From Pseudoalteromonas sp. '520P1 No. 423' (lineage in GTDB: Bacteria > Pseudomonadota > Gammaproteobacteria > Enterobacterales > Alteromonadaceae), in contig NZ_BBZB01000002.1 of NCBI RefSeq assembly GCF_001269985.1, forward strand, positions 930,001 to 994,000: a stretch of 64,000 nt of DNA, in the 5' to 3' direction. The translations under genes and the position numbers were made by a program. The notes beneath the pieces were generated by a model. The model was not told the DNA's origin, searched no databases, and worked only from the letters and a program-made list of their open reading frames with translations. Below are positions 1 to 64,000 of this stretch, in pieces. Numbering within the stretch: the first letter of the stretch is position 1; each line of letters starts with the position of its first letter.

Positions 1-546
1 ACAGAATTATTACTGGGTACTACGGATCAGGGGGTCGAGTTTCAGATATTTGAATTTCAATATGTTGATGTTAGAGAAGTTGAAGAAGAAGATTCTGATG
101 GAAATAAAACAACTAAAGAAGAAAGGACAACACATTCAATTACAGGGGCACTCACAAAAGTAGATAACTTTAGTGGATTTACAATAAATACAAGTGGTTA
201 TAAAAATAAGTGGAGTTCAGCCAGTAAGCACTTCAATAAAAGATTTAAAATTAAATGTGCAAATGAAATATTAGCGGCTAAATTTTTTACTCCTTCAACT
301 GTTCTAGCATTTGAAGATAGATATACAGGTCTTCTATCATTAGATTTCAAAGACTTTGGTGATATATGTTTGGAATTTGATAGCAAAATCCTTCCATCAA
401 ATATGAGAGTTAAGTCAATTAAAAAAACAGATGAGTTTATTCATCAATTAGAAAGCCCAATTGAATTAGAAGTAGTAACACAAGCTAAAGAAGTTATAGA
501 CTTAATCTATAAAAAAACTAATAGAAAATTAAAGGAAGCTGTTTAA
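1..546 (+). CDS. DUF3137-type protein, 3' part
   Basis: The reading frame is open from the first base of the window to TAA at 544-546, so only the last 181 residues are present. They read as a soluble domain with acidic stretches (EVEEEDSDG), a central region with FEDRYTGLLSLDF, and a basic C-terminus. DUF3137 proteins are commonly encoded beside lemA in bacteria, and here a lemA-type gene starts at the very next base, which is the main support for the call. The spacing (stop immediately followed by ATG) implies one operon with translational coupling. The function of DUF3137 proteins is unknown. The 5' part, including any membrane segments, lies outside the window. Confidence 0.62.
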   Translation, partial: TELLLGTTDQGVEFQIFEFQYVDVREVEEEDSDGNKTTKEERTTHSITGALTKVDNFSGFTINTSGYKNKWSSASKHFNKRFKIKCANEILAAKFFTPSTVLAFEDRYTGLLSLDFKDFGDICLEFDSKILPSNMRVKSIKKTDEFIHQLESPIELEVVTQAKEVIDLIYKKTNRKLKEAV

Positions 547-1119
547 ATGAATGAATCTATGGGAATTTATGTAGTTATTGGTTTTGTTTTATTATCAATA
601 TTTATCATGTATAACATGATTATAACTAGAATGAATCGAGCTAAACGAGCATGGTCTGATGTAATCACCTATGAAAAATTAAAACATGATGTATTACCTG
701 AGCTACATAAATTGACAGAAGACTTTAAGGAATTTGAAACAGAATTTGTTGAAAGAATTACAAAGTTAAGGGAGGCTGTTTCAGGTTTGAATAATAATGT
801 TATTGATGTGAATGCATTAAAGGAGACGGAAGAGCTATCGAAAAATGTATTTTCATCTTTAAAAGCTACAGCTGAAAATTACCCTGAATTAGAGTCTGCT
901 AATATCGTAAGAGATTTAATGGCTCAAGTTGCTGAAAAAAATGAAAATGTAGCAGCTGCAATAACTATATATAATCGTGGAGTTGAACAATTTAACAACT
1001 CAATTGAAATGGTGCCGCTTAATATAGTGAATGCAATATTTGTAAATAAATCGAAATTAACTTGTTTTCATCAGTCAAATACCGTCGAGAGTTATGATTA
1101 TAAACCTGATTTCTCTTAG
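547..1119 (+). CDS. lemA: LemA family protein
   Basis: This 190-residue protein has one N-terminal membrane segment (about residues 5-25, IYVVIGFVLLSIFIMYNMII), followed by a long helical region with the LemA pattern: NRAKRAWSDV, then a basic/acidic coiled stretch, LKATAENYPEL near residue 120, and AAAITIYNRGVEQFN near 140. LemA proteins are inner-membrane proteins with a helical-bundle domain; their role is not settled. Family members usually have NRLVALRNRVKNAWAQID, of which MNRAKRAWSDV is the recognisable part. The gene starts directly after the upstream stop codon, so it depends on the upstream gene for expression. A hairpin follows the stop codon. Confidence 0.82.
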   Translation: MNESMGIYVVIGFVLLSIFIMYNMIITRMNRAKRAWSDVITYEKLKHDVLPELHKLTEDFKEFETEFVERITKLREAVSGLNNNVIDVNALKETEELSKNVFSSLKATAENYPELESANIVRDLMAQVAEKNENVAAAITIYNRGVEQFNNSIEMVPLNIVNAIFVNKSKLTCFHQSNTVESYDYKPDFS

Positions 1120-1135
1120 TTGAGGTATTTAAGAT

Positions 1136-1169
1136 AATGAACAATAGGATTTCTCTTGTTGTTCATTTT
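1136..1169 (+). terminator. Hairpin after lemA
   Basis: AATGAACAA (1136-1144) and TTGTTCATT (1159-1167) form a perfect 9-bp stem with a 14-base loop and a short T-run. It lies 17 bases after the lemA stop, so it is a plausible intrinsic terminator of the DUF3137-lemA operon. Confidence 0.5.
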
Positions 1170-2331
1170 ATGCACGGTAACAAACTAAATTTTAAAGTGA
1201 ATCGCTAAGTAGCATCTAACAAGCCTTCGACCTATGAACAATAACTGATTCAAGAAAATACTCTCTAGTTCACACTTAAACCTTTTCGCAAATTTTCCTA
1301 CCTTTGACCATACTTAATCTGTAAACTTGCGCGTTGCTGATTTTTGAGGTTTCTCAATGCCTCAAAAATGGCAAATACATTATGGAAATGAATGAACATG
1401 TATAAAAATATCCAGAGACGAATGAATATTTCAAAAACCCACCAAAAGTTAACTCCCTGATAGATAAAATAAGCTAAAGAACAAGATTCTGGCTATCAAT
1501 GAATATTTACAGAATTGGGAATATTCAAAAGTTTTTAGTGGAATCTGAGTTCGGAATTTATACTTTTAAATATAACTTTTACATTATGTTTTCAAATCTA
1601 GCAGAGTAAAAAGCTCTAGGCTCTAACTGATGTGAAAGGGTGGACTTAACTTGCTGATTTTTGCAACAAATTAATAATGCTCTTGATTTATATTATAAGT
1701 AAATACTATTTGTTTGATATTTGTTCAATAGTCATCTTTATTGTCAGTATGAAGTTTAGACGTAGTGTCATTAATGCAGTATTACAATTCGTCTTTAAAC
1801 ATCATTCAGTTTGCATAGTTTTTTGAATGGAGCATTTTAGTGATTGTTTTAGAGAATGTTTTTTCATCGCTTGTTACGTTTAACTGAGTTTTTAACCAAA
1901 TGAGTATAGAAACAGCAATCTAGATTAAAGTTGAAACGCTACGCCGGTTTGTGCATCATAGATGTGTAGAATAGATTAACGAGTGCTTAAGGATTAATCT
2001 AGGCGTAAATTTCAATATAACGATGAAACATCCTTAAGGTGTTTAATCAGAATATTATTTAAAAAACATCTGGTAATAAAATACAGTTTATGTAATTAAT
2101 ATTTCTTAACTACAGCTAGGCCTAAAGTACAAATAAGTATCGTGAATCAATGTAATAATATAAAAATTTATCTATGCTAATCAGTAATTAATCCTTCGCT
2201 GAAAATAAACTACACAACTACACTATACTTTGTAAGAGATATAAATAAGCACAGATGGATTTTGATTAAGCCATGTTCAACAGTTTTAAGTTAATTAAAT
2301 TTGATCATTCATTATTATTTATGAGGTGTAT
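1170..2331. other. 1.2-kb AT-rich stretch without a gene
   Basis: No open frame of useful length with a ribosome site was found on either strand, and no tRNA-like cloverleaf. There is a 9-bp stem-loop at 1341-1368 (tttttgagg / cctcaaaaa) and a separated inverted repeat cttaagga (1987-1994) / tccttaag (2031-2038). The last 200 bases presumably carry the promoter of the chemoreceptor gene, whose start is preceded by GAGG at 2323-2326. The stretch may be a decayed gene or may encode a small RNA; nothing seen decides this. Confidence 0.5.
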
Positions 2332-4203
2332 ATGAAGTTTGTACATAAGATTGCTGGCGCTTCCTCAGCTTTATTGTTTATCACAATTCTTTTATTGAAT
2401 ATTACGCAATATCTGAATGTAAAAGCACAATTAGAGCTGACAATCGAAGAAAGCATTATTGATATAGTTAATGGTGTTAAAAATACGGTGTCATCAGAAC
2501 TTGCCGGCAAAAAATCTTTAGCAAAATATGCCACTAACATGGTAGGAGAAAACCCAACTCACGACCATATTACCAATGTAATTAGCCAACCCCATATAAA
2601 AGAAGCTTTTTTATTAATTGGAGGCGGTTATGAGTCAGATGGTTCTCATTTTAAAAGTGATCCAAGTTGGAATCCAGGTAATGGTTGGGAACCAAGAGAA
2701 AGACCTTGGTACATAGATGCCAAACAAGAAAGCGACTTAATTATTACAGACCCTTATGCGGACTCTGCTACCGGAGAGATCCTAATTTCAGTGGCAACAC
2801 CAATTATGCAAGCTAGCAATTTTATTGGAGCCATTTTCTTTGATTTAAGTCTTTCAAGTCTGTCTGATTTAGTAAACAGCGTGAAACTTTTTGATGCAGG
2901 TTATGTTTTTATTGTGACTGAAAAAGGAACTGTTATTGCTCATCCTGAAGGACAATATAATGGTAAAAATATGTCTAATTTTTTACCAAGTGGTAATATC
3001 AAGAGTAACCAAATTCAACATGTCATGATAGACGACATAGAATATGATTTAAAATTTGTAAAAATTTCTGAGCAAGATTGGTATGTTGGTGTTGTATTAA
3101 ATGACAAAATTGCTTACCAGTCAGTATATAGTATGAGAAATAACGCTATAGTGTATGGTTTTATAGCATTGATTGTAAGTTTTTTACTATTGCCATTGTT
3201 AATGAAAAAATTACTAAAACCGTTAGATTGTTTAAATGAAGCAATTAAAGATGTTGCATCGGGTAATGGCGATTTAACTAAAAGGTTGCAAACAGATACA
3301 GATAAAGAATTTGCTGAACTCGCTGGTGGATTTAATACCTTTACCAGTAATTTACAAGCACAGGTGACCAGATTAAAAGCGACCGGGAAAGATATTCTTA
3401 ACGGTACTGAAGTTATGGAGCAAGGCGCGCTCTCCTCTGACGAAGCGATGTCTACTCAACTTCAAGAAATTGAGCTACTTGCAACTGCCATGCACCAAAT
3501 GGCAACAACAGCCACTGACGTTGCTACAAATGCACGCAATGCGGCCTCCGCCGCACAAAAAGCAGAAGATTCTACTCAAAAAGGTTCTGACATTGTTAAA
3601 TCAACAACCACATCAATAGAGGCCTTATCTCATCAAATTGAACAAGCTGTAAAAGATGTTGTCGTTTTAGAGGAAGCCGCACATAGTATTGAAACAGTGT
3701 TACAAGTGATAAATGATATTGCAGAACAAACTAATTTACTTGCTTTAAATGCTGCAATTGAGGCTGCAAGGGCAGGAGAGCAAGGAAGGGGGTTTGCTGT
3801 TGTTGCTGATGAAGTCAGAACTTTAGCTTCAAGAACTCAAGAGTCAACGACTGAAATCAGAAATATGATTGACAAATTGCAAGCAGGAACGACAACTGTA
3901 TCTCAAGCGATGAAATCAAGCCAATCAGCAGCAAGTAATACGGTTGAAAAAGCAAGTCAGACCGATGAAGCACTTCATAGCATCTATAATGCAATAAAAC
4001 TGATTAATGATATGAACCTACAAATTGCTTCAGCAGCTAATGAGCAAAGTACAGTTGCAGAAGAAATTAATACAAATACGGTGAGAATTAAAGATTTATC
4101 TATTTCTGTGTCAGATCAAAATCATAAAACTGTTGATGCTATTCAATTGCAAACAGCAGGTGTCAGAGAGCAAAATGATATATTAGAAAAATTCAAAGTT
4201 TAG
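2332..4203 (+). CDS. Methyl-accepting chemotaxis protein with dCACHE sensor
   Basis: Transmembrane chemoreceptor that passes periplasmic ligand binding to CheA/CheW. The 623-residue protein has a first membrane segment at about residues 8-27, a periplasmic double-Cache domain (about 30-270) with the typical [12 protein letters not shown] and [14 protein letters not shown] motifs, a second membrane segment near 278-298, a HAMP linker beginning [12 protein letters not shown], and a methyl-accepting signalling domain. The conserved hairpin tip is intact ([20 protein letters not shown], then [15 protein letters not shown]). I chose ATG at 2332 because GAGG lies 5 bases upstream; an in-frame GTG at 2326 would overlap that site. 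Cache receptors of this type often bind amino acids or small organic acids; the ligand here cannot be read. The gene stands alone, followed by a strong terminator. Confidence 0.95.
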
Positions 4204-4245
4204 TGAACATGAAAAGTAAGATTGAAACTTAAAAACTGATTTATT

Positions 4246-4288
4246 TCAATACAGTGATTTTAATACGGCATTAAAATCGCTGTATTGA
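4246..4288. terminator. Long hairpin between chemoreceptor and porin
   Basis: TCAATACAGTGATTTTAAT (4246-4264) pairs with the sequence up to 4288 (ATTAAAATCGCTGTATTGA) with one G-T mismatch in about 19 bp. It ends 2 bases before the AAGGAG ribosome site of the porin, so besides terminating the chemoreceptor message it could also mask porin translation if read through. Confidence 0.7.
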
Positions 4289-4302
4289 TTAAGGAGTGAA
4301 AG

Positions 4303-5442
4303 GTGCAACAGTCTAAAATTTTCTTTGTCATTACGAGTATATTATTGGCTACCAGTGTTAGTGCAAACAATTTAGGAAGTGAAATTGAACTGCTAAAAAC
4401 ACAACTCATGCAACTTCAAAAACGCATCCTCGAATTAGAAAAGGCAAATAACACACAAAAAATATCAGATCCCAAAATAAATAAGGCAATTGGCGTGAGT
4501 GCCAATGAAGCAAATAATTCATCGACAAAAAATGTCGATCTCTATGTATCATTAAGGCCCACATTTGGCCGTATTGATGAAGGAGATAATGAATTCTGGG
4601 ATGTAAGAGATGCTTTATCAAATGCTGGTATTAAATCTACATTTGAATTTAGCTCTAATTGGAAAGCTATTTTGCATGGAGAATGGGGAGTAGATCTTTC
4701 AAATAATGGCGACTTTGGTAAAGCTCGACAAGTATATGTAGCCTTAGATAGCCCATATGGGCAGGTAGGGATCGGTAAGCAGAGACCAGTTCAATATTCG
4801 TTTATTGCTGAATATGTTGATATATTTAATCATAGCTTGAGCCCTTTTGCTTATGACCCCGAAAGTCCTTTCTTTGTGAATAATTTACTTACTTATAAAA
4901 AGCAGATTAATGCGTTTACTTGGATGTTAGCCAGTCAATTTGATGGTGGAAATGCAAATGATGACAGTGACTTTTTTAATGCGGGTGTCAGTTATGACTC
5001 ATCGGGGTTTCACTTAGGATTAACTTATTCTAAAAAAGATCGTTTTATTGAAAACAATAATACAGGAAGTAATTTAATATATGCAGGCTCAATTGCATAC
5101 ACATTTGATAATGATTTATACCTAGCTGCTGGCTATCAAAATATAGATTACGAATATTTTAATCTCAAAGATAGGCAAGGACATACATTTGATATGGTGT
5201 TAGCTTACCCTATAAATAAATATTTTAAATTTAAAACAGGTTACTTTGATTTCGAAGACGGTATATCTGATATTACTAGCCAAGATTACCAAGGTGCTAA
5301 TATTACTTTTGAGTGGTTGCCAGCTGATGGACTGAGGTTTCATTTAGAATATTTGTATAAAGACTTCGATGTAAAACCTGATTTTAGCTCATACTCACTA
5401 GGCTTTAGATATGATTTGTCTAAAAAATGGGAATTTAACTAA
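4303..5442 (+). CDS. Outer-membrane porin
   Basis: The 379-residue protein has a signal peptide (about residues 1-21, ending VSA|NN), a short coiled coil (about 25-48, LGSEIELLKTQLMQLQKRIL) and a beta-barrel rich in alternating aromatic and polar residues that ends in EFN rather than the usual terminal Phe. Motifs such as ARQVYVALDSPYGQVGIGKQ and KYFKFKTGYFDFEDGI are typical of the gram-negative porin family (OmpC/Porin_4-like). The N-terminal coiled coil plus barrel resembles trimeric porins tethered in the periplasm. The start is GTG at 4303 with AAGGAG 6 bases upstream. Substrate unknown. It is transcribed alone, bounded by hairpins on both sides. Confidence 0.83.
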   Translation: MQQSKIFFVITSILLATSVSANNLGSEIELLKTQLMQLQKRILELEKANNTQKISDPKINKAIGVSANEANNSSTKNVDLYVSLRPTFGRIDEGDNEFWDVRDALSNAGIKSTFEFSSNWKAILHGEWGVDLSNNGDFGKARQVYVALDSPYGQVGIGKQRPVQYSFIAEYVDIFNHSLSPFAYDPESPFFVNNLLTYKKQINAFTWMLASQFDGGNANDDSDFFNAGVSYDSSGFHLGLTYSKKDRFIENNNTGSNLIYAGSIAYTFDNDLYLAAGYQNIDYEYFNLKDRQGHTFDMVLAYPINKYFKFKTGYFDFEDGISDITSQDYQGANITFEWLPADGLRFHLEYLYKDFDVKPDFSSYSLGFRYDLSKKWEFN

Positions 5443-5533
5443 ATATTTTTAGTAGAAAATTTGGTTTTAAGTTTGACTCTCGCATTGTATTAATTTATCA
5501 AGTACAAATAAGCGATTTAAATGTATTAACTTG

Positions 5534-5571
5534 AAACTTGTTTGCTGCAAAGAAAGTTAGCAAACAAGTTT
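5534..5571. terminator. Bidirectional terminator
   Basis: AAACTTGTTTGCT (5534-5546) and AGCAAACAAGTTT (5559-5571) form a perfect 13-bp stem. It sits between the convergent porin (+) and caspase-like (-) genes and can serve both. Confidence 0.7.
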
Positions 5572-5589
5572 ATACAGCGCTAATTATTT

Positions 5590-6429
5590 TTAAACTTCTC
5601 GATTGCCGACTCTAGCCTTATACTTTTTTGAAATACTCTTATTCGGTATGATAGTACCGCCAGCATAACCCGTGTATTCAACTTTGTATCCTTGAGGGCT
5701 AATATCTACATAACGATGCATAAATTCATCGATTTCTCGTTTATCAATAGGCTGACTTTCAGTCTGTGAATCAAAATCAGATTTTGAGTATAGAGAAATT
5801 AAAGGGCCAAGGTAACCAAAGTAGCGTGCTTTGCTATAACCATTACTACGCATATAATCAGCACCAATTCGTGCGATAGATTTTGAACCTACTAGTAGTT
5901 CATCTCTTACTTTTCCGCCGCTTGCTATAGTTTGCTTTTGTTTATTGTGTTTATATTTAATATCAGCTGGTAGGGCATCTACACCACTGTAACATGTATA
6001 AAAATTAATGTTTCCAGCGTAGCTCTTATCTAGACCACTGCTAATCAAACGTTTACAAACATCAATTACACTCACAGCATCGGTAACACTTTTATTTAGA
6101 ATATTGTTTCTGGTAGAGATATGGGTTGCGCCTGGTGAGCCATGACCTCGAATAAAAATTTCTGAATTAGTATTTCTAAAATCCCTGATCGAAGGTTTTA
6201 TTTCATTATGTGTCCAAGTGACTATTTGGTATTGTCGAGTTTTAAAACCACCTATTCCTTTAACTATATTTTGACTTTCGGAAGAATTCCATTGCTCAGA
6301 TTTAACTCTAAATTCTTCTGCTCCCTGCCCGCCGAAAGGGATGAATACTAAACCTTTTGGTTGTGGAACGAATTCATAAGGCCCTAGACCTTTAGCATAA
6401 AACTCCGCATTAACTTCAGCAAATAGCAT
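5590..6429 (-). CDS. Uncharacterised protein with a caspase-like His/Cys pair
   Basis: No close family is recognised. The 279-residue protein has no signal peptide or membrane segment. A hydrophobic strand followed by His-Gly (SEIFIRGHGSPGATH, His96) and, about 50 residues later, a strand followed by Cys (NINFYTCYSG, Cys146) match the arrangement of the catalytic dyad in clan CD peptidases (caspases, CHAT, MARTX cysteine protease domain). This is a pattern match, not a demonstrated homology. The N-terminus (FVPQPKGLVFIPFGGQG) and a late motif (YFGYLGPLISLY) may be recognition or substrate regions. It lies downstream of sdhCD on the same strand, 106 bases away, without an obvious own promoter. 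No clear ribosome site precedes ATG 6429, so the start is uncertain. Confidence 0.5.
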   Translation of the reverse strand: MLFAEVNAEFYAKGLGPYEFVPQPKGLVFIPFGGQGAEEFRVKSEQWNSSESQNIVKGIGGFKTRQYQIVTWTHNEIKPSIRDFRNTNSEIFIRGHGSPGATHISTRNNILNKSVTDAVSVIDVCKRLISSGLDKSYAGNINFYTCYSGVDALPADIKYKHNKQKQTIASGGKVRDELLVGSKSIARIGADYMRSNGYSKARYFGYLGPLISLYSKSDFDSQTESQPIDKREIDEFMHRYVDISPQGYKVEYTGYAGGTIIPNKSISKKYKARVGNREV

Positions 6430-6535
6430 ATAAAATTCGATTATTTGTGAGCATACGGCGAGCTAAATAAAAATCAGTAATAGTTTATTTAGAATTAATA
6501 AAAGGTCTAAAACTGATAGACCTTAATATAGCAAT

Positions 6536-6871
6536 TTATAGTAACCATATGATATAGAGACTAAAGATAAACATTCCAATAGTTATTAAAGTATAAAAAC
6601 TATGAAACACAGTGCTAAAACCTGGTAAAGGTACTTTTTGTGTGTAATCAGTACCAATCTGCCAGCCTGCTAACAGTGAATTTGCCATTAATATAATGAG
6701 TGTAATGGTTGAGTAAACTTTAAACCAAACTGGGCTATGAATAGCTGTCCAAGCCGTGTAATCATACGTTTGAATAGATAAAAATAATCCTAAATAAACT
6801 AATGTGTATAGTGTAATTATTATTGTGCTGAAGCGCTGAAATATCCATTCCCGTGTGCCATTTCTTTTCAT
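6536..6871 (-). CDS. sdhD: Succinate dehydrogenase membrane anchor SdhD, haem-ligand-less variant
   Basis: Small anchor subunit of respiratory complex II. The 111-residue protein has three membrane segments (about 15-35, 52-72, 87-108) and aligns with E. coli SdhD by RNG near the N-terminus and by GWQIGTDY. In E. coli the axial haem b ligand is His71, six residues before the Trp of MWQVLTDY; here the matching residue is Asn64 (LMANSLLAGWQIGTDY). The quinone-site residues Asp82 and Tyr83 are kept (Asp75, Tyr76). ATG 6871 is preceded by GGAG at a good distance and lies 2 bases after the sdhC stop; the longer frame from TTG 6889 is less likely. The genes normally following (sdhA, sdhB) are absent; the next gene is unrelated. 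Confidence 0.85.
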   Translation of the reverse strand: MKRNGTREWIFQRFSTIIITLYTLVYLGLFLSIQTYDYTAWTAIHSPVWFKVYSTITLIILMANSLLAGWQIGTDYTQKVPLPGFSTVFHSFYTLITIGMFIFSLYIIWLL

Positions 6872-6873
6872 TG

Positions 6874-7254
6874 TTAGCTCCACAACCAATATCCAATGAA
6901 TACACTTAGTATTATTCCGAAACCAATAGCTACTTGGGAAATTGCACGTCCGCCTTCTAAACTTTCAAAATAACCGAATTCTTGTATGATATGTTTGAGG
7001 CTTCCCAAAATGTAATAACCTAATGCAGTGAGGAAACCCCAGATAAAAAATTGAGCGACAAATCTTTCTGTTAGTAGTGTTTTTACTTCATCGAAGCCTT
7101 CAGGTGATTTTAAGGAAAAATATAAAGCTGGTAATAATAAAGCCATTCCTACCCAGATAACAACAGCACTTATCCTATGAAGAATTGAAGCAACGCCCAT
7201 TACTGGCAATGCCATGGTGCTTAAATCTAAGTTCTTTGGTCGATTTTTTGTCAT
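6874..7254 (-). CDS. sdhC: Succinate dehydrogenase cytochrome b subunit SdhC, haem-ligand-less variant
   Basis: Membrane anchor of complex II, 126 residues with three membrane segments. It matches E. coli SdhC along its length: RPKNLDLSTMALPV, ASILHRIS, SSPEGF-like KSPEGFDEV, and FLTALGYYILGSLKHIIQEF. The E. coli haem b ligand His84 lies in ALAYHVVVGIRHMM; the equivalent residue here is Tyr81 (ALGYYILGSLKHII). The quinone-site Ser27 and Arg31 are kept (Ser23, Arg27), as is the second His (His88). With sdhD it forms a two-gene operon behind a sigma70-like promoter overlapped by a Fur-box-like site (see 7293-7334). AGGAAAA lies 8 bases before ATG 7254. It may be a second, accessory anchor pair; a regular sdhCDAB cluster would be expected elsewhere in the genome. 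Confidence 0.87.
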   Translation of the reverse strand: MTKNRPKNLDLSTMALPVMGVASILHRISAVVIWVGMALLLPALYFSLKSPEGFDEVKTLLTERFVAQFFIWGFLTALGYYILGSLKHIIQEFGYFESLEGGRAISQVAIGFGIILSVFIGYWLWS

Positions 7255-7292
7255 GTATATTTTCCTGATTATAAGTAATTAATTTTATTTGT

Positions 7293-7334
7293 ATTATACA
7301 TATATTAAAAATAATGCAAATGGTTATCATTTAG
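7293..7334. promoter_or_regulatory. Fur-box-like site overlapping the sdhC promoter
   Basis: The 19 bases at 7316-7334 (GCAAATGGTTATCATTTAG) match the Fur consensus at about 13 of 19 positions, including the core TTATCATT. On the minus strand a TATAAT (7293-7298) and TTTGCA (7315-7320) spaced by 16 bases form a sigma70-like promoter for sdhC, and the -35 overlaps the Fur-like site. The site is also upstream of the decayed TonB receptor on the plus strand, so it may have served that gene originally, or both. Confidence 0.55.
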
Positions 7335-7424
7335 GTTGATATTTATAGAGTGTTAAGTTTAATTCGCGAAAAATAATATTTTTAGAAATTAATACTTTAA
7401 TAATTGATAAAACTAGGGAAAACG

Positions 7425-7708
7425 ATGTTAAATAAAAAAGTACGTTTTACTGCAATTGCCAGTGCTATTTTAGGAATTACAACTCAAGGGGCTGCTGCAT
7501 ATGAACTCGCTACAAGTCCAGAAGATGACTCATTAGAAACAATCGCTGTATACGGTAAAAAAGCCAATCGAAAACTTAAAGATACGGCATCTTCAGTTTC
7601 TGTGATCACAGAAAAGTTTTAAAAAGTTTACAGCATATTAGTATCAGTAGCACAGTTGCTGATATTCCAAACATCGTTGTTTTATCTAGTGCTGTACCTG
7701 TTCATTAA
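7425..7708 (+). pseudogene. TonB-dependent receptor, 5' remnant
   Basis: ATG 7425, after AGGGA, begins a signal peptide (KKVRFTAIASAILGITTQGAAA) and a plug-domain start (DDSLETIAVYGKKANRKLKD, then SSVSVITEK), as in outer-membrane haem or siderophore receptors. A frameshift near 7618 stops the frame at 7620-7622; the plug continues in another frame (LKSLQHISISSTVADIPNIV) to 7708 and then ends. The rest of the receptor, some 550 residues or more, is missing. The end abuts a reversed remnant of a PepSY gene, suggesting a single deletion joined the two genes. Nonfunctional. Confidence 0.75.
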
Positions 7709-7956
7709 ATTCGATTATGAAACCTTGTTTTGCTTTTTCGAATTTGTGGGTGGCTTTTATAATAAGTTGATCAATTTCATCAATAGGAGTTTGCGCTATA
7801 ATTTGGGATTTTGGCACAGCCCATTTTTCAATTGCTGGTTTGAACATTGTAAGCGAACCAGCATAAAAGCCTATAAATAAAAAATAGCCCAGCAATAATA
7901 ACAGTCCAAGCATACACTTTTTGATAAGTTCTTACTACATCAGCTCGGATTTTCAT
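7686..7956 (-). pseudogene. PepSY-type membrane protein, 5' remnant
   Basis: ATG 7956 (AAGG 9 bases upstream) starts MKIRADVVRTYQKVYAWTVI, the usual beginning of PepSY transmembrane proteins that accompany iron-siderophore receptors. A one-base frameshift in a T-rich run near 7876 breaks the frame; it continues as GFYAGSLTMFKPAIEKWAVP and runs to a stop at 7686. Only about 90 of the usual 400 to 500 residues remain. It faces the TonB receptor remnant and their 3' ends overlap, as expected if one deletion removed both 3' halves. Confidence 0.7.
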
Positions 7957-8050
7957 AGGGTCAACCTTAAAGTTAAAAATAATGTGTATGCAATGAGATT
8001 TGCGCCACCAATGAGGCTGAATTTTTTCATCTTGTGATAAACGCGCCATA

Positions 8051-8167
8051 TTACTGCCCCTTTGACTTTAAAAGTGATAAAGCAGGAACCGAAATCAAAA
8101 AAAGCATCATTGACATAAGCCAAATGAAACAGCCAATGACCACATAATTAATGATAATATAAAGCAT
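8051..8167 (-). CDS. Small hydrophobic ORF next to the PepSY remnant
   Basis: A 38-residue frame begins at ATG 8167 and is mostly one membrane segment (IIINYVVIGCFIWLMSMMLF), ending ALSLLKSKGQ. It stops 1 base before another minus-strand ATG (8049) of a frame that runs into the PepSY start. Iron-responsive PepSY operons often carry one or two small membrane proteins (DUF3325/DUF3649), so this may be one of them, whole or decayed. No strong ribosome site is seen. Confidence 0.3.
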   Translation of the reverse strand: MLYIIINYVVIGCFIWLMSMMLFLISVPALSLLKSKGQ

Positions 8168-8201
8168 AAATAGCTAAAAATTTTGTACTGAGATACAGTA
8201 A

Positions 8202-8608
8202 TCATGATTCTGGCTTGTTATTTGGTAGTTTTATTATTATGCAAGTCATTGCGATGATAGCACTCAAGGCAAAACCCGATAACAAAAATGGGTCTATAAA
8301 TATGTTGTCATTAAATTGGAAGTTTCCAGATGATATTTTTTCCAACCCATGAAATGCTGGTTTGAAGCAACAACTGCAGCAAAAAATCCAAATATAGTAG
8401 CTATATACTTTACCAGCCAATGAGATGCAAAAGGCAAGAGTAATATGACACCTAATATACCGATAACAGTTCTTTGCACCCGACAATAAGGGCAAATATA
8501 AACGCTGCCAATTAATTCCATAGTCCAAGCAATTATGCAAATCACAATTGCCAAAAATCCTATCCAGTGGCGTTTTTCTATAATAGTTTTGATTTCAAAG
8601 TTTTTCAT
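8202..8608 (-). pseudogene. DsbB-like thiol oxidoreductase, frameshifted
   Basis: ATG 8608 starts a small protein with four predicted membrane segments, the first pair flanking a Cys-Pro-Tyr-Cys motif (GSVYICPYCRVQRTVIGILG) as in DsbB-type quinone-linked disulfide formers. The frame ends early at 8294, but the coding signal continues in the -1 frame (EKISSGNFQFNDNIFIDP, then membrane segment FLLSGFALSAIIAMTCIII) to the stop at 8202. The break lies at a run of six A's in GGTTGGAAAAAATATC; one more A would restore a protein of about 135 residues. No second Cys pair is present, so it is not a classical DsbB. It may be inactivated, or the break may be a sequence error. Confidence 0.6.
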
Positions 8609-8688
8609 GAAATTTAGTTTTTCCAATGACTTACAACGTAATGATATAACAAATTAAGTAAAAGCTATAACTTATTTCTTTTAGTTAT

Positions 8689-8901
8689 ATGGGTATTTTT
8701 TTCTCATACTCAATGCAAGCCTTATTTGTTGTTAATTTACCTGAAAGGAAAATGGCGGGAGAATTATCTCAAGGTATGTTATTTGATATCGGTTATGAAG
8801 ATAAAATTAATCCCTGTTTAGCTATGGCTGAAAATAAATGCCCAACGGCAGTAGGGCAGGCTAGTTTAACCGATGTAATTATTTTTATCTTGCTTGTTTA
8901 A
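8689..8901 (+). CDS. Unrecognised short ORF, doubtful
   Basis: A 70-residue frame (MGIFFSYSMQALFVVNLPER at the start, ending LTDVIIFILLV) lies between the DsbB-like remnant and the 75-residue gene. No ribosome site precedes it and I recognise no family. The 3' end reads like a membrane segment. Given the decay around it, it may be a fragment of a larger lost gene. Confidence 0.2.
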   Translation: MGIFFSYSMQALFVVNLPERKMAGELSQGMLFDIGYEDKINPCLAMAENKCPTAVGQASLTDVIIFILLV

Positions 8902-8943
8902 GTTATAATAGCGCTAATATTTATTTAGATAGTCAGGAATACA

Positions 8944-9171
8944 ATGAAGATCCAAGAAATCGCACTTTCAAATTCACAAAAGAAAAAGATTCAACGTGAT
9001 GTTACTAGCGAAGAAGTATTACAAATAGATGATAACGGCGATATTATCATTCATGTTGCCGCTTATGAAAAATATAAAGAAACAATTAAAGGCCGCGATG
9101 TTACACCAATAGAAGTTGCTGTGGGCGAAGGCGTATTAGATTTTAATGTTGATTACTTTGTCTTAAGCTAG
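8944..9171 (+). CDS. Small hypothetical protein
   Basis: A 75-residue soluble acidic protein (KIQEIALSNSQKKKIQRDV, then IDDNGDIIIHVAAYEKYKE). AGGAA lies 6 bases upstream of ATG 8944, so it is probably expressed. I do not recognise the family. It is the first of the run of small self-contained genes that fills 8.9-17.2 kb. Confidence 0.5.
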   Translation: MKIQEIALSNSQKKKIQRDVTSEEVLQIDDNGDIIIHVAAYEKYKETIKGRDVTPIEVAVGEGVLDFNVDYFVLS

Positions 9172-9271
9172 TTATCTTGGCATGATCTATTTGTGATACA
9201 AATAAAACCTTTACCTTGAAACTTATTTCACCTGTCAAACAGCAGTAAAAGTAACTAAATTTTCTCCAATT

Positions 9272-9330
9272 AAAGCGCTTAACAGCAATTTTTTGCATCA
9301 CTTTAGTGAGTTCTGCTCGGTTAAAGCGCT
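9272..9330. repeat. Repeat B, copy 1
   Basis: AAAGCGCTTAACAGCAATTT starts a 59-base imperfect palindrome ending CTGCTCGGTTAAAGCGCT; the arms AGCGCTTAAC and GGTTAAAGCGCT pair and an inner TCAC/GTGA stem is present. A related copy lies at 10776-10832. The arms look superficially like attC simple sites (TTAAC ... GTTAA), but the spacing and central bases do not fit a good attC. Confidence 0.55.
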
Positions 9331-9393
9331 CATATCATAAATTCACAGTACGCATATAAAAATCATAACAAAATTGACTTACCAATTTAATTG

Positions 9394-9426
9394 GACTATA
9401 TTTAGACCACTGGTTTTAATATAGTC
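9394..9426. repeat. Inverted repeat upstream of the toxin-antitoxin pair
   Basis: GACTATATT (9394-9402) and AATATAGTC (9418-9426) form a perfect 9-bp stem with a 15-base loop. The 9172-9597 interval is otherwise free of genes and also holds repeat B copy 1 and the operator-like palindrome at 9544. Confidence 0.5.
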
Positions 9427-9543
9427 TAAGGTGAGGCTTTTGTTTATTAGCAAAAGTTAGGCTCCAGTACAAAAGTAATTGGAATTATTCCAAGGACACT
9501 AACTATAAGAGGCACTCAGGTAAAATTAATATCTGAGTAAAAC

Positions 9544-9558
9544 TAAAGTTAAACTTTA
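9544..9558. promoter_or_regulatory. Palindromic operator candidate of the toxin-antitoxin operon
   Basis: TAAAGTTAAACTTTA is a 7-1-7 palindrome 40 bases before the antitoxin start. Phd/YefM antitoxins repress their own promoters by binding such palindromes; binding here is inferred. Confidence 0.4.
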
Positions 9559-9597
9559 ATCTGGACAATTAAAGTAAAACTAAGGTGAGTGAGAAAT

Positions 9598-9834
9598 ATG
9601 ATCATTAAACCAATAAGCTACATGAAAGCTAATGCCGCGAATCTAAGCGAGGAAATAGGTTTTGAACCTATGTATGTCACACAAAATGGTGTGGACTCTT
9701 TGGTTGTGCAAACATCTGAAGCGTACAAGTCTCAATTGGAGAAAATGGCTTTCATGGAGTTATTAATAAAATCTGAACAAGAAATCAAACAAGGCGAAGT
9801 GGCTGACCTGGATGATTTTTTATCTGAAATTTAA
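9598..9834 (+). CDS. Phd/YefM-family antitoxin
   Basis: A 78-residue protein beginning MIIKPISYMKANAANLSEEI, the standard DNA-binding N-terminus of Phd/YefM antitoxins, followed by PMYVTQNGVDSLVVQTSEAY and an acidic C-terminal tail that would bind the toxin. It neutralises the toxin encoded 12 bases downstream and represses the operon. ATG 9598 is preferred over the in-frame GTG 9589, which would be one base from the AGGTGAG ribosome site. Confidence 0.85.
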   Translation: MIIKPISYMKANAANLSEEIGFEPMYVTQNGVDSLVVQTSEAYKSQLEKMAFMELLIKSEQEIKQGEVADLDDFLSEI

Positions 9835-9846
9835 ATAGCGGAATAT

Positions 9847-10182
9847 ATGCCTATAAAATTTAAAGTTACTAAAACAGCACAGAAACACACAAGATTAGCT
9901 ATTGAGTGGCTAAAAAAAACATCTGATAAAAGCACTGCAAGAGATGTCATTAAGGGGCGTTTTGATGATTTTAAGGATCAACTAAAAACCCTTCCTGAAT
10001 GCGGACAAAAATGCCAGCATTTTGATGATGAGCGCTATAGAGAGCTTTTTATAGGCCAATATCGATTCGTATATAAAATCGAGCCAAAGCAAAGTGATTA
10101 CCTAATAACAATAATAATTTTTTGCCATACTCGTATGAATTTTCAAACAATACTTGCTCAAGTTGATGAGTATACAAAGTAG
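9847..10182 (+). CDS. RelE/ParE-family toxin
   Basis: A 111-residue basic protein with the RelE/ParE layout: N-terminal strand and two helices (TKTAQKHTRLAIEWLKKT), a central LKTLPECGQKCQHF, and the strands RYRELFIGQYRFVYKIEP and IIIFCHTRMNF, where Arg and His residues near the C-terminus suit an mRNA-interferase site. It may inhibit translation by ribosome-dependent mRNA cleavage (RelE) or poison gyrase (ParE); the sequence alone does not decide. Co-transcribed with the antitoxin and followed by a terminator. Confidence 0.83.
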   Translation: MPIKFKVTKTAQKHTRLAIEWLKKTSDKSTARDVIKGRFDDFKDQLKTLPECGQKCQHFDDERYRELFIGQYRFVYKIEPKQSDYLITIIIFCHTRMNFQTILAQVDEYTK

Positions 10183-10187
10183 ATTAT

Positions 10188-10214
10188 AAGCTCGCTAAAT
10201 GTGCGAGCTTTATT
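10188..10214 (+). terminator. Terminator of the toxin-antitoxin operon
   Basis: AAGCTCGC (10188-10195) and GCGAGCTT (10203-10210) form an 8-bp GC-containing stem followed by TATT. Confidence 0.65.
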
Positions 10215-10220
10215 ACACGT

Positions 10221-10295
10221 GCAAAACACCCCAGATTGATGCGGTTATCCGCATCAAAATAACTAAGTCTGCTCGGTTTTGCCGAGCAAAATATA
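10221..10295. repeat. Repeat A, copy 1 (two-hairpin repeat)
   Basis: Full-length copy: GCAAAACACCCCAGATT, hairpin GATGCGG-TTAT-CCGCATC (10238-10255), linker AAAATAACTAAGTC, hairpin TGCTCGG-TTTTG-CCGAGCA (10270-10288), AAATATAA. The same arrangement occurs at 16306-16380 and the second half at 10733 and 11436. A separate 20-bp perfect palindrome (AAATTCTGCATGCAGAATTT, 10303-10322) follows. Confidence 0.8.
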
Positions 10296-10467
10296 AGTTC
10301 TCAAATTCTGCATGCAGAATTTTGTTTTTTCCGCGTTTGGATATCCCCATACTTATAAGTATAAAGTAGGCCTTATCAAAACTGGTTAAGCTTTTTTTTC
10401 AATCTGAATTTCAAGGTTAAATATTTGTGTATAGTATATGTTTCTAATAAATAAACAGGACATTATT

Positions 10468-10743
10468 ATGAAATCACCTTTTTACAAAATTGAAGTTGGT
10501 CTTAGCGGTGTAGATGATGCAACAACATGTTTTAATCAGACACATGACGCTTTTGCATCTGCTAAGTCAATAATCAAAGTTATATGGAAAGGTATTCTCG
10601 TAGATGCGGAAGTAGGTTCAAGAAGATATATAATTGTGCATGGTAAAAACGGTTCTATTCAGTGGTCATGCACATCAAATAGCAATCCAGATATAAATGA
10701 TTTTGAATTACCAGAGCCATTTATAACTGAGCAAAATAACTAA
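10468..10743 (+). CDS. Hypothetical protein
   Basis: A 91-residue protein (MKSPFYKIEVGLSGVDDATT...) of mixed strand/helix character with no signal peptide. No family recognised. AGGA (10457-10460) lies 7 bases before ATG 10468, so this start is preferred over the in-frame ATG at 10438. Its last codons (EQNN and stop) are supplied by repeat A copy 2, showing that gene end and repeat are fused as a module. Confidence 0.55.
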   Translation: MKSPFYKIEVGLSGVDDATTCFNQTHDAFASAKSIIKVIWKGILVDAEVGSRRYIIVHGKNGSIQWSCTSNSNPDINDFELPEPFITEQNN

Positions 10744-10775
10744 GTCTGCTCGGTTTTACCGAGCAAAACAAAACA
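10733..10775. repeat. Repeat A, copy 2 (second hairpin only)
   Basis: CAAAATAACTAAGTC then TGCTCGG-TTTTA-CCGAGCA (10747-10765) and AAACATAA. The first hairpin is missing; the preceding gene ends inside the copy. Confidence 0.75.
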
Positions 10776-10832
10776 TAAAGCGCTTCACTGCGCTTTTTTT
10801 GTATCACTTTAGCAAGTATTACGCGGTAATTG
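10776..10832. repeat. Repeat B, copy 2
   Basis: TAAAGCGCTTCACTGCGCTT then TTTTGTATCACTTTAGCAAG, matching the 9272-9330 copy in most positions. The AAAGCGC/GCGCTTT stem followed by a T-run also makes it a good intrinsic terminator. Confidence 0.6.
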
Positions 10833-10958
10833 TTTATTAATTATTGCAAACACCAAAAAGTAAAATAATTTTACTTTTTCTATTGATTTGGTCAAATAGT
10901 TTTACTATAATTGTTTTGAAGTTAAGGCAAAGGGACTTAACAAACAAAAAGGAAAAAT

Positions 10959-11078
10959 ATGGAAAAAGAAGAACTTGAAAAACTAAAATTGAAACTAGAG
11001 ATACTTAAACTCGTAATTCAAATACCTCTAGTTACAATAGCGCTGACAGTAGGCATAGACAAGCTACTTAGCATTTAA
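10959..11078 (+). CDS. 39-residue amphipathic/membrane protein
   Basis: MEKEELEKLKLKLEILKLVI followed by a hydrophobic stretch (QIPLVTIALTVGIDKLLSI): a charged helix leading into a single membrane segment. AAGGA lies 6 bases upstream of ATG 10959. It heads a group of three very small genes resembling those of phages or satellite elements. Function unknown. Confidence 0.5.
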   Translation: MEKEELEKLKLKLEILKLVIQIPLVTIALTVGIDKLLSI

Positions 11079-11082
11079 AAGC

Positions 11083-11106
11083 AAGGGGGTTGCAGCCCCC
11101 TTATTT
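11083..11106 (+). terminator. GC-rich hairpin
   Basis: AAGGGGG (11083-11089) and CCCCCTT (11096-11102) around TTGCAG, followed by ATTT. It lies between the first and second small ORF and could attenuate expression of the latter. Confidence 0.6.
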
Positions 11107-11120
11107 CAAAGGATAACACA

Positions 11121-11216
11121 ATGACGACAGACAGCAAATATAGCAAAATGATATTAGGTGGCACAATTGTAGTCACTATATTACTAGTAACAGTGTACTT
11201 TGCTTTTTTCAGGTGA
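11121..11216 (+). CDS. 31-residue single-span membrane peptide
   Basis: MTTDSKYSKMILGGTIVVTI continues with LLVTVYFAFFR: a short polar head and one membrane segment. AAAGGA lies 8 bases upstream of ATG 11121. It is followed after 8 bases by the HTH gene. Function unknown; small phage-type membrane peptide is the best guess. Confidence 0.45.
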   Translation: MTTDSKYSKMILGGTIVVTILLVTVYFAFFR

Positions 11217-11224
11217 TTATAAAT

Positions 11225-11392
11225 ATGACAGCTTCACAACAAGCGAAAAAAGCGGGATTATCTGGACTAAAAGAAGTTGAGGATAAAACAGGAGTATCAA
11301 AGCAAACCTTGATCAACTGGCATAAAAATAAACCGCAGTTATTTAAAGTTGTGATTGATGGTTGTGTCGTTAAAAATGCCAGTGAGCAATAA
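11225..11392 (+). CDS. Small HTH DNA-binding protein, phage-type
   Basis: A 55-residue protein consisting almost only of a helix-turn-helix: GLSGLKEVEDKTGVSKQTLI with INWHKNKPQLFKVVIDGC after it. This arrangement (KEV.. TGVS.QTL.NWHKNKP) is common in very small regulators of phages and satellites. It probably controls the neighbouring small genes. No strong ribosome site is visible; translation may be coupled to the upstream peptide. Confidence 0.6.
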   Translation: MTASQQAKKAGLSGLKEVEDKTGVSKQTLINWHKNKPQLFKVVIDGCVVKNASEQ

Positions 11393-11401
11393 AACTTAAT
11401 T

Positions 11402-11435
11402 GGCACAGTAAAAATATTTATGCTTTTACTGTGTC
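11402..11435. terminator. Hairpin after the HTH gene
   Basis: GGCACAGTAAAA (11402-11413) pairs with TTTTACTGTGTC (11424-11435). It occupies the place of the first hairpin of repeat A, directly before copy 3 of the repeat's second half. Confidence 0.6.
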
Positions 11436-11476
11436 AAAATAACTAAGTCTGCTCGGTTTTGCCGAGCAAAATATAA
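11436..11476. repeat. Repeat A, copy 3 (second hairpin only)
   Basis: AAAATAACTAAGTC, TGCTCGG-TTTTG-CCGAGCA (11450-11468), AAATATAA; identical in this part to copy 1. Confidence 0.75.
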
Positions 11477-11524
11477 AATTTTTAAAACCCCCACCATTGA
11501 ATGCAAGATTGTAAATGTGTCTTT

Positions 11525-11650
11525 GATAGACGGACTTTTTCCGTCTATCACACAAAAAGAAATCTTGTAATATATATCAAAGTCTTTGATAAAATGAGAA
11601 AAAAAGAGTATTTTATCAAAATTAAAAATCATGATAGACGGAAAAAGTCT
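11525..11650. repeat. Nested inverted repeats before the first cassette gene
   Basis: GGACTTTTTCCGTCTATCA (11532-11550) matches the reverse complement of 11632-11650 at 18 of 19 positions. Within it lie a local hairpin GATAGACGG/CCGTCTATC (11525-11549) and TTTGATAAAAT/ATTTTATCAAA (11585-11620). Single-stranded folding could be extensive. The role is unknown; it fills most of the 313-base gap between the HTH gene and the cassette gene. Confidence 0.55.
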
Positions 11651-11705
11651 GTGTTTAAACACGGAATAAATCCGCCTATTAAGCTGTTATTCACACAGGC
11701 CAATC

Positions 11706-12149
11706 ATGCGACTTTTTCTAATTTCTATACTCCTTTTTCTATCTCCATATATACAGGCTTGCGGAGATGAACATAAAATCGAGCATACTCCATTCGCCAA
11801 TATCAATGGGAATTCAGCTAACTTAGCTAATTATGAAATATTTGCGCCGAAAAAAGCCGGTGAATATTTTCTAACAACTATCTATCTTCATAAAAAAGAC
11901 GAGTTATATACTAGCTTGGACTTTCAGCCTGCATTTAGGTACCCTTATCATCAACAGGCGTTTATTGATGTAAGTGCAAAGCTGGTTGATGAATATGAAA
12001 TATATTTCAACTATTCTACAACAAAAGATGGTGGTTTAGTTATGTGTGGAGGTAATGTTGTTAAGACTTCAATCAAACAACTATTAAGTAAGGAAAAGGC
12101 AAAAGAGGTAATTCCACCTCCGCCTGTTGCACCTCCCATTAACAAGTAA
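11706..12149 (+). CDS. Secreted hypothetical protein in an integron-type cassette
   Basis: A 147-residue protein with a signal peptide (MRLFLISILLFLSPYIQACG; the terminal ACG could also be a lipobox-like site) and a mature domain with IEHTPFANINGNSANLANYE. The C-terminus is Pro-rich (VIPPPPVAPPINK). The stop codon TAA (12147-12149) is provided by the inserted IS110 element. Without the insertion the frame would run on into the attC site as LLKRTQNAWLALLRR and stop, a typical cassette-gene end. Function unknown. Confidence 0.55.
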   Translation: MRLFLISILLFLSPYIQACGDEHKIEHTPFANINGNSANLANYEIFAPKKAGEYFLTTIYLHKKDELYTSLDFQPAFRYPYHQQAFIDVSAKLVDEYEIYFNYSTTKDGGLVMCGGNVVKTSIKQLLSKEKAKEVIPPPPVAPPINK

Positions 12150-12689
12150 AGTGTGTATAACACATATGAGCCTTAACTCTGTCAATAGGCAATAGTGTTC
12201 TTTTTGACCGTTTTTTGCAGTGACGGTCAAATGTAAATCAATAAACAAACCCGTTTACTTCGTATGTCGATGCGGCTGTTAAGCAAGTAGCTTACGGCAA
12301 ACACATATAGAGGCTCTCTTATTGCGATCTCATCGCTGCCTGCTTTAGTTCATATCCTTATAACATAGCAAGGGGCACTACGACTAAATGGATTTAGGAG
12401 GTAGAATGAAGCAGGATGCCAGAATCGAGACATTCATCGGTTTACCTGATCAAGGCACTATTCAAGCATGTTGGTTGCATCAATGTGCACCAGTTAGTTT
12501 CAGGCTCAAGTCAGGTGTAAGCGACTTTGCTTATTGTATTAATGCACGCGTACTGAGTGTCTAATCAAGCCAAGAGGCTTAGGTATTTAGGCATATAATC
12601 AGGCTAAAGCTTAATGGCTATTAACTCACCCAATTGATTGATGCTCAACCTTATATCCAGTTAGACGTTCAGCTCACTCAGTACCGTGA
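12150..12689 (-). ncRNA. Noncoding end of the first IS110 element, candidate bridge-RNA region
   Basis: The stretch downstream of the transposase holds no convincing ORF and has higher GC than its surroundings. It contains several hairpins, the clearest being TTGACCGT/ACGGTCAA (around 12208-12234). IS110-family elements encode a structured bridge RNA in a noncoding end, which for the IS1111 subgroup is downstream of the transposase. Exact RNA ends and guide loops were not resolved. Confidence 0.4.
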
Positions 12690-13733
12690 CTAACGCTTTA
12701 AAAATCGGGTTTCATCGAATACAGTCTCTTTTTTAAGCATATAATAAACGCAACGACCGAGCTTATGCGCCAGCGCTGAAAGTGCTTTTGCTTTGCTCAT
12801 TCTTTTTTGTAATTTTTCAAGGTATTGAGTGGCATTATGGTTATGGCGTAATAACAATACAGCCGCTTCAGAGAAAGCCCATTTTAAATGCGCATTACCA
12901 ATTTTATTGCCCTGTGTGCCATAGGTTTTGCCTGCTGATTCAGCTTTACATTTTACGAGTCTGCAATAAGAAGCAAACTTTTGAACACTCGGGAAGCGAT
13001 TAATATCACCAATCTCGTAAATAATTGTCAGCGCGAGAATACGACCGATGCCATTAATGGTTTGCAAGATATTTAGATGAACGGGGTTATGTTGCTTGGC
13101 CATCTGTTCAATATAATGCTCTAAAGGCTTGAGCTCTTTTTGAAAGCAGTCAAGTATGCCCATATCGAGATTAATAGAGCGTTGTACAACTGGGTCGGGA
13201 AAGTAATAGCGCATTTTTTCTCTATCACATACATTTTTTAAATTGACATTGTGGGCAGGTAGATTGTACTGACTTGCAGTGTTTGCGACATGGGCTTTCA
13301 AATCAGCACCATGACGAACGATTTTGGTTCTGCGACGTAATAAGTCGCGCGTAGCACGCATCTCTTTTTCATAGACATAAGCAAGGGGAAAATTACCGCC
13401 ACGGATCAGTTTAGCGATTTTATATGAATCTATTTTATCGTTTTTAGCTTTACCACCATGAATGGCTTTCATATAAAGGGCATGACCGAGAATAAAATCG
13501 ATATCATGCGCTTTACAAAAATCAGCGACCCAATACCAGCAATGCATACATTCAACACCCACCACAATGTTACCAATGTAGGGCTGTAACAACTTAAGCA
13601 AGGCGGAGGGGTCATCTTTAATTTTCTTGTGAACAAGAATAAGTCCTGTATTATCAATGATACAGACGTAGAGTAACCTGGCATGTAAATCGATACCACA
13701 ATAGTATGGATGCATGTTATTGTAAAAGTTCAT
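12690..13733 (-). CDS. IS110-family transposase
   Basis: A 347-residue DEDD-type recombinase. The N-terminal RuvC-like domain starts YYCGIDLHARLLYVCIID (first Asp in GIDLH) and contains VGVECMHCWYWVADFC (Glu) and KNDKIDSYKIAKLI (the DxxD pair). The C-terminal Tnp2 domain has INGIGRILALTIIYEIGDI and SYCRLVKC. ATG 13733 is chosen because AAGGAG lies 7 bases upstream; the frame is open further up to TTG 13802 but that part reads as noise. It appears intact and could be active. Confidence 0.9.
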   Translation of the reverse strand: MNFYNNMHPYYCGIDLHARLLYVCIIDNTGLILVHKKIKDDPSALLKLLQPYIGNIVVGVECMHCWYWVADFCKAHDIDFILGHALYMKAIHGGKAKNDKIDSYKIAKLIRGGNFPLAYVYEKEMRATRDLLRRRTKIVRHGADLKAHVANTASQYNLPAHNVNLKNVCDREKMRYYFPDPVVQRSINLDMGILDCFQKELKPLEHYIEQMAKQHNPVHLNILQTINGIGRILALTIIYEIGDINRFPSVQKFASYCRLVKCKAESAGKTYGTQGNKIGNAHLKWAFSEAAVLLLRHNHNATQYLEKLQKRMSKAKALSALAHKLGRCVYYMLKKETVFDETRFLKR

Positions 13734-13910
13734 TGAGCTTTCTCCTTTTTGTTTGGTCACTAAAGTATTACGTATAAACGCGATACTTTGGAGGAGGCTC
13801 AATGATTATCAAGTTACTCAAAAGGACGCAAAACGCTTGGCTTGCGCTCCTTCGTCGCTAATTTTAGCCAAGCATTTATGCGCCCATTAGTAAAGCTACA
13901 TGGACTCCCC

Positions 13911-14175
13911 GTTGTCAAGCAATAACACTTTTTGATAACAAGAAGATCTGACAGCAGCTCTACATTCGGCGTTTTTTAGCTTTGTTACGCTATCGCCCTG
14001 ATGATTTGCGCTTGAGCAATGCCTCATTCGTTAAACAGAATCTTCTTTTATAAAGAATTATTCTTCCCGACTAAACAGGCTTTCTTGCTCTCGGTCTGAC
14101 CGTGTTATCGTCAATTGCTAATGCACAGACTCGGTGAGTTAAACTCTTTTTTATTTAACTTTGTTACTTTAAAAC
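13911..14175 (-). ncRNA. Noncoding end of the second IS110 element, candidate bridge-RNA region
   Basis: About 265 bases downstream of the transposase without an ORF, placed where IS1111-group elements encode their bridge RNA. Guide loops could be sought by complementarity with the attC target around 13881-13899 and 15272-15285. Confidence 0.45.
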
Positions 14176-15201
14176 TTATTTTACATAATCAATTTGATAT
14201 TCTTTTTCTGAATGTAACAGTGCCCAAATTAAGCGGGCATTCTTTGCAGCTAATGCAACCGTTGCACGTTTAAAACCGCGTCGTTCAATGAGGTCTTTGA
14301 CCCACAGACTCGTTCGGTCTGTTTTATTTTTGCAGTTTGCGATTACTGCTCGAGCACCATGTATCAGGCAAGTGCGAATATGTTTTTCACCTCGTTTACT
14401 GATACGGCCTAATCGCGCAACCCCACCAGTTGAATATTGCCTTGGTACTAAACCAATCCATGCAGCAAAAGAACGACTGGTATCAAAATGTTTAGCATCA
14501 TTTACTGTGGCGACTACGGCTGTTGCAGTGACCTCGCCAATACCTGGAATACTCATAAGCCTTTTGGCGTCTTTCATTTGGTTGGCGAGTTTGTACAGTT
14601 TTCTATCGTATTTGAGTATTTCTGCATTTAAAGATTTAATACTTTGCCATAAATCATTGAGCAATTCACGCGCAAGAAAAGGTAGGTTATTTTCAGCATC
14701 TTCAAGAATACCGTTAATGGCATTTTGTGCAGGGTATCGACCTTTTGGCATGATGATACCGAACTCAGCGAGTAAACCGCGTAATCGGTTTATACGTGCG
14801 GTTCTGTCTTTAATTGCACCTTGTCTGATGCGGTGTAAACACAGCACGGCTTGTTGTTCTTCGCTTTTAATACTGACAAAACGTGTTTTTGGTCTTGTAG
14901 CTGCTTCGCAAATAGCTTCAGCATCATTGGCGTCATTCTTTTCATTTTGGCGATAGGGAATAACAAATTTAGACGCCATAATACGCACATCATGACCGAG
15001 TTTGATAAATTCCCTTGCCCAATAGTGGGCACCGGAGCAAGCTTCCATTGCAATAATACAGGGTGGAAGTTGTGTTATTTCCTCTAATAGCTTGTTTCTT
15101 TTGATAGTTTTTCTTAATTTACACTTGTCATGCTTATCAACACCGTGGATACTAAAAACTAATTTGGCTAAATCAATGCCAACAACTTTAATTAAAGACA
15201 T
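14176..15201 (-). CDS. IS110-family transposase, IS1111 group
   Basis: A 341-residue recombinase with the DEDD catalytic residues in VVGIDLAKLVFSIHGVD (Asp), IIAMEACSGAHYWAREF (Glu) and EKNDANDAEAICEA (Asp-Asp). The C-terminal domain has SIPGIGEVTATAVVATV and AAWIGLVPRQYSTGG, then RISKRGEKHIRTCLIHGARA with the conserved Ser region. Full length and without interruptions, so probably functional. It is only distantly similar to the neighbouring transposase; the two are independent insertions. Confidence 0.95.
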   Translation of the reverse strand: MSLIKVVGIDLAKLVFSIHGVDKHDKCKLRKTIKRNKLLEEITQLPPCIIAMEACSGAHYWAREFIKLGHDVRIMASKFVIPYRQNEKNDANDAEAICEAATRPKTRFVSIKSEEQQAVLCLHRIRQGAIKDRTARINRLRGLLAEFGIIMPKGRYPAQNAINGILEDAENNLPFLARELLNDLWQSIKSLNAEILKYDRKLYKLANQMKDAKRLMSIPGIGEVTATAVVATVNDAKHFDTSRSFAAWIGLVPRQYSTGGVARLGRISKRGEKHIRTCLIHGARAVIANCKNKTDRTSLWVKDLIERRGFKRATVALAAKNARLIWALLHSEKEYQIDYVK

Positions 15202-15301
15202 ATGGGCTCTCCATTTTTTGACTGTTTACACTTTCAATATGGCACAAATGCCAATTGGATGGGGAGTCCATATCATTCGTTAAATGCCCTAGGAGGTTTT
15301 G

Positions 15302-15910
15302 GTGAATTTAAAATGGATTTTTGTAACGTCAGCATTTTTTGTTTCTCAAGTAAATGCAATTGATGTGATTGCTTTATATAAAGAAGATCAAGAAGTCCGT
15401 ACTCATCTACGGTCGCTTCCTAAAAATGAAGTTAGAAAATATATAACTGAGGTTATGCTCCCAGGAGATAAAGCTCGACTTTCTCAGGTCGAAAACTTAC
15501 TAAATGGCACTGATAGTTTATCCTCTGAAGAATACTTTGCAGCGGCTATGATAATGCAGCATGGCTCAGAACCAAAGCATTACAAAATGGCAATGGAGCT
15601 TTCAAAAAAATCAGCTTCGCTTGATCCAAATAATAAAAACGCTAATTGGTTATCTTGTGCTGCTGAGGATAGATATCTTCTAAAAGTTGGTAAACCTCAA
15701 GTATGGGGAACTCAATTAGATAGAAAAATGAATGCTGAAGGAACACATGAAATTTACTATTTAGAAAATTTCAATAAAAATGCTCGTCCTGATGAACAAA
15801 GAAAATTGTGTGGCATCCCAACTCTGGCTGAAATTCAATCCAGACTTGAGGTAATGGCAAAATTAACTGATAGAAATAAACAATACAGTTTATGGAAAAC
15901 GGGCACTTAA
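15302..15910 (+). CDS. Secreted hypothetical protein of cassette 2
   Basis: A 202-residue protein with a signal peptide (about residues 1-20, KWIFVTSAFFVSQVNA) and a helical mature part containing SSEEYFAAAMIMQHGSEPKH and AMELSKKSASLDPNNKNANW, a Sel1/TPR-like helix pair. No family is assigned. AGGAGG (15291-15296) lies 5 bases before GTG 15302; the preceding TTG 15299 is too close. The gene fills its cassette: it begins 22 bases after the R' site of attC 1, and its stop lies inside the R'' arm of attC 2. Confidence 0.7.
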   Translation: MNLKWIFVTSAFFVSQVNAIDVIALYKEDQEVRTHLRSLPKNEVRKYITEVMLPGDKARLSQVENLLNGTDSLSSEEYFAAAMIMQHGSEPKHYKMAMELSKKSASLDPNNKNANWLSCAAEDRYLLKVGKPQVWGTQLDRKMNAEGTHEIYYLENFNKNARPDEQRKLCGIPTLAEIQSRLEVMAKLTDRNKQYSLWKTGT

Positions 15911-16006
15911 CAAGCTGTTAAATCAGGGCAAATAACAGTTGGCTTTTTGCTCCTGCGTCGCTTATTTTAGCCAACAATTATTTGCCCATTAACGAGGGCG
16001 TTAGTT
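15905..16006 (+). other. attC site 2
   Basis: R'' ACTTAAC (15905-15911), a long stem GGGCAAATAACAGTTGGCT pairing with AGCCAACAATTATTTGCCC, a loop with GCTCCTGCGTCGC, and R' GTTAGTT (16000-16006). The R'' arm GGGCACTTAAC (15901-15911) is complementary, with one mismatch, to the cassette's own beginning GTTAAATGCCC (15279-15289), as the integron mechanism requires. The site looks intact and could be recombined by an integrase acting in trans; none is in the window. Confidence 0.88.
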
Positions 16007-16021
16007 TGTCATGGAGGTCAA

Positions 16022-16255
16022 TTGAAAACTTTAAAAATTCTCTTGGGAGCAGGACTTATTATATTTGGTATTCTTGAATTGAAAGTTTCTCCAGATAATC
16101 TTTTAATAGCGGTTTCTTCAATAGTTTTTGGTGCAATTTCGCTATTAACTTCAGTGAATTTCAAATCCAATAAAAAAGGTGGCGACTGGACCAGTAGTTC
16201 ACATATCAACTGGAGTAACTCGGATAGCGGTGATAGCAGTGGCGGCGGTGAATAA
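16022..16255 (+). CDS. Small membrane protein of cassette 3
   Basis: A 77-residue protein with two membrane segments (LKILLGAGLIIFGILELKV and LLIAVSSIVFGAISLLTSV) and a Ser/Gly-rich polar tail (SNSDSGDSSGGGE). Start is TTG 16022, the only start codon placed behind the GGAGGT site (16013-16018). It begins just after the R' of attC 2. Function unknown. Confidence 0.6.
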   Translation: MKTLKILLGAGLIIFGILELKVSPDNLLIAVSSIVFGAISLLTSVNFKSNKKGGDWTSSSHINWSNSDSGDSSGGGE

Positions 16256-16256
16256 A

Positions 16257-16290
16257 CAAACTAACAAATCACTGTAAGGCCGAAATGTGG
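16257..16290 (+). other. attC site 3, left arm only
   Basis: CAAACTAAC (16257-16265) is an exact reverse complement of the cassette 3 beginning GTTAGTTTG (16000-16008), which identifies it as the R'' arm of this cassette's attC. The following TCACTGTAAGGCC could be the L'' region, but no matching right half follows; instead repeat A begins at about 16306. The site seems to have lost its right half. Confidence 0.65.
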
Positions 16291-16305
16291 TAAAAGTGAA
16301 CCGTA

Positions 16306-16380
16306 CAAAATACCCCAGACTGATGCGGCTATCTGCATCAAAATAACTAAGTCAGCTCGGTTTAACCGAGCAAAACATAA
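16306..16380. repeat. Repeat A, copy 4 (full length)
   Basis: ACAAAATACCCCAGAC, hairpin TGATGC/GCATCA (16321-16340), AAAATAACTAAGTC, hairpin GCTCGG-TTTAA-CCGAGC (16355-16371), AAAACATAA. Base changes in both arms of the second hairpin loop keep the stem, which suggests selection for structure. A partial further copy (AAAATACCCCAAAGTGATGC) is at about 17345-17364. Confidence 0.78.
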
Positions 16381-16499
16381 ACTCATCTATTTATTGCCAA
16401 TATTTTTGAACTTAATATAAATGTTAAATAAATGTATTTAAATTGCTCATATTTTCATGTTAACTTATAAGGCATGTAAATAAAGGGAATTATAGTTTT

Positions 16500-17237
16500 A
16501 TGAAAAAGCTTATTTTAGGTTGTATCTTTTTGGCACCAGTATTTTCTTCAGCTGCAGGATTTGATGAAATAATCCAAACTTGTAGCTCATTGAATACTTT
16601 TAATAATATGTATACAACTTGTCTTAATAATGGATTTTCTTATCCTCGCATTGATGTTCAATATTCATCATCGAATAATGGAGTTGTAGAGTTCTCAATT
16701 AAACAGGCTAAAATGGGGGGATCTGTTGTAGATCACCATGTTACATCAGCAATCAGAGTGAAAAGCACTGAAATATCTATAAGTCCTGCAATTCAAAATG
16801 CAATTGATGGATTAACGAGTGCTGCTAATAGTGGAGAAATAAAAACAAAGCCTAAAGGAGCTACTGGTTTCGTAAGTAGTCTTGTTCGCGATATTTTCGT
16901 TGGTGCATCAGGTAGCTTAACCGCTGACTGGTCTAAAAACGTATTATCCAATAAAGCCAGTGCTTCCAATGCTGATAGCCCTTTAATTATTATAACAGAT
17001 GAGGCTAGCAGACCTCTAGGAAGTGGTTACATTAATGACGGAAAACTAATGACAAATGTTCGTTTAACGACAGATAAAAATGGTAATCACTCATGGACTG
17101 GAACTACTTCTTTTGGAGAGGGGGTTAAAATAGTAAATAATTGGGGTGGTTTTAAAGGGGGTGGCACTACATGTAAAGTTACCTACACAGGAACTGAAGA
17201 TGAAATGGTAACTAACGTTATTTGCTATAGAGACTGA
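16500..17237 (+). CDS. Secreted hypothetical protein
   Basis: A 245-residue protein with a signal peptide (KKLILGCIFLAPVFSSAA). Two Cys pairs are suggested (TCSSLNTFNNMYTTCLNNG near residues 28-45; TTCKV and VICYRD near the C-terminus). The middle is Ser/Asn/Gly-rich and likely beta. I recognise no family. It stands alone between a repeat A copy and a repeat-rich noncoding stretch, and its base usage resembles that of the cassette genes. Confidence 0.6.
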   Translation: MKKLILGCIFLAPVFSSAAGFDEIIQTCSSLNTFNNMYTTCLNNGFSYPRIDVQYSSSNNGVVEFSIKQAKMGGSVVDHHVTSAIRVKSTEISISPAIQNAIDGLTSAANSGEIKTKPKGATGFVSSLVRDIFVGASGSLTADWSKNVLSNKASASNADSPLIIITDEASRPLGSGYINDGKLMTNVRLTTDKNGNHSWTGTTSFGEGVKIVNNWGGFKGGGTTCKVTYTGTEDEMVTNVICYRD

Positions 17238-17809
17238 TTCAAATAAAAGTTTTCAGTAAATCATTTTGTCATGTTAGAGTGTGTATCCTTAACCAAACTA
17301 TGTTAATTAAGATTAACACATGCATAGATTCATCAGTTGAATAAAAATACCCCAAAGTGATGCAAAACCCTCTATGTTTTGATTCACGTTCCTAAAAGTG
17401 CGGCTCTGTAGGCCGAATTCTTTGGTTTTAGATAAAGTAATTTAGAGGCTAAAACCGTGCAAAACATATATGTTTTGATTCATTCCTGAAAATGGCGTAA
17501 ATAAAAGCCTTATATATCAATTATAGCTGTTCACAATATCAGGAAATTAATGAACCACTTTGTAGGTGGTTGGATCAAAGTGATGCATTACTTAGTAATT
17601 TTTTAAATGACAATTAAAATAATAATATAATTTCATTAGAGATAAAATTAATATCACGACAGACCGCTTTGTAGGAATAGCAATCGTTAACGAGACAAAT
17701 GCCAACGGCAGCTATTCGCTCATAACTGCCTGTAGGTGAAAATGAACCTATTCATCAAGACTGTAAGATCAGATATGAGTTACTACATATTAATTTGTTA
17801 CATATTAAT
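17238..17809. other. Noncoding stretch with short palindromes and TGTAGG hairpins
   Basis: No gene is seen. There is a perfect 18-bp palindrome CAAAACATATATGTTTTG (17460-17477) and a degenerate relative GCAAAACCCTCTATGTTTTG (17362-17381), each followed by ATTCA and TTCC. Several small hairpins share a TGTAGG core: CGGCTCTGTAGGCCG (17401-17415), CCACTTTGTAGGTGG, CCGCTTTGTAGG and TGCCTGTAGGTG. They look like dispersed repetitive elements. Confidence 0.55.
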
Positions 17810-18256
17810 TTAACTTGGTACATGCCAAAAGAATCGCTGTTTTTCTTTACTTAGCGCACCAAGCTTTTTATAAAATGAAATGGCAGGAAAATTACTTTTT
17901 GGTGTTTGCCATTCAACTTTACTAATTTTTTGTTTTTTAGCAAAAATTTTAACTTGTTGCATTAAATCCTTTCCAAGCCCATAACCTCTTATTTTATCGA
18001 CTAAATATAAGCAATCTAAGTATAAATACCAATCCATATCCCATGTTGAAAACTGTTTAACAACAGACATATAGCCCAATATTTCATTGCCAGATTCAAC
18101 TAAAAAAAGTGTAATCGGTAGCGAATTAAGATCAATTAAACTGTCATGTTTTATGGTGAGTTTTAATGGCTGTCCTTCAAATTCAGCATGTGCTTCCATT
18201 AACTTTATTATAGATTTATTGTCCTGCTTGCTAGCTAACCTGATCTGATACTTCAT
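17810..18256 (-). CDS. GNAT-family N-acetyltransferase
   Basis: A 148-residue protein with the GNAT fold: IRLASKQDNKSIIKLMEAHA at the start, strand 4 WYLYLDCLYLV, the acetyl-CoA loop DKIRGYGLGKDLMQQV (RGxGxG form), then WQTPKSNFPAISFYKKLGAL, the usual C-terminal motif. The acceptor substrate cannot be read. Single gene. Confidence 0.88.
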   Translation of the reverse strand: MKYQIRLASKQDNKSIIKLMEAHAEFEGQPLKLTIKHDSLIDLNSLPITLFLVESGNEILGYMSVVKQFSTWDMDWYLYLDCLYLVDKIRGYGLGKDLMQQVKIFAKKQKISKVEWQTPKSNFPAISFYKKLGALSKEKQRFFWHVPS

Positions 18257-18355
18257 ATGTATTACTCACTTATATCTAATTAAGGTTAATTGGATAGCAT
18301 GTTTACCACATCACATTTTATAGCTTGATGTGGTTTATTAATTTAAAAATATTAG

Positions 18356-18778
18356 CTAACTTTGAACCTCTGTGTTCCGACGTTTTACAGGGTAGCGCTC
18401 AAAGTCTTCCCAGTAATGAATTCCACCTATCATTTCCTTTACAGCAAAGCCTAATTTGGAAATTTTTAATGCAGCTTTTGTTGCACCATTACAACCAGGG
18501 CCCCAGCAGTAAACTACAAATAAAGTATCTTTAGGATATCTTTCAAATGATTTTTCATTGATTTGGCTATGAGGAATATTTAAAGCAGTGATAGCGTGGC
18601 TTTTATCAAATGCTTGCTCTGAGCGGACATCTAACAAAAGATAATTGTTAGTCTTGTCTTTTATATCGGCATATACATCTGAGCAATCAGTTTCATTTGC
18701 GAGTTTGTTTGAAAAAAACTCACCAGCTTGTTGCTTAGATGCCACGGGGTAACTAAATGCATTACTTTGAAAAGTCAT
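18356..18778 (-). CDS. Rhodanese-like sulfurtransferase
   Basis: A 140-residue single-domain rhodanese: YLLLDVRSEQAFDKSHAITA, ALNIPHSQIN, and the active-site loop VVYCWGPGCNGATKAA, whose first Cys is the expected persulfide carrier. It ends with MIGGIHYWEDFERYPV, the usual GG.. W closure. The N-terminal 40 residues precede the domain and may be a lid. Proteins of this form occur in cyanide/thiosulfate sulfur transfer, but the substrate is unknown. Confidence 0.88.
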   Translation of the reverse strand: MTFQSNAFSYPVASKQQAGEFFSNKLANETDCSDVYADIKDKTNNYLLLDVRSEQAFDKSHAITALNIPHSQINEKSFERYPKDTLFVVYCWGPGCNGATKAALKISKLGFAVKEMIGGIHYWEDFERYPVKRRNTEVQS

Positions 18779-18970
18779 AATTTTTTCCTATTTAAATATG
18801 CAGTCAATCTTTTTGGATGAAACTAATTTAACGTGATTTGAGAGGTAGTAAAATTCACGATTTCTGAAGACTATATTCAACTTATATGAACAGTAGTGTG
18901 ATTTGTTGATATTAAATGAATGATGAGGGGAATGATTTTCTCCCCTTAATTTATATAACTCATATGCAAT

Positions 18971-19466
18971 CTATGAGTTGACTACTTGATTGGTTAAAAT
19001 ATCGCCTTGATTAAATTGAGAAATGTTTATCAAAGTGGTTTGTACAATTTCTTGCATTGCTTGTTCTGTAAAAAACCCTTGATGACCTGTGATCAACACA
19101 TTAGGAAAAGTGAGTAAACGTTGGAATATATCATCATCAATTATTTTATCGCTCATGTCTTTAAAAAATAGATTGGACTCTTGTTCGTAAACACCTAGTG
19201 CGAGATTACTGATTTTTTGTTCTTTTTCACCTAAGCTACTTTGTTCTGTAACAGTTGATAGCTGTTCAGAAGAGCTGGAAACGCCGATAATAGCTCCTGA
19301 AATTTGACCCACTGTAACATTAAGTTTTTTGACCATATTTCCTAGCGCGTTAAACAATTGTGCTATTTCATCATTTGAACTTAGTTAAATTTTTTAGTTA
19401 AATCATCTTGATCAGACATAACTGAATGTTTAATATTTTGTGGTTTTTAGAAATAATCAGTCGAAT
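18971..19466 (-). pseudogene. Chimeric remnant: chemoreceptor fragment fused to D-lactate dehydrogenase C-terminus
   Basis: The minus-strand frame starting at ATG 19357 reads first as chemoreceptor HAMP/signalling sequence (FNALGNMVKKLNVTVGQISG, then SSSEQLSTVTEQSS) and then, without a stop, as the C-terminus of an LdhA-type D-lactate dehydrogenase (LGVYEQESNLFFKDMSDKII, then LITGHQGFFTEQAMQEIVQT). Upstream, MSDQDDLTKKFN followed after a one-base frameshift by SSNDEIAQLFNALG extends the chemoreceptor part to about 19466. A deletion joining two genes is the simplest explanation. Neither activity is possible. Confidence 0.7.
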
Positions 19467-19601
19467 CACAACCAGGGTATTATAAATAAAATTATCTGGT
19501 TAAGTTATAAATTGGTTTGCGGTAATATTTATTACTGGTTAATGTAATGTCGTTCGACATTAATTATTTCTTAAAATTCACTTTTTAATAAGGAAATTTA
19601 T

Positions 19602-20483
19602 ATGGCAACCGCTAGCTGGGAAAATGACCCGAGTTCTAATATATGGAACAATGATCTGAATTAGGAACCTAATGAGGTACCACAAACTTGTGCTATTTTT
19701 AAATCTTCGGCAATAACTGACATCAACTTTATATCTCAAAGCGAAGCCAAGGTTAATTCGATTGAGTTTTTAGAAGATGCATCTTCATTTACATTTAATT
19801 TCTCAACTTCAAAAAGTGCAGCATTAACAATTTCAGGCTCAGGCGTTAAGAATAATTCAATAAAAAATCAAAATTTTATTGTTGCCTGTGAAACTACTGG
19901 ATATGAAGCACCTCAACTTATGTTTTTAAATTCAGCATCTGCTGGTGACAAAGGCGTTGTTTATATTGCAGGTCCTTAAAGTAAACATGTTAAAGGAGGT
20001 GGTGTTATTCGTTTTTGTGATACTTCAGTTGCAGGAACCGCACAATTTTTTGCCTGGACTGGTGCTGGTAAGCCTACAGAACCTAGTACTGTTGGCGGTG
20101 AAATAAGTTTTGGTGATAATTCATCAGCTGATAATGCATCAATTGAATTAAACGGAAATGGCACACTTAATATTGGCGATCATGTTAATGATCTCACTAT
20201 TCACTCTTTAGAAGTTAATAAAGGAATTATAAGCACTCAACTTGGAAATGATGTAATCGCATTAAAGATAAATGGTGATTTTAAATTAAATTCTAAGATC
20301 ACTTCATTTTCATTTTGGAAAAAAGACGCTGGCGGCTTTGAGTTTAATAAGACATACACAATTTTAAAATCTACAACACTAAATTCTCTAAATGAAAAAC
20401 AATTTAGTGGTAATGCGATTTGTGGTGTTGAACCTAGTTTCAATATTTTAAATAATACATTGCAAGTGACATTTTATAATTAA
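19602..20483 (+). pseudogene. Autotransporter-repeat-like protein with two in-frame stops
   Basis: A single frame of 293 codons runs from ATG 19602 (AGGAAA upstream) to TAA 20481, interrupted only by TAG at 19662 and TAA at 19977; there is no frameshift. The text (MATASWENDPSSNIWNNDLN, INFISQSEAKVNSIEFLEDA, ALTISGSGVKNNS) matches beta-helix proteins of the autotransporter-associated repeat type, in which the first stop falls at the expected Trp of a W-x-P motif (TGG to TAG). Nonfunctional unless stops are suppressed. Confidence 0.7.
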
Positions 20484-20497
20484 AAGTTGTAATAAAT

Positions 20498-20520
20498 GGC
20501 ACTTATGAGTGCCTTTTTTT
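20498..20520 (+). terminator. Terminator after the beta-helix pseudogene
   Basis: GGCAC-TTATGA-GTGCC followed by seven T's; a clean intrinsic terminator still present behind the dead gene. Confidence 0.85.
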
Positions 20521-20598
20521 ATTAAAAATGATTGTTAAATTGTCATAAAACATCTGTATCTTGGAATAAAAGTTTCCATTATGAAAGGATAGGTTAAG

Positions 20599-20889
20599 AT
20601 GAAAATGAATCAGTTATTATCTCAATTAACCCCTGAACAAGCGCGTAAACATGTCGTTATAAAAAATAAAGATAAAAGTAATGCTTCGGGTGAAATATCT
20701 TTATCTCTAAATCTCGGGGATAGTGTGGTACCACTTGATGTTTTAGAGCCAGGTACAACTGTTCTAAAAGTTAAAAAAGATCAAGTATATAATGTAATAG
20801 AAGACTTAAAAGGTGCGATAAACCGAGGTGCTTTTGATGATGCATTTGCAGTTGTGATTAAAAAATATGAAAGTTATTTGATGGGGTAG
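20599..20889 (+). CDS. Small hypothetical protein
   Basis: A 96-residue cytoplasmic protein (MKMNQLLSQLTPEQARKHVV at the start; GDSVVPLDVLEPGTTVLKVK; ends YESYLMG). AAGGATAGG lies upstream of ATG 20599. No family recognised. Confidence 0.55.
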   Translation: MKMNQLLSQLTPEQARKHVVIKNKDKSNASGEISLSLNLGDSVVPLDVLEPGTTVLKVKKDQVYNVIEDLKGAINRGAFDDAFAVVIKKYESYLMG

Positions 20890-20955
20890 TTTATTAAAAG
20901 ACTCTATGCTTTAAAATATTAAGAGACTTATTGGTGTTAATATATGTGGAAGATA

Positions 20956-20982
20956 GGTCATCCTAGATACTTAAGGATGACC
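20956..20982. terminator. Hairpin after the lipoprotein gene
   Basis: GGTCATCCT (20956-20964) and AGGATGACC (20974-20982) form a 9-bp stem 8 bases beyond the end of the minus-strand operon. Confidence 0.6.
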
Positions 20983-20989
20983 GACTATA

Positions 20990-21961
20990 TTAAAGGGTAA
21001 TTGAAACCGCGCAATGATCGCTTAGCATCTCATCTTCTTTCATATTTTCAAAATTATGAATAACAGCCTTCTTATCTGCGTAATTAGCTTTAGAACCACC
21101 AATGATAATATGATCTATAGGTGCAGGGTATCTTGGGTGACAACCAATCATATTTTTTGTGCTCAGGTGCAATGTTGAACTTTGGTTATTTGTATTATTG
21201 CTTAACACTTCAAAAAGTTTGTTTTGTCCAGTTGCTAACCTGTGGTTAAAATCTCCTAACATGATAAAAGGTGTATTCGCTGACTCTCGTTGCTCAAGCC
21301 AAGAATCTAAAATAGGCGCTTGTTTCTCTAATACCTGACACGCTCTTTTATCGCTGTTTGAAAAATCATCAACAAAACAGCCACTTTTTAGGTGGACGTT
21401 TAAAATTTCTGTATTACCCAGAGTGGTATTAACAGTAATAGCTAAACCATTTCTAAGACCTGGCATATCTAAATTAAATTGATTGTTATGTGTTATATCA
21501 ACGATATCAATTGATTTATGCACTGCGAAGGCGACTTTTTGTTGCGTTGATTTATAGTTACTTTCTCTGCAATCGTAAATTGGACTATCTTCACGTTCTG
21601 ACATAATGATTTGCCAGTTATTTTCAGGAAATACAGCTTTTAATGCTTCCTTTGAAGCGACTTCTTGTAATGCGACAATATTTGCATCTAGACTATTGGC
21701 GTAGCTGCGAAGTTTTTCGATATCTTGTTGGCTTCTTGGCTTACAGCCTGTGTTACTTGGAAAAGCTAAGTGCTCAATATTCCATGTTGCAACTGTCAGA
21801 GGTGCATGATGCGCAAGATCAGAAGCTGATTCAGCATGCTCATGTTGAGGATGTGCATGTTGAGGATGTGCATGTTGAGGATGTGCATGTTGAGGATGTT
21901 CACATCCTGATAGCGCAGACATAAATGCTGGAATAGCAAAGGCTTTTAATACTTTATTCAT
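20990..21961 (-). CDS. Endonuclease/exonuclease/phosphatase-fold lipoprotein with His-rich leader
   Basis: Probable outer-membrane or periplasmic lipoprotein: MNKVLKAFAIPAFMSALSGC ends in a lipobox (LSGC). A His-rich linker follows, four HPQHA/E units (about residues 10-27 of the mature part), then the EEP domain with LTVATWNIEHLAF, IVALQEVASKEA, LNVHLKSGCFVDD, FIMLGDFNHRL and MLSDHCAVSITL, the catalytic Asn, Glu, His and Asp positions of this phosphodiesterase fold. ATG 21961 overlaps the folE2 stop by 8 bases; starts at 21973 or TTG 21982 are possible. The operon with folE2 behind a Zur site and the His repeats suggest a zinc-related role, but the substrate (nucleic acid, phospholipid or other phosphodiester) is unknown. 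Confidence 0.8.
   Translation of the reverse strand: MNKVLKAFAIPAFMSALSGCEHPQHAHPQHAHPQHAHPQHEHAESASDLAHHAPLTVATWNIEHLAFPSNTGCKPRSQQDIEKLRSYANSLDANIVALQEVASKEALKAVFPENNWQIIMSEREDSPIYDCRESNYKSTQQKVAFAVHKSIDIVDITHNNQFNLDMPGLRNGLAITVNTTLGNTEILNVHLKSGCFVDDFSNSDKRACQVLEKQAPILDSWLEQRESANTPFIMLGDFNHRLATGQNKLFEVLSNNTNNQSSTLHLSTKNMIGCHPRYPAPIDHIIIGGSKANYADKKAVIHNFENMKEDEMLSDHCAVSITL
21841..21900. repeat. Four 15-bp tandem repeats encoding the His-rich linker
   Basis: CATGTTGAGGATGTG is repeated four times almost perfectly and encodes the HPQHA units on the minus strand. Copy number could vary by slippage. Confidence 0.85.
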
Positions 21962-22862
21962 AAGGTTGCTCATTGTGATCAATTACTACAGCATTGTGTG
22001 CATGTAGACTTTCTTGATGCTCTACTTTAAACCAATACCCACTAAAATTACTATTACTTTCAAGAGATTGTTTCAATCTTCTTGCAGCATCTTCACAAAA
22101 CATTAGATTTTCAGCGTTTAATTTAGCAAATGCTTGTTCATCTTCTCTTTTCACTGCTGTTTGCACAGGCGTGCCAATCACTTTTTCAAAATCAAGTATA
22201 AGCTGATTTAAATCTGGTAATTGCTCGTTTTTCAATGCTAATTTTAAATAAGCATATGAACGTTGGCTATGAGCTGTTGCTGCTGTATTTTTTTCTGAAA
22301 TAATCCATTCAAGCAACGCATCTTTATCTATTGATTGGGAGGTGAAATTTTCTGACAATTTATCGCTTAAAGCTTGTCTAGATAATGCTGATGAACACGG
22401 ACAAGTACTAGAATAAGGAATGGTCAAGGATAATTGGGTTTGCATTTGACCTTGAACATACGCTCGTGAAATAGCAATTGGATAGCTTTGATAACCAAAT
22501 TCGTTACTCAATAAAGCAGGTTTTTGGATGGTTAATTCAAATGAAAGATTAATTTTTGCAGATTCACTAAGACCTTCTTGTGATTGAATAATTTCATGAA
22601 GTAAACGTGATAGTGTTTCACCTGTTAAGTGATGTGACGTGAGTTTATCTTTTAACTTTAAATACAACCTAGACATATGAATGCCTTTCGCTTCAGGTTT
22701 ATCTAAACTTACAAAAATATCTGCTTTAGCAGTAACAGGCGAGGTTGAATCTAAATGCGGTACGGATATTGGAAGTGCGATTGCCTCCATACCAACCCAT
22801 CGAAGAGGTAGTTGTGTTAGCGCCCGTTGGCCAGAAGTAACGTCAGGTAAATTTATATTCAT
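21954..22862 (-). CDS. folE2: Zinc-independent GTP cyclohydrolase (FolE2, COG1469)
   Basis: Converts GTP to 7,8-dihydroneopterin triphosphate, the first step of folate synthesis, using a metal other than zinc. The 302-residue protein begins MNINLPDVTSGQRALTQLPL, contains PLRWVGMEAI, the active-site Cys region YSSTCPCSSALSRQAL, and ends with ENLMFCEDAARRLKQSLE and a His-containing tail (WFKVEHQESLHAHNAVV), all typical of FolE2. FolE2 normally backs up the zinc enzyme FolE during zinc starvation, consistent with the Zur site upstream of this operon. ATG 22862 fits the family start; a TTG 15 bases earlier is also possible. A small hairpin (AAGGCG/CGCCTT, 22894-22911) lies in the leader. Confidence 0.95.
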   Translation of the reverse strand: MNINLPDVTSGQRALTQLPLRWVGMEAIALPISVPHLDSTSPVTAKADIFVSLDKPEAKGIHMSRLYLKLKDKLTSHHLTGETLSRLLHEIIQSQEGLSESAKINLSFELTIQKPALLSNEFGYQSYPIAISRAYVQGQMQTQLSLTIPYSSTCPCSSALSRQALSDKLSENFTSQSIDKDALLEWIISEKNTAATAHSQRSYAYLKLALKNEQLPDLNQLILDFEKVIGTPVQTAVKREDEQAFAKLNAENLMFCEDAARRLKQSLESNSNFSGYWFKVEHQESLHAHNAVVIDHNEQPYE

Positions 22863-22930
22863 GTATTTTTTGTCCAATTTCTCTTTACTGAGAAGGCGTT
22901 GTTCGCCTTTTTATATATGTATTAAAAATG

Positions 22931-23329
22931 TTAGTTTGCTATTTGATTACACTGCTGGTGCCTGAACCTATAATTTTTAACATGTGTGAAAGCCACAATA
23001 CAAGAGCCTGCAACTGTTAAAACTATTTCAGTGAATGAGCCAAAAAACTGGATCTTGGTGATCACAGCCGAGACTAATATAAATAAACCGAAACAACCTA
23101 ATAAGAAAATCGATATTTTTTTATGGTTAAAAATGCCAATAGACAATGCAACTAAACTAAAAGCGACAACACCGTAAAGTAACTGTTGGTGAAATACCTC
23201 ATTATTAGCTGATAATACGCTTGAGATTGAGGGAACAAGCACGATGAGTATTGGTATTAACAAACAATGGGCAATACACAACATTGATAGTCCTATTGCT
23301 GTATTGTCACTTATGCGTTGTATTTTCAT
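22931..23329 (-). CDS. MerC-domain membrane protein
   Basis: A 132-residue protein with four membrane segments and the MerC motif SMLCIAHCLLIPILIVLVP, whose two Cys in the first segment bind metal in mercury-uptake MerC. No mer genes are nearby, so mercury transport is unlikely; first place in a Zur-type operon suggests metal (zinc) uptake or sensing. GGAAG lies before ATG 23329. It is 68 bases upstream of folE2 on the same strand. Confidence 0.85.
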   Translation of the reverse strand: MKIQRISDNTAIGLSMLCIAHCLLIPILIVLVPSISSVLSANNEVFHQQLLYGVVAFSLVALSIGIFNHKKISIFLLGCFGLFILVSAVITKIQFFGSFTEIVLTVAGSCIVAFTHVKNYRFRHQQCNQIAN

Positions 23330-23352
23330 GATGTCTTCCAGTTTTTCTTAAT

Positions 23353-23367
23353 TGTTATAATATAACA
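23353..23367. promoter_or_regulatory. Zur box
   Basis: TGTTATAATATAACA is a perfect 7-1-7 palindrome with the core of the gammaproteobacterial Zur consensus (GTTATA-N-TATAAC). It lies 24 bases before the merC-like start, where it would block the promoter when zinc is sufficient. Prediction from motif and gene content. Confidence 0.8.
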
Positions 23368-23490
23368 TACTGAGATTTTCAATCAATATTGATTTGTGAT
23401 TGGTCGCTGTGATTTCTGTTGTAAAAATGGTGGGGCAGAAGATACTTATTTATGGGGTTTGTTAGTTTTTATAGATGTAAATATTAAAAA

Positions 23491-23522
23491 ACTGACGCTA
23501 AGAAAGGGGTCTCACCGTCAGT
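23491..23522 (-). terminator. Terminator of the endonuclease I gene
   Basis: ACTGACG (23491-23497) and CGTCAGT (23516-23522) form the stem; on the minus strand it is followed by TTTTTT. Confidence 0.75.
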
Positions 23523-23550
23523 ATGATTTATAAATGGTTAAAGCTGATTT

Positions 23551-25818
23551 TTAAAATTGAATAGACCAAGCATTTAATTGGCCCTCATCTTTTTTAACTT
23601 TATCTTTGATGATAAGTTTCCAAGTACCTGTGACATTTGCAGGTAGATCAATTAAATAGAATTCTTGCAAATTTTGCGCATCATCATATTTGTCTTTCGC
23701 TTTTAATAGATATACATCACCATTAGGAGATTTTAATTTGATTTTTAAATCACCTAGGTAAGTGTGTGTAATATCAACATACACTTGTGCTGTTGGGCTA
23801 TAATCAGGATCTGCTACTGTAATTTTACTTACAGTACGTTTTTTATCTAAAATTGGTTTTACATGTGTGTTCTCATAATAAGATTGTGCTTCATTTGATA
23901 CTGTAACTTCTTGGTTAACAATATGTTCACCACCATTGTTATCAACAACCATTAATGAAACTGAATACGTACCTTCTTGTGAAAAAGTATGCGTAACAAG
24001 TTCAGAATTCGCTTGTTCATTACTTGCAAATACCCACGTATATTGCGAAATAGTGCCATCTGTATCGATACTTTGTGATGCATCGAACTGACAAGTTAAA
24101 TTAGTACAAGAATAAGTAAAACTTGCTGTTGGTAAAATATTTTCTGCCGGGAAAGTTTGATTGGTATTTACTGCATCTTTAGTATTTTGAGCAGGTGCTT
24201 GCCAAGTGAATTCGCTATATTTGCTTCCATCTCCTGATAATTGTAATGAATGTCCAGCTGTAGTAGAGCTCGTTTCTGCTACTCCAACATCTGTAGACTC
24301 CATGCCATCAGCTGTTCCGCCTGTAGCAGTAAAGCTCCCTTCATAACTTAAAAATTGAACAACTTCGTTTGCAGGGTTTATTAACGCAAAGCCATCTGGT
24401 CCGCCATTTTGAATGCCCGAGATTAAAAATGCAATTGCACCAAAACCATTTTGCTGATCATTAATTACGCCGCTTAATGATTGTGTATTATAAAGTGCGC
24501 CGCCGTTACCATTGTATAATTCTATTGACCAACCAGATAAATCAGTTTCTGCTTTGCCTGCTATTTCAATAAATTCGTCAACATCAGAGCTGGCATTGTC
24601 GTAATGGAATTCATTTACCCATGCATCGCTGGTTTTTATTATAACTTCACTCGCTGTTGCTGATGTATGGCTACTTAGCTGTGATTCATTATTTGAAAAA
24701 TCAACGGCTGTTATTTTGTAAAAGTATTCAATGTTAGCTTGTAAGCTTTCATCATCAAAAACGTCACTTCGGATCACACTTGCATTGATTTTTGTGAATG
24801 AACCTTCAGCGGTATCACTTCTGTAGATATTATAGCCGTTTAAATCAGATTCAGTATTTGCACTCCAGTTTAATGAAACTTTACCTGCTCTACCGATACT
24901 TGATAAATTAATTGGCGCATCGGGTGCAATTAAATCAGCTTCACCATTACAGATAGATTCAAAAATACATTCAGCATATTCAGGATGATCTACAAATGGG
25001 TTTCTATTACCTTGAAAACTAAAAACAGCTTCAGTGTGACGTCTTTCAAAATCATCTACAGGATCTTGCTTATGCCATTGGATCAGAGTTGATTTTAAGC
25101 CCATATAAGCAACTGATTGATTTGAACCCGTATTAGATGCGTCTATTAAGTTTCTATCATCAGTTAAGATTAAGTCTGGTTCAGAAACACCTGTCACATT
25201 GTGCGTACCGCCTTCATAACGGATGGCCATGTACATCATTGCTCTGGCAACATCGCCTTTTCTAGCATCCCATGTTTCCCAGCTACCAGCTGAATATGAA
25301 CCGTCAGTCCAATTCGAATTTACACCACCTCTATCGTTATTCTCCTGAGTTGTTTTTTCGCTACAGCCAGAATCACAGTTAGCGTAAGGCTTATTTGAAC
25401 GACTAGAATTATAACTACTATCTGCAATAAACAAATGGTGTGCGTCGGTATAAGCGTAGTTACTAGAGCCATCGTCTGGAAAACCATATGATTTAGGCCA
25501 TGAGTGCTCTCTGTTATAAAATGAGTTACCACCGCCTTCTTTTTTATAGCTCGCATTTCTGTATATTGTAATTACATTCGCAGCATTATTTGGATCTTGA
25601 TCAGCTGTTTCTAAAATGTCCCATGTATCGGTTTGCGAAGATGTATACGGGAATCGAGTATGATCATCTATTATGGCATGGAGTGAGTTTCTCAGTGCGA
25701 TAGCTGAAGAGGTATCTGCAGTGTTGTAATAATCTGCAGGGACAGTGGCTAATGCACTCGTTGATAATATAAGACCTGTGACAGATCCTAAAATATGATT
25801 TATTTGCGTGAGTTTCAT
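23551..25818 (-). CDS. Secreted multidomain endonuclease I
   Basis: Extracellular DNase of the EndA/NucM family, 755 residues. Signal peptide about 1-24 (ending ALA|TV). The nuclease domain (about 25-290) carries NREHSWPKSYGFPDDG with the catalytic His, TDAHHLFIADSSYN-SSRSN, WDARKGDVARAMMYMAIRY and the closing LIQWHKQDPVDDFERRHTEA and NRNPFVDHPEYAE. Then follow a fibronectin type III domain (about 298-395), a lamin-tail domain (about 400-540, WVNEFHYDNASSDVDEFIEI), a PKD domain (about 560-645) and a C-terminal P/proprotein-convertase-like domain ending LNAWSIQF. Such nucleases use extracellular DNA as nutrient or remodel biofilm. Single gene with its own terminator. Confidence 0.93.
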   Translation of the reverse strand: MKLTQINHILGSVTGLILSTSALATVPADYYNTADTSSAIALRNSLHAIIDDHTRFPYTSSQTDTWDILETADQDPNNAANVITIYRNASYKKEGGGNSFYNREHSWPKSYGFPDDGSSNYAYTDAHHLFIADSSYNSSRSNKPYANCDSGCSEKTTQENNDRGGVNSNWTDGSYSAGSWETWDARKGDVARAMMYMAIRYEGGTHNVTGVSEPDLILTDDRNLIDASNTGSNQSVAYMGLKSTLIQWHKQDPVDDFERRHTEAVFSFQGNRNPFVDHPEYAECIFESICNGEADLIAPDAPINLSSIGRAGKVSLNWSANTESDLNGYNIYRSDTAEGSFTKINASVIRSDVFDDESLQANIEYFYKITAVDFSNNESQLSSHTSATASEVIIKTSDAWVNEFHYDNASSDVDEFIEIAGKAETDLSGWSIELYNGNGGALYNTQSLSGVINDQQNGFGAIAFLISGIQNGGPDGFALINPANEVVQFLSYEGSFTATGGTADGMESTDVGVAETSSTTAGHSLQLSGDGSKYSEFTWQAPAQNTKDAVNTNQTFPAENILPTASFTYSCTNLTCQFDASQSIDTDGTISQYTWVFASNEQANSELVTHTFSQEGTYSVSLMVVDNNGGEHIVNQEVTVSNEAQSYYENTHVKPILDKKRTVSKITVADPDYSPTAQVYVDITHTYLGDLKIKLKSPNGDVYLLKAKDKYDDAQNLQEFYLIDLPANVTGTWKLIIKDKVKKDEGQLNAWSIQF

Positions 25819-26426
25819 ATTCGACCTAGATATTTTTAAAGTTTTGTTTTAACGATTTAAACTTTAAATTTGAGTTAAAATGGGTACAAATCATATAAGG
25901 GAATTGTTAAGGTTTTATGACAATAAAAAAATAAATTATATATATTTAAATCATATACTTATATTTGTTTAATAATTGGTCTATTTTTTTTGGCGGCTGT
26001 AAAAATGTGAGGACACTGTAAATAAAATGTCCGTATATATACGGTTTGTAGTTTGTTTGAGGTATTTCTAAATTGAACACATGTGATTTTATGGATTGGT
26101 TGCATGTATGTTCCTGATATGACTACATATTTTGATTCCATAAAACATCTAGCGTGTATTTTTGTCGTTTATCGCATAAACACCTATTTTTATTGTTTTA
26201 TGTCAAATTTTAACTTAGGTTATTAACATTAATGACAGCGCTGTCTTAGTTTTGGAAACGTCAAGTAAGTGATCTCTATAAAATTTTTGTCTTATTTTAA
26301 GACAAATATAAGCAATATTGTGAGGCATTGTTGATATATGGCTAATGTCATTATCAGTCAGTACTTGTCCATTTTATATGACAACAATAACATCTATTTT
26401 ATAGGTACTTCAGAGGGATATGATAA
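25819..26426. promoter_or_regulatory. Divergent upstream region with two palindromes
   Basis: This 608-base gap separates the divergent endonuclease and giant surface-protein genes and should hold both promoters. Two perfect palindromes stand out: CCGTATATATACGG (26031-26044) and GACAGCGCTGTC (26234-26245, flanked AAT and TTA). The second has the form of LacI-family operators (central CG, outer TGACA). No gene is seen. Confidence 0.5.
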
Positions 26427-29400
26427 GTGAATAAGATACAATTAATTTCGATATTGATAATATTATTTTTTGCCAATACAAAGTTAGTGTTCGCATCAAT
26501 ATTAATTACTAGTGAAGCGACCCCTACTGCTGTAGTAAATAAGCAATATATTTATGAATTTAAATCAGATTACAATGGCAATCTTTCTACCAATTGGAGT
26601 GTAGACACTTTACCGAGTTGGTTGTATCTACAATACGAGTATAGCGCTGTACCTAAGTCTTTTAATGTTAAATCCCCGCCGTTATCATTGATATCTATGG
26701 CTGCTGATGATATCGGAAACGTTTATGGTGTGCATTTTGAACCTCCTTCATTCCCTATAGGTGTTCGTCAAATATTTTTATATAAGTACGCAACAGATGG
26801 AGAAATTATTCACCTTTTTGATTTTGATTTTAATGAATATTTCGATTTCAGTGACGGTCTTATTATTAATCCTGAACAAATTAAAATACTCTTGATTGAA
26901 TCACAGTTATATATAGTGTACCAAGCAGGTTGGTCTGAAGAAGGAAAAAAATTAAAGATCGGTAAGTATGATCTTAATACAAACATGTTCAATGACTTTG
27001 TTACATTAGGCGGTTACAGTGCCAAGGCCGTGACTGAAAATCAGGGAGATATTTATGTTGTTACTGATAAAGGTATTAAAAAAATATCACGGGAAGGTGA
27101 GATTACTGATATTGGGTCGAATATTAAAGATATAAACCTAACAACGGGTTTAGCATTTTCAGAAGGTGAATTATATTTATCTGGTGAAAATGGTTTATCA
27201 ATTTATGATGATGATTCCGGTGAATTGAAAACGGTATCTGACTTAAATGACATATGTTCAATCAAAGAAGAAGAAAAAGCTGTTAGCGATATTAAAATCA
27301 AAGATACAGGTGATATGTATCTCTCTGGTATTTTTGGAGTTATGCGCTTATCAGCTGATTTAAAATCTTGTTCGTCTTTATTTACAGACAACACTTTATT
27401 AATAGCATTGTCTGCTAATCAACAATTATTTTTATTAGATTCAATAGATGAGAATAATTCAATAAAGCTTTTGCAAAGAATTTCTAATTATTTGGCTGGT
27501 ATACCTACCGACGATGATAGAGGGATACATAAGGTTAAGTTGATGTTGGATGTTGGCAATGAGCACATTGAGCAGGATTTTGAAATTGAAGTTAAATATG
27601 TAGCATATCCACTTACAATTACGGGTAACAATATTATTGGTGAATGGACTTTCGAAGATAGGGAATATGGTCTTAAACTAGAATTAGGTAATAAACAGTA
27701 TATTGATGAGATTTTTACTTTCTCTAGTACTGGATTGCCAAAATGGGCAAGTATTGATAAAAAAGGTACTGTGAGTGGCACGCCCAGGAATGAAGATGTC
27801 ACTCATGAAGGAATAGTAGAAAATGACCCATTATCATATACTATACACGTTTCAGGTGATAAAGGTGGTGAGGGGGAGTTATTAGTTGAATATGCCGTAA
27901 TCAATGTAAATGATACACCAACTATCAGTGGCTCTCCGATAAAATTAATTGTTGTAGGCGAAAAATACGACTTTAAACCAATAGGTAATGACATCGATAA
28001 GTTTGATACTTTGAGATATGAGATTAAAAATATACCTAAATGGGCCAATTTTGATGTTAAGACTGGTACTTTAAGCGGTACGCCTAATCATTCTAATGTT
28101 GGCACCACAGACGGGATTATTATTTCGGTGCATGATGAGATACTCGACGCTGAATTGGCCCCCTTTTCCTTGACTGTATATGAGAAACCAAAAATTAGTG
28201 GTACGCCAGACAAAAACATTGCTGAAGATACGCATTACGAATTTAAACCAGATGTAAGTGCAGATGATAAAACCGTTATTCAAAAAATTAGTATTGACAA
28301 TAAACCTAGTTGGGCAACTTTTGATCCCGAGACGGGAGTGTTATCCGGTACACCTAGTAATCAAGATGTTGGTACAACACAAAATATTGTTATCACACTG
28401 TATGCTAAGCAATATGATGTTGAATATGAACTTAGCTTAGAGGCCTTTAACTTAACTGTCACCAATGTCAATGACACGCCCAGTATTCAAGGTACTCCTA
28501 AATCACGTGTTTTTATAAATCAGCTTTACACTTTTAAACCGGATGCTAATGATAGTGATATAGGCGATACACTCAACTTTAGTATTAATATTCTACCGAG
28601 CTGGGCAAGCTTTGATGAAGTAACAGGTATTTTAAGTGGTACGCCAACTGAAGATGATGTTGATAACATGACTGCCAACATTATTATTAAAGTAACTGAT
28701 AAACAAGGGGCACATTCGAGCCTTGCTCCTTTTTCCTTGACAGTAAAACGGATGATAACCAGTTCGCCTCTTGTTTCGGTGTTTGAAGACCATTTATACA
28801 CTTATATGATTAATCATGTTGATTCTGATAAAAACACCTTTAGTTTGCACACTCCTACTTTACCATCTTGGTTAAAAATGATTAATGGACAAAAAACCAC
28901 TTCATTTCTTAATAAAACAAAATTAAAGCCATTGGCGTTCACAAGCGATCATTCTGGTCATTTTTACATTATTTATTGGCATCCAGATAATGATCATTAT
29001 GGCTTGTATAAATCATCACTTGATGGTGAGTTAACCTTATTAAAAGACTTAACAGCAAATTATCCATCAGATTTTACAATTGATGAAATGCAAAATACGG
29101 ATTTATTAAATACGGATTTATTGATAATAGGTTCGGATTTATATATCGCTTATGAAGATGCTGGCAAGATCACTAAACTTGATGTCAATAACATGACAAA
29201 CGAAGCGATTTATCTGGATAACCTTAATTTGCCAAGAGAAATGGCTTATGCAGGTGGTTACTTATATTTCATTGAAACTGCTGATGAAAATAATAATCAT
29301 TTGCTAAAAAAATACGATCTGTTTGATAACAAAATCGCAGAAACAAAAAATTTAAGTGTAGAAAAGTACGGTAATTTAGTTAGCTTAGATGTTAATTCAA

Positions 29401-32400
29401 ATGGTGATTTATACTTTTTTGGCTTAAATGGAAATACCCTCACCATCGAGATAACGTCAAACACAGGTGAAATAAGCGAATGGGTATTAAAGCACGCTAC
29501 CTTAAAAGAAATAGCACAATTTGATGCTGTAATCACAAACCAAGGAGCGGTTAATTTTAGTTTCGATAATAGTCTATATCGCATAGATGCTAATATAAAT
29601 GCAAACAGTACTTTTCATAGCGTGTCACAATCAGACACAGCTTCTGAAGCTTTTTTTCAACAATTACACGTCTCAGCTGAGGGTCACGTTTTTGTGGCAA
29701 CAGCAAAAGATATCCTTCGTATTACAAATACGACGTATTTATCAGGCGTGCCTCGAAATAATGATGTAGGCTCGCACGCGGTAAAAATACTGTTAATAAA
29801 CGATGGCATGCAAGAAAACCAAGAGTTTACCATAGAAGTTAAAAATACCAATGATGGGCCATATATTTATGGTAACCCAGAACAGCAGGTTTTTGAAGAC
29901 AAAGTATACAGCTTTGTACCCTCTGCATCAGATGATGACTTAGCGTATGGCGATGTGCTGACTTTTAATATTGAAAACAAACCTAGCTGGTTAGACTTTA
30001 ACACAAATGATGGGTCTTTATTAGGTACTCCAGGAAATGACGATGTTGGTACAACAGAGCATATTGTGATCTCAGTAACCGATAGTAGTGGATTGTACTC
30101 TTTATTAGATGCTTTTGATTTAACAGTCACAAATGTCAATGATCCGCCAGAAGTTTTTGGTGACCCAGCGACCACTGTTAATGAAAATAATGAGTATCTA
30201 TTTTCTCCTAAAGTAAGGGATGTGGATAACAACAAGTTCTATTTTAGTATCACTAATAAACCCATTTGGGCTAATTTTGATTTAGATACGGGAGCTTTAA
30301 GGGGTATTCCCACTAATGAAAATATCGGTACTACATCAGGTATCGTGATTACGGTCTCTGATGGTGAGTATAGTGTCAATTTAGCACCATTTAATATAAC
30401 GGTTATCGATTTTAATAATGCGCCAATTGCTCAATCACAGGTCGTGCAGGGTGTTGAGGACATTCCCAAGTCCATTTTACTCTTTGGATCTGATATCGAC
30501 GGTGATAATTTAAGCTTTACGATTGTCAGTAACCCCAAAAATGGCAACCTCAGTGGTCGCGCTCCTAAACTAGAATATACACCCAATCATAACTTTAATG
30601 GCCAAGATAGTTTCACTTTTATTGTAACAGATATTTTAGGTCAAAAATCCACACTCGCCACAGTGAAAATAACGATTACAGCAGTCAATGATCTGCCTGT
30701 CGTGCAAGATGATTACGCTCAATTAAATGAAGATAATAAAGTCAAAATTAATGTATTGGCCAATGATACTGATAGCGATGGTTTTATACAAAAAACAAGT
30801 GTGATGTTAGATACCAATCCAGCAAATGGCACTGTGTCTATTAATACTGCAAATGGCGTGATAACTTATAACCCTAACGCACATTTTAATGGTTCTGATA
30901 GCTTTACTTATACCGTTATTGATAATCAGGGAATTAAATCCAAACCAGCCACAGTGAAAATCGATATCACAGCAATCAATGATCAGCCGTTGGCAAACAA
31001 TGATAGTATTACGACTGTTAAAAATAACAGTATCACCATAGATTTGACTGTTAATGACACAGATATAGAGGACTTGAAACCTAAAGGAGACATGACTATT
31101 ACAGGCTATCCTGCCAATGGTAGTGCTTCTTTGGTCGATGGCAAAGTACTTTATGTGCCAAATGCTGACTATTTTGGCACGGATAGTTTTACTTACTCAG
31201 TAAAAGATGATGACGGGTTAAGCTCTGATATCGCCAAAGTCATTATTACAGTATTAGATAGCAATCAAACACCAGTTGTTGTCAATGATGTCGCAGTGAC
31301 AAATGAAGATACTCCAGTCGTCATTGAGTTAGTGCACAGTGATTTAGGTATCGCATTTAATCCAGAAAACATGATTATTAGCAACCAAGCGACTTCAGGA
31401 CAGGTGAAAATAAATACAGATGCAACTGTTACTTATTCACCCAATAGTGACTTTTATGGAACTGATAGTTTCAGTTATATCATTACTGACAGTGAAAAGA
31501 GCACCTTTTATGACGTATTAGTCAGTATTACGATAAATTCAGTGAATGACGCACCGATTGCAGTTGATGATACAATAACTGATATTACCAAGGGCACAGT
31601 ATATATCATCAATGTATTGGGTAATGATACGGATGTTGATAGCAAGTTAGATAATACATCCTTTGATATTGTGTTAACACCCCACAGTGGCACTGCCATC
31701 GTCAATCCATTGGGTCAAATTGAATACACTCCAAGCGTTAATTTTAACGGTACTGATAGATTGAGTTATACAATACAAGATGCCACAGGTTTAATATCAA
31801 ATGAGGCCTTTGTCGACCTGACGACAGAAGCGTTTAATGAAAAGCCAATTGCAAATGATGATGGCCCTTTTATGCTAAATGAAGATGGTCAGCTCAGTAT
31901 CACAGTGCTAAAGAATGACCAAGATATAGATGGTACGTTAGATGAAACTAAGGTTACTTTAGTCACTAAGCCGACACGCGGTATTGTGCGTGTTAATTTA
32001 GATGGCACTGTTACTTATATTGCTGATAAAGATATCATTGGAAATGATAGCTTTACTTATATAGTTTCCGATAACCTCGGTGCTAAGGCAGTACACCCTG
32101 CTAAAGTCAATCTTGTTATAACAGCACACAATGATAGACCCGTAGGCGAAGATCAATCTGTAGAGGTGATTGAAGATACACCCGTCTCGATTTTATTATT
32201 CGCAGCTGATGTCGACAATGATAAGTTGGATTTTGAGATTGTTAGCGAGCCCAATAATGGCAGTCTGATTGGTCAGCCTCCTGAAATAATATATACGCCA
32301 AATAATAACTTTAATGGTCAAGACAGTTTTACTTTTATGGCGAATGACGGTTCACTCAATTCGGCTATTGCTACGGTTTATTTGAACGTGTTAGCTCAAA

Positions 32401-35400
32401 ATGATCAACCAATTGCAGATTCGATGTCAGTCACAGTGATGGAAGACAAGCCAAGACAGTTTAAGTTAAATGGTCGTGATAGTGATGGTGACAGCTTGAG
32501 TTATCAAATCACTTCTGCCCCAGTAAATGGCACATTAAGTGGTCAAGCACCCGAGCTACAGTATACCCCTAATGCCGACTTTAATGGTCAAGACAGTTTT
32601 ACTTTTATGGCGAATGACGGTTCACTGAATTCGGCTATTGCTACGGTTTATTTGAACGTGTTAGCTCAAAATGATCAACCAATTGCAAATTCGATGTCAG
32701 TCACAGTGATGGAAGACAAGCCAACACAGTTTAAGTTAAATGGCCGTGATAGTGATGGTGACAGCTTGAGTTATCAAATCACTTCTGCCCCAGTAAATGG
32801 CACATTAAGTGGACAAGCACCCGAGCTACAGTATACCCCTAATGCCGACTTTAATGGTCAAGACAGTTTTACTTTTATGGCGAATGACGGTTCACTGAAT
32901 TCGGCTATTGCTACGGTTTATTTGAACGTGCTAGCTCAAAATGATCAACCAATTGCAAATTCGATGTCAGTCACAGTGATGGAAGACAAGTCAACACAGT
33001 TTAAGTTAAATGGCAGTGATAGTGATAGTGATGGTGACAGCTTAAGTTATCAAATCACTTCTGATCCAGTAAATGGCACATTAAGTGGTCAAGCGCCTGA
33101 GCTACAGTATACCCCTAATGCTGACTTTAATGGTCAAGACAGTTTTACTTTTTCTGTACATGATGGCAAGTCCAGATCTGAACCAGTGGCAGTCAATATT
33201 AGCGTAATTGCCCAAAATGATGCCCCTATAGCTGTAGATGATATTTTAAATATGCGTCATTGGCATACAACAGATATTAATGTATTGGCTAATGATCGCG
33301 ATATTGATGGTGATAAACTCAGTATTATAGGTGCCACTGTGAATAATGGTTCAGTAGAGTGGACGGATACGTTAATACGTTATACACCTCAGGATGGATT
33401 TGAAGGTTCAGATGTGATCCAATATATTATTACTGATATAAAGGGCGCATCGTCAAGGGCCTTAGTATTGATTGATATTAATATCGACGATACAGATTTA
33501 CCCGTGATCACTTTACCTAGTAATATTGAAGTGAATGCGACTGCTTTGTTGACTAAAGTTGATTTAGGTGTCGCAACAGCGGTTGATAAAAATGGTCATC
33601 CGCTAGCTGTTGCTTTGTCAAACAGTAGTCCCTTTTTAAAACCTGGGATCAATACGGTTCTATGGCAAGCTACTGACAGTCAACATCGCACGGCGTTAGC
33701 AAGTCAAACTGTTAAAGTTAATCCTCTGATTTCATTAGGAAAAGATGAAATGGCACTAGAGGGCTTTACTGCTTCAATCAATATTTATCTTAATGGGGTC
33801 GCACCAACTTACCCAATATCAATTCCTTATACTATAAAAGGGAGTGCGCAAGCTGGCGTTGACCACAACCTGACAGATGGTACTTTGCTGATAAAATCAG
33901 GTATTGAAGGTAGTATTCGTTTCAAAATTTATGCTGATGATATACCTGAAGATGCAGAAACGATTATTATTGAGCTCGATAACGCACTTAATTTAGGGAG
34001 TAAATATCGCCAGACGATTACTATCAGTGAAGACAATGTAAGCCCAACAGTTGAAGTCTTAGTTGAACAGATGAATGAACCACGTTTATTAGTCAACCAA
34101 GAAGATGGACTTGTAGTAATAAAAGCGCAAATCAACCACCCAAATCCCGATAAAAAATTCAGCTATGAATGGTCAAGTGACCAACAAATTTTGAGTGATC
34201 AGGATCCAACAAGTGATCGTTTTAGTTTTGAACCGACTGATCTTGAAACTGGCTTGTATCATGCGTTACTTAAAGTGACAGATCTCGATGACCCCACATA
34301 TCAAGTAGAGAAAAAGGTCACTTTCAAGTTAGATAAATCAGCAGCGGTACTAAGTAATGCGGATATTGATAATGATGGCATACCTGATAATGTTGAAGGC
34401 CTATCTGACACTGATAAAAATGGTATTGTTGATTACAAAGATAGTATTACTGAGTGTAATGTGATTCCTCAATTAGTCGGAGTATCTGACTCATTCTTAC
34501 TTGAGGGTCAACCTGGTGTATGTTTAAGTTTGGGTAACGAAGCTTTATTTCATGGTTCAAATGGCGCACGTCTACTTCTTAATGATAATGATGATACTAG
34601 TGCCAAGAACATAGGTGGCGTATTTGATTTTATTGCTTCTCCTTTACCAATACAAGGGCAAGCCTATAGCATTGTAATACCCCAGGTACAGCCAATCCCA
34701 ACACAAGCTATTTATCGAAAAAAAGTGGAGACGGGAAAATGGACTGATTTTGTTCAAAATGACACTGAGCAAGTATGGTCTGCAGAAGGAGAATTTGGTT
34801 TCTGTCCGCCTCCAGGTGACAGCCGTTGGCAACGAGGATTACTGGAGGGCGGTTGGTGTATCCAATTAACGATCACAGACGGCGGTCCTAATGATCATGA
34901 TGGTCAAGCAAATGGCACTATAGTTGATCCCGGTGGTGTAGCTGTTATGTTAGACAACAACCATTTACCCATAGCGCTAGATGATACAGTCCAAACACGG
35001 ATTGATACACAAATTATCATAGATGTATTAGTCAATGACAGTGACAGCGATGGTGATGAGCTGTTTATTAATTCCGCCAATGCGATTTTTGGCAGTGTAC
35101 TTATCGATAATAATCGCTTGGATTATCAACCTGCACTAGGGTTCTTTGGTACTGATACCGTTATTTATGGTATTTCTGATGGTCATGGCGGAGTTGCATT
35201 TGCAAAATTAACAGTCAAAACGCGAGAAAATTTAGCCCCTGTAACAGAGGAAGATAATGCTAAAGCTATATCAGGTCAAGAGATCACAATAGATGTCTTA
35301 GCGAATGACAGTGATCCCGAAAATGATACTCTCAGTATAAAAACTGCTGAAGCTGAAAATGGTTCTGTGATGATTAATAGTGACAATACCTTGAGATATC

Positions 35401-35633
35401 AATCTAATAAAGATTTTACAGGGGTTGATATCGTTAAATACAGTATCCAAGATGTATTCGGAGCACAAAGTTCTGGTACGGTTATAATTACCGTAGACTC
35501 TAGTACCACAACAGTCACTACTCAAACATCTGGTGGAGGTACTTTATTTTGGCAATTTATCATTGCTTTATGGTTCCTTCATTTGCTTAGACGCTTTTAC
35601 AGGCAAAAATCCGAGTTTAAAGGTGAATGCTAA
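26427..35633 (+). CDS. Giant cadherin/Ig-repeat surface protein
   Basis: A 3068-residue exported adhesin-like protein. GTG 26427 (GAGGG upstream) starts a signal peptide (IQLISILIILFFANTKLVFA). Two beta-propeller-like regions (about 85-350 and 850-1120) are each followed by cadherin-like Ig (CADG/He_PIG) domains with PSWATFDPETGVLSGTP signatures (about 400-830, 1140-1330). Tandem-95/cadherin-like repeats of about 92 residues (NDxxVxxxEDxP..., NGxxSFTY) cover about 1330-2340, including three nearly identical copies. Then come a HYR-like domain (PVITLPSNIEVNATALLTKV), a Calx-beta-like and a PKD-like domain, a choice-of-anchor-U-type domain with two Cys (AEGEFGFCPPPGDSRWQRGL), two more tandem-95 repeats and a tail SSGTV...TSGGGTLFWQF-helix-LLRRFYRQ that resembles a GlyGly-CTERM sorting signal. 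Likely a surface adhesin. Confidence 0.88.
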   Translation: MNKIQLISILIILFFANTKLVFASILITSEATPTAVVNKQYIYEFKSDYNGNLSTNWSVDTLPSWLYLQYEYSAVPKSFNVKSPPLSLISMAADDIGNVYGVHFEPPSFPIGVRQIFLYKYATDGEIIHLFDFDFNEYFDFSDGLIINPEQIKILLIESQLYIVYQAGWSEEGKKLKIGKYDLNTNMFNDFVTLGGYSAKAVTENQGDIYVVTDKGIKKISREGEITDIGSNIKDINLTTGLAFSEGELYLSGENGLSIYDDDSGELKTVSDLNDICSIKEEEKAVSDIKIKDTGDMYLSGIFGVMRLSADLKSCSSLFTDNTLLIALSANQQLFLLDSIDENNSIKLLQRISNYLAGIPTDDDRGIHKVKLMLDVGNEHIEQDFEIEVKYVAYPLTITGNNIIGEWTFEDREYGLKLELGNKQYIDEIFTFSSTGLPKWASIDKKGTVSGTPRNEDVTHEGIVENDPLSYTIHVSGDKGGEGELLVEYAVINVNDTPTISGSPIKLIVVGEKYDFKPIGNDIDKFDTLRYEIKNIPKWANFDVKTGTLSGTPNHSNVGTTDGIIISVHDEILDAELAPFSLTVYEKPKISGTPDKNIAEDTHYEFKPDVSADDKTVIQKISIDNKPSWATFDPETGVLSGTPSNQDVGTTQNIVITLYAKQYDVEYELSLEAFNLTVTNVNDTPSIQGTPKSRVFINQLYTFKPDANDSDIGDTLNFSINILPSWASFDEVTGILSGTPTEDDVDNMTANIIIKVTDKQGAHSSLAPFSLTVKRMITSSPLVSVFEDHLYTYMINHVDSDKNTFSLHTPTLPSWLKMINGQKTTSFLNKTKLKPLAFTSDHSGHFYIIYWHPDNDHYGLYKSSLDGELTLLKDLTANYPSDFTIDEMQNTDLLNTDLLIIGSDLYIAYEDAGKITKLDVNNMTNEAIYLDNLNLPREMAYAGGYLYFIETADENNNHLLKKYDLFDNKIAETKNLSVEKYGNLVSLDVNSNGDLYFFGLNGNTLTIEITSNTGEISEWVLKHATLKEIAQFDAVITNQGAVNFSFDNSLYRIDANINANSTFHSVSQSDTASEAFFQQLHVSAEGHVFVATAKDILRITNTTYLSGVPRNNDVGSHAVKILLINDGMQENQEFTIEVKNTNDGPYIYGNPEQQVFEDKVYSFVPSASDDDLAYGDVLTFNIENKPSWLDFNTNDGSLLGTPGNDDVGTTEHIVISVTDSSGLYSLLDAFDLTVTNVNDPPEVFGDPATTVNENNEYLFSPKVRDVDNNKFYFSITNKPIWANFDLDTGALRGIPTNENIGTTSGIVITVSDGEYSVNLAPFNITVIDFNNAPIAQSQVVQGVEDIPKSILLFGSDIDGDNLSFTIVSNPKNGNLSGRAPKLEYTPNHNFNGQDSFTFIVTDILGQKSTLATVKITITAVNDLPVVQDDYAQLNEDNKVKINVLANDTDSDGFIQKTSVMLDTNPANGTVSINTANGVITYNPNAHFNGSDSFTYTVIDNQGIKSKPATVKIDITAINDQPLANNDSITTVKNNSITIDLTVNDTDIEDLKPKGDMTITGYPANGSASLVDGKVLYVPNADYFGTDSFTYSVKDDDGLSSDIAKVIITVLDSNQTPVVVNDVAVTNEDTPVVIELVHSDLGIAFNPENMIISNQATSGQVKINTDATVTYSPNSDFYGTDSFSYIITDSEKSTFYDVLVSITINSVNDAPIAVDDTITDITKGTVYIINVLGNDTDVDSKLDNTSFDIVLTPHSGTAIVNPLGQIEYTPSVNFNGTDRLSYTIQDATGLISNEAFVDLTTEAFNEKPIANDDGPFMLNEDGQLSITVLKNDQDIDGTLDETKVTLVTKPTRGIVRVNLDGTVTYIADKDIIGNDSFTYIVSDNLGAKAVHPAKVNLVITAHNDRPVGEDQSVEVIEDTPVSILLFAADVDNDKLDFEIVSEPNNGSLIGQPPEIIYTPNNNFNGQDSFTFMANDGSLNSAIATVYLNVLAQNDQPIADSMSVTVMEDKPRQFKLNGRDSDGDSLSYQITSAPVNGTLSGQAPELQYTPNADFNGQDSFTFMANDGSLNSAIATVYLNVLAQNDQPIANSMSVTVMEDKPTQFKLNGRDSDGDSLSYQITSAPVNGTLSGQAPELQYTPNADFNGQDSFTFMANDGSLNSAIATVYLNVLAQNDQPIANSMSVTVMEDKSTQFKLNGSDSDSDGDSLSYQITSDPVNGTLSGQAPELQYTPNADFNGQDSFTFSVHDGKSRSEPVAVNISVIAQNDAPIAVDDILNMRHWHTTDINVLANDRDIDGDKLSIIGATVNNGSVEWTDTLIRYTPQDGFEGSDVIQYIITDIKGASSRALVLIDINIDDTDLPVITLPSNIEVNATALLTKVDLGVATAVDKNGHPLAVALSNSSPFLKPGINTVLWQATDSQHRTALASQTVKVNPLISLGKDEMALEGFTASINIYLNGVAPTYPISIPYTIKGSAQAGVDHNLTDGTLLIKSGIEGSIRFKIYADDIPEDAETIIIELDNALNLGSKYRQTITISEDNVSPTVEVLVEQMNEPRLLVNQEDGLVVIKAQINHPNPDKKFSYEWSSDQQILSDQDPTSDRFSFEPTDLETGLYHALLKVTDLDDPTYQVEKKVTFKLDKSAAVLSNADIDNDGIPDNVEGLSDTDKNGIVDYKDSITECNVIPQLVGVSDSFLLEGQPGVCLSLGNEALFHGSNGARLLLNDNDDTSAKNIGGVFDFIASPLPIQGQAYSIVIPQVQPIPTQAIYRKKVETGKWTDFVQNDTEQVWSAEGEFGFCPPPGDSRWQRGLLEGGWCIQLTITDGGPNDHDGQANGTIVDPGGVAVMLDNNHLPIALDDTVQTRIDTQIIIDVLVNDSDSDGDELFINSANAIFGSVLIDNNRLDYQPALGFFGTDTVIYGISDGHGGVAFAKLTVKTRENLAPVTEEDNAKAISGQEITIDVLANDSDPENDTLSIKTAEAENGSVMINSDNTLRYQSNKDFTGVDIVKYSIQDVFGAQSSGTVIITVDSSTTTVTTQTSGGGTLFWQFIIALWFLHLLRRFYRQKSEFKGEC
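32308..33160 (+). repeat. Near-identical 270-bp coding repeats
   Basis: ACTTTAATGGTCAAGACAGT recurs at 32308, 32578, 32848 and 33124 (periods 270, 270, 276), with almost the same sequence in between, while neighbouring repeats of the same domain type are diverged. The 276 spacing carries an extra SD pair (6 bases). Recent duplication or gene conversion within the gene. Confidence 0.9.
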
Positions 35634-36313
35634 TGAAAAATATACAAAAAAATAAAATTATTAATACAAAGATGTGGGCTAATACTCCAGTTTATACAAC
35701 AGTGTTAATGTGTATCGTATCTTCGGTAGCACAAGCTAATCAAGATACAAATTGGTATTTGAATGCTGGATTGGGTAACGTATCTGGAAGCCGCTCTGTG
35801 GCTCAATACAGCAAAGATTTATCTAAAAATGATATTACAGTAACTCATATTGACATTGATAATAACCGCATGGGTTTTAAGCTGAACTTAGGCTATGAAG
35901 TTAATGATAGTTTTGCTATTGAATTGGGCTACTTAGATTTAAATGATGTTAAGTTAGAGTTGACTGCTGTTGTATCCGATCCTGATTTATTTATTAAAGA
36001 TGCTGCAACGGTGCACCCTCATTCTGCGAATGGTTTTACGATTGATACAGTATATCGATATGATTTTAATGACAGCTATGATTTATCGGCCAGTGTTGGT
36101 TTGTTTAAATGGTATAGCCATTTTAATACGTATGACATGATAAAAGGTAAAGCATTAAGTTCTGATAATCGCAATGGTCTTGATTTAAGTTACGGTCTAA
36201 GTGGTGGTTATAAAATAACCAGTAGTTTTTCTTTATTATTAACATGGCAACAATTTAAACTTGGTAATGATACTTCACAAATGTGGTCAGTTGGTACGAG
36301 ATATCAGTTTTAA
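35633..36313 (+). CDS. OmpW/OmpA-type beta-barrel protein
   Basis: A 226-residue outer-membrane protein: an unusually long N-terminus (KNIQKNKIINTKMWANTPVY) precedes the hydrophobic signal core (TTVLMCIVSSVAQA), then eight or so amphipathic strands (WYLNAGLGNVSG, GFKLNLGYEVNDSFAIELGY) ending in the canonical VGTRYQF. ATG 35633 overlaps the giant gene's stop by one base (TAATG) with AAGGTG upstream, so it is translationally coupled. It may act as an outer-membrane partner of the giant protein. Confidence 0.85.
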   Translation: MKNIQKNKIINTKMWANTPVYTTVLMCIVSSVAQANQDTNWYLNAGLGNVSGSRSVAQYSKDLSKNDITVTHIDIDNNRMGFKLNLGYEVNDSFAIELGYLDLNDVKLELTAVVSDPDLFIKDAATVHPHSANGFTIDTVYRYDFNDSYDLSASVGLFKWYSHFNTYDMIKGKALSSDNRNGLDLSYGLSGGYKITSSFSLLLTWQQFKLGNDTSQMWSVGTRYQF

Positions 36314-36399
36314 ATCAATGAATATGTGCCTGTTTAAAATACTTTTAAGGTGGTTAACAAGGCTAGCATGGCGAGGAGTTATCAGTAATTTATACTGCA

Positions 36400-36881
36400 A
36401 TATTACTATCGAGCCGTCGATAAATTTGGTGATGCGATTGATTATTATCTCAGTCATAAGCGAGATGAGGCAGCAGCCAAAGCCTTTTTAAATAAGGCGA
36501 TAACTCAAAATGGGCTCCCTGAAAAAGTTGTGGTAGATGGGGGTCAAAGTAATCATGCAGCAATAGATGCGATGAATGTACAACTTTGGCTCACTTGCTA
36601 TTTTATGTTGTCACTTATAGAGCTCATTAACGTAAAATATCGAACAATATTGTGGAGCAGAGTCACCGATGGGTGAAACAAAAAACACGTCAAGTACTGG
36701 GTTGGAAGTCAGTTGAAGGAGCAAAAGCAAGTCTTCATGGTCGTGAAATGTGGAAGATGCTCAAAAGAGGGCAAATAGAGCTTGAAGGAGAGACTGCCTT
36801 TGAGCGTTTTTACGCGATATCAGAATAATTTTACCTAGCGTAAGGGCGTCTCTCGTATAAATATTAATTTGCGACAGAACC
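36400..36881 (+). mobile_element. IS6-family remnant, 3' part
   Basis: Transposase C-terminal half in two frames: AVDKFGDAIDYYLSHKRDEA through VVVDGGQSNHAAIDAMNVQL, then after a frameshift near 36640 NIVEQSHRWVKQKTRQVLGW to ERFYAISE and a stop. The terminal inverted repeat TTTGCGACAGAACC ends it (36868-36881). The 5' half and the other end are missing. It is inverted relative to the copy at 44103-44878 and lies just before the leucine-rich repeat gene. Confidence 0.8.
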
Positions 36882-36919
36882 TATCCCTAAGTCTAATAAA
36901 TATTAAGGAATTTTTTTAA

Positions 36920-39900
36920 ATGTGGTGTATTTCAAAATCAAAATTATTAATCATTTTATCATTCATATCTATCCTCTCGGGGTGTGGAGATGATTCTGAT
37001 GAAAAAACAATTACCAACAAAGTCAATCAAACAAAGGAATACAACGTAACCACTCAAAGCGATAACAACGGCAGTATCACACCACCTAATGTAACCGTTG
37101 AACACGGTGCAACGACAACCTTTACAGTGAAAGGTAATGAAGGGTTTGAAATAGATGAAGTGAGCGGGTGTAAGGGTAAGCTATCAGGCAATCTTTACAC
37201 AACAGCCCCAGTGACAACAGCTTGCTCTGTTGACGCTAAATTTAAAAAAATCCGATACACAGTAACCGCTAAAAGCGATGGTAACGGCAGTATCACATCA
37301 CCTAATGTAACCGTTGAACACGGTGCAACAACGACCGTTACACTGGAAGCTAATGAAGGATTTGAAATAGATGAAGTGAGCGGGTGTAAGGGTAAACTAT
37401 CAGGCAATCGTTACACAATAGCCCCAGTGACCACCGCTTGCTCTGTTGACGCTAAATTTAAAAAAATCCGATACACAGTAACCGCTAAAAGCGATGGCAA
37501 CGGCAGTATCACACCACCTAATGTAACCGTTGAACACGGTGCAACGACAACCTTTACACTGGAAGCTAATGAAGGGTTTGAAATAGATAAAGTGAGCGGG
37601 TGTAATGGTGAACTATCAGGCAATCGTTACACAACAGCCCCAGTGACCACCGCTTGCTCTGTTGACGCTAAATTTAAAAAAATCCGATACACAGTAACCG
37701 CTAAAAGCGATGGCAACGGCAGTATCACATTAGATAATGTAACCGTTGAACACGGTGAAACAACAACCTTTACAGTTAAAGCTAATGAATGGTTTGAAAT
37801 AGATGAAGTGAGCGGGTGTAAGGGTAAACTATCAGGCAATCGTTACACAACAGCTCCAGTGACCGCCGATTGCTCTGTTGACGCTAAATTTAAAAAGACT
37901 AAACTCACAAGTATTAACTTTAAAGATGATAATCTTAAACAATGTGTGCTAAATACAGGCTTAGAATATATAGTAGGCCTAAAACAACTAAGTTGTGTAG
38001 ATAAATTTATAGAGTCCACTGTAGGTATTGAGCAACTAACCGCGTTGACTACTCTTGACCTTAGTGATAACCAACTTGCTGATATTGATGTATCCAAAAA
38101 CACCGCGTTGACTACTCTTGACCTTAGTGATAACCAACTTGCTGATATTGATGTATCCAAAAACACCGTGTTGACTACTCTTTACCTTAATGATAACGAA
38201 CTGACCAGTATTGATGGTCTTGAACAACTAACCAAGTTGACTGAGCTTAGCATTATTAAAAATCAACTGATCGATATTGATGTATCCAAAAACACCGCGT
38301 TGACTAGGCTTTACCTATACGATAATCAACTAACCAGTATTGACGTATCCAAAAACACCGCGTTGACTACTCTTTACCTTAATGATAACGAACTGACCAG
38401 TATTGATGTTTCCAAGAACACCGAGTTGATTTGGCTTTCCCTGAGTTATAATAACGAACTGAACAGTATTGATGGTCTTGAACAACTAACCAAGTTGACT
38501 GAGCTTAGCATTATTAAAAATCAACTGATCGATATTGATGTATCCAAAAACACCGCGTTGACTAGGCTTTACCTATACGATAATCAACTAACCAGTATTG
38601 ACGTATCCAAAAACACCGCGTTGACTACTCTTTACCTTAATGATAACGATCTGACCGATATTGATGTATCCAAAAACACCGCGTTGACTAGGCTTTACCT
38701 ATACGATAATCAACTGACCAGTATTGACGTATCCAAAAACACCGCGTTGACTACTCTTTACCTTAGTGATAACCAACTTGCTTATATTGATGTATCCAAA
38801 AACACCGCGTTGACTACTCTTTACCTTATTGATAACGATCTGACCGGTATTGATGTATCCCATAACACCGCGTTGGAGGAAATTTATGTACAAAACAACC
38901 CTCTTCGTTCTTGCATAAGCAACGGCATTGAGGACTGCAATTATTACACGGTAACCTATAAAGGTGATATCAACGGCAATATCACACCATCTAATGTAAC
39001 CATTGAACCAAGTGCAACTGCAACCGTAAAAGTTGAACCAGGTGAAACAACGACCTTTACACTGGAAGCTAATGAAGGGTTTGAAATAGATGAAGTGAGC
39101 GGGTGTAAGGGTAAACTATCAGGCAATCTTTACACAACAGCCCCAGTGACCACCGTTTGCTCTGTTGACGCTAAATTTAAAAAAATCCGATATACAGTAA
39201 CCGCTAAAAGCGATGGCAACGGCAGTATCACACCACCTAATGTAACCGTTGAACACGGTGCAACAACGACCTTTACACTGGAAGCTAATGAAGGGTTTGA
39301 AATAGATGAAGTGAGCGGGTGTAAGGGTAAACTATCAGGCAATCTTTACACAACAGTCCCAGTGACCGCCGCTTGCTCTGTTGACGCTAAATTTAAAAAA
39401 ATCCGATACACAGTAACCGCTAAAAGCGATGGCAACGGCAGTATCACACCACCTAATGTAACCGTTGAACACGGTGCAACAACAACCTTTACACTGGAAG
39501 CTAATGAAGGATTTGAAATAGATAAAGTGAGCGGGTGTAAGGGTAAGCTATCAGGCAATCTTTACACAACAGTCCCAGTGACCGCCGCTTGCTCTGTTGA
39601 CGCTAAATTTAAAAAAATCCGATACACAGTAACCGCTAAAAGCGATGGCAACGGCAGTATCACACCACCTAATGTAACCGTTGAACACGGTGCAACAACA
39701 ACCTTTACACTGGAAGCTAATGAAGGATTTGAAATAGATAAAGTGAGCGGGTGTAAGGGTAAGCTATCAGGCAATCTTTACACAACAGCCCCAGTGACCG
39801 CCACTTGCTCTGTTGACGCTAAATTTAAAAAAATCCGATACACAGTAACCGCTAAAAGCGATGGCAACGGCAGTATCACACCACCTAATGTAACCGTTGA

Positions 39901-42900
39901 ACACGGTGCAACAACGACCTTTACACTGGAAGCTAATGAAGGGTTTGAAATAGATGGAGTGAGCGGGTGTAAGGGTAAACTATCAGGCAATCTTTACACA
40001 ACAGCTCCAGTGACCGCCACTTGCTCTGTTGACGCTAAATTTAAAAAAATCCGATACACAGTAACCGCTAAAAGCGATGGCAACGGCAGTATCACACCAC
40101 CTAATGTAACCGTTGAACACGGTGCAACAACGACCTTTACACTGGAAGCTAATGAAGGGTTTGAAATAGATGAAGTGAGCGGGTGTAAGGGTAAACTATC
40201 AGGCAATCTTTACACAACAGCTCCAATGACCGCCACTTGCTCTGTTGACGCTAAATTTAAAAAAATCCGATACACAGTAACCGCTAAAAGCGATGGCAAC
40301 GGCAATATCACACCACCTAATGTAACCGTTAAACACGGTGCAACGACAACCTTTACACTGGAAGCTAATGAAGGATTTGAAATAGATGAAGTGAGCGGGT
40401 GTAAGGGTAAACTATCAGGCAATCTTTACACAACAGCCCCAGTGACCACCGTTTGCTCTGTTGACGCTAAATTTAAAAAAATCCGATACACAGTAACCGC
40501 TAAAAGCGATGGCAACGGCAGTATCACACCACCTAATGTAACCGTTGAACACGGTGCAACAACAACCTTTACAGTGAAAGCTAATGAAGGATTTGAAATA
40601 GATGAAGTGAGCGGGTGTAAGGGTAAACTATCAGGCAATCTTTACACAACAGTCCCAGTGACCGCCGCTTGCTCTGTTGACGCTAAATTTAAAAAAATCC
40701 GATACACAGTAACCGCTAAAAGCGATGGCAACGGCAGTATCACACCACCTAATGTAACCGTTGAACACGGTGCAACGACAACCTTTACACTGGAAGCTAA
40801 TGAAGGATTTGAAATAGATAAAGTGAGCGGGTGTAAGGGTAAGCTATCAGGCAATCTTTACACAACAGTCCCAGTGACCACCGCTTGCTCTGTTGACGCT
40901 AAATTTAAAAAAATCCGATACACAGTAACCGCTAAAAGCGATGGCAACGGCAGTATCACACCACCTAATGTAACCGTTGAACACGGTGCAACAACAACCT
41001 TTACACTGGAAGCTAATGAATGGTTTGAAATAGATAAAGTGAGCGGGTGTAAGGGTAAACTATCAGGCAATCTTTACACAACAGCCCCAGTGACCACCGC
41101 TTGCTCTGTTGACGCTAAATTTAAAAAAATCCGATACACAGTAACCGCTAAAAGCGATGGTAACGGCAGTATCACATCACCTAATGTAACCGTTGAACAC
41201 GGTGCAACAACAACCTTTACACTGGAAGCTAATGAAGGGTTTGAAATAGATGAAGTGAGCGGGTGTAAGGGTAAACTATCAGGCAATCTTTACACAACAG
41301 CCCCAGTGACCGCCACTTGCTCTGTTGACGCTAAATTTAAAAAGACTAAACTCACAAGTATTAACTTTAAAGATGATAATCTTAAACAATGTGTGCAAAA
41401 TACAGGCATAGTATATGTAGTAGACCTAAAAAAACTAAGTTGTATAGATAAATCTATAGAGTCCACAGGGGGTCTTGAACTACTAAAATCGTTAATTTAT
41501 CTTAACCTTAGTGATAACATACTGAGCAGTATTGATGGTCTTAAACAACTAACCGCGTTGAATGAACTTTACCTTAGTGGAAACCAACTGAAAGATATTG
41601 ATGTATCCAAAAACACCGCGTTGAATGAACTTTACCTTAGTGGAAACCAACTGAAAGATATTGATGTATCCAAAAACACCGCGTTGACTACTCTTGACCT
41701 TGGTGATAACAAACTGGAAGATATTAATGTTTCCAATAACAAAGAGTTGACTTGGCTTGGCCTTCATCAGAACAAACTGAAAAATATTAATGTATCCAAG
41801 AACAAAGAGTTAACTAGTCTTTACCTTCATGAGAACGAACTGGGGGTTATTGATGTTTCCAATAACGAAAAGTTGAAGGATCTTCAACTTAGTCATAACA
41901 AACTGAAAAATATTAATGTATCCAATAACAAAGAGTTGAGCTATTTTGACATTAATCATAACGAACTGAACGAGATTGATGTTTCCTTTAACACCAAGTT
42001 GGAACGGCTTGGTGTTCTTGGAAACAAACTGACCAAAATTGATGTAAGAGATAATACAAATATAGACTATTTTTTTATTGGATCAAATGTTATTTGTAGA
42101 GGCGATATTTGCCCTCCTGGAAATCGATTAAAACTCACAAGTATTACCTTTGATGATAAATATCTTCAAGAATGTGTGGAAAAAACACGCGTAGATTATG
42201 ACTTATATTATGTAGAAGACCTAAAAATACTAAGTTGTACAGATAAATCTATAGAGTCCACTGTGGGTCTTGGAAAACTATACTCGTTAACTTCACTTGA
42301 ACTTAATCGTAACAAACTGACCAGTATTGATGGTCTTGAACAACTAGACAGGTTGACTTATCTTGACCTTGGTAATAACGAACTGAGCAGTATTAATGGT
42401 CTTGAACAACTAGACAGGTTGACTTATCTTGACATTGGTGATAACAAACTGAGCAGTATTGATGGTCTTGAACAACTACACAGGTTGACTTATCTTGACA
42501 TTAGTGGAAACCAACTTGCTAATATTGATGTGTCCTATAACACCGCGTTGAATGAACTTAACCTTAGTAATAACAAACTGAGCAGAATTGTTGGACTTAA
42601 CGAACTAGCCATATTGACTAAGCTTAACCTTAGTGGAAACCAACTTGATAATATTAATGTGTCCTATAACACCGCGTTGAATGAACTTAACCTTAGTAAA
42701 AACAAATTTGATAATATTAATGTGTCCTATAACACCGCGTTGAATGAACTTAACCTTTGTAAAAACAAACCGAGCAGTATTGTTGGACTTGATCAACTAG
42801 CCATATTGACTATGCTTGAACTTAGTAAGAACGAACTGACCAGTATTGATGTTTCCAATAACAAAGAGTTGACTTATCTTGACATTATTGATAACAAACT

Positions 42901-43864
42901 GAGCTGTATTGATGTATCAAAGAACACCAAGTTGACTCTTATTGCCCTTGAAAAGAACAAACTGACCGAAATTATTGGAATTAAAGAACTAAAATCGTTA
43001 ACTAATCTTTTCCTTAGTGATAACAAACTGATCAGTATTGATGTATCCTATAACAAAGAGTTGATGTTTCTTAGGCTTCAAAAGAACGAACTGACCGTTA
43101 TTAATGTTACCAAGAACATCGAGTTAATTGTGCTTAACATTCAAGAAAACAAACTGACCAGTATTGATTTAACTCATAATCAAAAGATACAAGGCTTATT
43201 AATTGGAGGATCAGATGTTGATTGTACAGGCAGTCCTTGCCCTATTAAAGTTAAACTCGACGAAAGTATTGACATTGCAGATGCTATTCTTAAGCAATGT
43301 GTGCTAAATACAGGCTCAGAATATGACTTAGTTTATGCAGTAGACCTAAAAATACTAAGTTGTACAGATAAATCTATAAAGTCCACAGAGGGTCTTGAAC
43401 TACTAATATCGTTAACTGAACTTAACCTTAGTAATAACAAACTGACCAATATTTATGGAATTGGTCGCCTAAAATCGTTAACTAAGCTTGACCTTCATAA
43501 GAACGAACTGAGCAGTATTGATGTTTCTTTCAACCCCGCGTTGACTTATCTTGACCTTCATGAGAACGAACTGAGCAGTATTAAGGTTTCCAGGGGCGAC
43601 TACTCCGAGTTGACTTATCTTGACCTTCATAAGAACGAACTGAGCAGTATTAATGTTTCCAGGCACAACGAGTTGACTTATCTTGACCTTAATGATAATG
43701 AACTTAGCAGAATTGATGTTTCCAGGAACACCGAGTTAATTAGGCTTTGGATTCAAGAAAACAAACTGACCAGTATTGATTTAACTTATAATCAAAAGAT
43801 AGAAAAGTTATTGATTGGATCAGATGTTAATTGTGAAGGCAGTGTTTGCAATAAAAGACCATAA
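36920..43864 (+). CDS. Giant lipoprotein of InlB-B-like and leucine-rich repeats
   Basis: A 2314-residue lipoprotein: signal peptide with lipobox LSGC (Cys22). Layout: four 72-residue beta repeats (about 40-325; YTVTAKSDGNGSITPPNVTV, EANEGFEIDEVSGCKGKLSG, two Cys per unit), a first leucine-rich block of about 21-22-residue units (IDVSKNTALTTLYLNDNELT), a degenerate repeat plus ten further 72-residue repeats (about 675-1475), and a long leucine-rich C-terminal half broken by Cys-containing capping segments (LKQCVLNTG...LSC.DKSIEST) that recur four times. The 72-residue unit resembles the divergent InlB B-repeat; the LRRs are of the internalin/Bacteroidetes type. It is likely a surface lipoprotein for adhesion or recognition. 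No homologous export genes adjoin it. Its flanks are IS6 remnants. Confidence 0.88.
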   Translation: MWCISKSKLLIILSFISILSGCGDDSDEKTITNKVNQTKEYNVTTQSDNNGSITPPNVTVEHGATTTFTVKGNEGFEIDEVSGCKGKLSGNLYTTAPVTTACSVDAKFKKIRYTVTAKSDGNGSITSPNVTVEHGATTTVTLEANEGFEIDEVSGCKGKLSGNRYTIAPVTTACSVDAKFKKIRYTVTAKSDGNGSITPPNVTVEHGATTTFTLEANEGFEIDKVSGCNGELSGNRYTTAPVTTACSVDAKFKKIRYTVTAKSDGNGSITLDNVTVEHGETTTFTVKANEWFEIDEVSGCKGKLSGNRYTTAPVTADCSVDAKFKKTKLTSINFKDDNLKQCVLNTGLEYIVGLKQLSCVDKFIESTVGIEQLTALTTLDLSDNQLADIDVSKNTALTTLDLSDNQLADIDVSKNTVLTTLYLNDNELTSIDGLEQLTKLTELSIIKNQLIDIDVSKNTALTRLYLYDNQLTSIDVSKNTALTTLYLNDNELTSIDVSKNTELIWLSLSYNNELNSIDGLEQLTKLTELSIIKNQLIDIDVSKNTALTRLYLYDNQLTSIDVSKNTALTTLYLNDNDLTDIDVSKNTALTRLYLYDNQLTSIDVSKNTALTTLYLSDNQLAYIDVSKNTALTTLYLIDNDLTGIDVSHNTALEEIYVQNNPLRSCISNGIEDCNYYTVTYKGDINGNITPSNVTIEPSATATVKVEPGETTTFTLEANEGFEIDEVSGCKGKLSGNLYTTAPVTTVCSVDAKFKKIRYTVTAKSDGNGSITPPNVTVEHGATTTFTLEANEGFEIDEVSGCKGKLSGNLYTTVPVTAACSVDAKFKKIRYTVTAKSDGNGSITPPNVTVEHGATTTFTLEANEGFEIDKVSGCKGKLSGNLYTTVPVTAACSVDAKFKKIRYTVTAKSDGNGSITPPNVTVEHGATTTFTLEANEGFEIDKVSGCKGKLSGNLYTTAPVTATCSVDAKFKKIRYTVTAKSDGNGSITPPNVTVEHGATTTFTLEANEGFEIDGVSGCKGKLSGNLYTTAPVTATCSVDAKFKKIRYTVTAKSDGNGSITPPNVTVEHGATTTFTLEANEGFEIDEVSGCKGKLSGNLYTTAPMTATCSVDAKFKKIRYTVTAKSDGNGNITPPNVTVKHGATTTFTLEANEGFEIDEVSGCKGKLSGNLYTTAPVTTVCSVDAKFKKIRYTVTAKSDGNGSITPPNVTVEHGATTTFTVKANEGFEIDEVSGCKGKLSGNLYTTVPVTAACSVDAKFKKIRYTVTAKSDGNGSITPPNVTVEHGATTTFTLEANEGFEIDKVSGCKGKLSGNLYTTVPVTTACSVDAKFKKIRYTVTAKSDGNGSITPPNVTVEHGATTTFTLEANEWFEIDKVSGCKGKLSGNLYTTAPVTTACSVDAKFKKIRYTVTAKSDGNGSITSPNVTVEHGATTTFTLEANEGFEIDEVSGCKGKLSGNLYTTAPVTATCSVDAKFKKTKLTSINFKDDNLKQCVQNTGIVYVVDLKKLSCIDKSIESTGGLELLKSLIYLNLSDNILSSIDGLKQLTALNELYLSGNQLKDIDVSKNTALNELYLSGNQLKDIDVSKNTALTTLDLGDNKLEDINVSNNKELTWLGLHQNKLKNINVSKNKELTSLYLHENELGVIDVSNNEKLKDLQLSHNKLKNINVSNNKELSYFDINHNELNEIDVSFNTKLERLGVLGNKLTKIDVRDNTNIDYFFIGSNVICRGDICPPGNRLKLTSITFDDKYLQECVEKTRVDYDLYYVEDLKILSCTDKSIESTVGLGKLYSLTSLELNRNKLTSIDGLEQLDRLTYLDLGNNELSSINGLEQLDRLTYLDIGDNKLSSIDGLEQLHRLTYLDISGNQLANIDVSYNTALNELNLSNNKLSRIVGLNELAILTKLNLSGNQLDNINVSYNTALNELNLSKNKFDNINVSYNTALNELNLCKNKPSSIVGLDQLAILTMLELSKNELTSIDVSNNKELTYLDIIDNKLSCIDVSKNTKLTLIALEKNKLTEIIGIKELKSLTNLFLSDNKLISIDVSYNKELMFLRLQKNELTVINVTKNIELIVLNIQENKLTSIDLTHNQKIQGLLIGGSDVDCTGSPCPIKVKLDESIDIADAILKQCVLNTGSEYDLVYAVDLKILSCTDKSIKSTEGLELLISLTELNLSNNKLTNIYGIGRLKSLTKLDLHKNELSSIDVSFNPALTYLDLHENELSSIKVSRGDYSELTYLDLHKNELSSINVSRHNELTYLDLNDNELSRIDVSRNTELIRLWIQENKLTSIDLTYNQKIEKLLIGSDVNCEGSVCNKRP
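37037..37900 (+). repeat. 216-bp coding repeat array, block 1 (4 copies)
   Basis: Units begin CGATACACAGTAACC at 37253, 37469 and 37685, preceded by a more diverged first unit. Units differ by few bases, mostly at the same positions. Confidence 0.9.
39188..41347 (+). repeat. 216-bp coding repeat array, block 2 (10 copies)
   Basis: Ten units in exact 216-base register from 39188 to 41347, nearly identical to one another and to block 1. A degenerate unit with an insertion precedes them (38941-39187). Both blocks are followed by the same segment AAGACTAAACTCACAAGTAT, so a larger unit (repeat block plus LRR start) appears duplicated. Confidence 0.92.
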
Positions 43865-43897
43865 AACTTTGATTTTAAGAGCGTTATTTTAAATAAA

Positions 43898-43921
43898 CGC
43901 GTGGGGAAACTGCCCCACGCG
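43898..43921 (+). terminator. Terminator of the giant lipoprotein gene
   Basis: CGCGTGGGG and CCCCACGCG form a 9-bp GC-rich stem with a 6-base loop, 34 bases after the stop. No long T-run follows. Confidence 0.65.
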
Positions 43922-44102
43922 AATATACAAACATATAGCGAACCAATGATAGAACACTTATAGCAACCAATAACACTTCAGACAAACCTAAATATTTATA
44001 TCGGGCATGGTTAACAGGACAACATGAAATGATTAACGAAAAGGGTGAATGCATGAATGACCGTAGAATGTCAGCATACATCAACCGAACGTTAAACCCA
44101 CG

Positions 44103-44878
44103 GGTTTGTCGCAAATTAATATTTATACGAGAGACGCCCTTACGCTAAATACAATTATTCTGAGAGCGCGTAAAAACGCTCAAAGGCAGTCTCCCCTTCA
44201 AGCTCTATTTGTCCTCTTTTGAGCATCGTCCACATTTCACGACCATGAAGACTTGCTTTTGCTCCTTCAACTTACTTCCAACCCAGTGCTTGACGTGTTT
44301 TTTGTTTCACCCATCGGTGACTCTGCTCCACAATATTGTTCAGATATTTTACGTCAATGAGCTCTATAAGTGACAGCATAAAATAGCCAGTGAGCCAAAG
44401 TTGTACATTCATCGCATCTACCACAACTTTCTCAGGGAGCCCATTTTGAGTTATCGCCTTATTTAAAAAGGCTTTGGCTGCTGCCTCATCTCGCTTATGA
44501 CTGAGATAATAATCAATCACATCACCAAATTTATCAACGGGTCGACAGTAATAAAGCCAATCACCTTTGGCTTTGATGTAGGTTACATCCATTCGCCATG
44601 AGCCTGACACCACTTTTTTCTTACGTCGTAGAGTATGCTCCAAAATAGGCGTGAATTTGATAACCCATCGGTTAATGGTTGCATGATCGACTTTCACGCC
44701 TCGTTCAAGTTGAATTTCTTCAATTTCACGATAACTGAGCTTGTAAGCGAGATAGTATCGAACAGTTTCGAGAATAACATCAAAAGGAAAATGGCAGCCG
44801 TTAAACATTTAATTTAGGTATATTGAATTAGAAAATAATAAAATGATAACTTAAACCTTTAATTTTTGCGACAGAACC
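44103..44878 (-). mobile_element. IS6-family element, decayed
   Basis: About 776 bases, the normal length for IS6. The right end carries TTTGCGACAGAACC (44865-44878); the left end is a damaged copy (GGTTTGTCGCAAA, two bases lost). The transposase gene inside is broken (see 44160-44808). Orientation is opposite to the remnant at 36400-36881. Confidence 0.85.
44160..44808 (-). pseudogene. IS6-family transposase, inactivated
   Basis: The frame from ATG 44808 (MFNGCHFPFDVILETVRYYL) contains the HTH (KLSYREIEEIQLERGVKVDH), WRMDVTYIKAKG with the first catalytic Asp, and VVVDAMNVQLWL, where 27 bases coding GGQSNHAAI-like residues, present in the other copy, are deleted between direct repeats GTAGATG. 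It stops early at 44272-44274, where TCA of the other copy is TAA (GGAAGTAAGTTG). The remaining C-terminus continues to about 44160. Confidence 0.85.
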
Positions 44879-44949
44879 TATTTTAGTGAATTGAGTTAAT
44901 TATCAAAAATAAACGCTATATAATGGATAAGCGTTTATTTATTAAGATG

Positions 44950-45411
44950 CTAAATACGTTTTACTAACATTGTATTACCTTCTACGGCAGTTATAATACA
45001 TTGTGTATTATCTTCAATCGTTTGGTCATCGCTGTCTAATCTAGCATTCCAATCAATACCCGAATAACGGATATGACCGGCTGTATGCGTGATTTTACCA
45101 ACGCTTGATACTTTTTTGCCTATCATGTCACTACTCGTGTCTCGACCGCCACCTATGTTTTGAAAATTCTTGAAAGGTTTCCATAATACTAATGTAATTA
45201 ACACGCTAAGGATACCTACTGTTAACACTTCGGTTTCCCAACCTGAAATTAAACCCAAGTGAACTAATACACCGGTTTTTAAACAGGCAATTGCAAAAAA
45301 TAACAAAGGACCACTCATACCTAACACTGATAGTTCAACTATAAAGCTTATACCTGCTAGTACATAAAAAAATTGAGCATGATGGGTAGTAAAATAATTA
45401 ATGATATCCAT
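44950..45411 (-). CDS. NfeD-family membrane protein
   Basis: A 153-residue protein with membrane segments in the first 80 residues (FFYVLAGISFIVELSVLGMS and two more) and a C-terminal OB-fold domain (DMIGKKVSSVGKITHTAGHI, RLDSDDQTIEDNTQCIITAV, LVKRI). NfeD proteins accompany SPFH proteins and probably shape membrane microdomains or their quality control. The gene follows the SPFH gene by 15 bases in the same operon. E. coli YbbK/YbbL-type pairs are similar. Confidence 0.88.
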   Translation of the reverse strand: MDIINYFTTHHAQFFYVLAGISFIVELSVLGMSGPLLFFAIACLKTGVLVHLGLISGWETEVLTVGILSVLITLVLWKPFKNFQNIGGGRDTSSDMIGKKVSSVGKITHTAGHIRYSGIDWNARLDSDDQTIEDNTQCIITAVEGNTMLVKRI

Positions 45412-45426
45412 AAGTATCCTATTTAA

Positions 45427-46413
45427 TTATTGTTGTTCTGAATTTAGTAATTTTAGTGAGCTTGAAACTGCAATTGCTTGTGCAACTGTATTCGCAATAT
45501 TTTCACCTGTTTTACCATCAGTTAATACAACTGTGCTTTCGGCTGCAATTGCTTTGTGGGCTGCAATTGTATCTTGTGCAAGTGTTAAAGTAACAGCTGC
45601 TTGACCTTCATGAGTATCTGCTGCGTTACCTACAGTTGTTAATGCTGAAGCTTCTGCGTTAGCTACTAAACGGATCGCTTCAGCTTTACCCGTGGCTTCT
45701 AAAATTTGCTTTTCTTTTTCTGCTTCAGCATTAAGAACTTGTTCTGCTTTTGACGCTTCTGCATCTAATACTCTTGCTGCCTTTAAACCTTCTGCCTCTG
45801 TAATAGCTGCAGTTTTGACTCCTTCAGCTGTCAGTATAACAGAGCGCTTTTCACGTTCTGCTGTCATTTGCTTTTCCATATCTTCACGAATACTTTGCGG
45901 TGGGCTGATGTCTCTAATTTCGTAACGGGTCACCATCACACCCCAAGGTGCTGTCGCTTCTGTCATAGCAGCTAAAATTGTTGCGTTTATGGTATCTCTG
46001 GATTGAAAACACTCATCAAGTTCCATAGAACCAATAGCATTACGCATTGTTGTCATCGCCAATTGTGTGACAGACATTTTATAATCAGTGACATTATTGG
46101 TCGCAGCTGCAGCATCAGTTACTTTCATAAATAAAATACCATCAAGCTCTAATGAGATATTATCTTTAGTGATAGCCGATTGAGAAGAGATATCTAATGA
46201 TTGTTCTTTTAGGTTACGATCTGCTGCGACTGATTGAATAAAAGGGATGATAAAATTTAAACCTGCAGATAAGGTTTTATCATATTTACCTAGTGTATAA
46301 ATTACATAACCTCTATTTTGAGGCACAAAATAAATGCCTTTTTTTAAGGTGTAAATTAAAACTATAGTGATCCATAAAACCGGATTGGCTAGTAAAGGGA
46401 TAAATGCTTCCAT
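45427..46413 (-). CDS. SPFH/stomatin-family protein (QmcA-like)
   Basis: A 328-residue inner-membrane protein: N-terminal membrane segment (PVLWITIVLIYTLKKGIYFV), SPFH domain (FVPQNRGYVIYTLGKYDKTL, LNFIIPFIQSVAADRNLKEQ, TTMRNAIGSMELDECFQSRD), then an Ala/Glu-rich coiled coil (TAAITEAEGLKAARVLDAEA and after) and a Ser/Leu tail. Members oligomerise into membrane scaffolds that regulate FtsH-type proteases or organise lipid domains. Paired with the NfeD gene. Confidence 0.93.
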   Translation of the reverse strand: MEAFIPLLANPVLWITIVLIYTLKKGIYFVPQNRGYVIYTLGKYDKTLSAGLNFIIPFIQSVAADRNLKEQSLDISSQSAITKDNISLELDGILFMKVTDAAAATNNVTDYKMSVTQLAMTTMRNAIGSMELDECFQSRDTINATILAAMTEATAPWGVMVTRYEIRDISPPQSIREDMEKQMTAEREKRSVILTAEGVKTAAITEAEGLKAARVLDAEASKAEQVLNAEAEKEKQILEATGKAEAIRLVANAEASALTTVGNAADTHEGQAAVTLTLAQDTIAAHKAIAAESTVVLTDGKTGENIANTVAQAIAVSSSLKLLNSEQQ

Positions 46414-46932
46414 AATATGTAAATTCCTATTTAATAATTATTATCGTCAAACAGTATCATAAAAAGGGTCAAGACAGTCACTTTAAAATGTAACTTCCTG
46501 CATTATTGATTATTAGCTGCTCATAATTCAAACAAAAAATAAATGATACTTTATTTGTTATTCAAACTTAATTAAGAATTGTTATGAAATACATCAAAAT
46601 TTTAATTTTCTTTACTTTTAAATTTTTTACCTCGTGTATAAATTGCTAGGGGAGATAAGACAACAGCATAAAAAATTAATGCTATCTGTATTATTTTCCT
46701 CAAATTGATAATGGTAGAGTTAACATACCTAATAAATATTATAGCGGAAAATCAATTATTGCAATCAGTTAGGGCGCTGTTAATGTCTAGATAAAATGGG
46801 TGATAGGGCTGAACCTTTTAGTGTTCAAACAGCATAATTAACCCATACCTATTTAATCTATTATAAATTTGCAAAAAAAGATAACTAAACTACAGTTAAT
46901 GGCAATTATGTACGCAAAAGGATTTGTAGAAT
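46414..46932. other. Gene-free stretch between SPFH and CheY-like genes
   Basis: This 519-base divergent region holds the promoters of both genes. No ORF, tRNA or strong hairpin is seen. Confidence 0.5.
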
Positions 46933-47304
46933 ATGAAGATCTTAGTTGTTGATGACATGGCTTCTATGCGTCATGTGATATTACATATGCTGCGCGATTT
47001 AGGTCATGTAGATTGTGATGAAGCTATTGATGGTTTACAAGCTTTATCGCTGTTGTATAAAAATCATTATGACTTGCTGATCACAGATTTACATATGCCA
47101 AAATTAGATGGCAAACAATTGCTTGAGAAAGTCCGCTCGGAATCTGAATTATCAAAAATTCCTGTATTAATGATATCAACTGAAGATGAATGTAGTAAAA
47201 TAAAAGAAATCATAGCAGCAAAAGTTACTGGTTTTATTGTAAAGCCATTTAATTACAATACATTAGAAAAGAAAATTCATAAGATTGACAAGTGTATTGT
47301 TTAA
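46933..47304 (+). CDS. CheY-like stand-alone response regulator
   Basis: A 123-residue receiver domain with all key residues: acidic pair Asp7/Asp8 (ILVVDDMASMRHVI), phosphoacceptor Asp52 (LLITDLHMPKLDG), Thr/Ser83 region (MISTEDE) and Lys104 (FIVKPFNYNT). It lacks an output domain, so it acts by protein binding, as CheY does. DDMASMRHVILHMLRDLGH is the CheY form of helix 1. No histidine kinase or other chemotaxis gene is adjacent. Its stop codon directly abuts the stop of the convergent hydroxylase gene. Confidence 0.92.
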   Translation: MKILVVDDMASMRHVILHMLRDLGHVDCDEAIDGLQALSLLYKNHYDLLITDLHMPKLDGKQLLEKVRSESELSKIPVLMISTEDECSKIKEIIAAKVTGFIVKPFNYNTLEKKIHKIDKCIV

Positions 47305-48300
47305 TTATTTTTTTATTTTTAAAGACTTAAATGCTTTAGAAAAAGGTTTTAAATAAATAGCTATAATACTGTCGTGACCAGCATCATATTTACCTACGCC
47401 TATAGATATTTTTCCTGCAGCTGATGCTTTTATCAGTGTACCAAATAAACGATCCCAAATAGCAAGTGCTGAACCCAAATTTCTGTCAAAATGAATTGGA
47501 TTATTACTATGATGTACTTGATGTTGAGCAGGGCTGATGAACACAGATTCTAATGTATCACCCCAACTTAACCAAACATGCGAATGACGTAAATTTGAAC
47601 CAAAGAAATTAAAAATAAAGACAAATAAATTTGCACCTAAAACATCATACATGCTTAATGTAGCACCAAATAAATAATAGCCTACGCCAACAACTATTCC
47701 TTGAACTATCGCCATTCTACAAGCATAAAAATAGCTTTCGACTGGGTGTGAACGATATATCGTAAAAGGTGTTAATACTTTTGCAGAGTGGTGTACCTTG
47801 TGAAATTCCCATAAAAAAGGCACTTTATGCAAAATCCAATGTAATAAAAAACGCGTGAAATCATCAACTAAAAATAAAGCGGTGGTAAATATAGCGACTA
47901 TTTGCCAATGTGCTAAAACATAAGGTTCAAAATTTCCGAAACTTGTTTCTAAAAAACCAGATAAACCCAGTGCTATTGGTACCATAGTTAACACTATAGG
48001 CCCAAATAAAAATGCTTTTAATACTTTATTTAAAACCCAAAGTTTATAATCTTGTTTTGCGCTATCGTGTAACCAAATATTTTTTGGAAATAGAAATTTA
48101 AAAAACGCAGGTAAAGATTTTGTATTAGAAACTTTAATAAAGACCGGAAGTGATAATGCTATTGCTGAAATTAAATATACACCAAATATGCGTTTATTTG
48201 CATCAGTCAAATATAAAGGTAGCTCCAATAAACTTTTTGATAGGATATCTAACACAACTTTCTCGATTAAATTGAATAAGTAACAAACCAAGTCCAACAT
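47305..48300 (-). CDS. Sterol desaturase / fatty acid hydroxylase family protein
   Basis: A 331-residue membrane di-iron enzyme. His motifs: LLHWILHKVPFLWEFHKVHH (HxxxH and HxxHH) and later AQHQVHHSNNPIHFDRN (HxxHH), in the order of this superfamily; several hydrophobic segments surround them. Bacterial members hydroxylate or desaturate lipids, carotenoids or hopanoid-like substrates; the substrate is unknown. A strong terminator at 48329-48354 separates it from the TonB receptor upstream, so it probably has its own promoter. Convergent and abutting the CheY-like gene with no spacer. Confidence 0.9.
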   Translation of the reverse strand: MLDLVCYLFNLIEKVVLDILSKSLLELPLYLTDANKRIFGVYLISAIALSLPVFIKVSNTKSLPAFFKFLFPKNIWLHDSAKQDYKLWVLNKVLKAFLFGPIVLTMVPIALGLSGFLETSFGNFEPYVLAHWQIVAIFTTALFLVDDFTRFLLHWILHKVPFLWEFHKVHHSAKVLTPFTIYRSHPVESYFYACRMAIVQGIVVGVGYYLFGATLSMYDVLGANLFVFIFNFFGSNLRHSHVWLSWGDTLESVFISPAQHQVHHSNNPIHFDRNLGSALAIWDRLFGTLIKASAAGKISIGVGKYDAGHDSIIAIYLKPFSKAFKSLKIKK

Positions 48301-48328
48301 TAAAATTTAAACTTGCATGATTTAAATT

Positions 48329-48354
48329 AAAAAGACAGCGAAAGCTGCCTTTTT
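48329..48354. terminator. Terminator of the iron operon
   Basis: AAAAAGACAGC (48329-48339), GAAA loop, GCTGCCTTTTT (48344-48354): a strong bidirectional hairpin with a tetraloop, downstream of the minus-strand TonB receptor. Confidence 0.85.
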
Positions 48355-48380
48355 AATTTATCAGCTTTATAAATTATCAG

Positions 48381-50573
48381 CTAAAACTGATATTTATAAC
48401 CAATAGACATCAATCTTGGTTTACCAGGACGAACACCATAAGGTCTATGACTCACAATTGAAGCTTCATCTGTTAAGTTATCAATTTTACCATAGATACG
48501 ACCATAATCACCTAACTCATAACTTGCAGATAAATCTAATATAGTTGTACCTTCAGTGCGGTTAACAGTGTCATCACTTCTATCACCAGCGCTTGATAAC
48601 ATTTCACCTACAAATTTAACTGCCAAATTTACTTGCCAATTACTATTATCAAGTCCAATATTTAAAGTTGCTTGGTGCTCAGCCAAATCTGGTAATTCAT
48701 CACCGACCATAACATGACCCCAAGGCTCAAACTCAGAAACAAACTCTTCCTTAAATTCACTTTGTGTATAGGTATAAACTAAACCTACAGGTATATCTAT
48801 ACTAGAGTTTAGAGTGAATGAATGATTTAACTGATTTTCTAATCCATAAACAACAGCTTTACCACCGTTGAATTCTTGGTCTAATTCACCCGAACAGTTA
48901 GATTGTGAACAGCTGCCTTTAAGGTTGTCATAATCATTATAAAAAGCAACAACTTCTAATTGAGTATTATTGTTATTATAACGACCACCGAATTCATAGT
49001 TTATACTTTTTTCAACTTCTATTTCTGCTCCTTGTTTAGGACTACTTGGTGAAAATCCTTGATAAACACCCGCTAACAAACCTGCGTTTTCAGATAGTTT
49101 ATAAAAACCACTTAATCCAGGTAATAAAATACTGGTCGTTTTGTCTTGCCAATCATCTGTTTTAACTTTGTCATTGTAGTGCATATCCATATACTCACTA
49201 CGTAAACCTGCAGATAAAGTTAACTTATCTATTGTGATGCTATCTTCTACATAAATAGAAAGGGCTTTTGTTGACTCAATATTATGTGAAGTATCATAAG
49301 CAGAACCTTCATTAAACACTGCCGTACCATCTTGCATACTGTAGATTTCTTCAAAGTGACTACGGTTTATCTCATCTTCATGCAAACGCACACCAACAGA
49401 GATGTCATGCTCTAAATCAAAAAGTTTAACAGCATAATCAGCGTTAAGTTGAATGCCTTGTGACACATAAGATCTATCATTAGTGCCCATAATTAAAAAC
49501 GTATTGTTACCACCGCCGTTTTGATTAGAGTTTTCTTGACCTGATATTACATTATACTCACGCTCATTATCATCTGGGTTAGCTAGGATTTCAGACAAAC
49601 TTATATTTGTGTTTGTTAAACCATTTAGCTTTTTCCATGCTCTTTGATATTCATTTCTGTAAATTCGCGTAGTAAAACTAAAGTCATCATTATGAATATT
49701 ATGAGTAAACATAATTTGTTTATGTTCTGTATCCATTTTTGCTGGCTGACTAGCTGCATATCTGCGATATGGATTTATTTCGAAATCTTCATCAGTTAAA
49801 CCAAGGTATGTCTCATTTGATATTTCATCTGCGTAAGATAATTTAAGCTCAACCGTTTGATCAAACTTGTTACCCGCTATCAAGTAATTAACTTTGACTA
49901 AAAAGTCATTTTTTTCAAAACCAGTATTGCCACCACCATCTAAATCTTTAAAACCATCAGCCTCTAAATGAACGGCTTCAAATAAAGTACCTAAATTATC
50001 ATGAGTTTCACCAAAGTAGGCATGCGCCTTAGCATAACCTTCAGTACCTAGAGCTAAATCTAATCCGCCTTCATTATGAATGGGTATTTGTCTGGTCACT
50101 AAATTTAAAGTGCCCGCAACAGTTTGCGGACCATGTTTGATTGCAGATGGGCCTTTGAATACTTCTACCGCTGTCATACGGGTCGTAATTGGGAAGTAAT
50201 AAGCTGCAGGGGCTGAGTAGGGCGCCGGGCCAATTAAAATACCATCTTCTAGTATTGTAATTTTTTTACTACGTTCCGGATTTACACCACGAAAGCCTAT
50301 ATTAGGTCTTAAACCAAAACCGTCTTCTTCACGAATATTTACACCTGGCACTGATGCTAATATTCGATGGATATCATCATACTCATGTTTTTCAAGTTCA
50401 AGCTCTGTTAATAAAGTTGAAGATCCAGATTCAGTTCTTAACTTATCACCATGACTTAGAATCTGCATATGTTCTATTGCTTTATTCTTTACATCATCTG
50501 TTGTATCGCCAGCAATTGCAGCAAGCGGATTAATTAAGGTTGCGACTGATAATGCTAATAATGTTTTTTTCAT
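48381..50573 (-). CDS. TonB-dependent receptor, FecA-like
   Basis: Outer-membrane active transporter of 730 residues: signal peptide (KKTLLALSVATLINPLAAIA), plug domain (IHRILASVPGVNIREEDGFG, NIGFRGVNPERSKKITILED, VEVFKGPSAIKHGPQTVAGT) and a 22-strand barrel ending in SIGYKYQF. The RPNIGFRGVNPERS and GPQTVAGTLNLVTR forms are those of FecA/iron-citrate-type receptors. It follows the imelysin gene by 15 bases in an operon behind a Fur box, so an iron chelate is the likely ligand, though a citrate specificity is inference. Confidence 0.93.
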   Translation of the reverse strand: MKKTLLALSVATLINPLAAIAGDTTDDVKNKAIEHMQILSHGDKLRTESGSSTLLTELELEKHEYDDIHRILASVPGVNIREEDGFGLRPNIGFRGVNPERSKKITILEDGILIGPAPYSAPAAYYFPITTRMTAVEVFKGPSAIKHGPQTVAGTLNLVTRQIPIHNEGGLDLALGTEGYAKAHAYFGETHDNLGTLFEAVHLEADGFKDLDGGGNTGFEKNDFLVKVNYLIAGNKFDQTVELKLSYADEISNETYLGLTDEDFEINPYRRYAASQPAKMDTEHKQIMFTHNIHNDDFSFTTRIYRNEYQRAWKKLNGLTNTNISLSEILANPDDNEREYNVISGQENSNQNGGGNNTFLIMGTNDRSYVSQGIQLNADYAVKLFDLEHDISVGVRLHEDEINRSHFEEIYSMQDGTAVFNEGSAYDTSHNIESTKALSIYVEDSITIDKLTLSAGLRSEYMDMHYNDKVKTDDWQDKTTSILLPGLSGFYKLSENAGLLAGVYQGFSPSSPKQGAEIEVEKSINYEFGGRYNNNNTQLEVVAFYNDYDNLKGSCSQSNCSGELDQEFNGGKAVVYGLENQLNHSFTLNSSIDIPVGLVYTYTQSEFKEEFVSEFEPWGHVMVGDELPDLAEHQATLNIGLDNSNWQVNLAVKFVGEMLSSAGDRSDDTVNRTEGTTILDLSASYELGDYGRIYGKIDNLTDEASIVSHRPYGVRPGKPRLMSIGYKYQF

Positions 50574-50588
50574 TTTGGATACCTTTGA

Positions 50589-51869
50589 TTAATCGTTGTC
50601 GCCAGCTGAAGATTTTGGCAGCTCTAAAGCGAGTTTATTGATAAAATCATTTTTAAGTTGATCCGTAATATCCTTTACCTTCGCGTGTGCATGTTCAACT
50701 TTTTCATTTTCAGAAATTAATGCAGTTTTTAATTCTGAATCAATTTGTGTTGCTGCATTTTTTGCATCATTGATCCCCTGAATCATAATATCTTTAGTAT
50801 CAGAAGCGCCTTCTTCTACTAAAAAGTCATCAAAACCAGTTTTGGCGTCTTCACCTTGCAAATTACCTAAAAATAATTTTTCAAATGCAACTAAGTTCGC
50901 TTTTATATTTGCTAATGAATAACCAGAATCAAATGATTCCACATCTTCAGCACATACTTCAAAACCACAAGAATTAGCAAACTGACCTAATGGCACACCT
51001 AATTTTTTATCTTTTACTATAGAGTCAGTATAAAACATCGCATCTGAAAGCACGTTTACTGCCGCATGCGTTGATTCAAAGCTATTGCCCGGTTGACCTG
51101 CATTTTTAAGCTCATTTGCATAGCCATTATCACCGTTCCATTTCGATAACAACTCTTCTGAGTTATCAACTAGATCTTTTGATACTTCTTTTGCAAATTG
51201 ACAACGCGCAACTTTTCGTTCTTGAACCGTACGGCTATTCCAATCACTTAGAGCATCATTTGCAGTAATACAGGCATGATTATAATCTTCATTAAATAAT
51301 AATCTTTGAAGAGCAAATAATCCGCGGCGTGTAGAAGTACGTGCTTTTATATCATATGGTTTATTTGGATCTAAGTTAACCATACCATCTTCAAAATAAG
51401 CAACATCTTGATCGACACCACAATAACTGTAAGCAGGCCATGAATAAATGCGATTTCTAAGTTCATTGTCATTTTCAATTAATGGGCCCATTTGCATTAC
51501 TTCGGCTTGTTGCCAAATTAACATAGTATCTTGCCAATTTTGCTTGGCCACCAAAAGAGAGGCTGATACTGAAGCAGGATCATCTAAATCAGGTGTAAAA
51601 TTTTCTTCTAATGTACAGTAATCAGAAATAGCGGCTAATTGATTTATTGATTGCTCTGAGAACGCATTAAAAGTAGGGGAGATTACTTGGTCAACAAGGT
51701 TGTTGATTAATTTAGATTCATCAAAGGTCGGTGTACCGCCACCATTACCCGGATCTGCAGTACCAAAATCTGGACCAGATTTACTTGAGGTACTTTCTCC
51801 GCAAGCAGATAAAAACAATGTCGTGCTAATCGCTAGAAAAATAGTATTTAAGCGTTTATTGATTGCCAT
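50589..51869 (-). CDS. Imelysin-family iron-regulated lipoprotein (IrpA-like)
   Basis: A 426-residue lipoprotein with lipobox LSAC (NKRLNTIFLAISTTLFLSAC). Two helical imelysin repeats follow, with YSWPAYSYCGVDQDV and TSTRRGLFALQRLLF as recognisable parts, then SFESTHAAVNVLSDAMFYTD. Imelysin/IrpA proteins act in iron uptake, although the old peptidase assignment is doubtful. ATG 51869 (AGGA 5 bases upstream) is preferred over an upstream in-frame start at 51896, which would lie in the hairpin. Confidence 0.9.
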   Translation of the reverse strand: MAINKRLNTIFLAISTTLFLSACGESTSSKSGPDFGTADPGNGGGTPTFDESKLINNLVDQVISPTFNAFSEQSINQLAAISDYCTLEENFTPDLDDPASVSASLLVAKQNWQDTMLIWQQAEVMQMGPLIENDNELRNRIYSWPAYSYCGVDQDVAYFEDGMVNLDPNKPYDIKARTSTRRGLFALQRLLFNEDYNHACITANDALSDWNSRTVQERKVARCQFAKEVSKDLVDNSEELLSKWNGDNGYANELKNAGQPGNSFESTHAAVNVLSDAMFYTDSIVKDKKLGVPLGQFANSCGFEVCAEDVESFDSGYSLANIKANLVAFEKLFLGNLQGEDAKTGFDDFLVEEGASDTKDIMIQGINDAKNAATQIDSELKTALISENEKVEHAHAKVKDITDQLKNDFINKLALELPKSSAGDND

Positions 51870-51894
51870 TATTATTCCTAAGTTTATATACAAC

Positions 51895-51927
51895 AAAAGG
51901 TTAGTGCTTTTAAAGCACTAACCTTTT
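51895..51927. terminator. Long perfect hairpin between DUF4856 and imelysin genes
   Basis: AAAAGGTTAGTGCTTT (51895-51910) and AAAGCACTAACCTTTT (51912-51927) pair perfectly over about 15 bp, with A/T-runs on both sides. Placed inside the operon, it probably gives partial termination or processing, setting a higher level for the first gene. Confidence 0.75.
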
Positions 51928-51962
51928 AATAAAAGTTAATAACTAAAAGTTAGTAACTAGAA

Positions 51963-53717
51963 TTACCAGCCAGTGACATTATCCGCATCGAAGCTGTAAG
52001 CGTTTTGAATTATCCCACGTGCTTCTAATAAGCTTGCTTTATAAGCTTCTATTTCAGCCTGTGCCATGACAGGTTTTTCACCAAACAATTCATGTATTTT
52101 AGCGAAGTCTGCCTCAGAGACTGGTGAAAACGGACTAAATTGGAAGTTTAACGCGAAACCTTTCATTTCACCCCAATGTTTAGCAAACACAGCAAATTGG
52201 CTAGCTGTGTAACTACCAGTTGAAATATCATCAATATCACCATCATCATCAGCTATAACATCATTGATGTAATGTACAACAGTCGCTGCAATTGCTTTTT
52301 CCCAAGCAAGCACGGCAATATCACGTTGTACTTTTACTGCATTCATTTGTTCATCAGTTAATGCATTTGGTACTGCATCGTTAATGATTTTACGACCAGC
52401 GATAAATGCATTCATTGCTGTTGCAGAAAAATCAGTCGGATTTGCATTCGATTTCGTGCCACGGTCGCGTTTAGCTGCGTTAGCAGAGTTTCCAAAAATA
52501 AACTCTGAATTTAAATCTATTAATGCATCGCCATTTGTATCGTGTTTTGATTGATAATCATCACGGCCACCTTTACCTGATATCTCATTATCAGAGTACT
52601 CTAAGTAATCACGCGTTGCACCAAAGTAACCAAAACCTTCATCGAATTGATGCTCTAGCGCAGTGTAAGATTTGGTGCCTTTGTATTGCACTGTATTATC
52701 TGATTCTAGACCATCTTCTAGGTAATCATCTGTACCTTGAGAAAACATAATCGCACCTAGCACGTGCTTTTGAACTAACTGTTGTAAATCAAGACCTTCA
52801 GGAGTAATAAATAACTTTGTAATGGTATTGCCTGCAGGATCTGTGATGACTTCTCCATCGTTGTGCTTTCTTACTTGCTCAACTATCGTGGCAAACATGT
52901 GTTTCACTAGGCCTTCAGGTGTTTTTGCCTCAGTACCAAAGTTTTCCCACCCAACAAAAGTGCCTTCGACTAGCCAATCTTTAGTTTGCTTACCAGCATC
53001 ATTACCAGCAATTTTACCAGTCAAAGATTTACCTGAAGAAGAAATGTCAGCAAACGTTTTTTGCTTGTAATTCGTTGGGTCTACAAATGTAAATTCATTT
53101 TCAGAAATGGCATCATAATCAGCAAACAAAGCATTTAGATGGGCAGCTACCTGTTCAGCTGTTATCAAGTTTGCATCGACGTTCTCAACAGTTAAAGTAC
53201 CGATATATTTTTTTATTTCATTTAATAGACTTTGACGTGCGATTTGACCGCTATAACTTACAGAAGAGCCATCTAAAAACTTAGAATCAAATTCATAAAG
53301 GTTTACACCTTTTTCTGCTGCAACGTCTTCAATTGTTAATGTTAAATCTGCCGATGTAGAAAGTGCGCCATCTGACACAGTAACTGAAACTGTAACTGTT
53401 TTCTCTTCTTCTTGTTCAAAGTTAAAAGCGAAGTTATTTTTTAGTTTTAATTTACCATCTACTATTTCAAAGCGAGAATCATTTACAGTGTATGTTAATG
53501 CAGTAGTAGCATCATCAGTTGCTGAAAGTGTGCCAATTACAGTACCCACTGCATCATCATTGATTATAGATAGATCGATTGTTGGTGCACTCGGAGCTAC
53601 ATTTACTGGCGGCTCAACCACCGGATCTGTCTTATCGCTAGAACCACCACAAGCTGTAAGGCCTAAAGTACCAGCTAAAATAGCTGTTGCCAAAATAGAT
53701 TTACGAATATTAAACAT
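51963..53717 (-). CDS. DUF4856 lipoprotein with cadherin-like domain
   Basis: A 584-residue lipoprotein: lipobox LTAC (ILAGTLGLTACGG), a short Pro linker, a cadherin-like domain (about 40-135; SAPTIDLSIINDDAVGTVIG, TVTVSVTVSDGALSTSADL), then the DUF4856 domain starting NLYEFDSKFLDGSSVSYSGQ and ending IIQNAYSFDADNVTGW. DUF4856 genes are known neighbours of imelysin and TonB receptor genes, as here. Function in iron acquisition is inferred from the context and the Fur site. First gene of the operon. Confidence 0.88.
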   Translation of the reverse strand: MFNIRKSILATAILAGTLGLTACGGSSDKTDPVVEPPVNVAPSAPTIDLSIINDDAVGTVIGTLSATDDATTALTYTVNDSRFEIVDGKLKLKNNFAFNFEQEEEKTVTVSVTVSDGALSTSADLTLTIEDVAAEKGVNLYEFDSKFLDGSSVSYSGQIARQSLLNEIKKYIGTLTVENVDANLITAEQVAAHLNALFADYDAISENEFTFVDPTNYKQKTFADISSSGKSLTGKIAGNDAGKQTKDWLVEGTFVGWENFGTEAKTPEGLVKHMFATIVEQVRKHNDGEVITDPAGNTITKLFITPEGLDLQQLVQKHVLGAIMFSQGTDDYLEDGLESDNTVQYKGTKSYTALEHQFDEGFGYFGATRDYLEYSDNEISGKGGRDDYQSKHDTNGDALIDLNSEFIFGNSANAAKRDRGTKSNANPTDFSATAMNAFIAGRKIINDAVPNALTDEQMNAVKVQRDIAVLAWEKAIAATVVHYINDVIADDDGDIDDISTGSYTASQFAVFAKHWGEMKGFALNFQFSPFSPVSEADFAKIHELFGEKPVMAQAEIEAYKASLLEARGIIQNAYSFDADNVTGW

Positions 53718-53775
53718 ATATAACCCTTGATTCTATTGAAGTATTTAATTTATATGAATCACATTATATAGTTAT

Positions 53776-53794
53776 ACCAATGATAATCAATATC
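53776..53794. promoter_or_regulatory. Fur box of the iron operon
   Basis: ACCAATGATAATCAATATC matches the 19-base Fur consensus at about 15 of 19 positions, 59 bases before the DUF4856 start. Iron-bound Fur would repress the DUF4856-imelysin-TonB receptor operon. Confidence 0.8.
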
Positions 53795-54024
53795 ATTTGT
53801 AATAAATTTAATATTTTTAATATAGATTTTATTTGTATCAAGATTATTTATCTAGTTTAGATTGTTTTGTTTAAATTTACATTATTATTTCTTCATACTA
53901 AATTTAATTTAATGTTGTTCACTCACAATTTGCTATAAATCAATGTTTATTAAATAAATACTTTAAATTATTTTCACAACAAGCTATGTTTGAACAGACA
54001 ATAAAAAAAGTTAAGGTATGAATA

Positions 54025-54258
54025 ATGCAATTTGATCAACATATGTGTGAAGAACTTGATTTAATTTTGAAGTTTCCAATGGATAGTATGATGCAGGGCC
54101 TTAAAGTACACCAAGATGCCGATCCAGCACTTGTTGAAGCGGCTAAGCGCTTATTTGAAAAAGGAATTATAGACCAAATAGATGGAGGTTATTTAACAGA
54201 CTTAGGTTTAGATTTAGCAGAACATGCGCAAACATTACAATCAGCTTTAAGCGCATAA
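54025..54258 (+). CDS. TIGR02647-family protein
   Basis: A 77-residue protein (MCEELDLILKFPMDSMMQGL, VHQDADPALVEAAKRLFEKG, IDGGYLTDLGLDLAEHAQTL) matching the TIGR02647 family of small, conserved gammaproteobacterial proteins, which have a winged-helix look in the ITQ/IDQ-DGGYLTDLG part. Function unknown; DNA binding has been suggested. Single gene. Confidence 0.88.
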   Translation: MQFDQHMCEELDLILKFPMDSMMQGLKVHQDADPALVEAAKRLFEKGIIDQIDGGYLTDLGLDLAEHAQTLQSALSA

Positions 54259-54313
54259 ATGCATAACAATCTAATTTGTCTCTCTAGTCATTATAAAAAC
54301 GAATAATTAAATT

Positions 54314-54337
54314 ATGCCCTAATGTAAAATAGGGCAT
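54314..54337. terminator. Bidirectional terminator
   Basis: ATGCCCTA and TAGGGCAT around an 8-base loop, between the convergent TIGR02647 and maiA genes. Confidence 0.75.
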
Positions 54338-54354
54338 TAATATATTTATAAAGT

Positions 54355-54996
54355 CTAAGTTGCGTCTACTTGATTCTCAGGTGCTGCATCAATAAATGCT
54401 GGTAAAGTGTTACACAGTTTATATACTGCAGCTATTTTAGGATAAGCAGACATATCTACTTTGAATCTTAATGCATTAAACACTTGTGGTACTAAGTTAA
54501 TATCTGCAAGAGTAGGAGTGCCACCATAACAAAATTGACCTTGATATAAATCAGACTGCTCAAGCATCGTTTCAATTTTTTCAAACCCAACTTCAACCCA
54601 ATGTTTATACCAAGTCGTTTTTTGTTCGTCCGTTACTTTTAATTCTGACGATAAATATTTTAAAACACGCAAGTTATCAATCGGGTGAATATCACAGGCA
54701 ATGGCATAGCTTAAATTTCGAATTTGAGCTTGGTTCCAATGATCGCCAGGTAAAATTGGAGTTTCAGGGTGCTCAGCTTCAAGCCACTCTAAGATTGCGA
54801 GAGACTGGCCAATATTGCCTTTCTCAGTTGCAAGTGCAGGTAGAAGCCCTTGAGGATTAACTTCTAAATAATCTTGTCCATTTTGCGCTGATTTTAATAA
54901 ATTAACAGGCACTAGCTCATGTGTTAAACCTTTTAGGTTTAAAGCAATACGTACTCTGTATGCCGCTGACGATCTAAAATAAGTATATAGTTTCAT
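54355..54996 (-). CDS. maiA: Maleylacetoacetate isomerase
   Basis: Zeta-class glutathione transferase that isomerises 4-maleylacetoacetate to 4-fumarylacetoacetate in tyrosine/phenylalanine breakdown. The 213-residue protein has the zeta signature SSAAYRVRIALNLKG at the glutathione site, NPQGLLPAL, and a helical C-terminal domain with TLADINLVPQVFNA. It overlaps hmgA by one base (TAATG), so the two are translationally coupled. The fumarylacetoacetase gene (fahA) that completes the route is not in the window. Confidence 0.96.
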   Translation of the reverse strand: MKLYTYFRSSAAYRVRIALNLKGLTHELVPVNLLKSAQNGQDYLEVNPQGLLPALATEKGNIGQSLAILEWLEAEHPETPILPGDHWNQAQIRNLSYAIACDIHPIDNLRVLKYLSSELKVTDEQKTTWYKHWVEVGFEKIETMLEQSDLYQGQFCYGGTPTLADINLVPQVFNALRFKVDMSAYPKIAAVYKLCNTLPAFIDAAPENQVDAT

Positions 54997-56324
54997 TATT
55001 TTTGCTCCAAAGTAGGGGCTTTGTAGTATTTTTTAATTTGACGCCAACAATCTTGATAATTTGGCTGACGCGTTTCACCTTGTAGTGCAAATTTAGTTGG
55101 CGAGATAATATATTTTGACTCAAACATAAAGGCTAAGGTGTTTTCATATCTTTGCGGTGCTAACTCAGCGTTTGATGCTTTTTCAAAAACTTCAGCTTCA
55201 GGCCCGTGAGGTGACATGCAATTATGTAAACTTGCACCGCCCGGGACAAATCCATGCTCTTTTGCGTCATATACACCTTCAATCAATCCCATAAACTCAC
55301 TCATGATGTTTCTATGGTAGTACGGTGGTCTAAATGTATCTTCTGCTACCATCCAACGAGGCGGGAATACAACAAAATCTATATTAGCAACACCTGGCGT
55401 ACCAGATGGAGATGTGAGTACTGTGAATATTGAAGGATCTGGGTGATCAAAGCTGACAGTGTTCATCACATTGAAACGAGATAAGTCATACTTATATGGT
55501 CCTGCATTGCCTGTCCAAGCGACAACATCTAAAGGAGAGTGTTTTAAATCACAGCGAAACATATTACCGTTAAATTTAGTAATAAGCTCAAAATCACCTT
55601 CTTTATCTTCAAAGGATGCGACAGGATACTGAAAATCTCTGTCGTTAGCATACCCATTTGCACCTACAGGGCCACGCTCTGCCAATTCATATGCATTACC
55701 GTAGTTTTCACAAATATAACCACGTGCATTATCTGTTAACAGCTCAACACTAAATTTAATGCCACGAGGAATAACCGCGATTTCACCCGGTTTAATATAT
55801 AACTTGCCACATTCAGTGTTTAAAATTATCTCACCATCTTGCGGTACAAATAAAAGCTCACCATCAGCATTACAAAAGTAACGACCGTCCATAGAAGTAT
55901 TTGCAACATAGATATGGATCGCGATACCTGTTTGTGCATTTACACTTCCATTAGCAGCCATAGTAACAAGTCCATCGATAAAATCAGTTTTATCAGATGG
56001 TATGTCTATTGGATCCCAACGAAGCATATCTGGTGGCGTAGGGATCTCAGTTATTGGCGCGCTACGAATTAATGCATTATCAATCGGTTCATAGTTACCT
56101 TGAACAACTGACGGGCGTATTCTATAAAACCAGTTTCTAAGATTATGGGAGCGAGGCGCTGTAAAAGCCGTAATATTAAATTGCTCAGCATACAAATCGT
56201 ATTTTACTTTTTGTGGACTAAATTGCCCAACGGGCAGTGCACCTTCAAGTGCTTCAGTTTCAAATTCATTTCCAAAACCAGTCATATATTTTAGGTTTTG
56301 TTTATCTGTTTTTGTTAAAGTCAT
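54996..56324 (-). CDS. hmgA: Homogentisate 1,2-dioxygenase
   Basis: Non-haem Fe(II) ring-cleavage enzyme turning homogentisate into 4-maleylacetoacetate. At 442 residues it has the family's normal length. The iron site lies in RPPYYHRNIMSEFMGLIEGV (His and Glu), followed by GASLHNCMSPHGPEAE with the third His. The N-terminus YMTGFGNEFETEALEGALP is highly typical. Loss of this enzyme gives melanin-like pigment in many bacteria. First gene of the hmgA-maiA operon, divergent from a MarR regulator with a palindromic operator between. Confidence 0.97.
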   Translation of the reverse strand: MTLTKTDKQNLKYMTGFGNEFETEALEGALPVGQFSPQKVKYDLYAEQFNITAFTAPRSHNLRNWFYRIRPSVVQGNYEPIDNALIRSAPITEIPTPPDMLRWDPIDIPSDKTDFIDGLVTMAANGSVNAQTGIAIHIYVANTSMDGRYFCNADGELLFVPQDGEIILNTECGKLYIKPGEIAVIPRGIKFSVELLTDNARGYICENYGNAYELAERGPVGANGYANDRDFQYPVASFEDKEGDFELITKFNGNMFRCDLKHSPLDVVAWTGNAGPYKYDLSRFNVMNTVSFDHPDPSIFTVLTSPSGTPGVANIDFVVFPPRWMVAEDTFRPPYYHRNIMSEFMGLIEGVYDAKEHGFVPGGASLHNCMSPHGPEAEVFEKASNAELAPQRYENTLAFMFESKYIISPTKFALQGETRQPNYQDCWRQIKKYYKAPTLEQK

Positions 56325-56360
56325 GATTTTAAGCTCGACGTTTAGAAATAAGCTTTATAA

Positions 56361-56384
56361 AAATACTCTCACGTGAGAGTATTT
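56361..56384. promoter_or_regulatory. 24-bp perfect palindrome, MarR operator candidate
   Basis: A perfect palindrome centred between 56372 and 56373, core ATACTCTCACGTGAGAGTAT. It lies 37 bases before hmgA and 27 bases before the marR-type gene, ideally placed to control both. The regulator and ligand (homogentisate or a related compound) are inferred from the location. Confidence 0.85.
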
Positions 56385-56410
56385 GCAATAATTATATTTG
56401 AGAAGATTTT

Positions 56411-56857
56411 ATGACAACAGAAAAAACGATTAAATTAGAGTCATTTTTACCGTACCGTATCGCAAACTTATCAAATAATATCAGTGAAGCATTTTCTGCT
56501 GTTTATTCGCTTGAGTATGGAATAAGCATTGCGCAATGGCGAATTTTAGTAAATCTATTTGAGAATGATTTTGTAACAGCCAAAAAGTTAGGCAATCTAG
56601 CCTCTATGGACAAATCAACCGTATCCCGCGCAATTCAAATTATGTTAAATAGGGGGTATCTAGTAAAACGAGTGAACAAAGCTGATAAACGCGCTTATTT
56701 TGTAGCGCTTACTAAAGCAGGTAAAGATTTATATTATGAACTAGCACCAAAAGCATTAACTTGGGAAAGGAATTTAAAAGCTGATATATCAGAAGAAGAG
56801 TACGATTGTTTTATGTCGGTCTTGTCTAAGCTAGATAATAAAGTAAAAGTTAAATAA
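56411..56857 (+). CDS. MarR-family regulator of homogentisate catabolism
   Basis: A 148-residue winged-helix repressor: SLEYGISIAQWRILVNLFEN, the recognition helix ASMDKSTVSRAIQIMLNRGY, and the wing KADKRAYFVALTKAGKDLYY (the DKR motif of MarR proteins). Divergent from hmgA-maiA across the palindrome, it most likely represses both that operon and itself (role often called HmgR/HmgS in other bacteria). Confidence 0.9.
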   Translation: MTTEKTIKLESFLPYRIANLSNNISEAFSAVYSLEYGISIAQWRILVNLFENDFVTAKKLGNLASMDKSTVSRAIQIMLNRGYLVKRVNKADKRAYFVALTKAGKDLYYELAPKALTWERNLKADISEEEYDCFMSVLSKLDNKVKVK

Positions 56858-56894
56858 CACTATTTATTATATGCATATACAAAACGAAAAATAA

Positions 56895-56922
56895 AAAACA
56901 GCCCTCTAATGAGGGCTGTTTT
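56895..56922. terminator. Bidirectional terminator
   Basis: AAAACAGCCCTC-TAAT-GAGGGCTGTTTT, a 12-bp stem with A/T-runs at both sides, serving the regulator (+) and the Oar-like receptor gene (-). Confidence 0.92.
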
Positions 56923-56959
56923 AATTGTTGTCTCTAGGGAAAGACAGTTACAAATATAA

Positions 56960-59900
56960 TTAGAACTTGTAGCTTACGCCAATCTTAGCTTGCCATGCAG
57001 AACCACCAGCAATCGTATTATAATTACGTGTATCTCGGCCGCCGTATGGTTTATGTATTATGTATTTACCATTTTCGTCTAAACCACCAAAATCATAAAC
57101 CACTTGGTTGGCATATTTAATCTTCTTCTCTACACCCCAATCGCTGTTAAGCAGGTTAGCAAAGTTATCTACCATGAAGTAAATTTGACCTGAATGACCT
57201 TCTGCAAAACCAGGAATATCTTGTTTAATACTAATATCCATAGTTGTTACCCAAGGCTGAGTAGCTGTATTTCGATCAAGAATTTTACCTGAAGGTGAAA
57301 TTCCAGCTTCATCTAAATAACCTTTAAGTTCATCCCATGAAACCTTTGAGTCTTCCCAGTTTACATTTGGATCATCAGCTCCTGTAGGGATATAAGGTAA
57401 GTAAGCGCCTTGTGACCAAAATGCAGAAGTATCGCCAAAATCTCCGTCTTTATACATACCCATTGTATAACTGAACGGACGACCTGAACGACGCTCAAAG
57501 AACATATTAAAGCTCGTCGCATACCCAGCAAAGAACTCAGTTGAATACCCTAAGTTTAATTTAAAGCTGTGCTCAACTTCATAAAAACCACGAGATACCA
57601 TATCTTGGTTTCGGTTCTTTATGATATTATGTTTGTAGTTACCTTGACCTTGAGATGCAGAACCTACATGATTTTCTTCGATATCTTGATGTGCATAACT
57701 CATAGTCATGCTTACACCATTATCCCAGCTTTTAGCTAGAGATGTTGAGAAAATAATAGAACGACCATCATCTTCAGCGTTTGTCATCATAATATCGAAG
57801 TTATCTTCATAGATACTTTCATTAATAACACGAACACCATCAGCCGCACGCTCACCAGAATCAAAAATACCTGTATTTACCCAAACAGCTTCATTTTCTT
57901 TCTTTTGGTACATTAATTCAGAAGACCAAAGAAAACCTTCACCTATCATAGGAATATCAACGGTGTAATCAACACCAATTTGCGCACGTAAACTTGTTGG
58001 TAAGTCAAATTCAGGATCGATGTAATTTACACTACCTGCACCTGCTTCAAGAGAATCTTTTATTTCTTGCGGAACTGTAAATGAATCAACGATATTGTTT
58101 TCATCTTGATAATACCCATTAGTAGCAGAACTTGGTGCTGATACTAAAGTAATACCATCCATAGTGAATGGGTTGTTATACCAAACATTTGGAATACCAC
58201 CTTGGAAGCGGCCAATACCACCACGCACTACCACATCATCTGTAGCATAATACTTAAAACCAACTCGAGGTAAGATCACATCTTTACCGTCTAAGTTTTC
58301 TTGATTTGAAATGCCATTTGTTTCGTAGAAATTAGTGTTTAAAGTAGGTTTATCGTCTGATGATAATCTTTCATAACGAACACCCGCAGTTAACTCTAAA
58401 TCATCAGTAACATAAAATGTATCTTCTAAATATAGCGCTAAAGTGCTACGTGAAGCATCATAAGCAGTATCAGCTGAATCATTTGTATAAGCATTTGAAT
58501 ATCTAAAATCATATTTACCAATTTTTTGATTTTCAAACAATTCAAAGTCATCAAAAGTCCAAGAACCTAACGAGTCTTGGGCAAATAAGTTATACAGATT
58601 TAAATTTTCGTATTGCGCACCAAACTTGATTTCATGATCGTCAAGTAAGTAACTACCATCAAATGAAACAATTAAATTTTTAGTTTGTGAATGATTATCA
58701 TGATTGGTACCTTTCGCACCAAATTCAACAGAAGGTTGATCACGACCTTGGCTAACTTTTACGCTACCAAAGTTTGAATTATTTATTGTATCTGATGAAA
58801 CGTCTTTGTAACTTACACCTATTTCAGTGGAAAGTTCATCAGTCCAATCAGAGTAAAGCTTAACTGCAAAGTTATCAAATTTAGTCACATAATTTGCACG
58901 ACGAGAATTTAATGCTATGTTTTGACCGCCAAAAGTTGCACCGCGTGCATCTTGATCGTCTTGCCATTGATAAGTGAAATCTGCACGATGGCTATCTGAT
59001 GCATTCCAACTTAATTTTACTAATAAAGTTTCGTTACTGTCTTCAACATCACCACCTAATGAATCTTGAATACCATAAGTATTGTTTAGCGTATTCATAA
59101 AGCTGTTGAAGTCATCTTGAGTCATATTATATTCATTGGTAGCACCGCTACCTTTGAATCCATAATCTACTTCATTTACACTTTTCCAATTACTGTAGTT
59201 TACAAAGAAAAACAACTCATCTTGTATTAAAGGTCCACCCACATTAAAACCAAAACGTGTATCTGTATTGCTTGGTTTAACTTTATTAGTAGAAAAAGTC
59301 TTGTGGCCAGTTTCGTCCAATATAGCATTACCTGGGTAATATTTATCACCATTAGGTAATTCACCTTTTTCAGTATAAGTTTCTTGCTGTAATACTGAGC
59401 GATCACCAGCGAGTTCAGGAGTTGATTGCTCTGCAAAGCCAAAGAATTTAAACTCATTGGTACCTGATTTTGTTACTGCATTAATAGTACCACCACCGAA
59501 ATTGCCTTTTTTGGCAGAAAATGGTGACACATCAACGGATACTTGTTCAATGGCATCCAATGATACAGGAGGTTGTTGCGTTGCATACCCACCAAAATTA
59601 AGACCGAAGTCATCATTTTGACCGATGCCATCTACTGTAAGGCTATTTGAACGTGGATTACCACCGGCAATAGTCATCTCACCATTACCATTAATGCTGG
59701 CTAATGGGTTTAAACGTGCAACGTCTTTAATATCTTTATTAAAGCTAGGCATATTATCAATCGTTGCTTGTCCAAAAACGCTACTTGCGCCACCAACATC
59801 CTGTAAAACTCTTACTCCCGATACTTCTATCGTTTCCATCTTCTTAGATTCAAGCTGAGCTTTAACACGCTCTGTTTGACCTAAAGATAAGTAGATATTC

Positions 59901-60187
59901 TCTAACATATCATCAGAGTAAGTATCAGAATCAATAACAACTGTGTAAGGACCACCAACACGTAAGCCTTTAGCAACAAATACACCATTTTCATTTGTTG
60001 TTAATTCTCTTGATGTACCTGTAGGCTGATGAACGACAGTAATTTTAACATTACTTGCAGCATCACCTTGTGGTGTTAATATTTTACCACGCATAGCAGA
60101 AGAGGTGTCTGCTGCCATTGCGCTTGTCGATAAACCTAACGCAAAAACTAACGCGCCAGTGATCTTCGAAAGTTGATAAGTTTTCAT
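56960..60187 (-). CDS. Oar-like TonB-dependent receptor
   Basis: A 1075-residue outer-membrane receptor. Signal peptide (residues 1-25, ending AMAA), a carboxypeptidase-regulatory-like beta domain (about 27-115; MRGKILTPQGDAASNVKITV), a plug domain (about 125-250; DNMPSFNKDIKDVARLNPLA, RSNSLTVDGIGQNDDFGLNF, KKGNFGGGTINAVTKSGTNE) and a large barrel ending in KIGVSYKF. This is the Oar/OmpA-related type common in proteobacterial and Bacteroidetes marine bacteria, thought to take up peptides or larger molecules or export proteases. Preceded by a single-gene promoter region; followed by a strong terminator. Confidence 0.93.
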   Translation of the reverse strand: MKTYQLSKITGALVFALGLSTSAMAADTSSAMRGKILTPQGDAASNVKITVVHQPTGTSRELTTNENGVFVAKGLRVGGPYTVVIDSDTYSDDMLENIYLSLGQTERVKAQLESKKMETIEVSGVRVLQDVGGASSVFGQATIDNMPSFNKDIKDVARLNPLASINGNGEMTIAGGNPRSNSLTVDGIGQNDDFGLNFGGYATQQPPVSLDAIEQVSVDVSPFSAKKGNFGGGTINAVTKSGTNEFKFFGFAEQSTPELAGDRSVLQQETYTEKGELPNGDKYYPGNAILDETGHKTFSTNKVKPSNTDTRFGFNVGGPLIQDELFFFVNYSNWKSVNEVDYGFKGSGATNEYNMTQDDFNSFMNTLNNTYGIQDSLGGDVEDSNETLLVKLSWNASDSHRADFTYQWQDDQDARGATFGGQNIALNSRRANYVTKFDNFAVKLYSDWTDELSTEIGVSYKDVSSDTINNSNFGSVKVSQGRDQPSVEFGAKGTNHDNHSQTKNLIVSFDGSYLLDDHEIKFGAQYENLNLYNLFAQDSLGSWTFDDFELFENQKIGKYDFRYSNAYTNDSADTAYDASRSTLALYLEDTFYVTDDLELTAGVRYERLSSDDKPTLNTNFYETNGISNQENLDGKDVILPRVGFKYYATDDVVVRGGIGRFQGGIPNVWYNNPFTMDGITLVSAPSSATNGYYQDENNIVDSFTVPQEIKDSLEAGAGSVNYIDPEFDLPTSLRAQIGVDYTVDIPMIGEGFLWSSELMYQKKENEAVWVNTGIFDSGERAADGVRVINESIYEDNFDIMMTNAEDDGRSIIFSTSLAKSWDNGVSMTMSYAHQDIEENHVGSASQGQGNYKHNIIKNRNQDMVSRGFYEVEHSFKLNLGYSTEFFAGYATSFNMFFERRSGRPFSYTMGMYKDGDFGDTSAFWSQGAYLPYIPTGADDPNVNWEDSKVSWDELKGYLDEAGISPSGKILDRNTATQPWVTTMDISIKQDIPGFAEGHSGQIYFMVDNFANLLNSDWGVEKKIKYANQVVYDFGGLDENGKYIIHKPYGGRDTRNYNTIAGGSAWQAKIGVSYKF

Positions 60188-60257
60188 TTAGTCGTTTCCC
60201 GTGTAACAATTATTTGAAAGTTAATTTGCTTATATATTATTTATCTACTGCTTTGAT

Positions 60258-61109
60258 TTAGTGATTGTTTAATGAATTCACTAAAGGTATTGCTGATTTA
60301 TCAAATATGCGATTCAATAAACCTGCTAATCTAATGCCACCTTGCGTTAAACGCTTTTTAACAACAGGTGTTTGTTCGTATACATAGTTATATCTATAAT
60401 TAGCATCGCCAATGTCATATAACTTCTGTGCTATATAAAACGACTCTAAAATCCAGTCTTTCGGTTGGCTATTTAAGTATTTTGAAATGAGAGTTTTATC
60501 GTTTGTATCTATAAAGTGTGCAAATTCTGTAAAAGATAAATTTTGGTTTTCAACTAATAAGCCATCCCAAAGTGAATGCAAATTACTGTCTTTACCAAAA
60601 AATTTAACCTTGATGCGGTTTCCACCACGGTCTTCACTGTGGCCAACATGCATAGGCTGATGAATATCACCAACTACATGTACTAAAAATTTAAAATAAA
60701 AACGTTTGTCTTTTAAATTAGAAGAGGGGCTTTTTAAAACTGAAGTGGCTTTTAAAATTAAAGCATAAGCATCAGTGACTTCACCTGATTGTGCTGAAAT
60801 ATTATAAGACGAAGGTTTAAAATCTGATGCTTTACTAATATTAACGTAGTGATATTTACCTGATTCTTTTTGCCAAAAATCACTTGGATTTGAACGCATT
60901 TCATCAGGCCAAGTTGAAACCTCGGCTAATTTCTCACCCTCTAATAACGGTAAAATAGCTTGTAAAGTTGTTTCGGTGAGATGATTCTCTGCTATTTTTG
61001 CTACAATTCTATGGCCATTTTGACTCCACGCATGTGCATTATGAGATAAAGCAAACATTAATATTGCATAAAAGCCGATAATAAATTTTATTGTTAACTG
61101 TTTTTTCAC
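60258..61109 (-). CDS. S1/P1-family zinc nuclease
   Basis: A 283-residue secreted nuclease/phosphomonoesterase. The signal peptide is cut before Trp28 (AHA|WSQNGHRIVAKIAE), giving the mature N-terminal Trp and His33 that bind zinc in P1 nuclease. The other ligands are in STWPDEMRS, KYHYVNI, and HVVGDIHQPMHVGHSEDRGG (HxxxD and H), with LHSLWDGLL closing the site. It degrades single-stranded DNA/RNA in the periplasm or outside, and with the endonuclease I and 5'-nucleotidase in this window would support growth on nucleic acids. Upstream of the Oar-like gene by order of transcription (70 bases); may be co-transcribed. Confidence 0.93.
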   Translation of the reverse strand: MKKQLTIKFIIGFYAILMFALSHNAHAWSQNGHRIVAKIAENHLTETTLQAILPLLEGEKLAEVSTWPDEMRSNPSDFWQKESGKYHYVNISKASDFKPSSYNISAQSGEVTDAYALILKATSVLKSPSSNLKDKRFYFKFLVHVVGDIHQPMHVGHSEDRGGNRIKVKFFGKDSNLHSLWDGLLVENQNLSFTEFAHFIDTNDKTLISKYLNSQPKDWILESFYIAQKLYDIGDANYRYNYVYEQTPVVKKRLTQGGIRLAGLLNRIFDKSAIPLVNSLNNH

Positions 61110-61327
61110 CTAACTACCCAATTGCAAATAATTACAAATCACCTTGTTTCGATTACTTATTTTCACGCTTTTAAAGTTAAATAGAAAGGAGTTAACAGCA
61201 TTCATCATTACTTGTTAACAAAGCTATTGAAACAATAGCTTATGTTGCTTAGGTAAAATTATTTATTGCAATAAGTAACTAAACTTGTTCAAATGTGCAA
61301 TGTTGCAAACAAGTAAAGTGAAGTATT

Positions 61328-62218
61328 GTGTTATCGGAAATCGCATTTTTTGAAAAAAGAGTTATTGTTACATTTTTGTGTACAGTAATTGTATTTATGT
61401 TTTACCTAGGTAATTCAAGAACTGAAATATCTAATATAGCTATTCCTGTATTTATGGAAATATCAAGTCAATGTAAAACAAACGGCAAAGCTGTTGATCA
61501 TAACTTAATTATTTATGTACCATCAGAAGTTGTGGCTAAACAGGTCTCACATAAACTATGTCAAGATGAAGTTGTAGCAAAACAATACGGGAATGTAATT
61601 GTACACTGGGGATATAAGTTAGGGGATTCTGTTGAATTTCTAGGAAAAGGCGTTGCAGATTTGATACTTGCAAAAGAGAATATCATGCAGGCTTTCATGG
61701 CTGAATCTACTTATAACTATCAAGCTGTTTTAGGTTACTCAAATTACACTGCATTTTTTATATCATTAAAAGAAAAACCAAAATTAAAAAAACTCTACTT
61801 TTTAGATAAAAAAATAGGGTTGTTAGATTACCCGACAAGTCGTTCAGGACACATTTTACCAAAAGCTTTATTTAAAGATTTAGAACTTAATATTGATAAT
61901 TTAGATATCACTTATGCTAATTCACATGAAGGATTAAGAGACTTGTTAGCTAGCGGCAAAGTGGACTTAATTGCATCTTATTGGAAAAAAGGAGATGAAA
62001 AGCAGTTTTCTAAAAATTATATAGAACCAATTAGTGATCCAATAAGCGGTAGTAAGTGGTATTTAAAAATGGATGTAGACAATACAGATTTACTTTGTGC
62101 GGTACAAAGGAATTTGCTTGATTTAGCTAAAGAAAATGAATCAACCTATTTTAATCATGTAAAGTTATTTAAATCTTGTAATACGGAACTATTAACAAAG
62201 GTACTAACAGATGCTTAA
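61328..62218 (+). CDS. Periplasmic-binding-protein-like (PhnD-type) membrane-anchored protein
   Basis: A 296-residue protein with an N-terminal uncleaved-looking membrane segment (RVIVTFLCTVIVFMFYLGN) and a type 2 periplasmic binding fold: NLIIYVPSEVVAKQVSHKLC, ADLILAKENIMQAF, KKIGLLDYPTSRSGHILPKA, LASGKVDLIASYWKKG. The GHILPKALF helix resembles PhnD/phosphonate-binding proteins. No transporter genes adjoin; instead it overlaps by 8 bases a membrane protein with a cytoplasmic domain. Role as a sensor partner is more likely than transport. Start TTG/ATG assignment: GTG-TTATCG at 61328 is weakly supported. Confidence 0.65.
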   Translation: MLSEIAFFEKRVIVTFLCTVIVFMFYLGNSRTEISNIAIPVFMEISSQCKTNGKAVDHNLIIYVPSEVVAKQVSHKLCQDEVVAKQYGNVIVHWGYKLGDSVEFLGKGVADLILAKENIMQAFMAESTYNYQAVLGYSNYTAFFISLKEKPKLKKLYFLDKKIGLLDYPTSRSGHILPKALFKDLELNIDNLDITYANSHEGLRDLLASGKVDLIASYWKKGDEKQFSKNYIEPISDPISGSKWYLKMDVDNTDLLCAVQRNLLDLAKENESTYFNHVKLFKSCNTELLTKVLTDA

Positions 62219-63143
62219 GTATCATAAAGTAATTATATCATTTCTCTTTTTCTGGTTAGTATTACAACTTTCATATTCTTTGGGGGCTTATGTAGATCAC
62301 AGGGCGAATATAGATAAATCGGTAAGTCAAATACAGACAAGAATTGCACTTGATTTACCAAGATTAAGCCTTCCAGATCGGTCACTTAATAATGTAGGCG
62401 ATCATTCTTCTATTATAAACTACATAAAAAAATTCAATACCCAACTGAATAAAATGGGATATAAAGCCCAACTCCACACAATTCAAAACATTTCAATTGA
62501 TAATAAAAATAACGATAGCCTAATATATCGAAGCTTACTTGCACCAGGTGAATCTGTAAATATACAAATATCTGAACCTAGTTTCGTTATTTCAGAGTAT
62601 TTAAGCCTAATTCCCCTTCTAATAGCCATATTATTTGCTTACCTTACTTTAGATCACATCCTAATTTGGCAAAACCGTAAAAATACATTATTAATCACGC
62701 AAGATGAGCCTAAAACGCCGTTTTTAATAATCAATTTAAAAGAAAAAGTGCTGATCAATAGTGAGACTAACGTAACCATTTCGCTTGCAAATAAGCCCTT
62801 ATGTTTTTATGTTGCGCTTACAGAGTTTTGTACACTCAATAAAGATATCGTGCTCAATCAAAATAAAGACCTACCAGATGAACTAACGGAATTAGCCAAT
62901 AAATACTTCCTTAGACTTATCGAGTTAGGACACACAGTTCGTAAAAGGCCAAACTTTAGTAATAGCTTAGAAAAAACTTTAAGTGAGATCAGAGCAGCTT
63001 TAGATGAAGTATTTACTGATACGCCTGAATTAAAAGCAATCTATTACCCGCCGAAAGCACATGGAGAAGGCTCAAGGTCTAAGTTACACCACTATGGATT
63101 AAGTACAATTGAAACAGAGCATATTGAACTGATAGGGAAATAG
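62211..63143 (+). CDS. Two-span membrane protein with periplasmic and cytoplasmic domains
   Basis: A 310-residue protein with membrane segments at about residues 7-27 (VIISFLFFWLVLQLSYSLGA) and 135-152 (LSLIPLLIAILFAYLTLDHI), enclosing a periplasmic domain of about 105 residues. The C-terminal cytoplasmic domain (about 160-310; FLIINLKEKVLINSETNVTI, KPLCFYVALTEFC, then a helical part with LGHTVRKRPNFSNSLEKTLS) has an appearance of a winged-helix-like regulatory domain, but I cannot name the family. Overlap with the binding-protein gene suggests the two form one signalling or regulatory unit. Confidence 0.6.
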   Translation: MLKYHKVIISFLFFWLVLQLSYSLGAYVDHRANIDKSVSQIQTRIALDLPRLSLPDRSLNNVGDHSSIINYIKKFNTQLNKMGYKAQLHTIQNISIDNKNNDSLIYRSLLAPGESVNIQISEPSFVISEYLSLIPLLIAILFAYLTLDHILIWQNRKNTLLITQDEPKTPFLIINLKEKVLINSETNVTISLANKPLCFYVALTEFCTLNKDIVLNQNKDLPDELTELANKYFLRLIELGHTVRKRPNFSNSLEKTLSEIRAALDEVFTDTPELKAIYYPPKAHGEGSRSKLHHYGLSTIETEHIELIGK

Positions 63144-63156
63144 AGAGTAGAGAGTA

Positions 63157-63184
63157 TGGATGAGTATAAACTAATACTCATCCA
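63157..63184. terminator. Bidirectional terminator
   Basis: TGGATGAGTAT and ATACTCATCCA with a 6-base loop, followed on the plus strand by AATTTT, between the convergent membrane-protein and nucleotidase genes. Confidence 0.82.
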
Positions 63185-63191
63185 AATTTTA

Positions 63192-64000
63192 TTAAAGGTA
63201 CTTAATTTCACCTTTAGGAGAATATTCATTTGCATTAATAGGGCTGTTTTGAATTAAGAATTCTTTTAAAACTTCAGCATCTATATAATTGGTAGGTACA
63301 TACCCAGGGTGTTTATTCAATTTCGGATAACCATCACCGCCTGCAGCATTATAACTATTGAGACTAAATCTATAGGTACGATTTAAATCGATTGGTTTAT
63401 TTTGAATTTTAATATTCTCAGCAATGCCTTGCTTCAAAGTTAAAGAAACACCATAAAACTGTGTATAAGCGCCGGCATCAGATGGGAAACTAGCGACTTT
63501 AGATAAAAAAGACTTTATTTCATCTCCTTTCATTTCAACATAAGCTAAACGATTTTTAAACGGATGTACGGTTAATACATTTTTATAGTTTATATCGCCA
63601 GCTCTAATAGAGTTTCTGATCCCACCGCCACTGATCACACCAAAGTCAGCATTTACTTTTTGCATTTGCGCAGCAGCAATTAATCTACCTAAGTTTGTTT
63701 GATGAAATCTGACATGATTTCTCTCACCGTCTAAATCACCTTTTAACTGTGCAATAGGTTGTATTAGTTGTGCTTGCCCTTGATTTTGAAACTTAGACAA
63801 AAAGTGATACATTTCAGGGTCATTTTCAATTTTTTTGCCAACTAATTTTTTAACCTTTGTACCATCAGCTGCAATCGTTGTTCTTTTGTAATTAACAGGT
63901 ATTAATTGATAGTCAACCAATACTAGTTCATCATTAGTAAATTCAAACTCTGCTTTACCTACATATTTACCCCATTCATGGGCTTGCATGATCCAAGTAC
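63192..64000 (-). CDS. 5'-nucleotidase (UshA-like), C-terminal part
   Basis: The frame is open to the window end, so the metallophosphatase N-terminal domain is outside. The part seen is the end of the linker (TWIMQAHEWGKYVGKAEFEF) and the 5'-nucleotidase C-terminal domain that binds the nucleoside: RFHQTNLGRLIAAAQMQKVN, GVISGGGIRNSIRAGDINYK, VLTVHPFKNRLAYVEMKG, FSLNSYNAAGGDGYPKL. These enzymes hydrolyse nucleotides and UDP-sugars in the periplasm to nucleoside and phosphate. Confidence 0.93.
   Translation of the reverse strand, partial: TWIMQAHEWGKYVGKAEFEFTNDELVLVDYQLIPVNYKRTTIAADGTKVKKLVGKKIENDPEMYHFLSKFQNQGQAQLIQPIAQLKGDLDGERNHVRFHQTNLGRLIAAAQMQKVNADFGVISGGGIRNSIRAGDINYKNVLTVHPFKNRLAYVEMKGDEIKSFLSKVASFPSDAGAYTQFYGVSLTLKQGIAENIKIQNKPIDLNRTYRFSLNSYNAAGGDGYPKLNKHPGYVPTNYIDAEVLKEFLIQNSPINANEYSPKGEIKYL

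Follow-up and report, generated by a model that had tools for sequence, protein, structure and literature searches.

The sdhC'D' pair and the complex II genes of its host

Two adjacent genes were analysed in the window, by which we mean the whole stretch of 64,000 nucleotides:

6874-7254, minus strand: sdhC', intact, 126 amino acids, matching TIGR02970 and PF01127
6536-6871, minus strand: sdhD', intact, 111 amino acids from its ATG, matching TIGR02968

The gap between them is 2 bases, and a longer TTG start at 6889 is also listed for sdhD', giving a 117-residue form (6536-6889). By curated models the two genes are members of the SdhC and SdhD families: sdhC' scores 82.2 bits against TIGR02970 (cut-off 52.3) and 69.3 bits against PF01127 (cut-off 25.8), and sdhD', scored on the 117-residue form, reaches 56.9 bits against TIGR02968 (cut-off 41.8). 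Other models place them below their cut-offs, namely the stricter NF007021 for sdhC' (113.7 against 180) and PF01127 and NF007022 for sdhD' (13.7 against 25.8 and 41.5 against 170). Profiles built from the relatives of SdhC' and of SdhD' match E. coli 1nek_C and 1nek_D, respectively. The original prediction held that no sdhA or sdhB follows the pair, and indeed none is found within 20 kb around sdhC'D' (locus L009). By eye, Tn7-type-like transposition genes lie just left of the window (L009:106-4419) and two IS110-like transposases lie within it (12690-13802 and 14176-15201), so that the surroundings of sdhC'D' look, by eye only, like a mobile neighbourhood. The window also contains two very large open reading frames, 26427-35633 (3068 codons) and 36920-43864 (2314 codons).

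The host genome consists of two contigs of 4.07 and 1.32 Mb, the window being on the smaller. A search for a second, canonical sdhCDAB was successful: it stands next to gltA on the larger contig (C1:2659.5-2662.8k) and has both histidines, which rules out sdhC'D' as the only sdhCD of the genome. One SdhB above cut-off is present in the host, and PF00890 (E 1e-10 or better) finds two proteins, SdhA and a second one on C1 that we take to be NadB; a private SdhAB elsewhere in the genome is ruled out by these searches. Neither sdhA nor sdhB is present in any of the 37 member loci, and a single SdhB is the rule among carrier genomes (22 of 23). These results indicate that sdhC'D' has no private SdhAB. 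The pair also does not form an operon with sdhAB, although such an operon is usual for type C complex II without being strictly defining.

Haem-ligand and quinone-site residues

In E. coli, His84 of SdhC and His71 of SdhD are the axial ligands of haem b. Alignment to E. coli places the following codons of the window pair at these two sites:

7012-7014, minus strand: Tyr81 of SdhC', at the site of His84
6680-6682, minus strand: Asn64 of SdhD', at the site of His71

The loss of both ligands, as originally claimed for this pair, is confirmed by this alignment, and on realignment no histidine falls at either site. The accompanying claim that the quinone site is kept holds as well, with SdhC Ser27 and Arg31 and SdhD Asp82 and Tyr83 all present; SdhC His30 and His91 and SdhD Arg20 are also kept in the alignment. 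Thus, the pair has the quinone site of type C complex II and lacks by sequence the defining haem feature of that type, a bis-His haem b between SdhC and SdhD. The two histidines are lost jointly across the relatives. Among the database matches, SdhC' has Tyr in 91 of 93 and Phe in the other 2, while SdhD' has Asn in 82 of 82; in the loci that were fetched, Tyr is found in 37/37 SdhC' and Asn in 36/36 readable SdhD', the SdhD' of L082 being broken and L048 and L066 being one record. Misalignment as the source of the histidine loss is ruled out by the alignments of both matches and loci. Normal SdhC has His84 in 53 of 53 cases, all beside sdhA, and none of 13 Tyr-type SdhC copies in Marinomonas-like genomes is beside sdhA. 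Two loci were left out of these counts as non-members. One, L084 (8039-8422, genome G047), is a lone SdhC-like gene, 30% identical, that keeps His84 and has no SdhD' match in its stretch; it is a different stray anchor gene. The other, L065 from a Desulfarculaceae genome, was the weakest of 18 loci and is a normal SdhD beside its own sdhAB.

Across the locus set, SdhC S27, R31 and H91 and SdhD R20, W77, Q78, D82 and Y83 are kept. Beyond the ligand sites, the haem-less forms have invariant residues of their own. In SdhC these are Trp38, Lys90 and Gln94 (Gln94 in 93/93), at positions where normal SdhC has Phe38 throughout and mostly Arg90 and Met94; in haem-less SdhD they are Gln19 and Ala75 (36/36), where E. 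coli has Val and Gly. Two of these positions, SdhC 38 and SdhD 19, are described as mutated sites around the haem in the part of PMC3290573 drawn on here. The same source gives SdhC R31 and H91 and SdhD R20 and Q78 as contacts of the haem propionates, with SdhC H91, SdhD R20 and SdhB H207 holding the distal propionate in E. coli. Since these contacts are retained, the haem pocket is not wholly dismantled, and other residues may ligate haem in SdhC'D'. One explanation would be that the pair still carries haem, with Tyr81, SdhC His30 or His91 as ligands, and works as an alternative cytochrome b or a haem sensor. Besides the propionate contacts, the conservation of His30 (91/93) and His91 (93/93) in SdhC' speaks for it. 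However, both residues are conserved in normal SdhC too, so that no new role is needed to account for them, and SdhD' has its invariant Asn at the ligand site and no conserved histidine in the locus set. H45 and H90 of the window SdhD' were considered as a replacement histidine and rejected, because they are absent as conserved sites in distant members. We consider a haem-carrying pair unlikely.

Distribution, and genomes that appear to lack the normal anchor

The nearest named relative is Pseudoalteromonas NBT06-2. Compared with it, dN/dS is 0.093/0.595 for sdhC' and 0.132/0.838 for sdhD', about 0.16 in both, so that both genes are under purifying selection and pseudogene drift is ruled out. 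A tree built from 92 SdhC proteins groups the haem-less forms into one clade, with a weak support of 0.55 (0.53 without column 84). Within the genus, 20 of 99 sampled genomes are carriers, G047 with its His84 being left out. A family scan of 395 genomes found at least three carriers outside the genus above 80 bits, among the matches listed; more distant forms may score below this threshold. A class-wide sample of 369 genomes at E 1e-19 contained no carrier but the host. Among the named carriers are Pseudoalteromonas NBT06-2, Planctobacterium, Marinifaba, nine Marinomonas records, Neptuniibacter, two Oceanospirillaceae MAGs, an Osedax symbiont and Glaciecola. The sdhC'D' pair is a patchy, accessory two-gene unit, and judged by its sequences the predicted haem-less SdhC'D' is a family and not an accident.

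Normal SdhC is also present in 33 of 36 carrier genomes (22/23 and 11/13 in two sets). The three carriers in which none was found are a Glaciecola MAG, Marinomonas sargassi C2222 and a Neptuniibacter MAG (L057, G835); the missing normal sdhCD was read at its locus in the one named strain and in one MAG. In M. sargassi (L250), intact sdhA (590 aa) and sdhB (236 aa) stand behind gltA, and in place of the roughly 830 bases that hold sdhC and sdhD in relatives there are about 330 unalignable ones. The SdhC proteins of 11 relatives, used as queries, gave no match in this gap nor, at E 1e-3, in 52 stretches that cover about a third of the genome; for the remainder we rely on a PF01127 search of the genome, which found SdhC' only. 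SdhC'D' thus appears to be the only anchor left in this species. In the Glaciecola MAG (L168), sdhA and sdhB are also intact, and the stretch between gltA and sdhA, which contains no N, has no sdhC or sdhD frame. What it does contain is a 26-residue remnant of the end of sdhD (E 0.003-0.007) and, by eye only, a possible sdhC start. A second SdhB of this MAG sits in what is by eye a fumarate-reductase-like operon. Among 12 further genomes of its genus, G327 and G349 are without a PF01127 match; both are also without sdhA and are therefore uninformative on anchor loss. Because M. sargassi and the Glaciecola MAG keep SdhAB, SdhC'D' is most simply the working anchor in both. The original prediction that a haem-free pair could replace the haem anchor gains support from these two genomes, both with intact sdhAB and with no such pair found but SdhC'D'. 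A binding of SdhC'D' to SdhAB in the membrane would likewise fit the single SdhB and the missing normal sdhCD.

The neighbourhoods of sdhC'D' bear on another explanation, that the pair serves a partner other than SdhAB. In yeast, Sdh3-Tim18 serves TIM22, and sdhC'D' stands beside sdhAB in 0 of 37 member loci. However, there is no common neighbour that could be such a partner, since no other ORF cluster occurs in more than 5 loci and the commonest occur in 5, among the matches listed, close relatives sharing neighbours as expected. Two residues that meet SdhB H207 at the haem propionate in E. coli by the account in PMC3290573, SdhC H91 and SdhD R20, are kept, and normal sdhCD is missing in two genomes. 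We regard another partner as very unlikely. Some of the neighbourhoods point to iron: two TonB receptors, an AraC regulator and a PKS gene are near sdhC'D' in L076 (L077 and L078 look alike by eye), a sigma factor, FecR and two TonB receptors in L081, a suf-like operon, named by eye, in M. sargassi (L050), and, in the Osedax symbiont (L055), a copper-protein gene that has a Fur-like site of its own. Many P. luteoviolacea-like copies stand after an AbgT-type transporter gene (L067 tested), and others have nothing telling nearby.

Fur-type promoter sites and a proposed role in iron shortage

One further feature lies in front of the pair:

7313-7331, minus strand: Fur-box-like site AATGATAACCATTTGCATT, about 60 bp upstream of the sdhC' ATG

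A 19-mer overlapping AATGATAACCATTTGCATT matches 14 of 19 positions of the Fur consensus, as a consensus match only. The genome contains two exact matches to the AATGATAACCATTTGCATT pattern, one upstream of sdhC' and the other (L116, C1:1691888) near a gene for a plastocyanin/azurin-type copper protein, perhaps another iron-sparing substitute. A search of the genome that allowed two mismatches was noisy, with 25 matches against 14 for the reversed pattern; near-matches from it adjoin five TonB-receptor genes. We relied on the exact matches and on promoter statistics instead of this search. What is by eye the start of a TonB-receptor-like gene lies at 7425-7622 on the plus strand and stops after 65 codons, a remnant that diverges from sdhC' across the intergenic stretch with the Fur-like site. 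Because the remnant shares this stretch, the box in the window is no proof by itself, and it is the promoters of the relatives that carry the point.

Each promoter was scored by its best match, within 220 bases upstream, to a 19-base Fur consensus, for which we took that of E. coli. Fur-type boxes are enriched before sdhC': a score of at least 14 is reached by 15 of 28 distinct sdhC' promoters, by 0 of 24 normal sdhC promoters (p 8e-6), by 11 of 261 neighbouring promoters of the same loci (p 4e-11) and in 1.4% of shuffles. The 28 promoters are what remained of 37 after near-identical upstream stretches were dropped. For the normal promoters, 3 of 53 loci in which no start was found were dropped and near-copies merged, reducing 50 to 24. 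For the neighbours, open reading frames starting within 700 bp of sdhC' were left out (313 left) and near-copies dropped (261 left); this control supersedes a first one (32/362 at 14 or more) that still included sdhC' promoters. Under a stricter grouping, 9 of 18 promoter groups have a box of at least 14 and 9 do not, and three promoters in a PKS/TonB locus (L031, L032, L033) score only 10. The sdhC' promoters of M. sargassi and of the Glaciecola MAG both have a weak Fur-like match of 12/19, which would fit release from iron control, although two cases prove nothing. In M. sargassi a perfect 15-base inverted repeat, AAGATAAATACAAAT/ATTTGTATTTATCTT, lies at L050:9493-9532 upstream of sdhC' (start 9606) and is possibly another operator. 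Taken from these promoter sequences, sdhC'D' is probably switched on when iron is short. This link to iron and the two natural replacements go beyond the original prediction.

Such sites would also suit a decoy that pulls SdhAB off electron transport in iron shortage, a negative regulator and not a working anchor. The pair has no private SdhAB, and expression of normal sdhC falls in low iron in Pseudomonas J380, according to the portion of PMC8069873 cited here, a fall that Fur-type sites before a decoy would fit. However, a decoy would not account for the kept quinone-site residues, nor for M. sargassi and the Glaciecola MAG, with intact SdhAB and SdhC'D' as the only pair found, and we judge it improbable. 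Another explanation makes the ligand loss an adaptation to another quinone or to fumarate reduction, with the iron link secondary. Invariance beyond the ligand sites, as with the changed residue Gln94 of SdhC, would suit it, whereas the Fur-type sites, the iron-uptake neighbours and the unchanged quinone-site residues tested argue against it; we see little chance that it is right.

We consider it likely that sdhC'D' encodes an iron-responsive, haem-free anchor isoform of complex II that shares the one SdhAB and is able to replace the haem anchor. Iron-loaded Fur would repress sdhC'D', and when iron, and hence haem, runs short the pair would be made and take the single SdhAB dimer of the cell to the membrane. 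The conserved quinone site would then receive electrons directly from the last Fe-S cluster in SdhB, and complex II would keep working without haem b. Tyr81 of SdhC' and Asn64 of SdhD' may hold the four-helix bundle in place of the His-haem-His bridge, helped by the residues that refill the pocket (Trp at SdhC 38 and Gln at SdhD 19). In at least two lineages the normal anchor would have been lost and SdhC'D' would have become the only pair. Haem is one iron beside the nine in the three clusters of SdhB, so that the iron saved would be small and haem supply would be the better motive. Half of the promoter groups lack a box of at least 14, the SdhC' clade is weakly supported and the propionate contacts are retained, all of which we count against the iron-responsive, haem-free anchor. 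A precedent in E. coli cuts both ways. Haem-free Sdh of E. coli keeps activity and supports growth on succinate, at lower catalytic rates (PMC3290573, citing Tran 2007), the direct route for electrons from [3Fe-4S] to quinone being what makes this possible, and haem b is needed to stabilise the isolated enzyme, as the same text has it. The slower rates and the haem-dependent stability of the isolated enzyme are likewise counted against our explanation.

The proposed exchange resembles some known systems. Among the iron-sparing isoenzymes under Fur control, FumC replaces FumA and SodA replaces SodB, an iron-light form taking over from an iron-rich one in low iron; in the case proposed for sdhC'D' only the membrane anchor would be exchanged, and not the catalytic subunits. 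E. coli fumarate reductase differs from SdhC'D' in having its own FrdAB, in one operon, and an anchor of another sequence family. It is alike, as a type D complex II, in an anchor without haem (PMC10238741). Compared with the type C anchor SdhCD of E. coli (1nek), sdhC'D' is alike in sequence family and quinone-site residues, and differs by the absence of both axial ligands, its position outside an sdhAB operon and its Fur-type promoter site. The engineered haem-free E. coli Sdh (Tran 2007, PNAS, via PMC3290573) is likewise a complex II that works without haem b, made by mutation, whereas SdhC'D' is a natural, conserved pair known from sequence. Complex II of S. cerevisiae, as described in the sections of PMC13066397 used here, has lost haem from a type C anchor, has Tyr at one ligand site with a His-Tyr hydrogen bond in place of haem, and has paralogous anchors (Shh3 and Shh4); Tyr81 and Asn64 could do likewise in SdhC'D'. 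The yeast complex differs in being the main mitochondrial enzyme, in keeping one His and in not being an iron-regulated bacterial isoform. Full-text literature searches, with subscription papers mostly outside their scope, turned up no description of a haem-less sdhCD that is an orphan or under Fur control.

The function of haem b in complex II has long been an open question, because the E. coli enzyme still works without it. The present findings may offer, within a single cell, a haem-containing and a haem-free anchor matched to one SdhAB, and at least one species seems to live with the haem-free anchor only. On balance, we incline to the view that iron supply decides which membrane half of complex II marine gammaproteobacteria use, the haem-containing or the haem-free one, on an unchanged catalytic half, that the two genes of the exchangeable anchor move together from lineage to lineage, and that some lineages have given up the haem anchor, showing haem b of complex II to be dispensable in nature. 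If this is true, a respiratory complex would join the enzymes that bacteria rebuild in iron shortage, in seawater where iron can limit growth.
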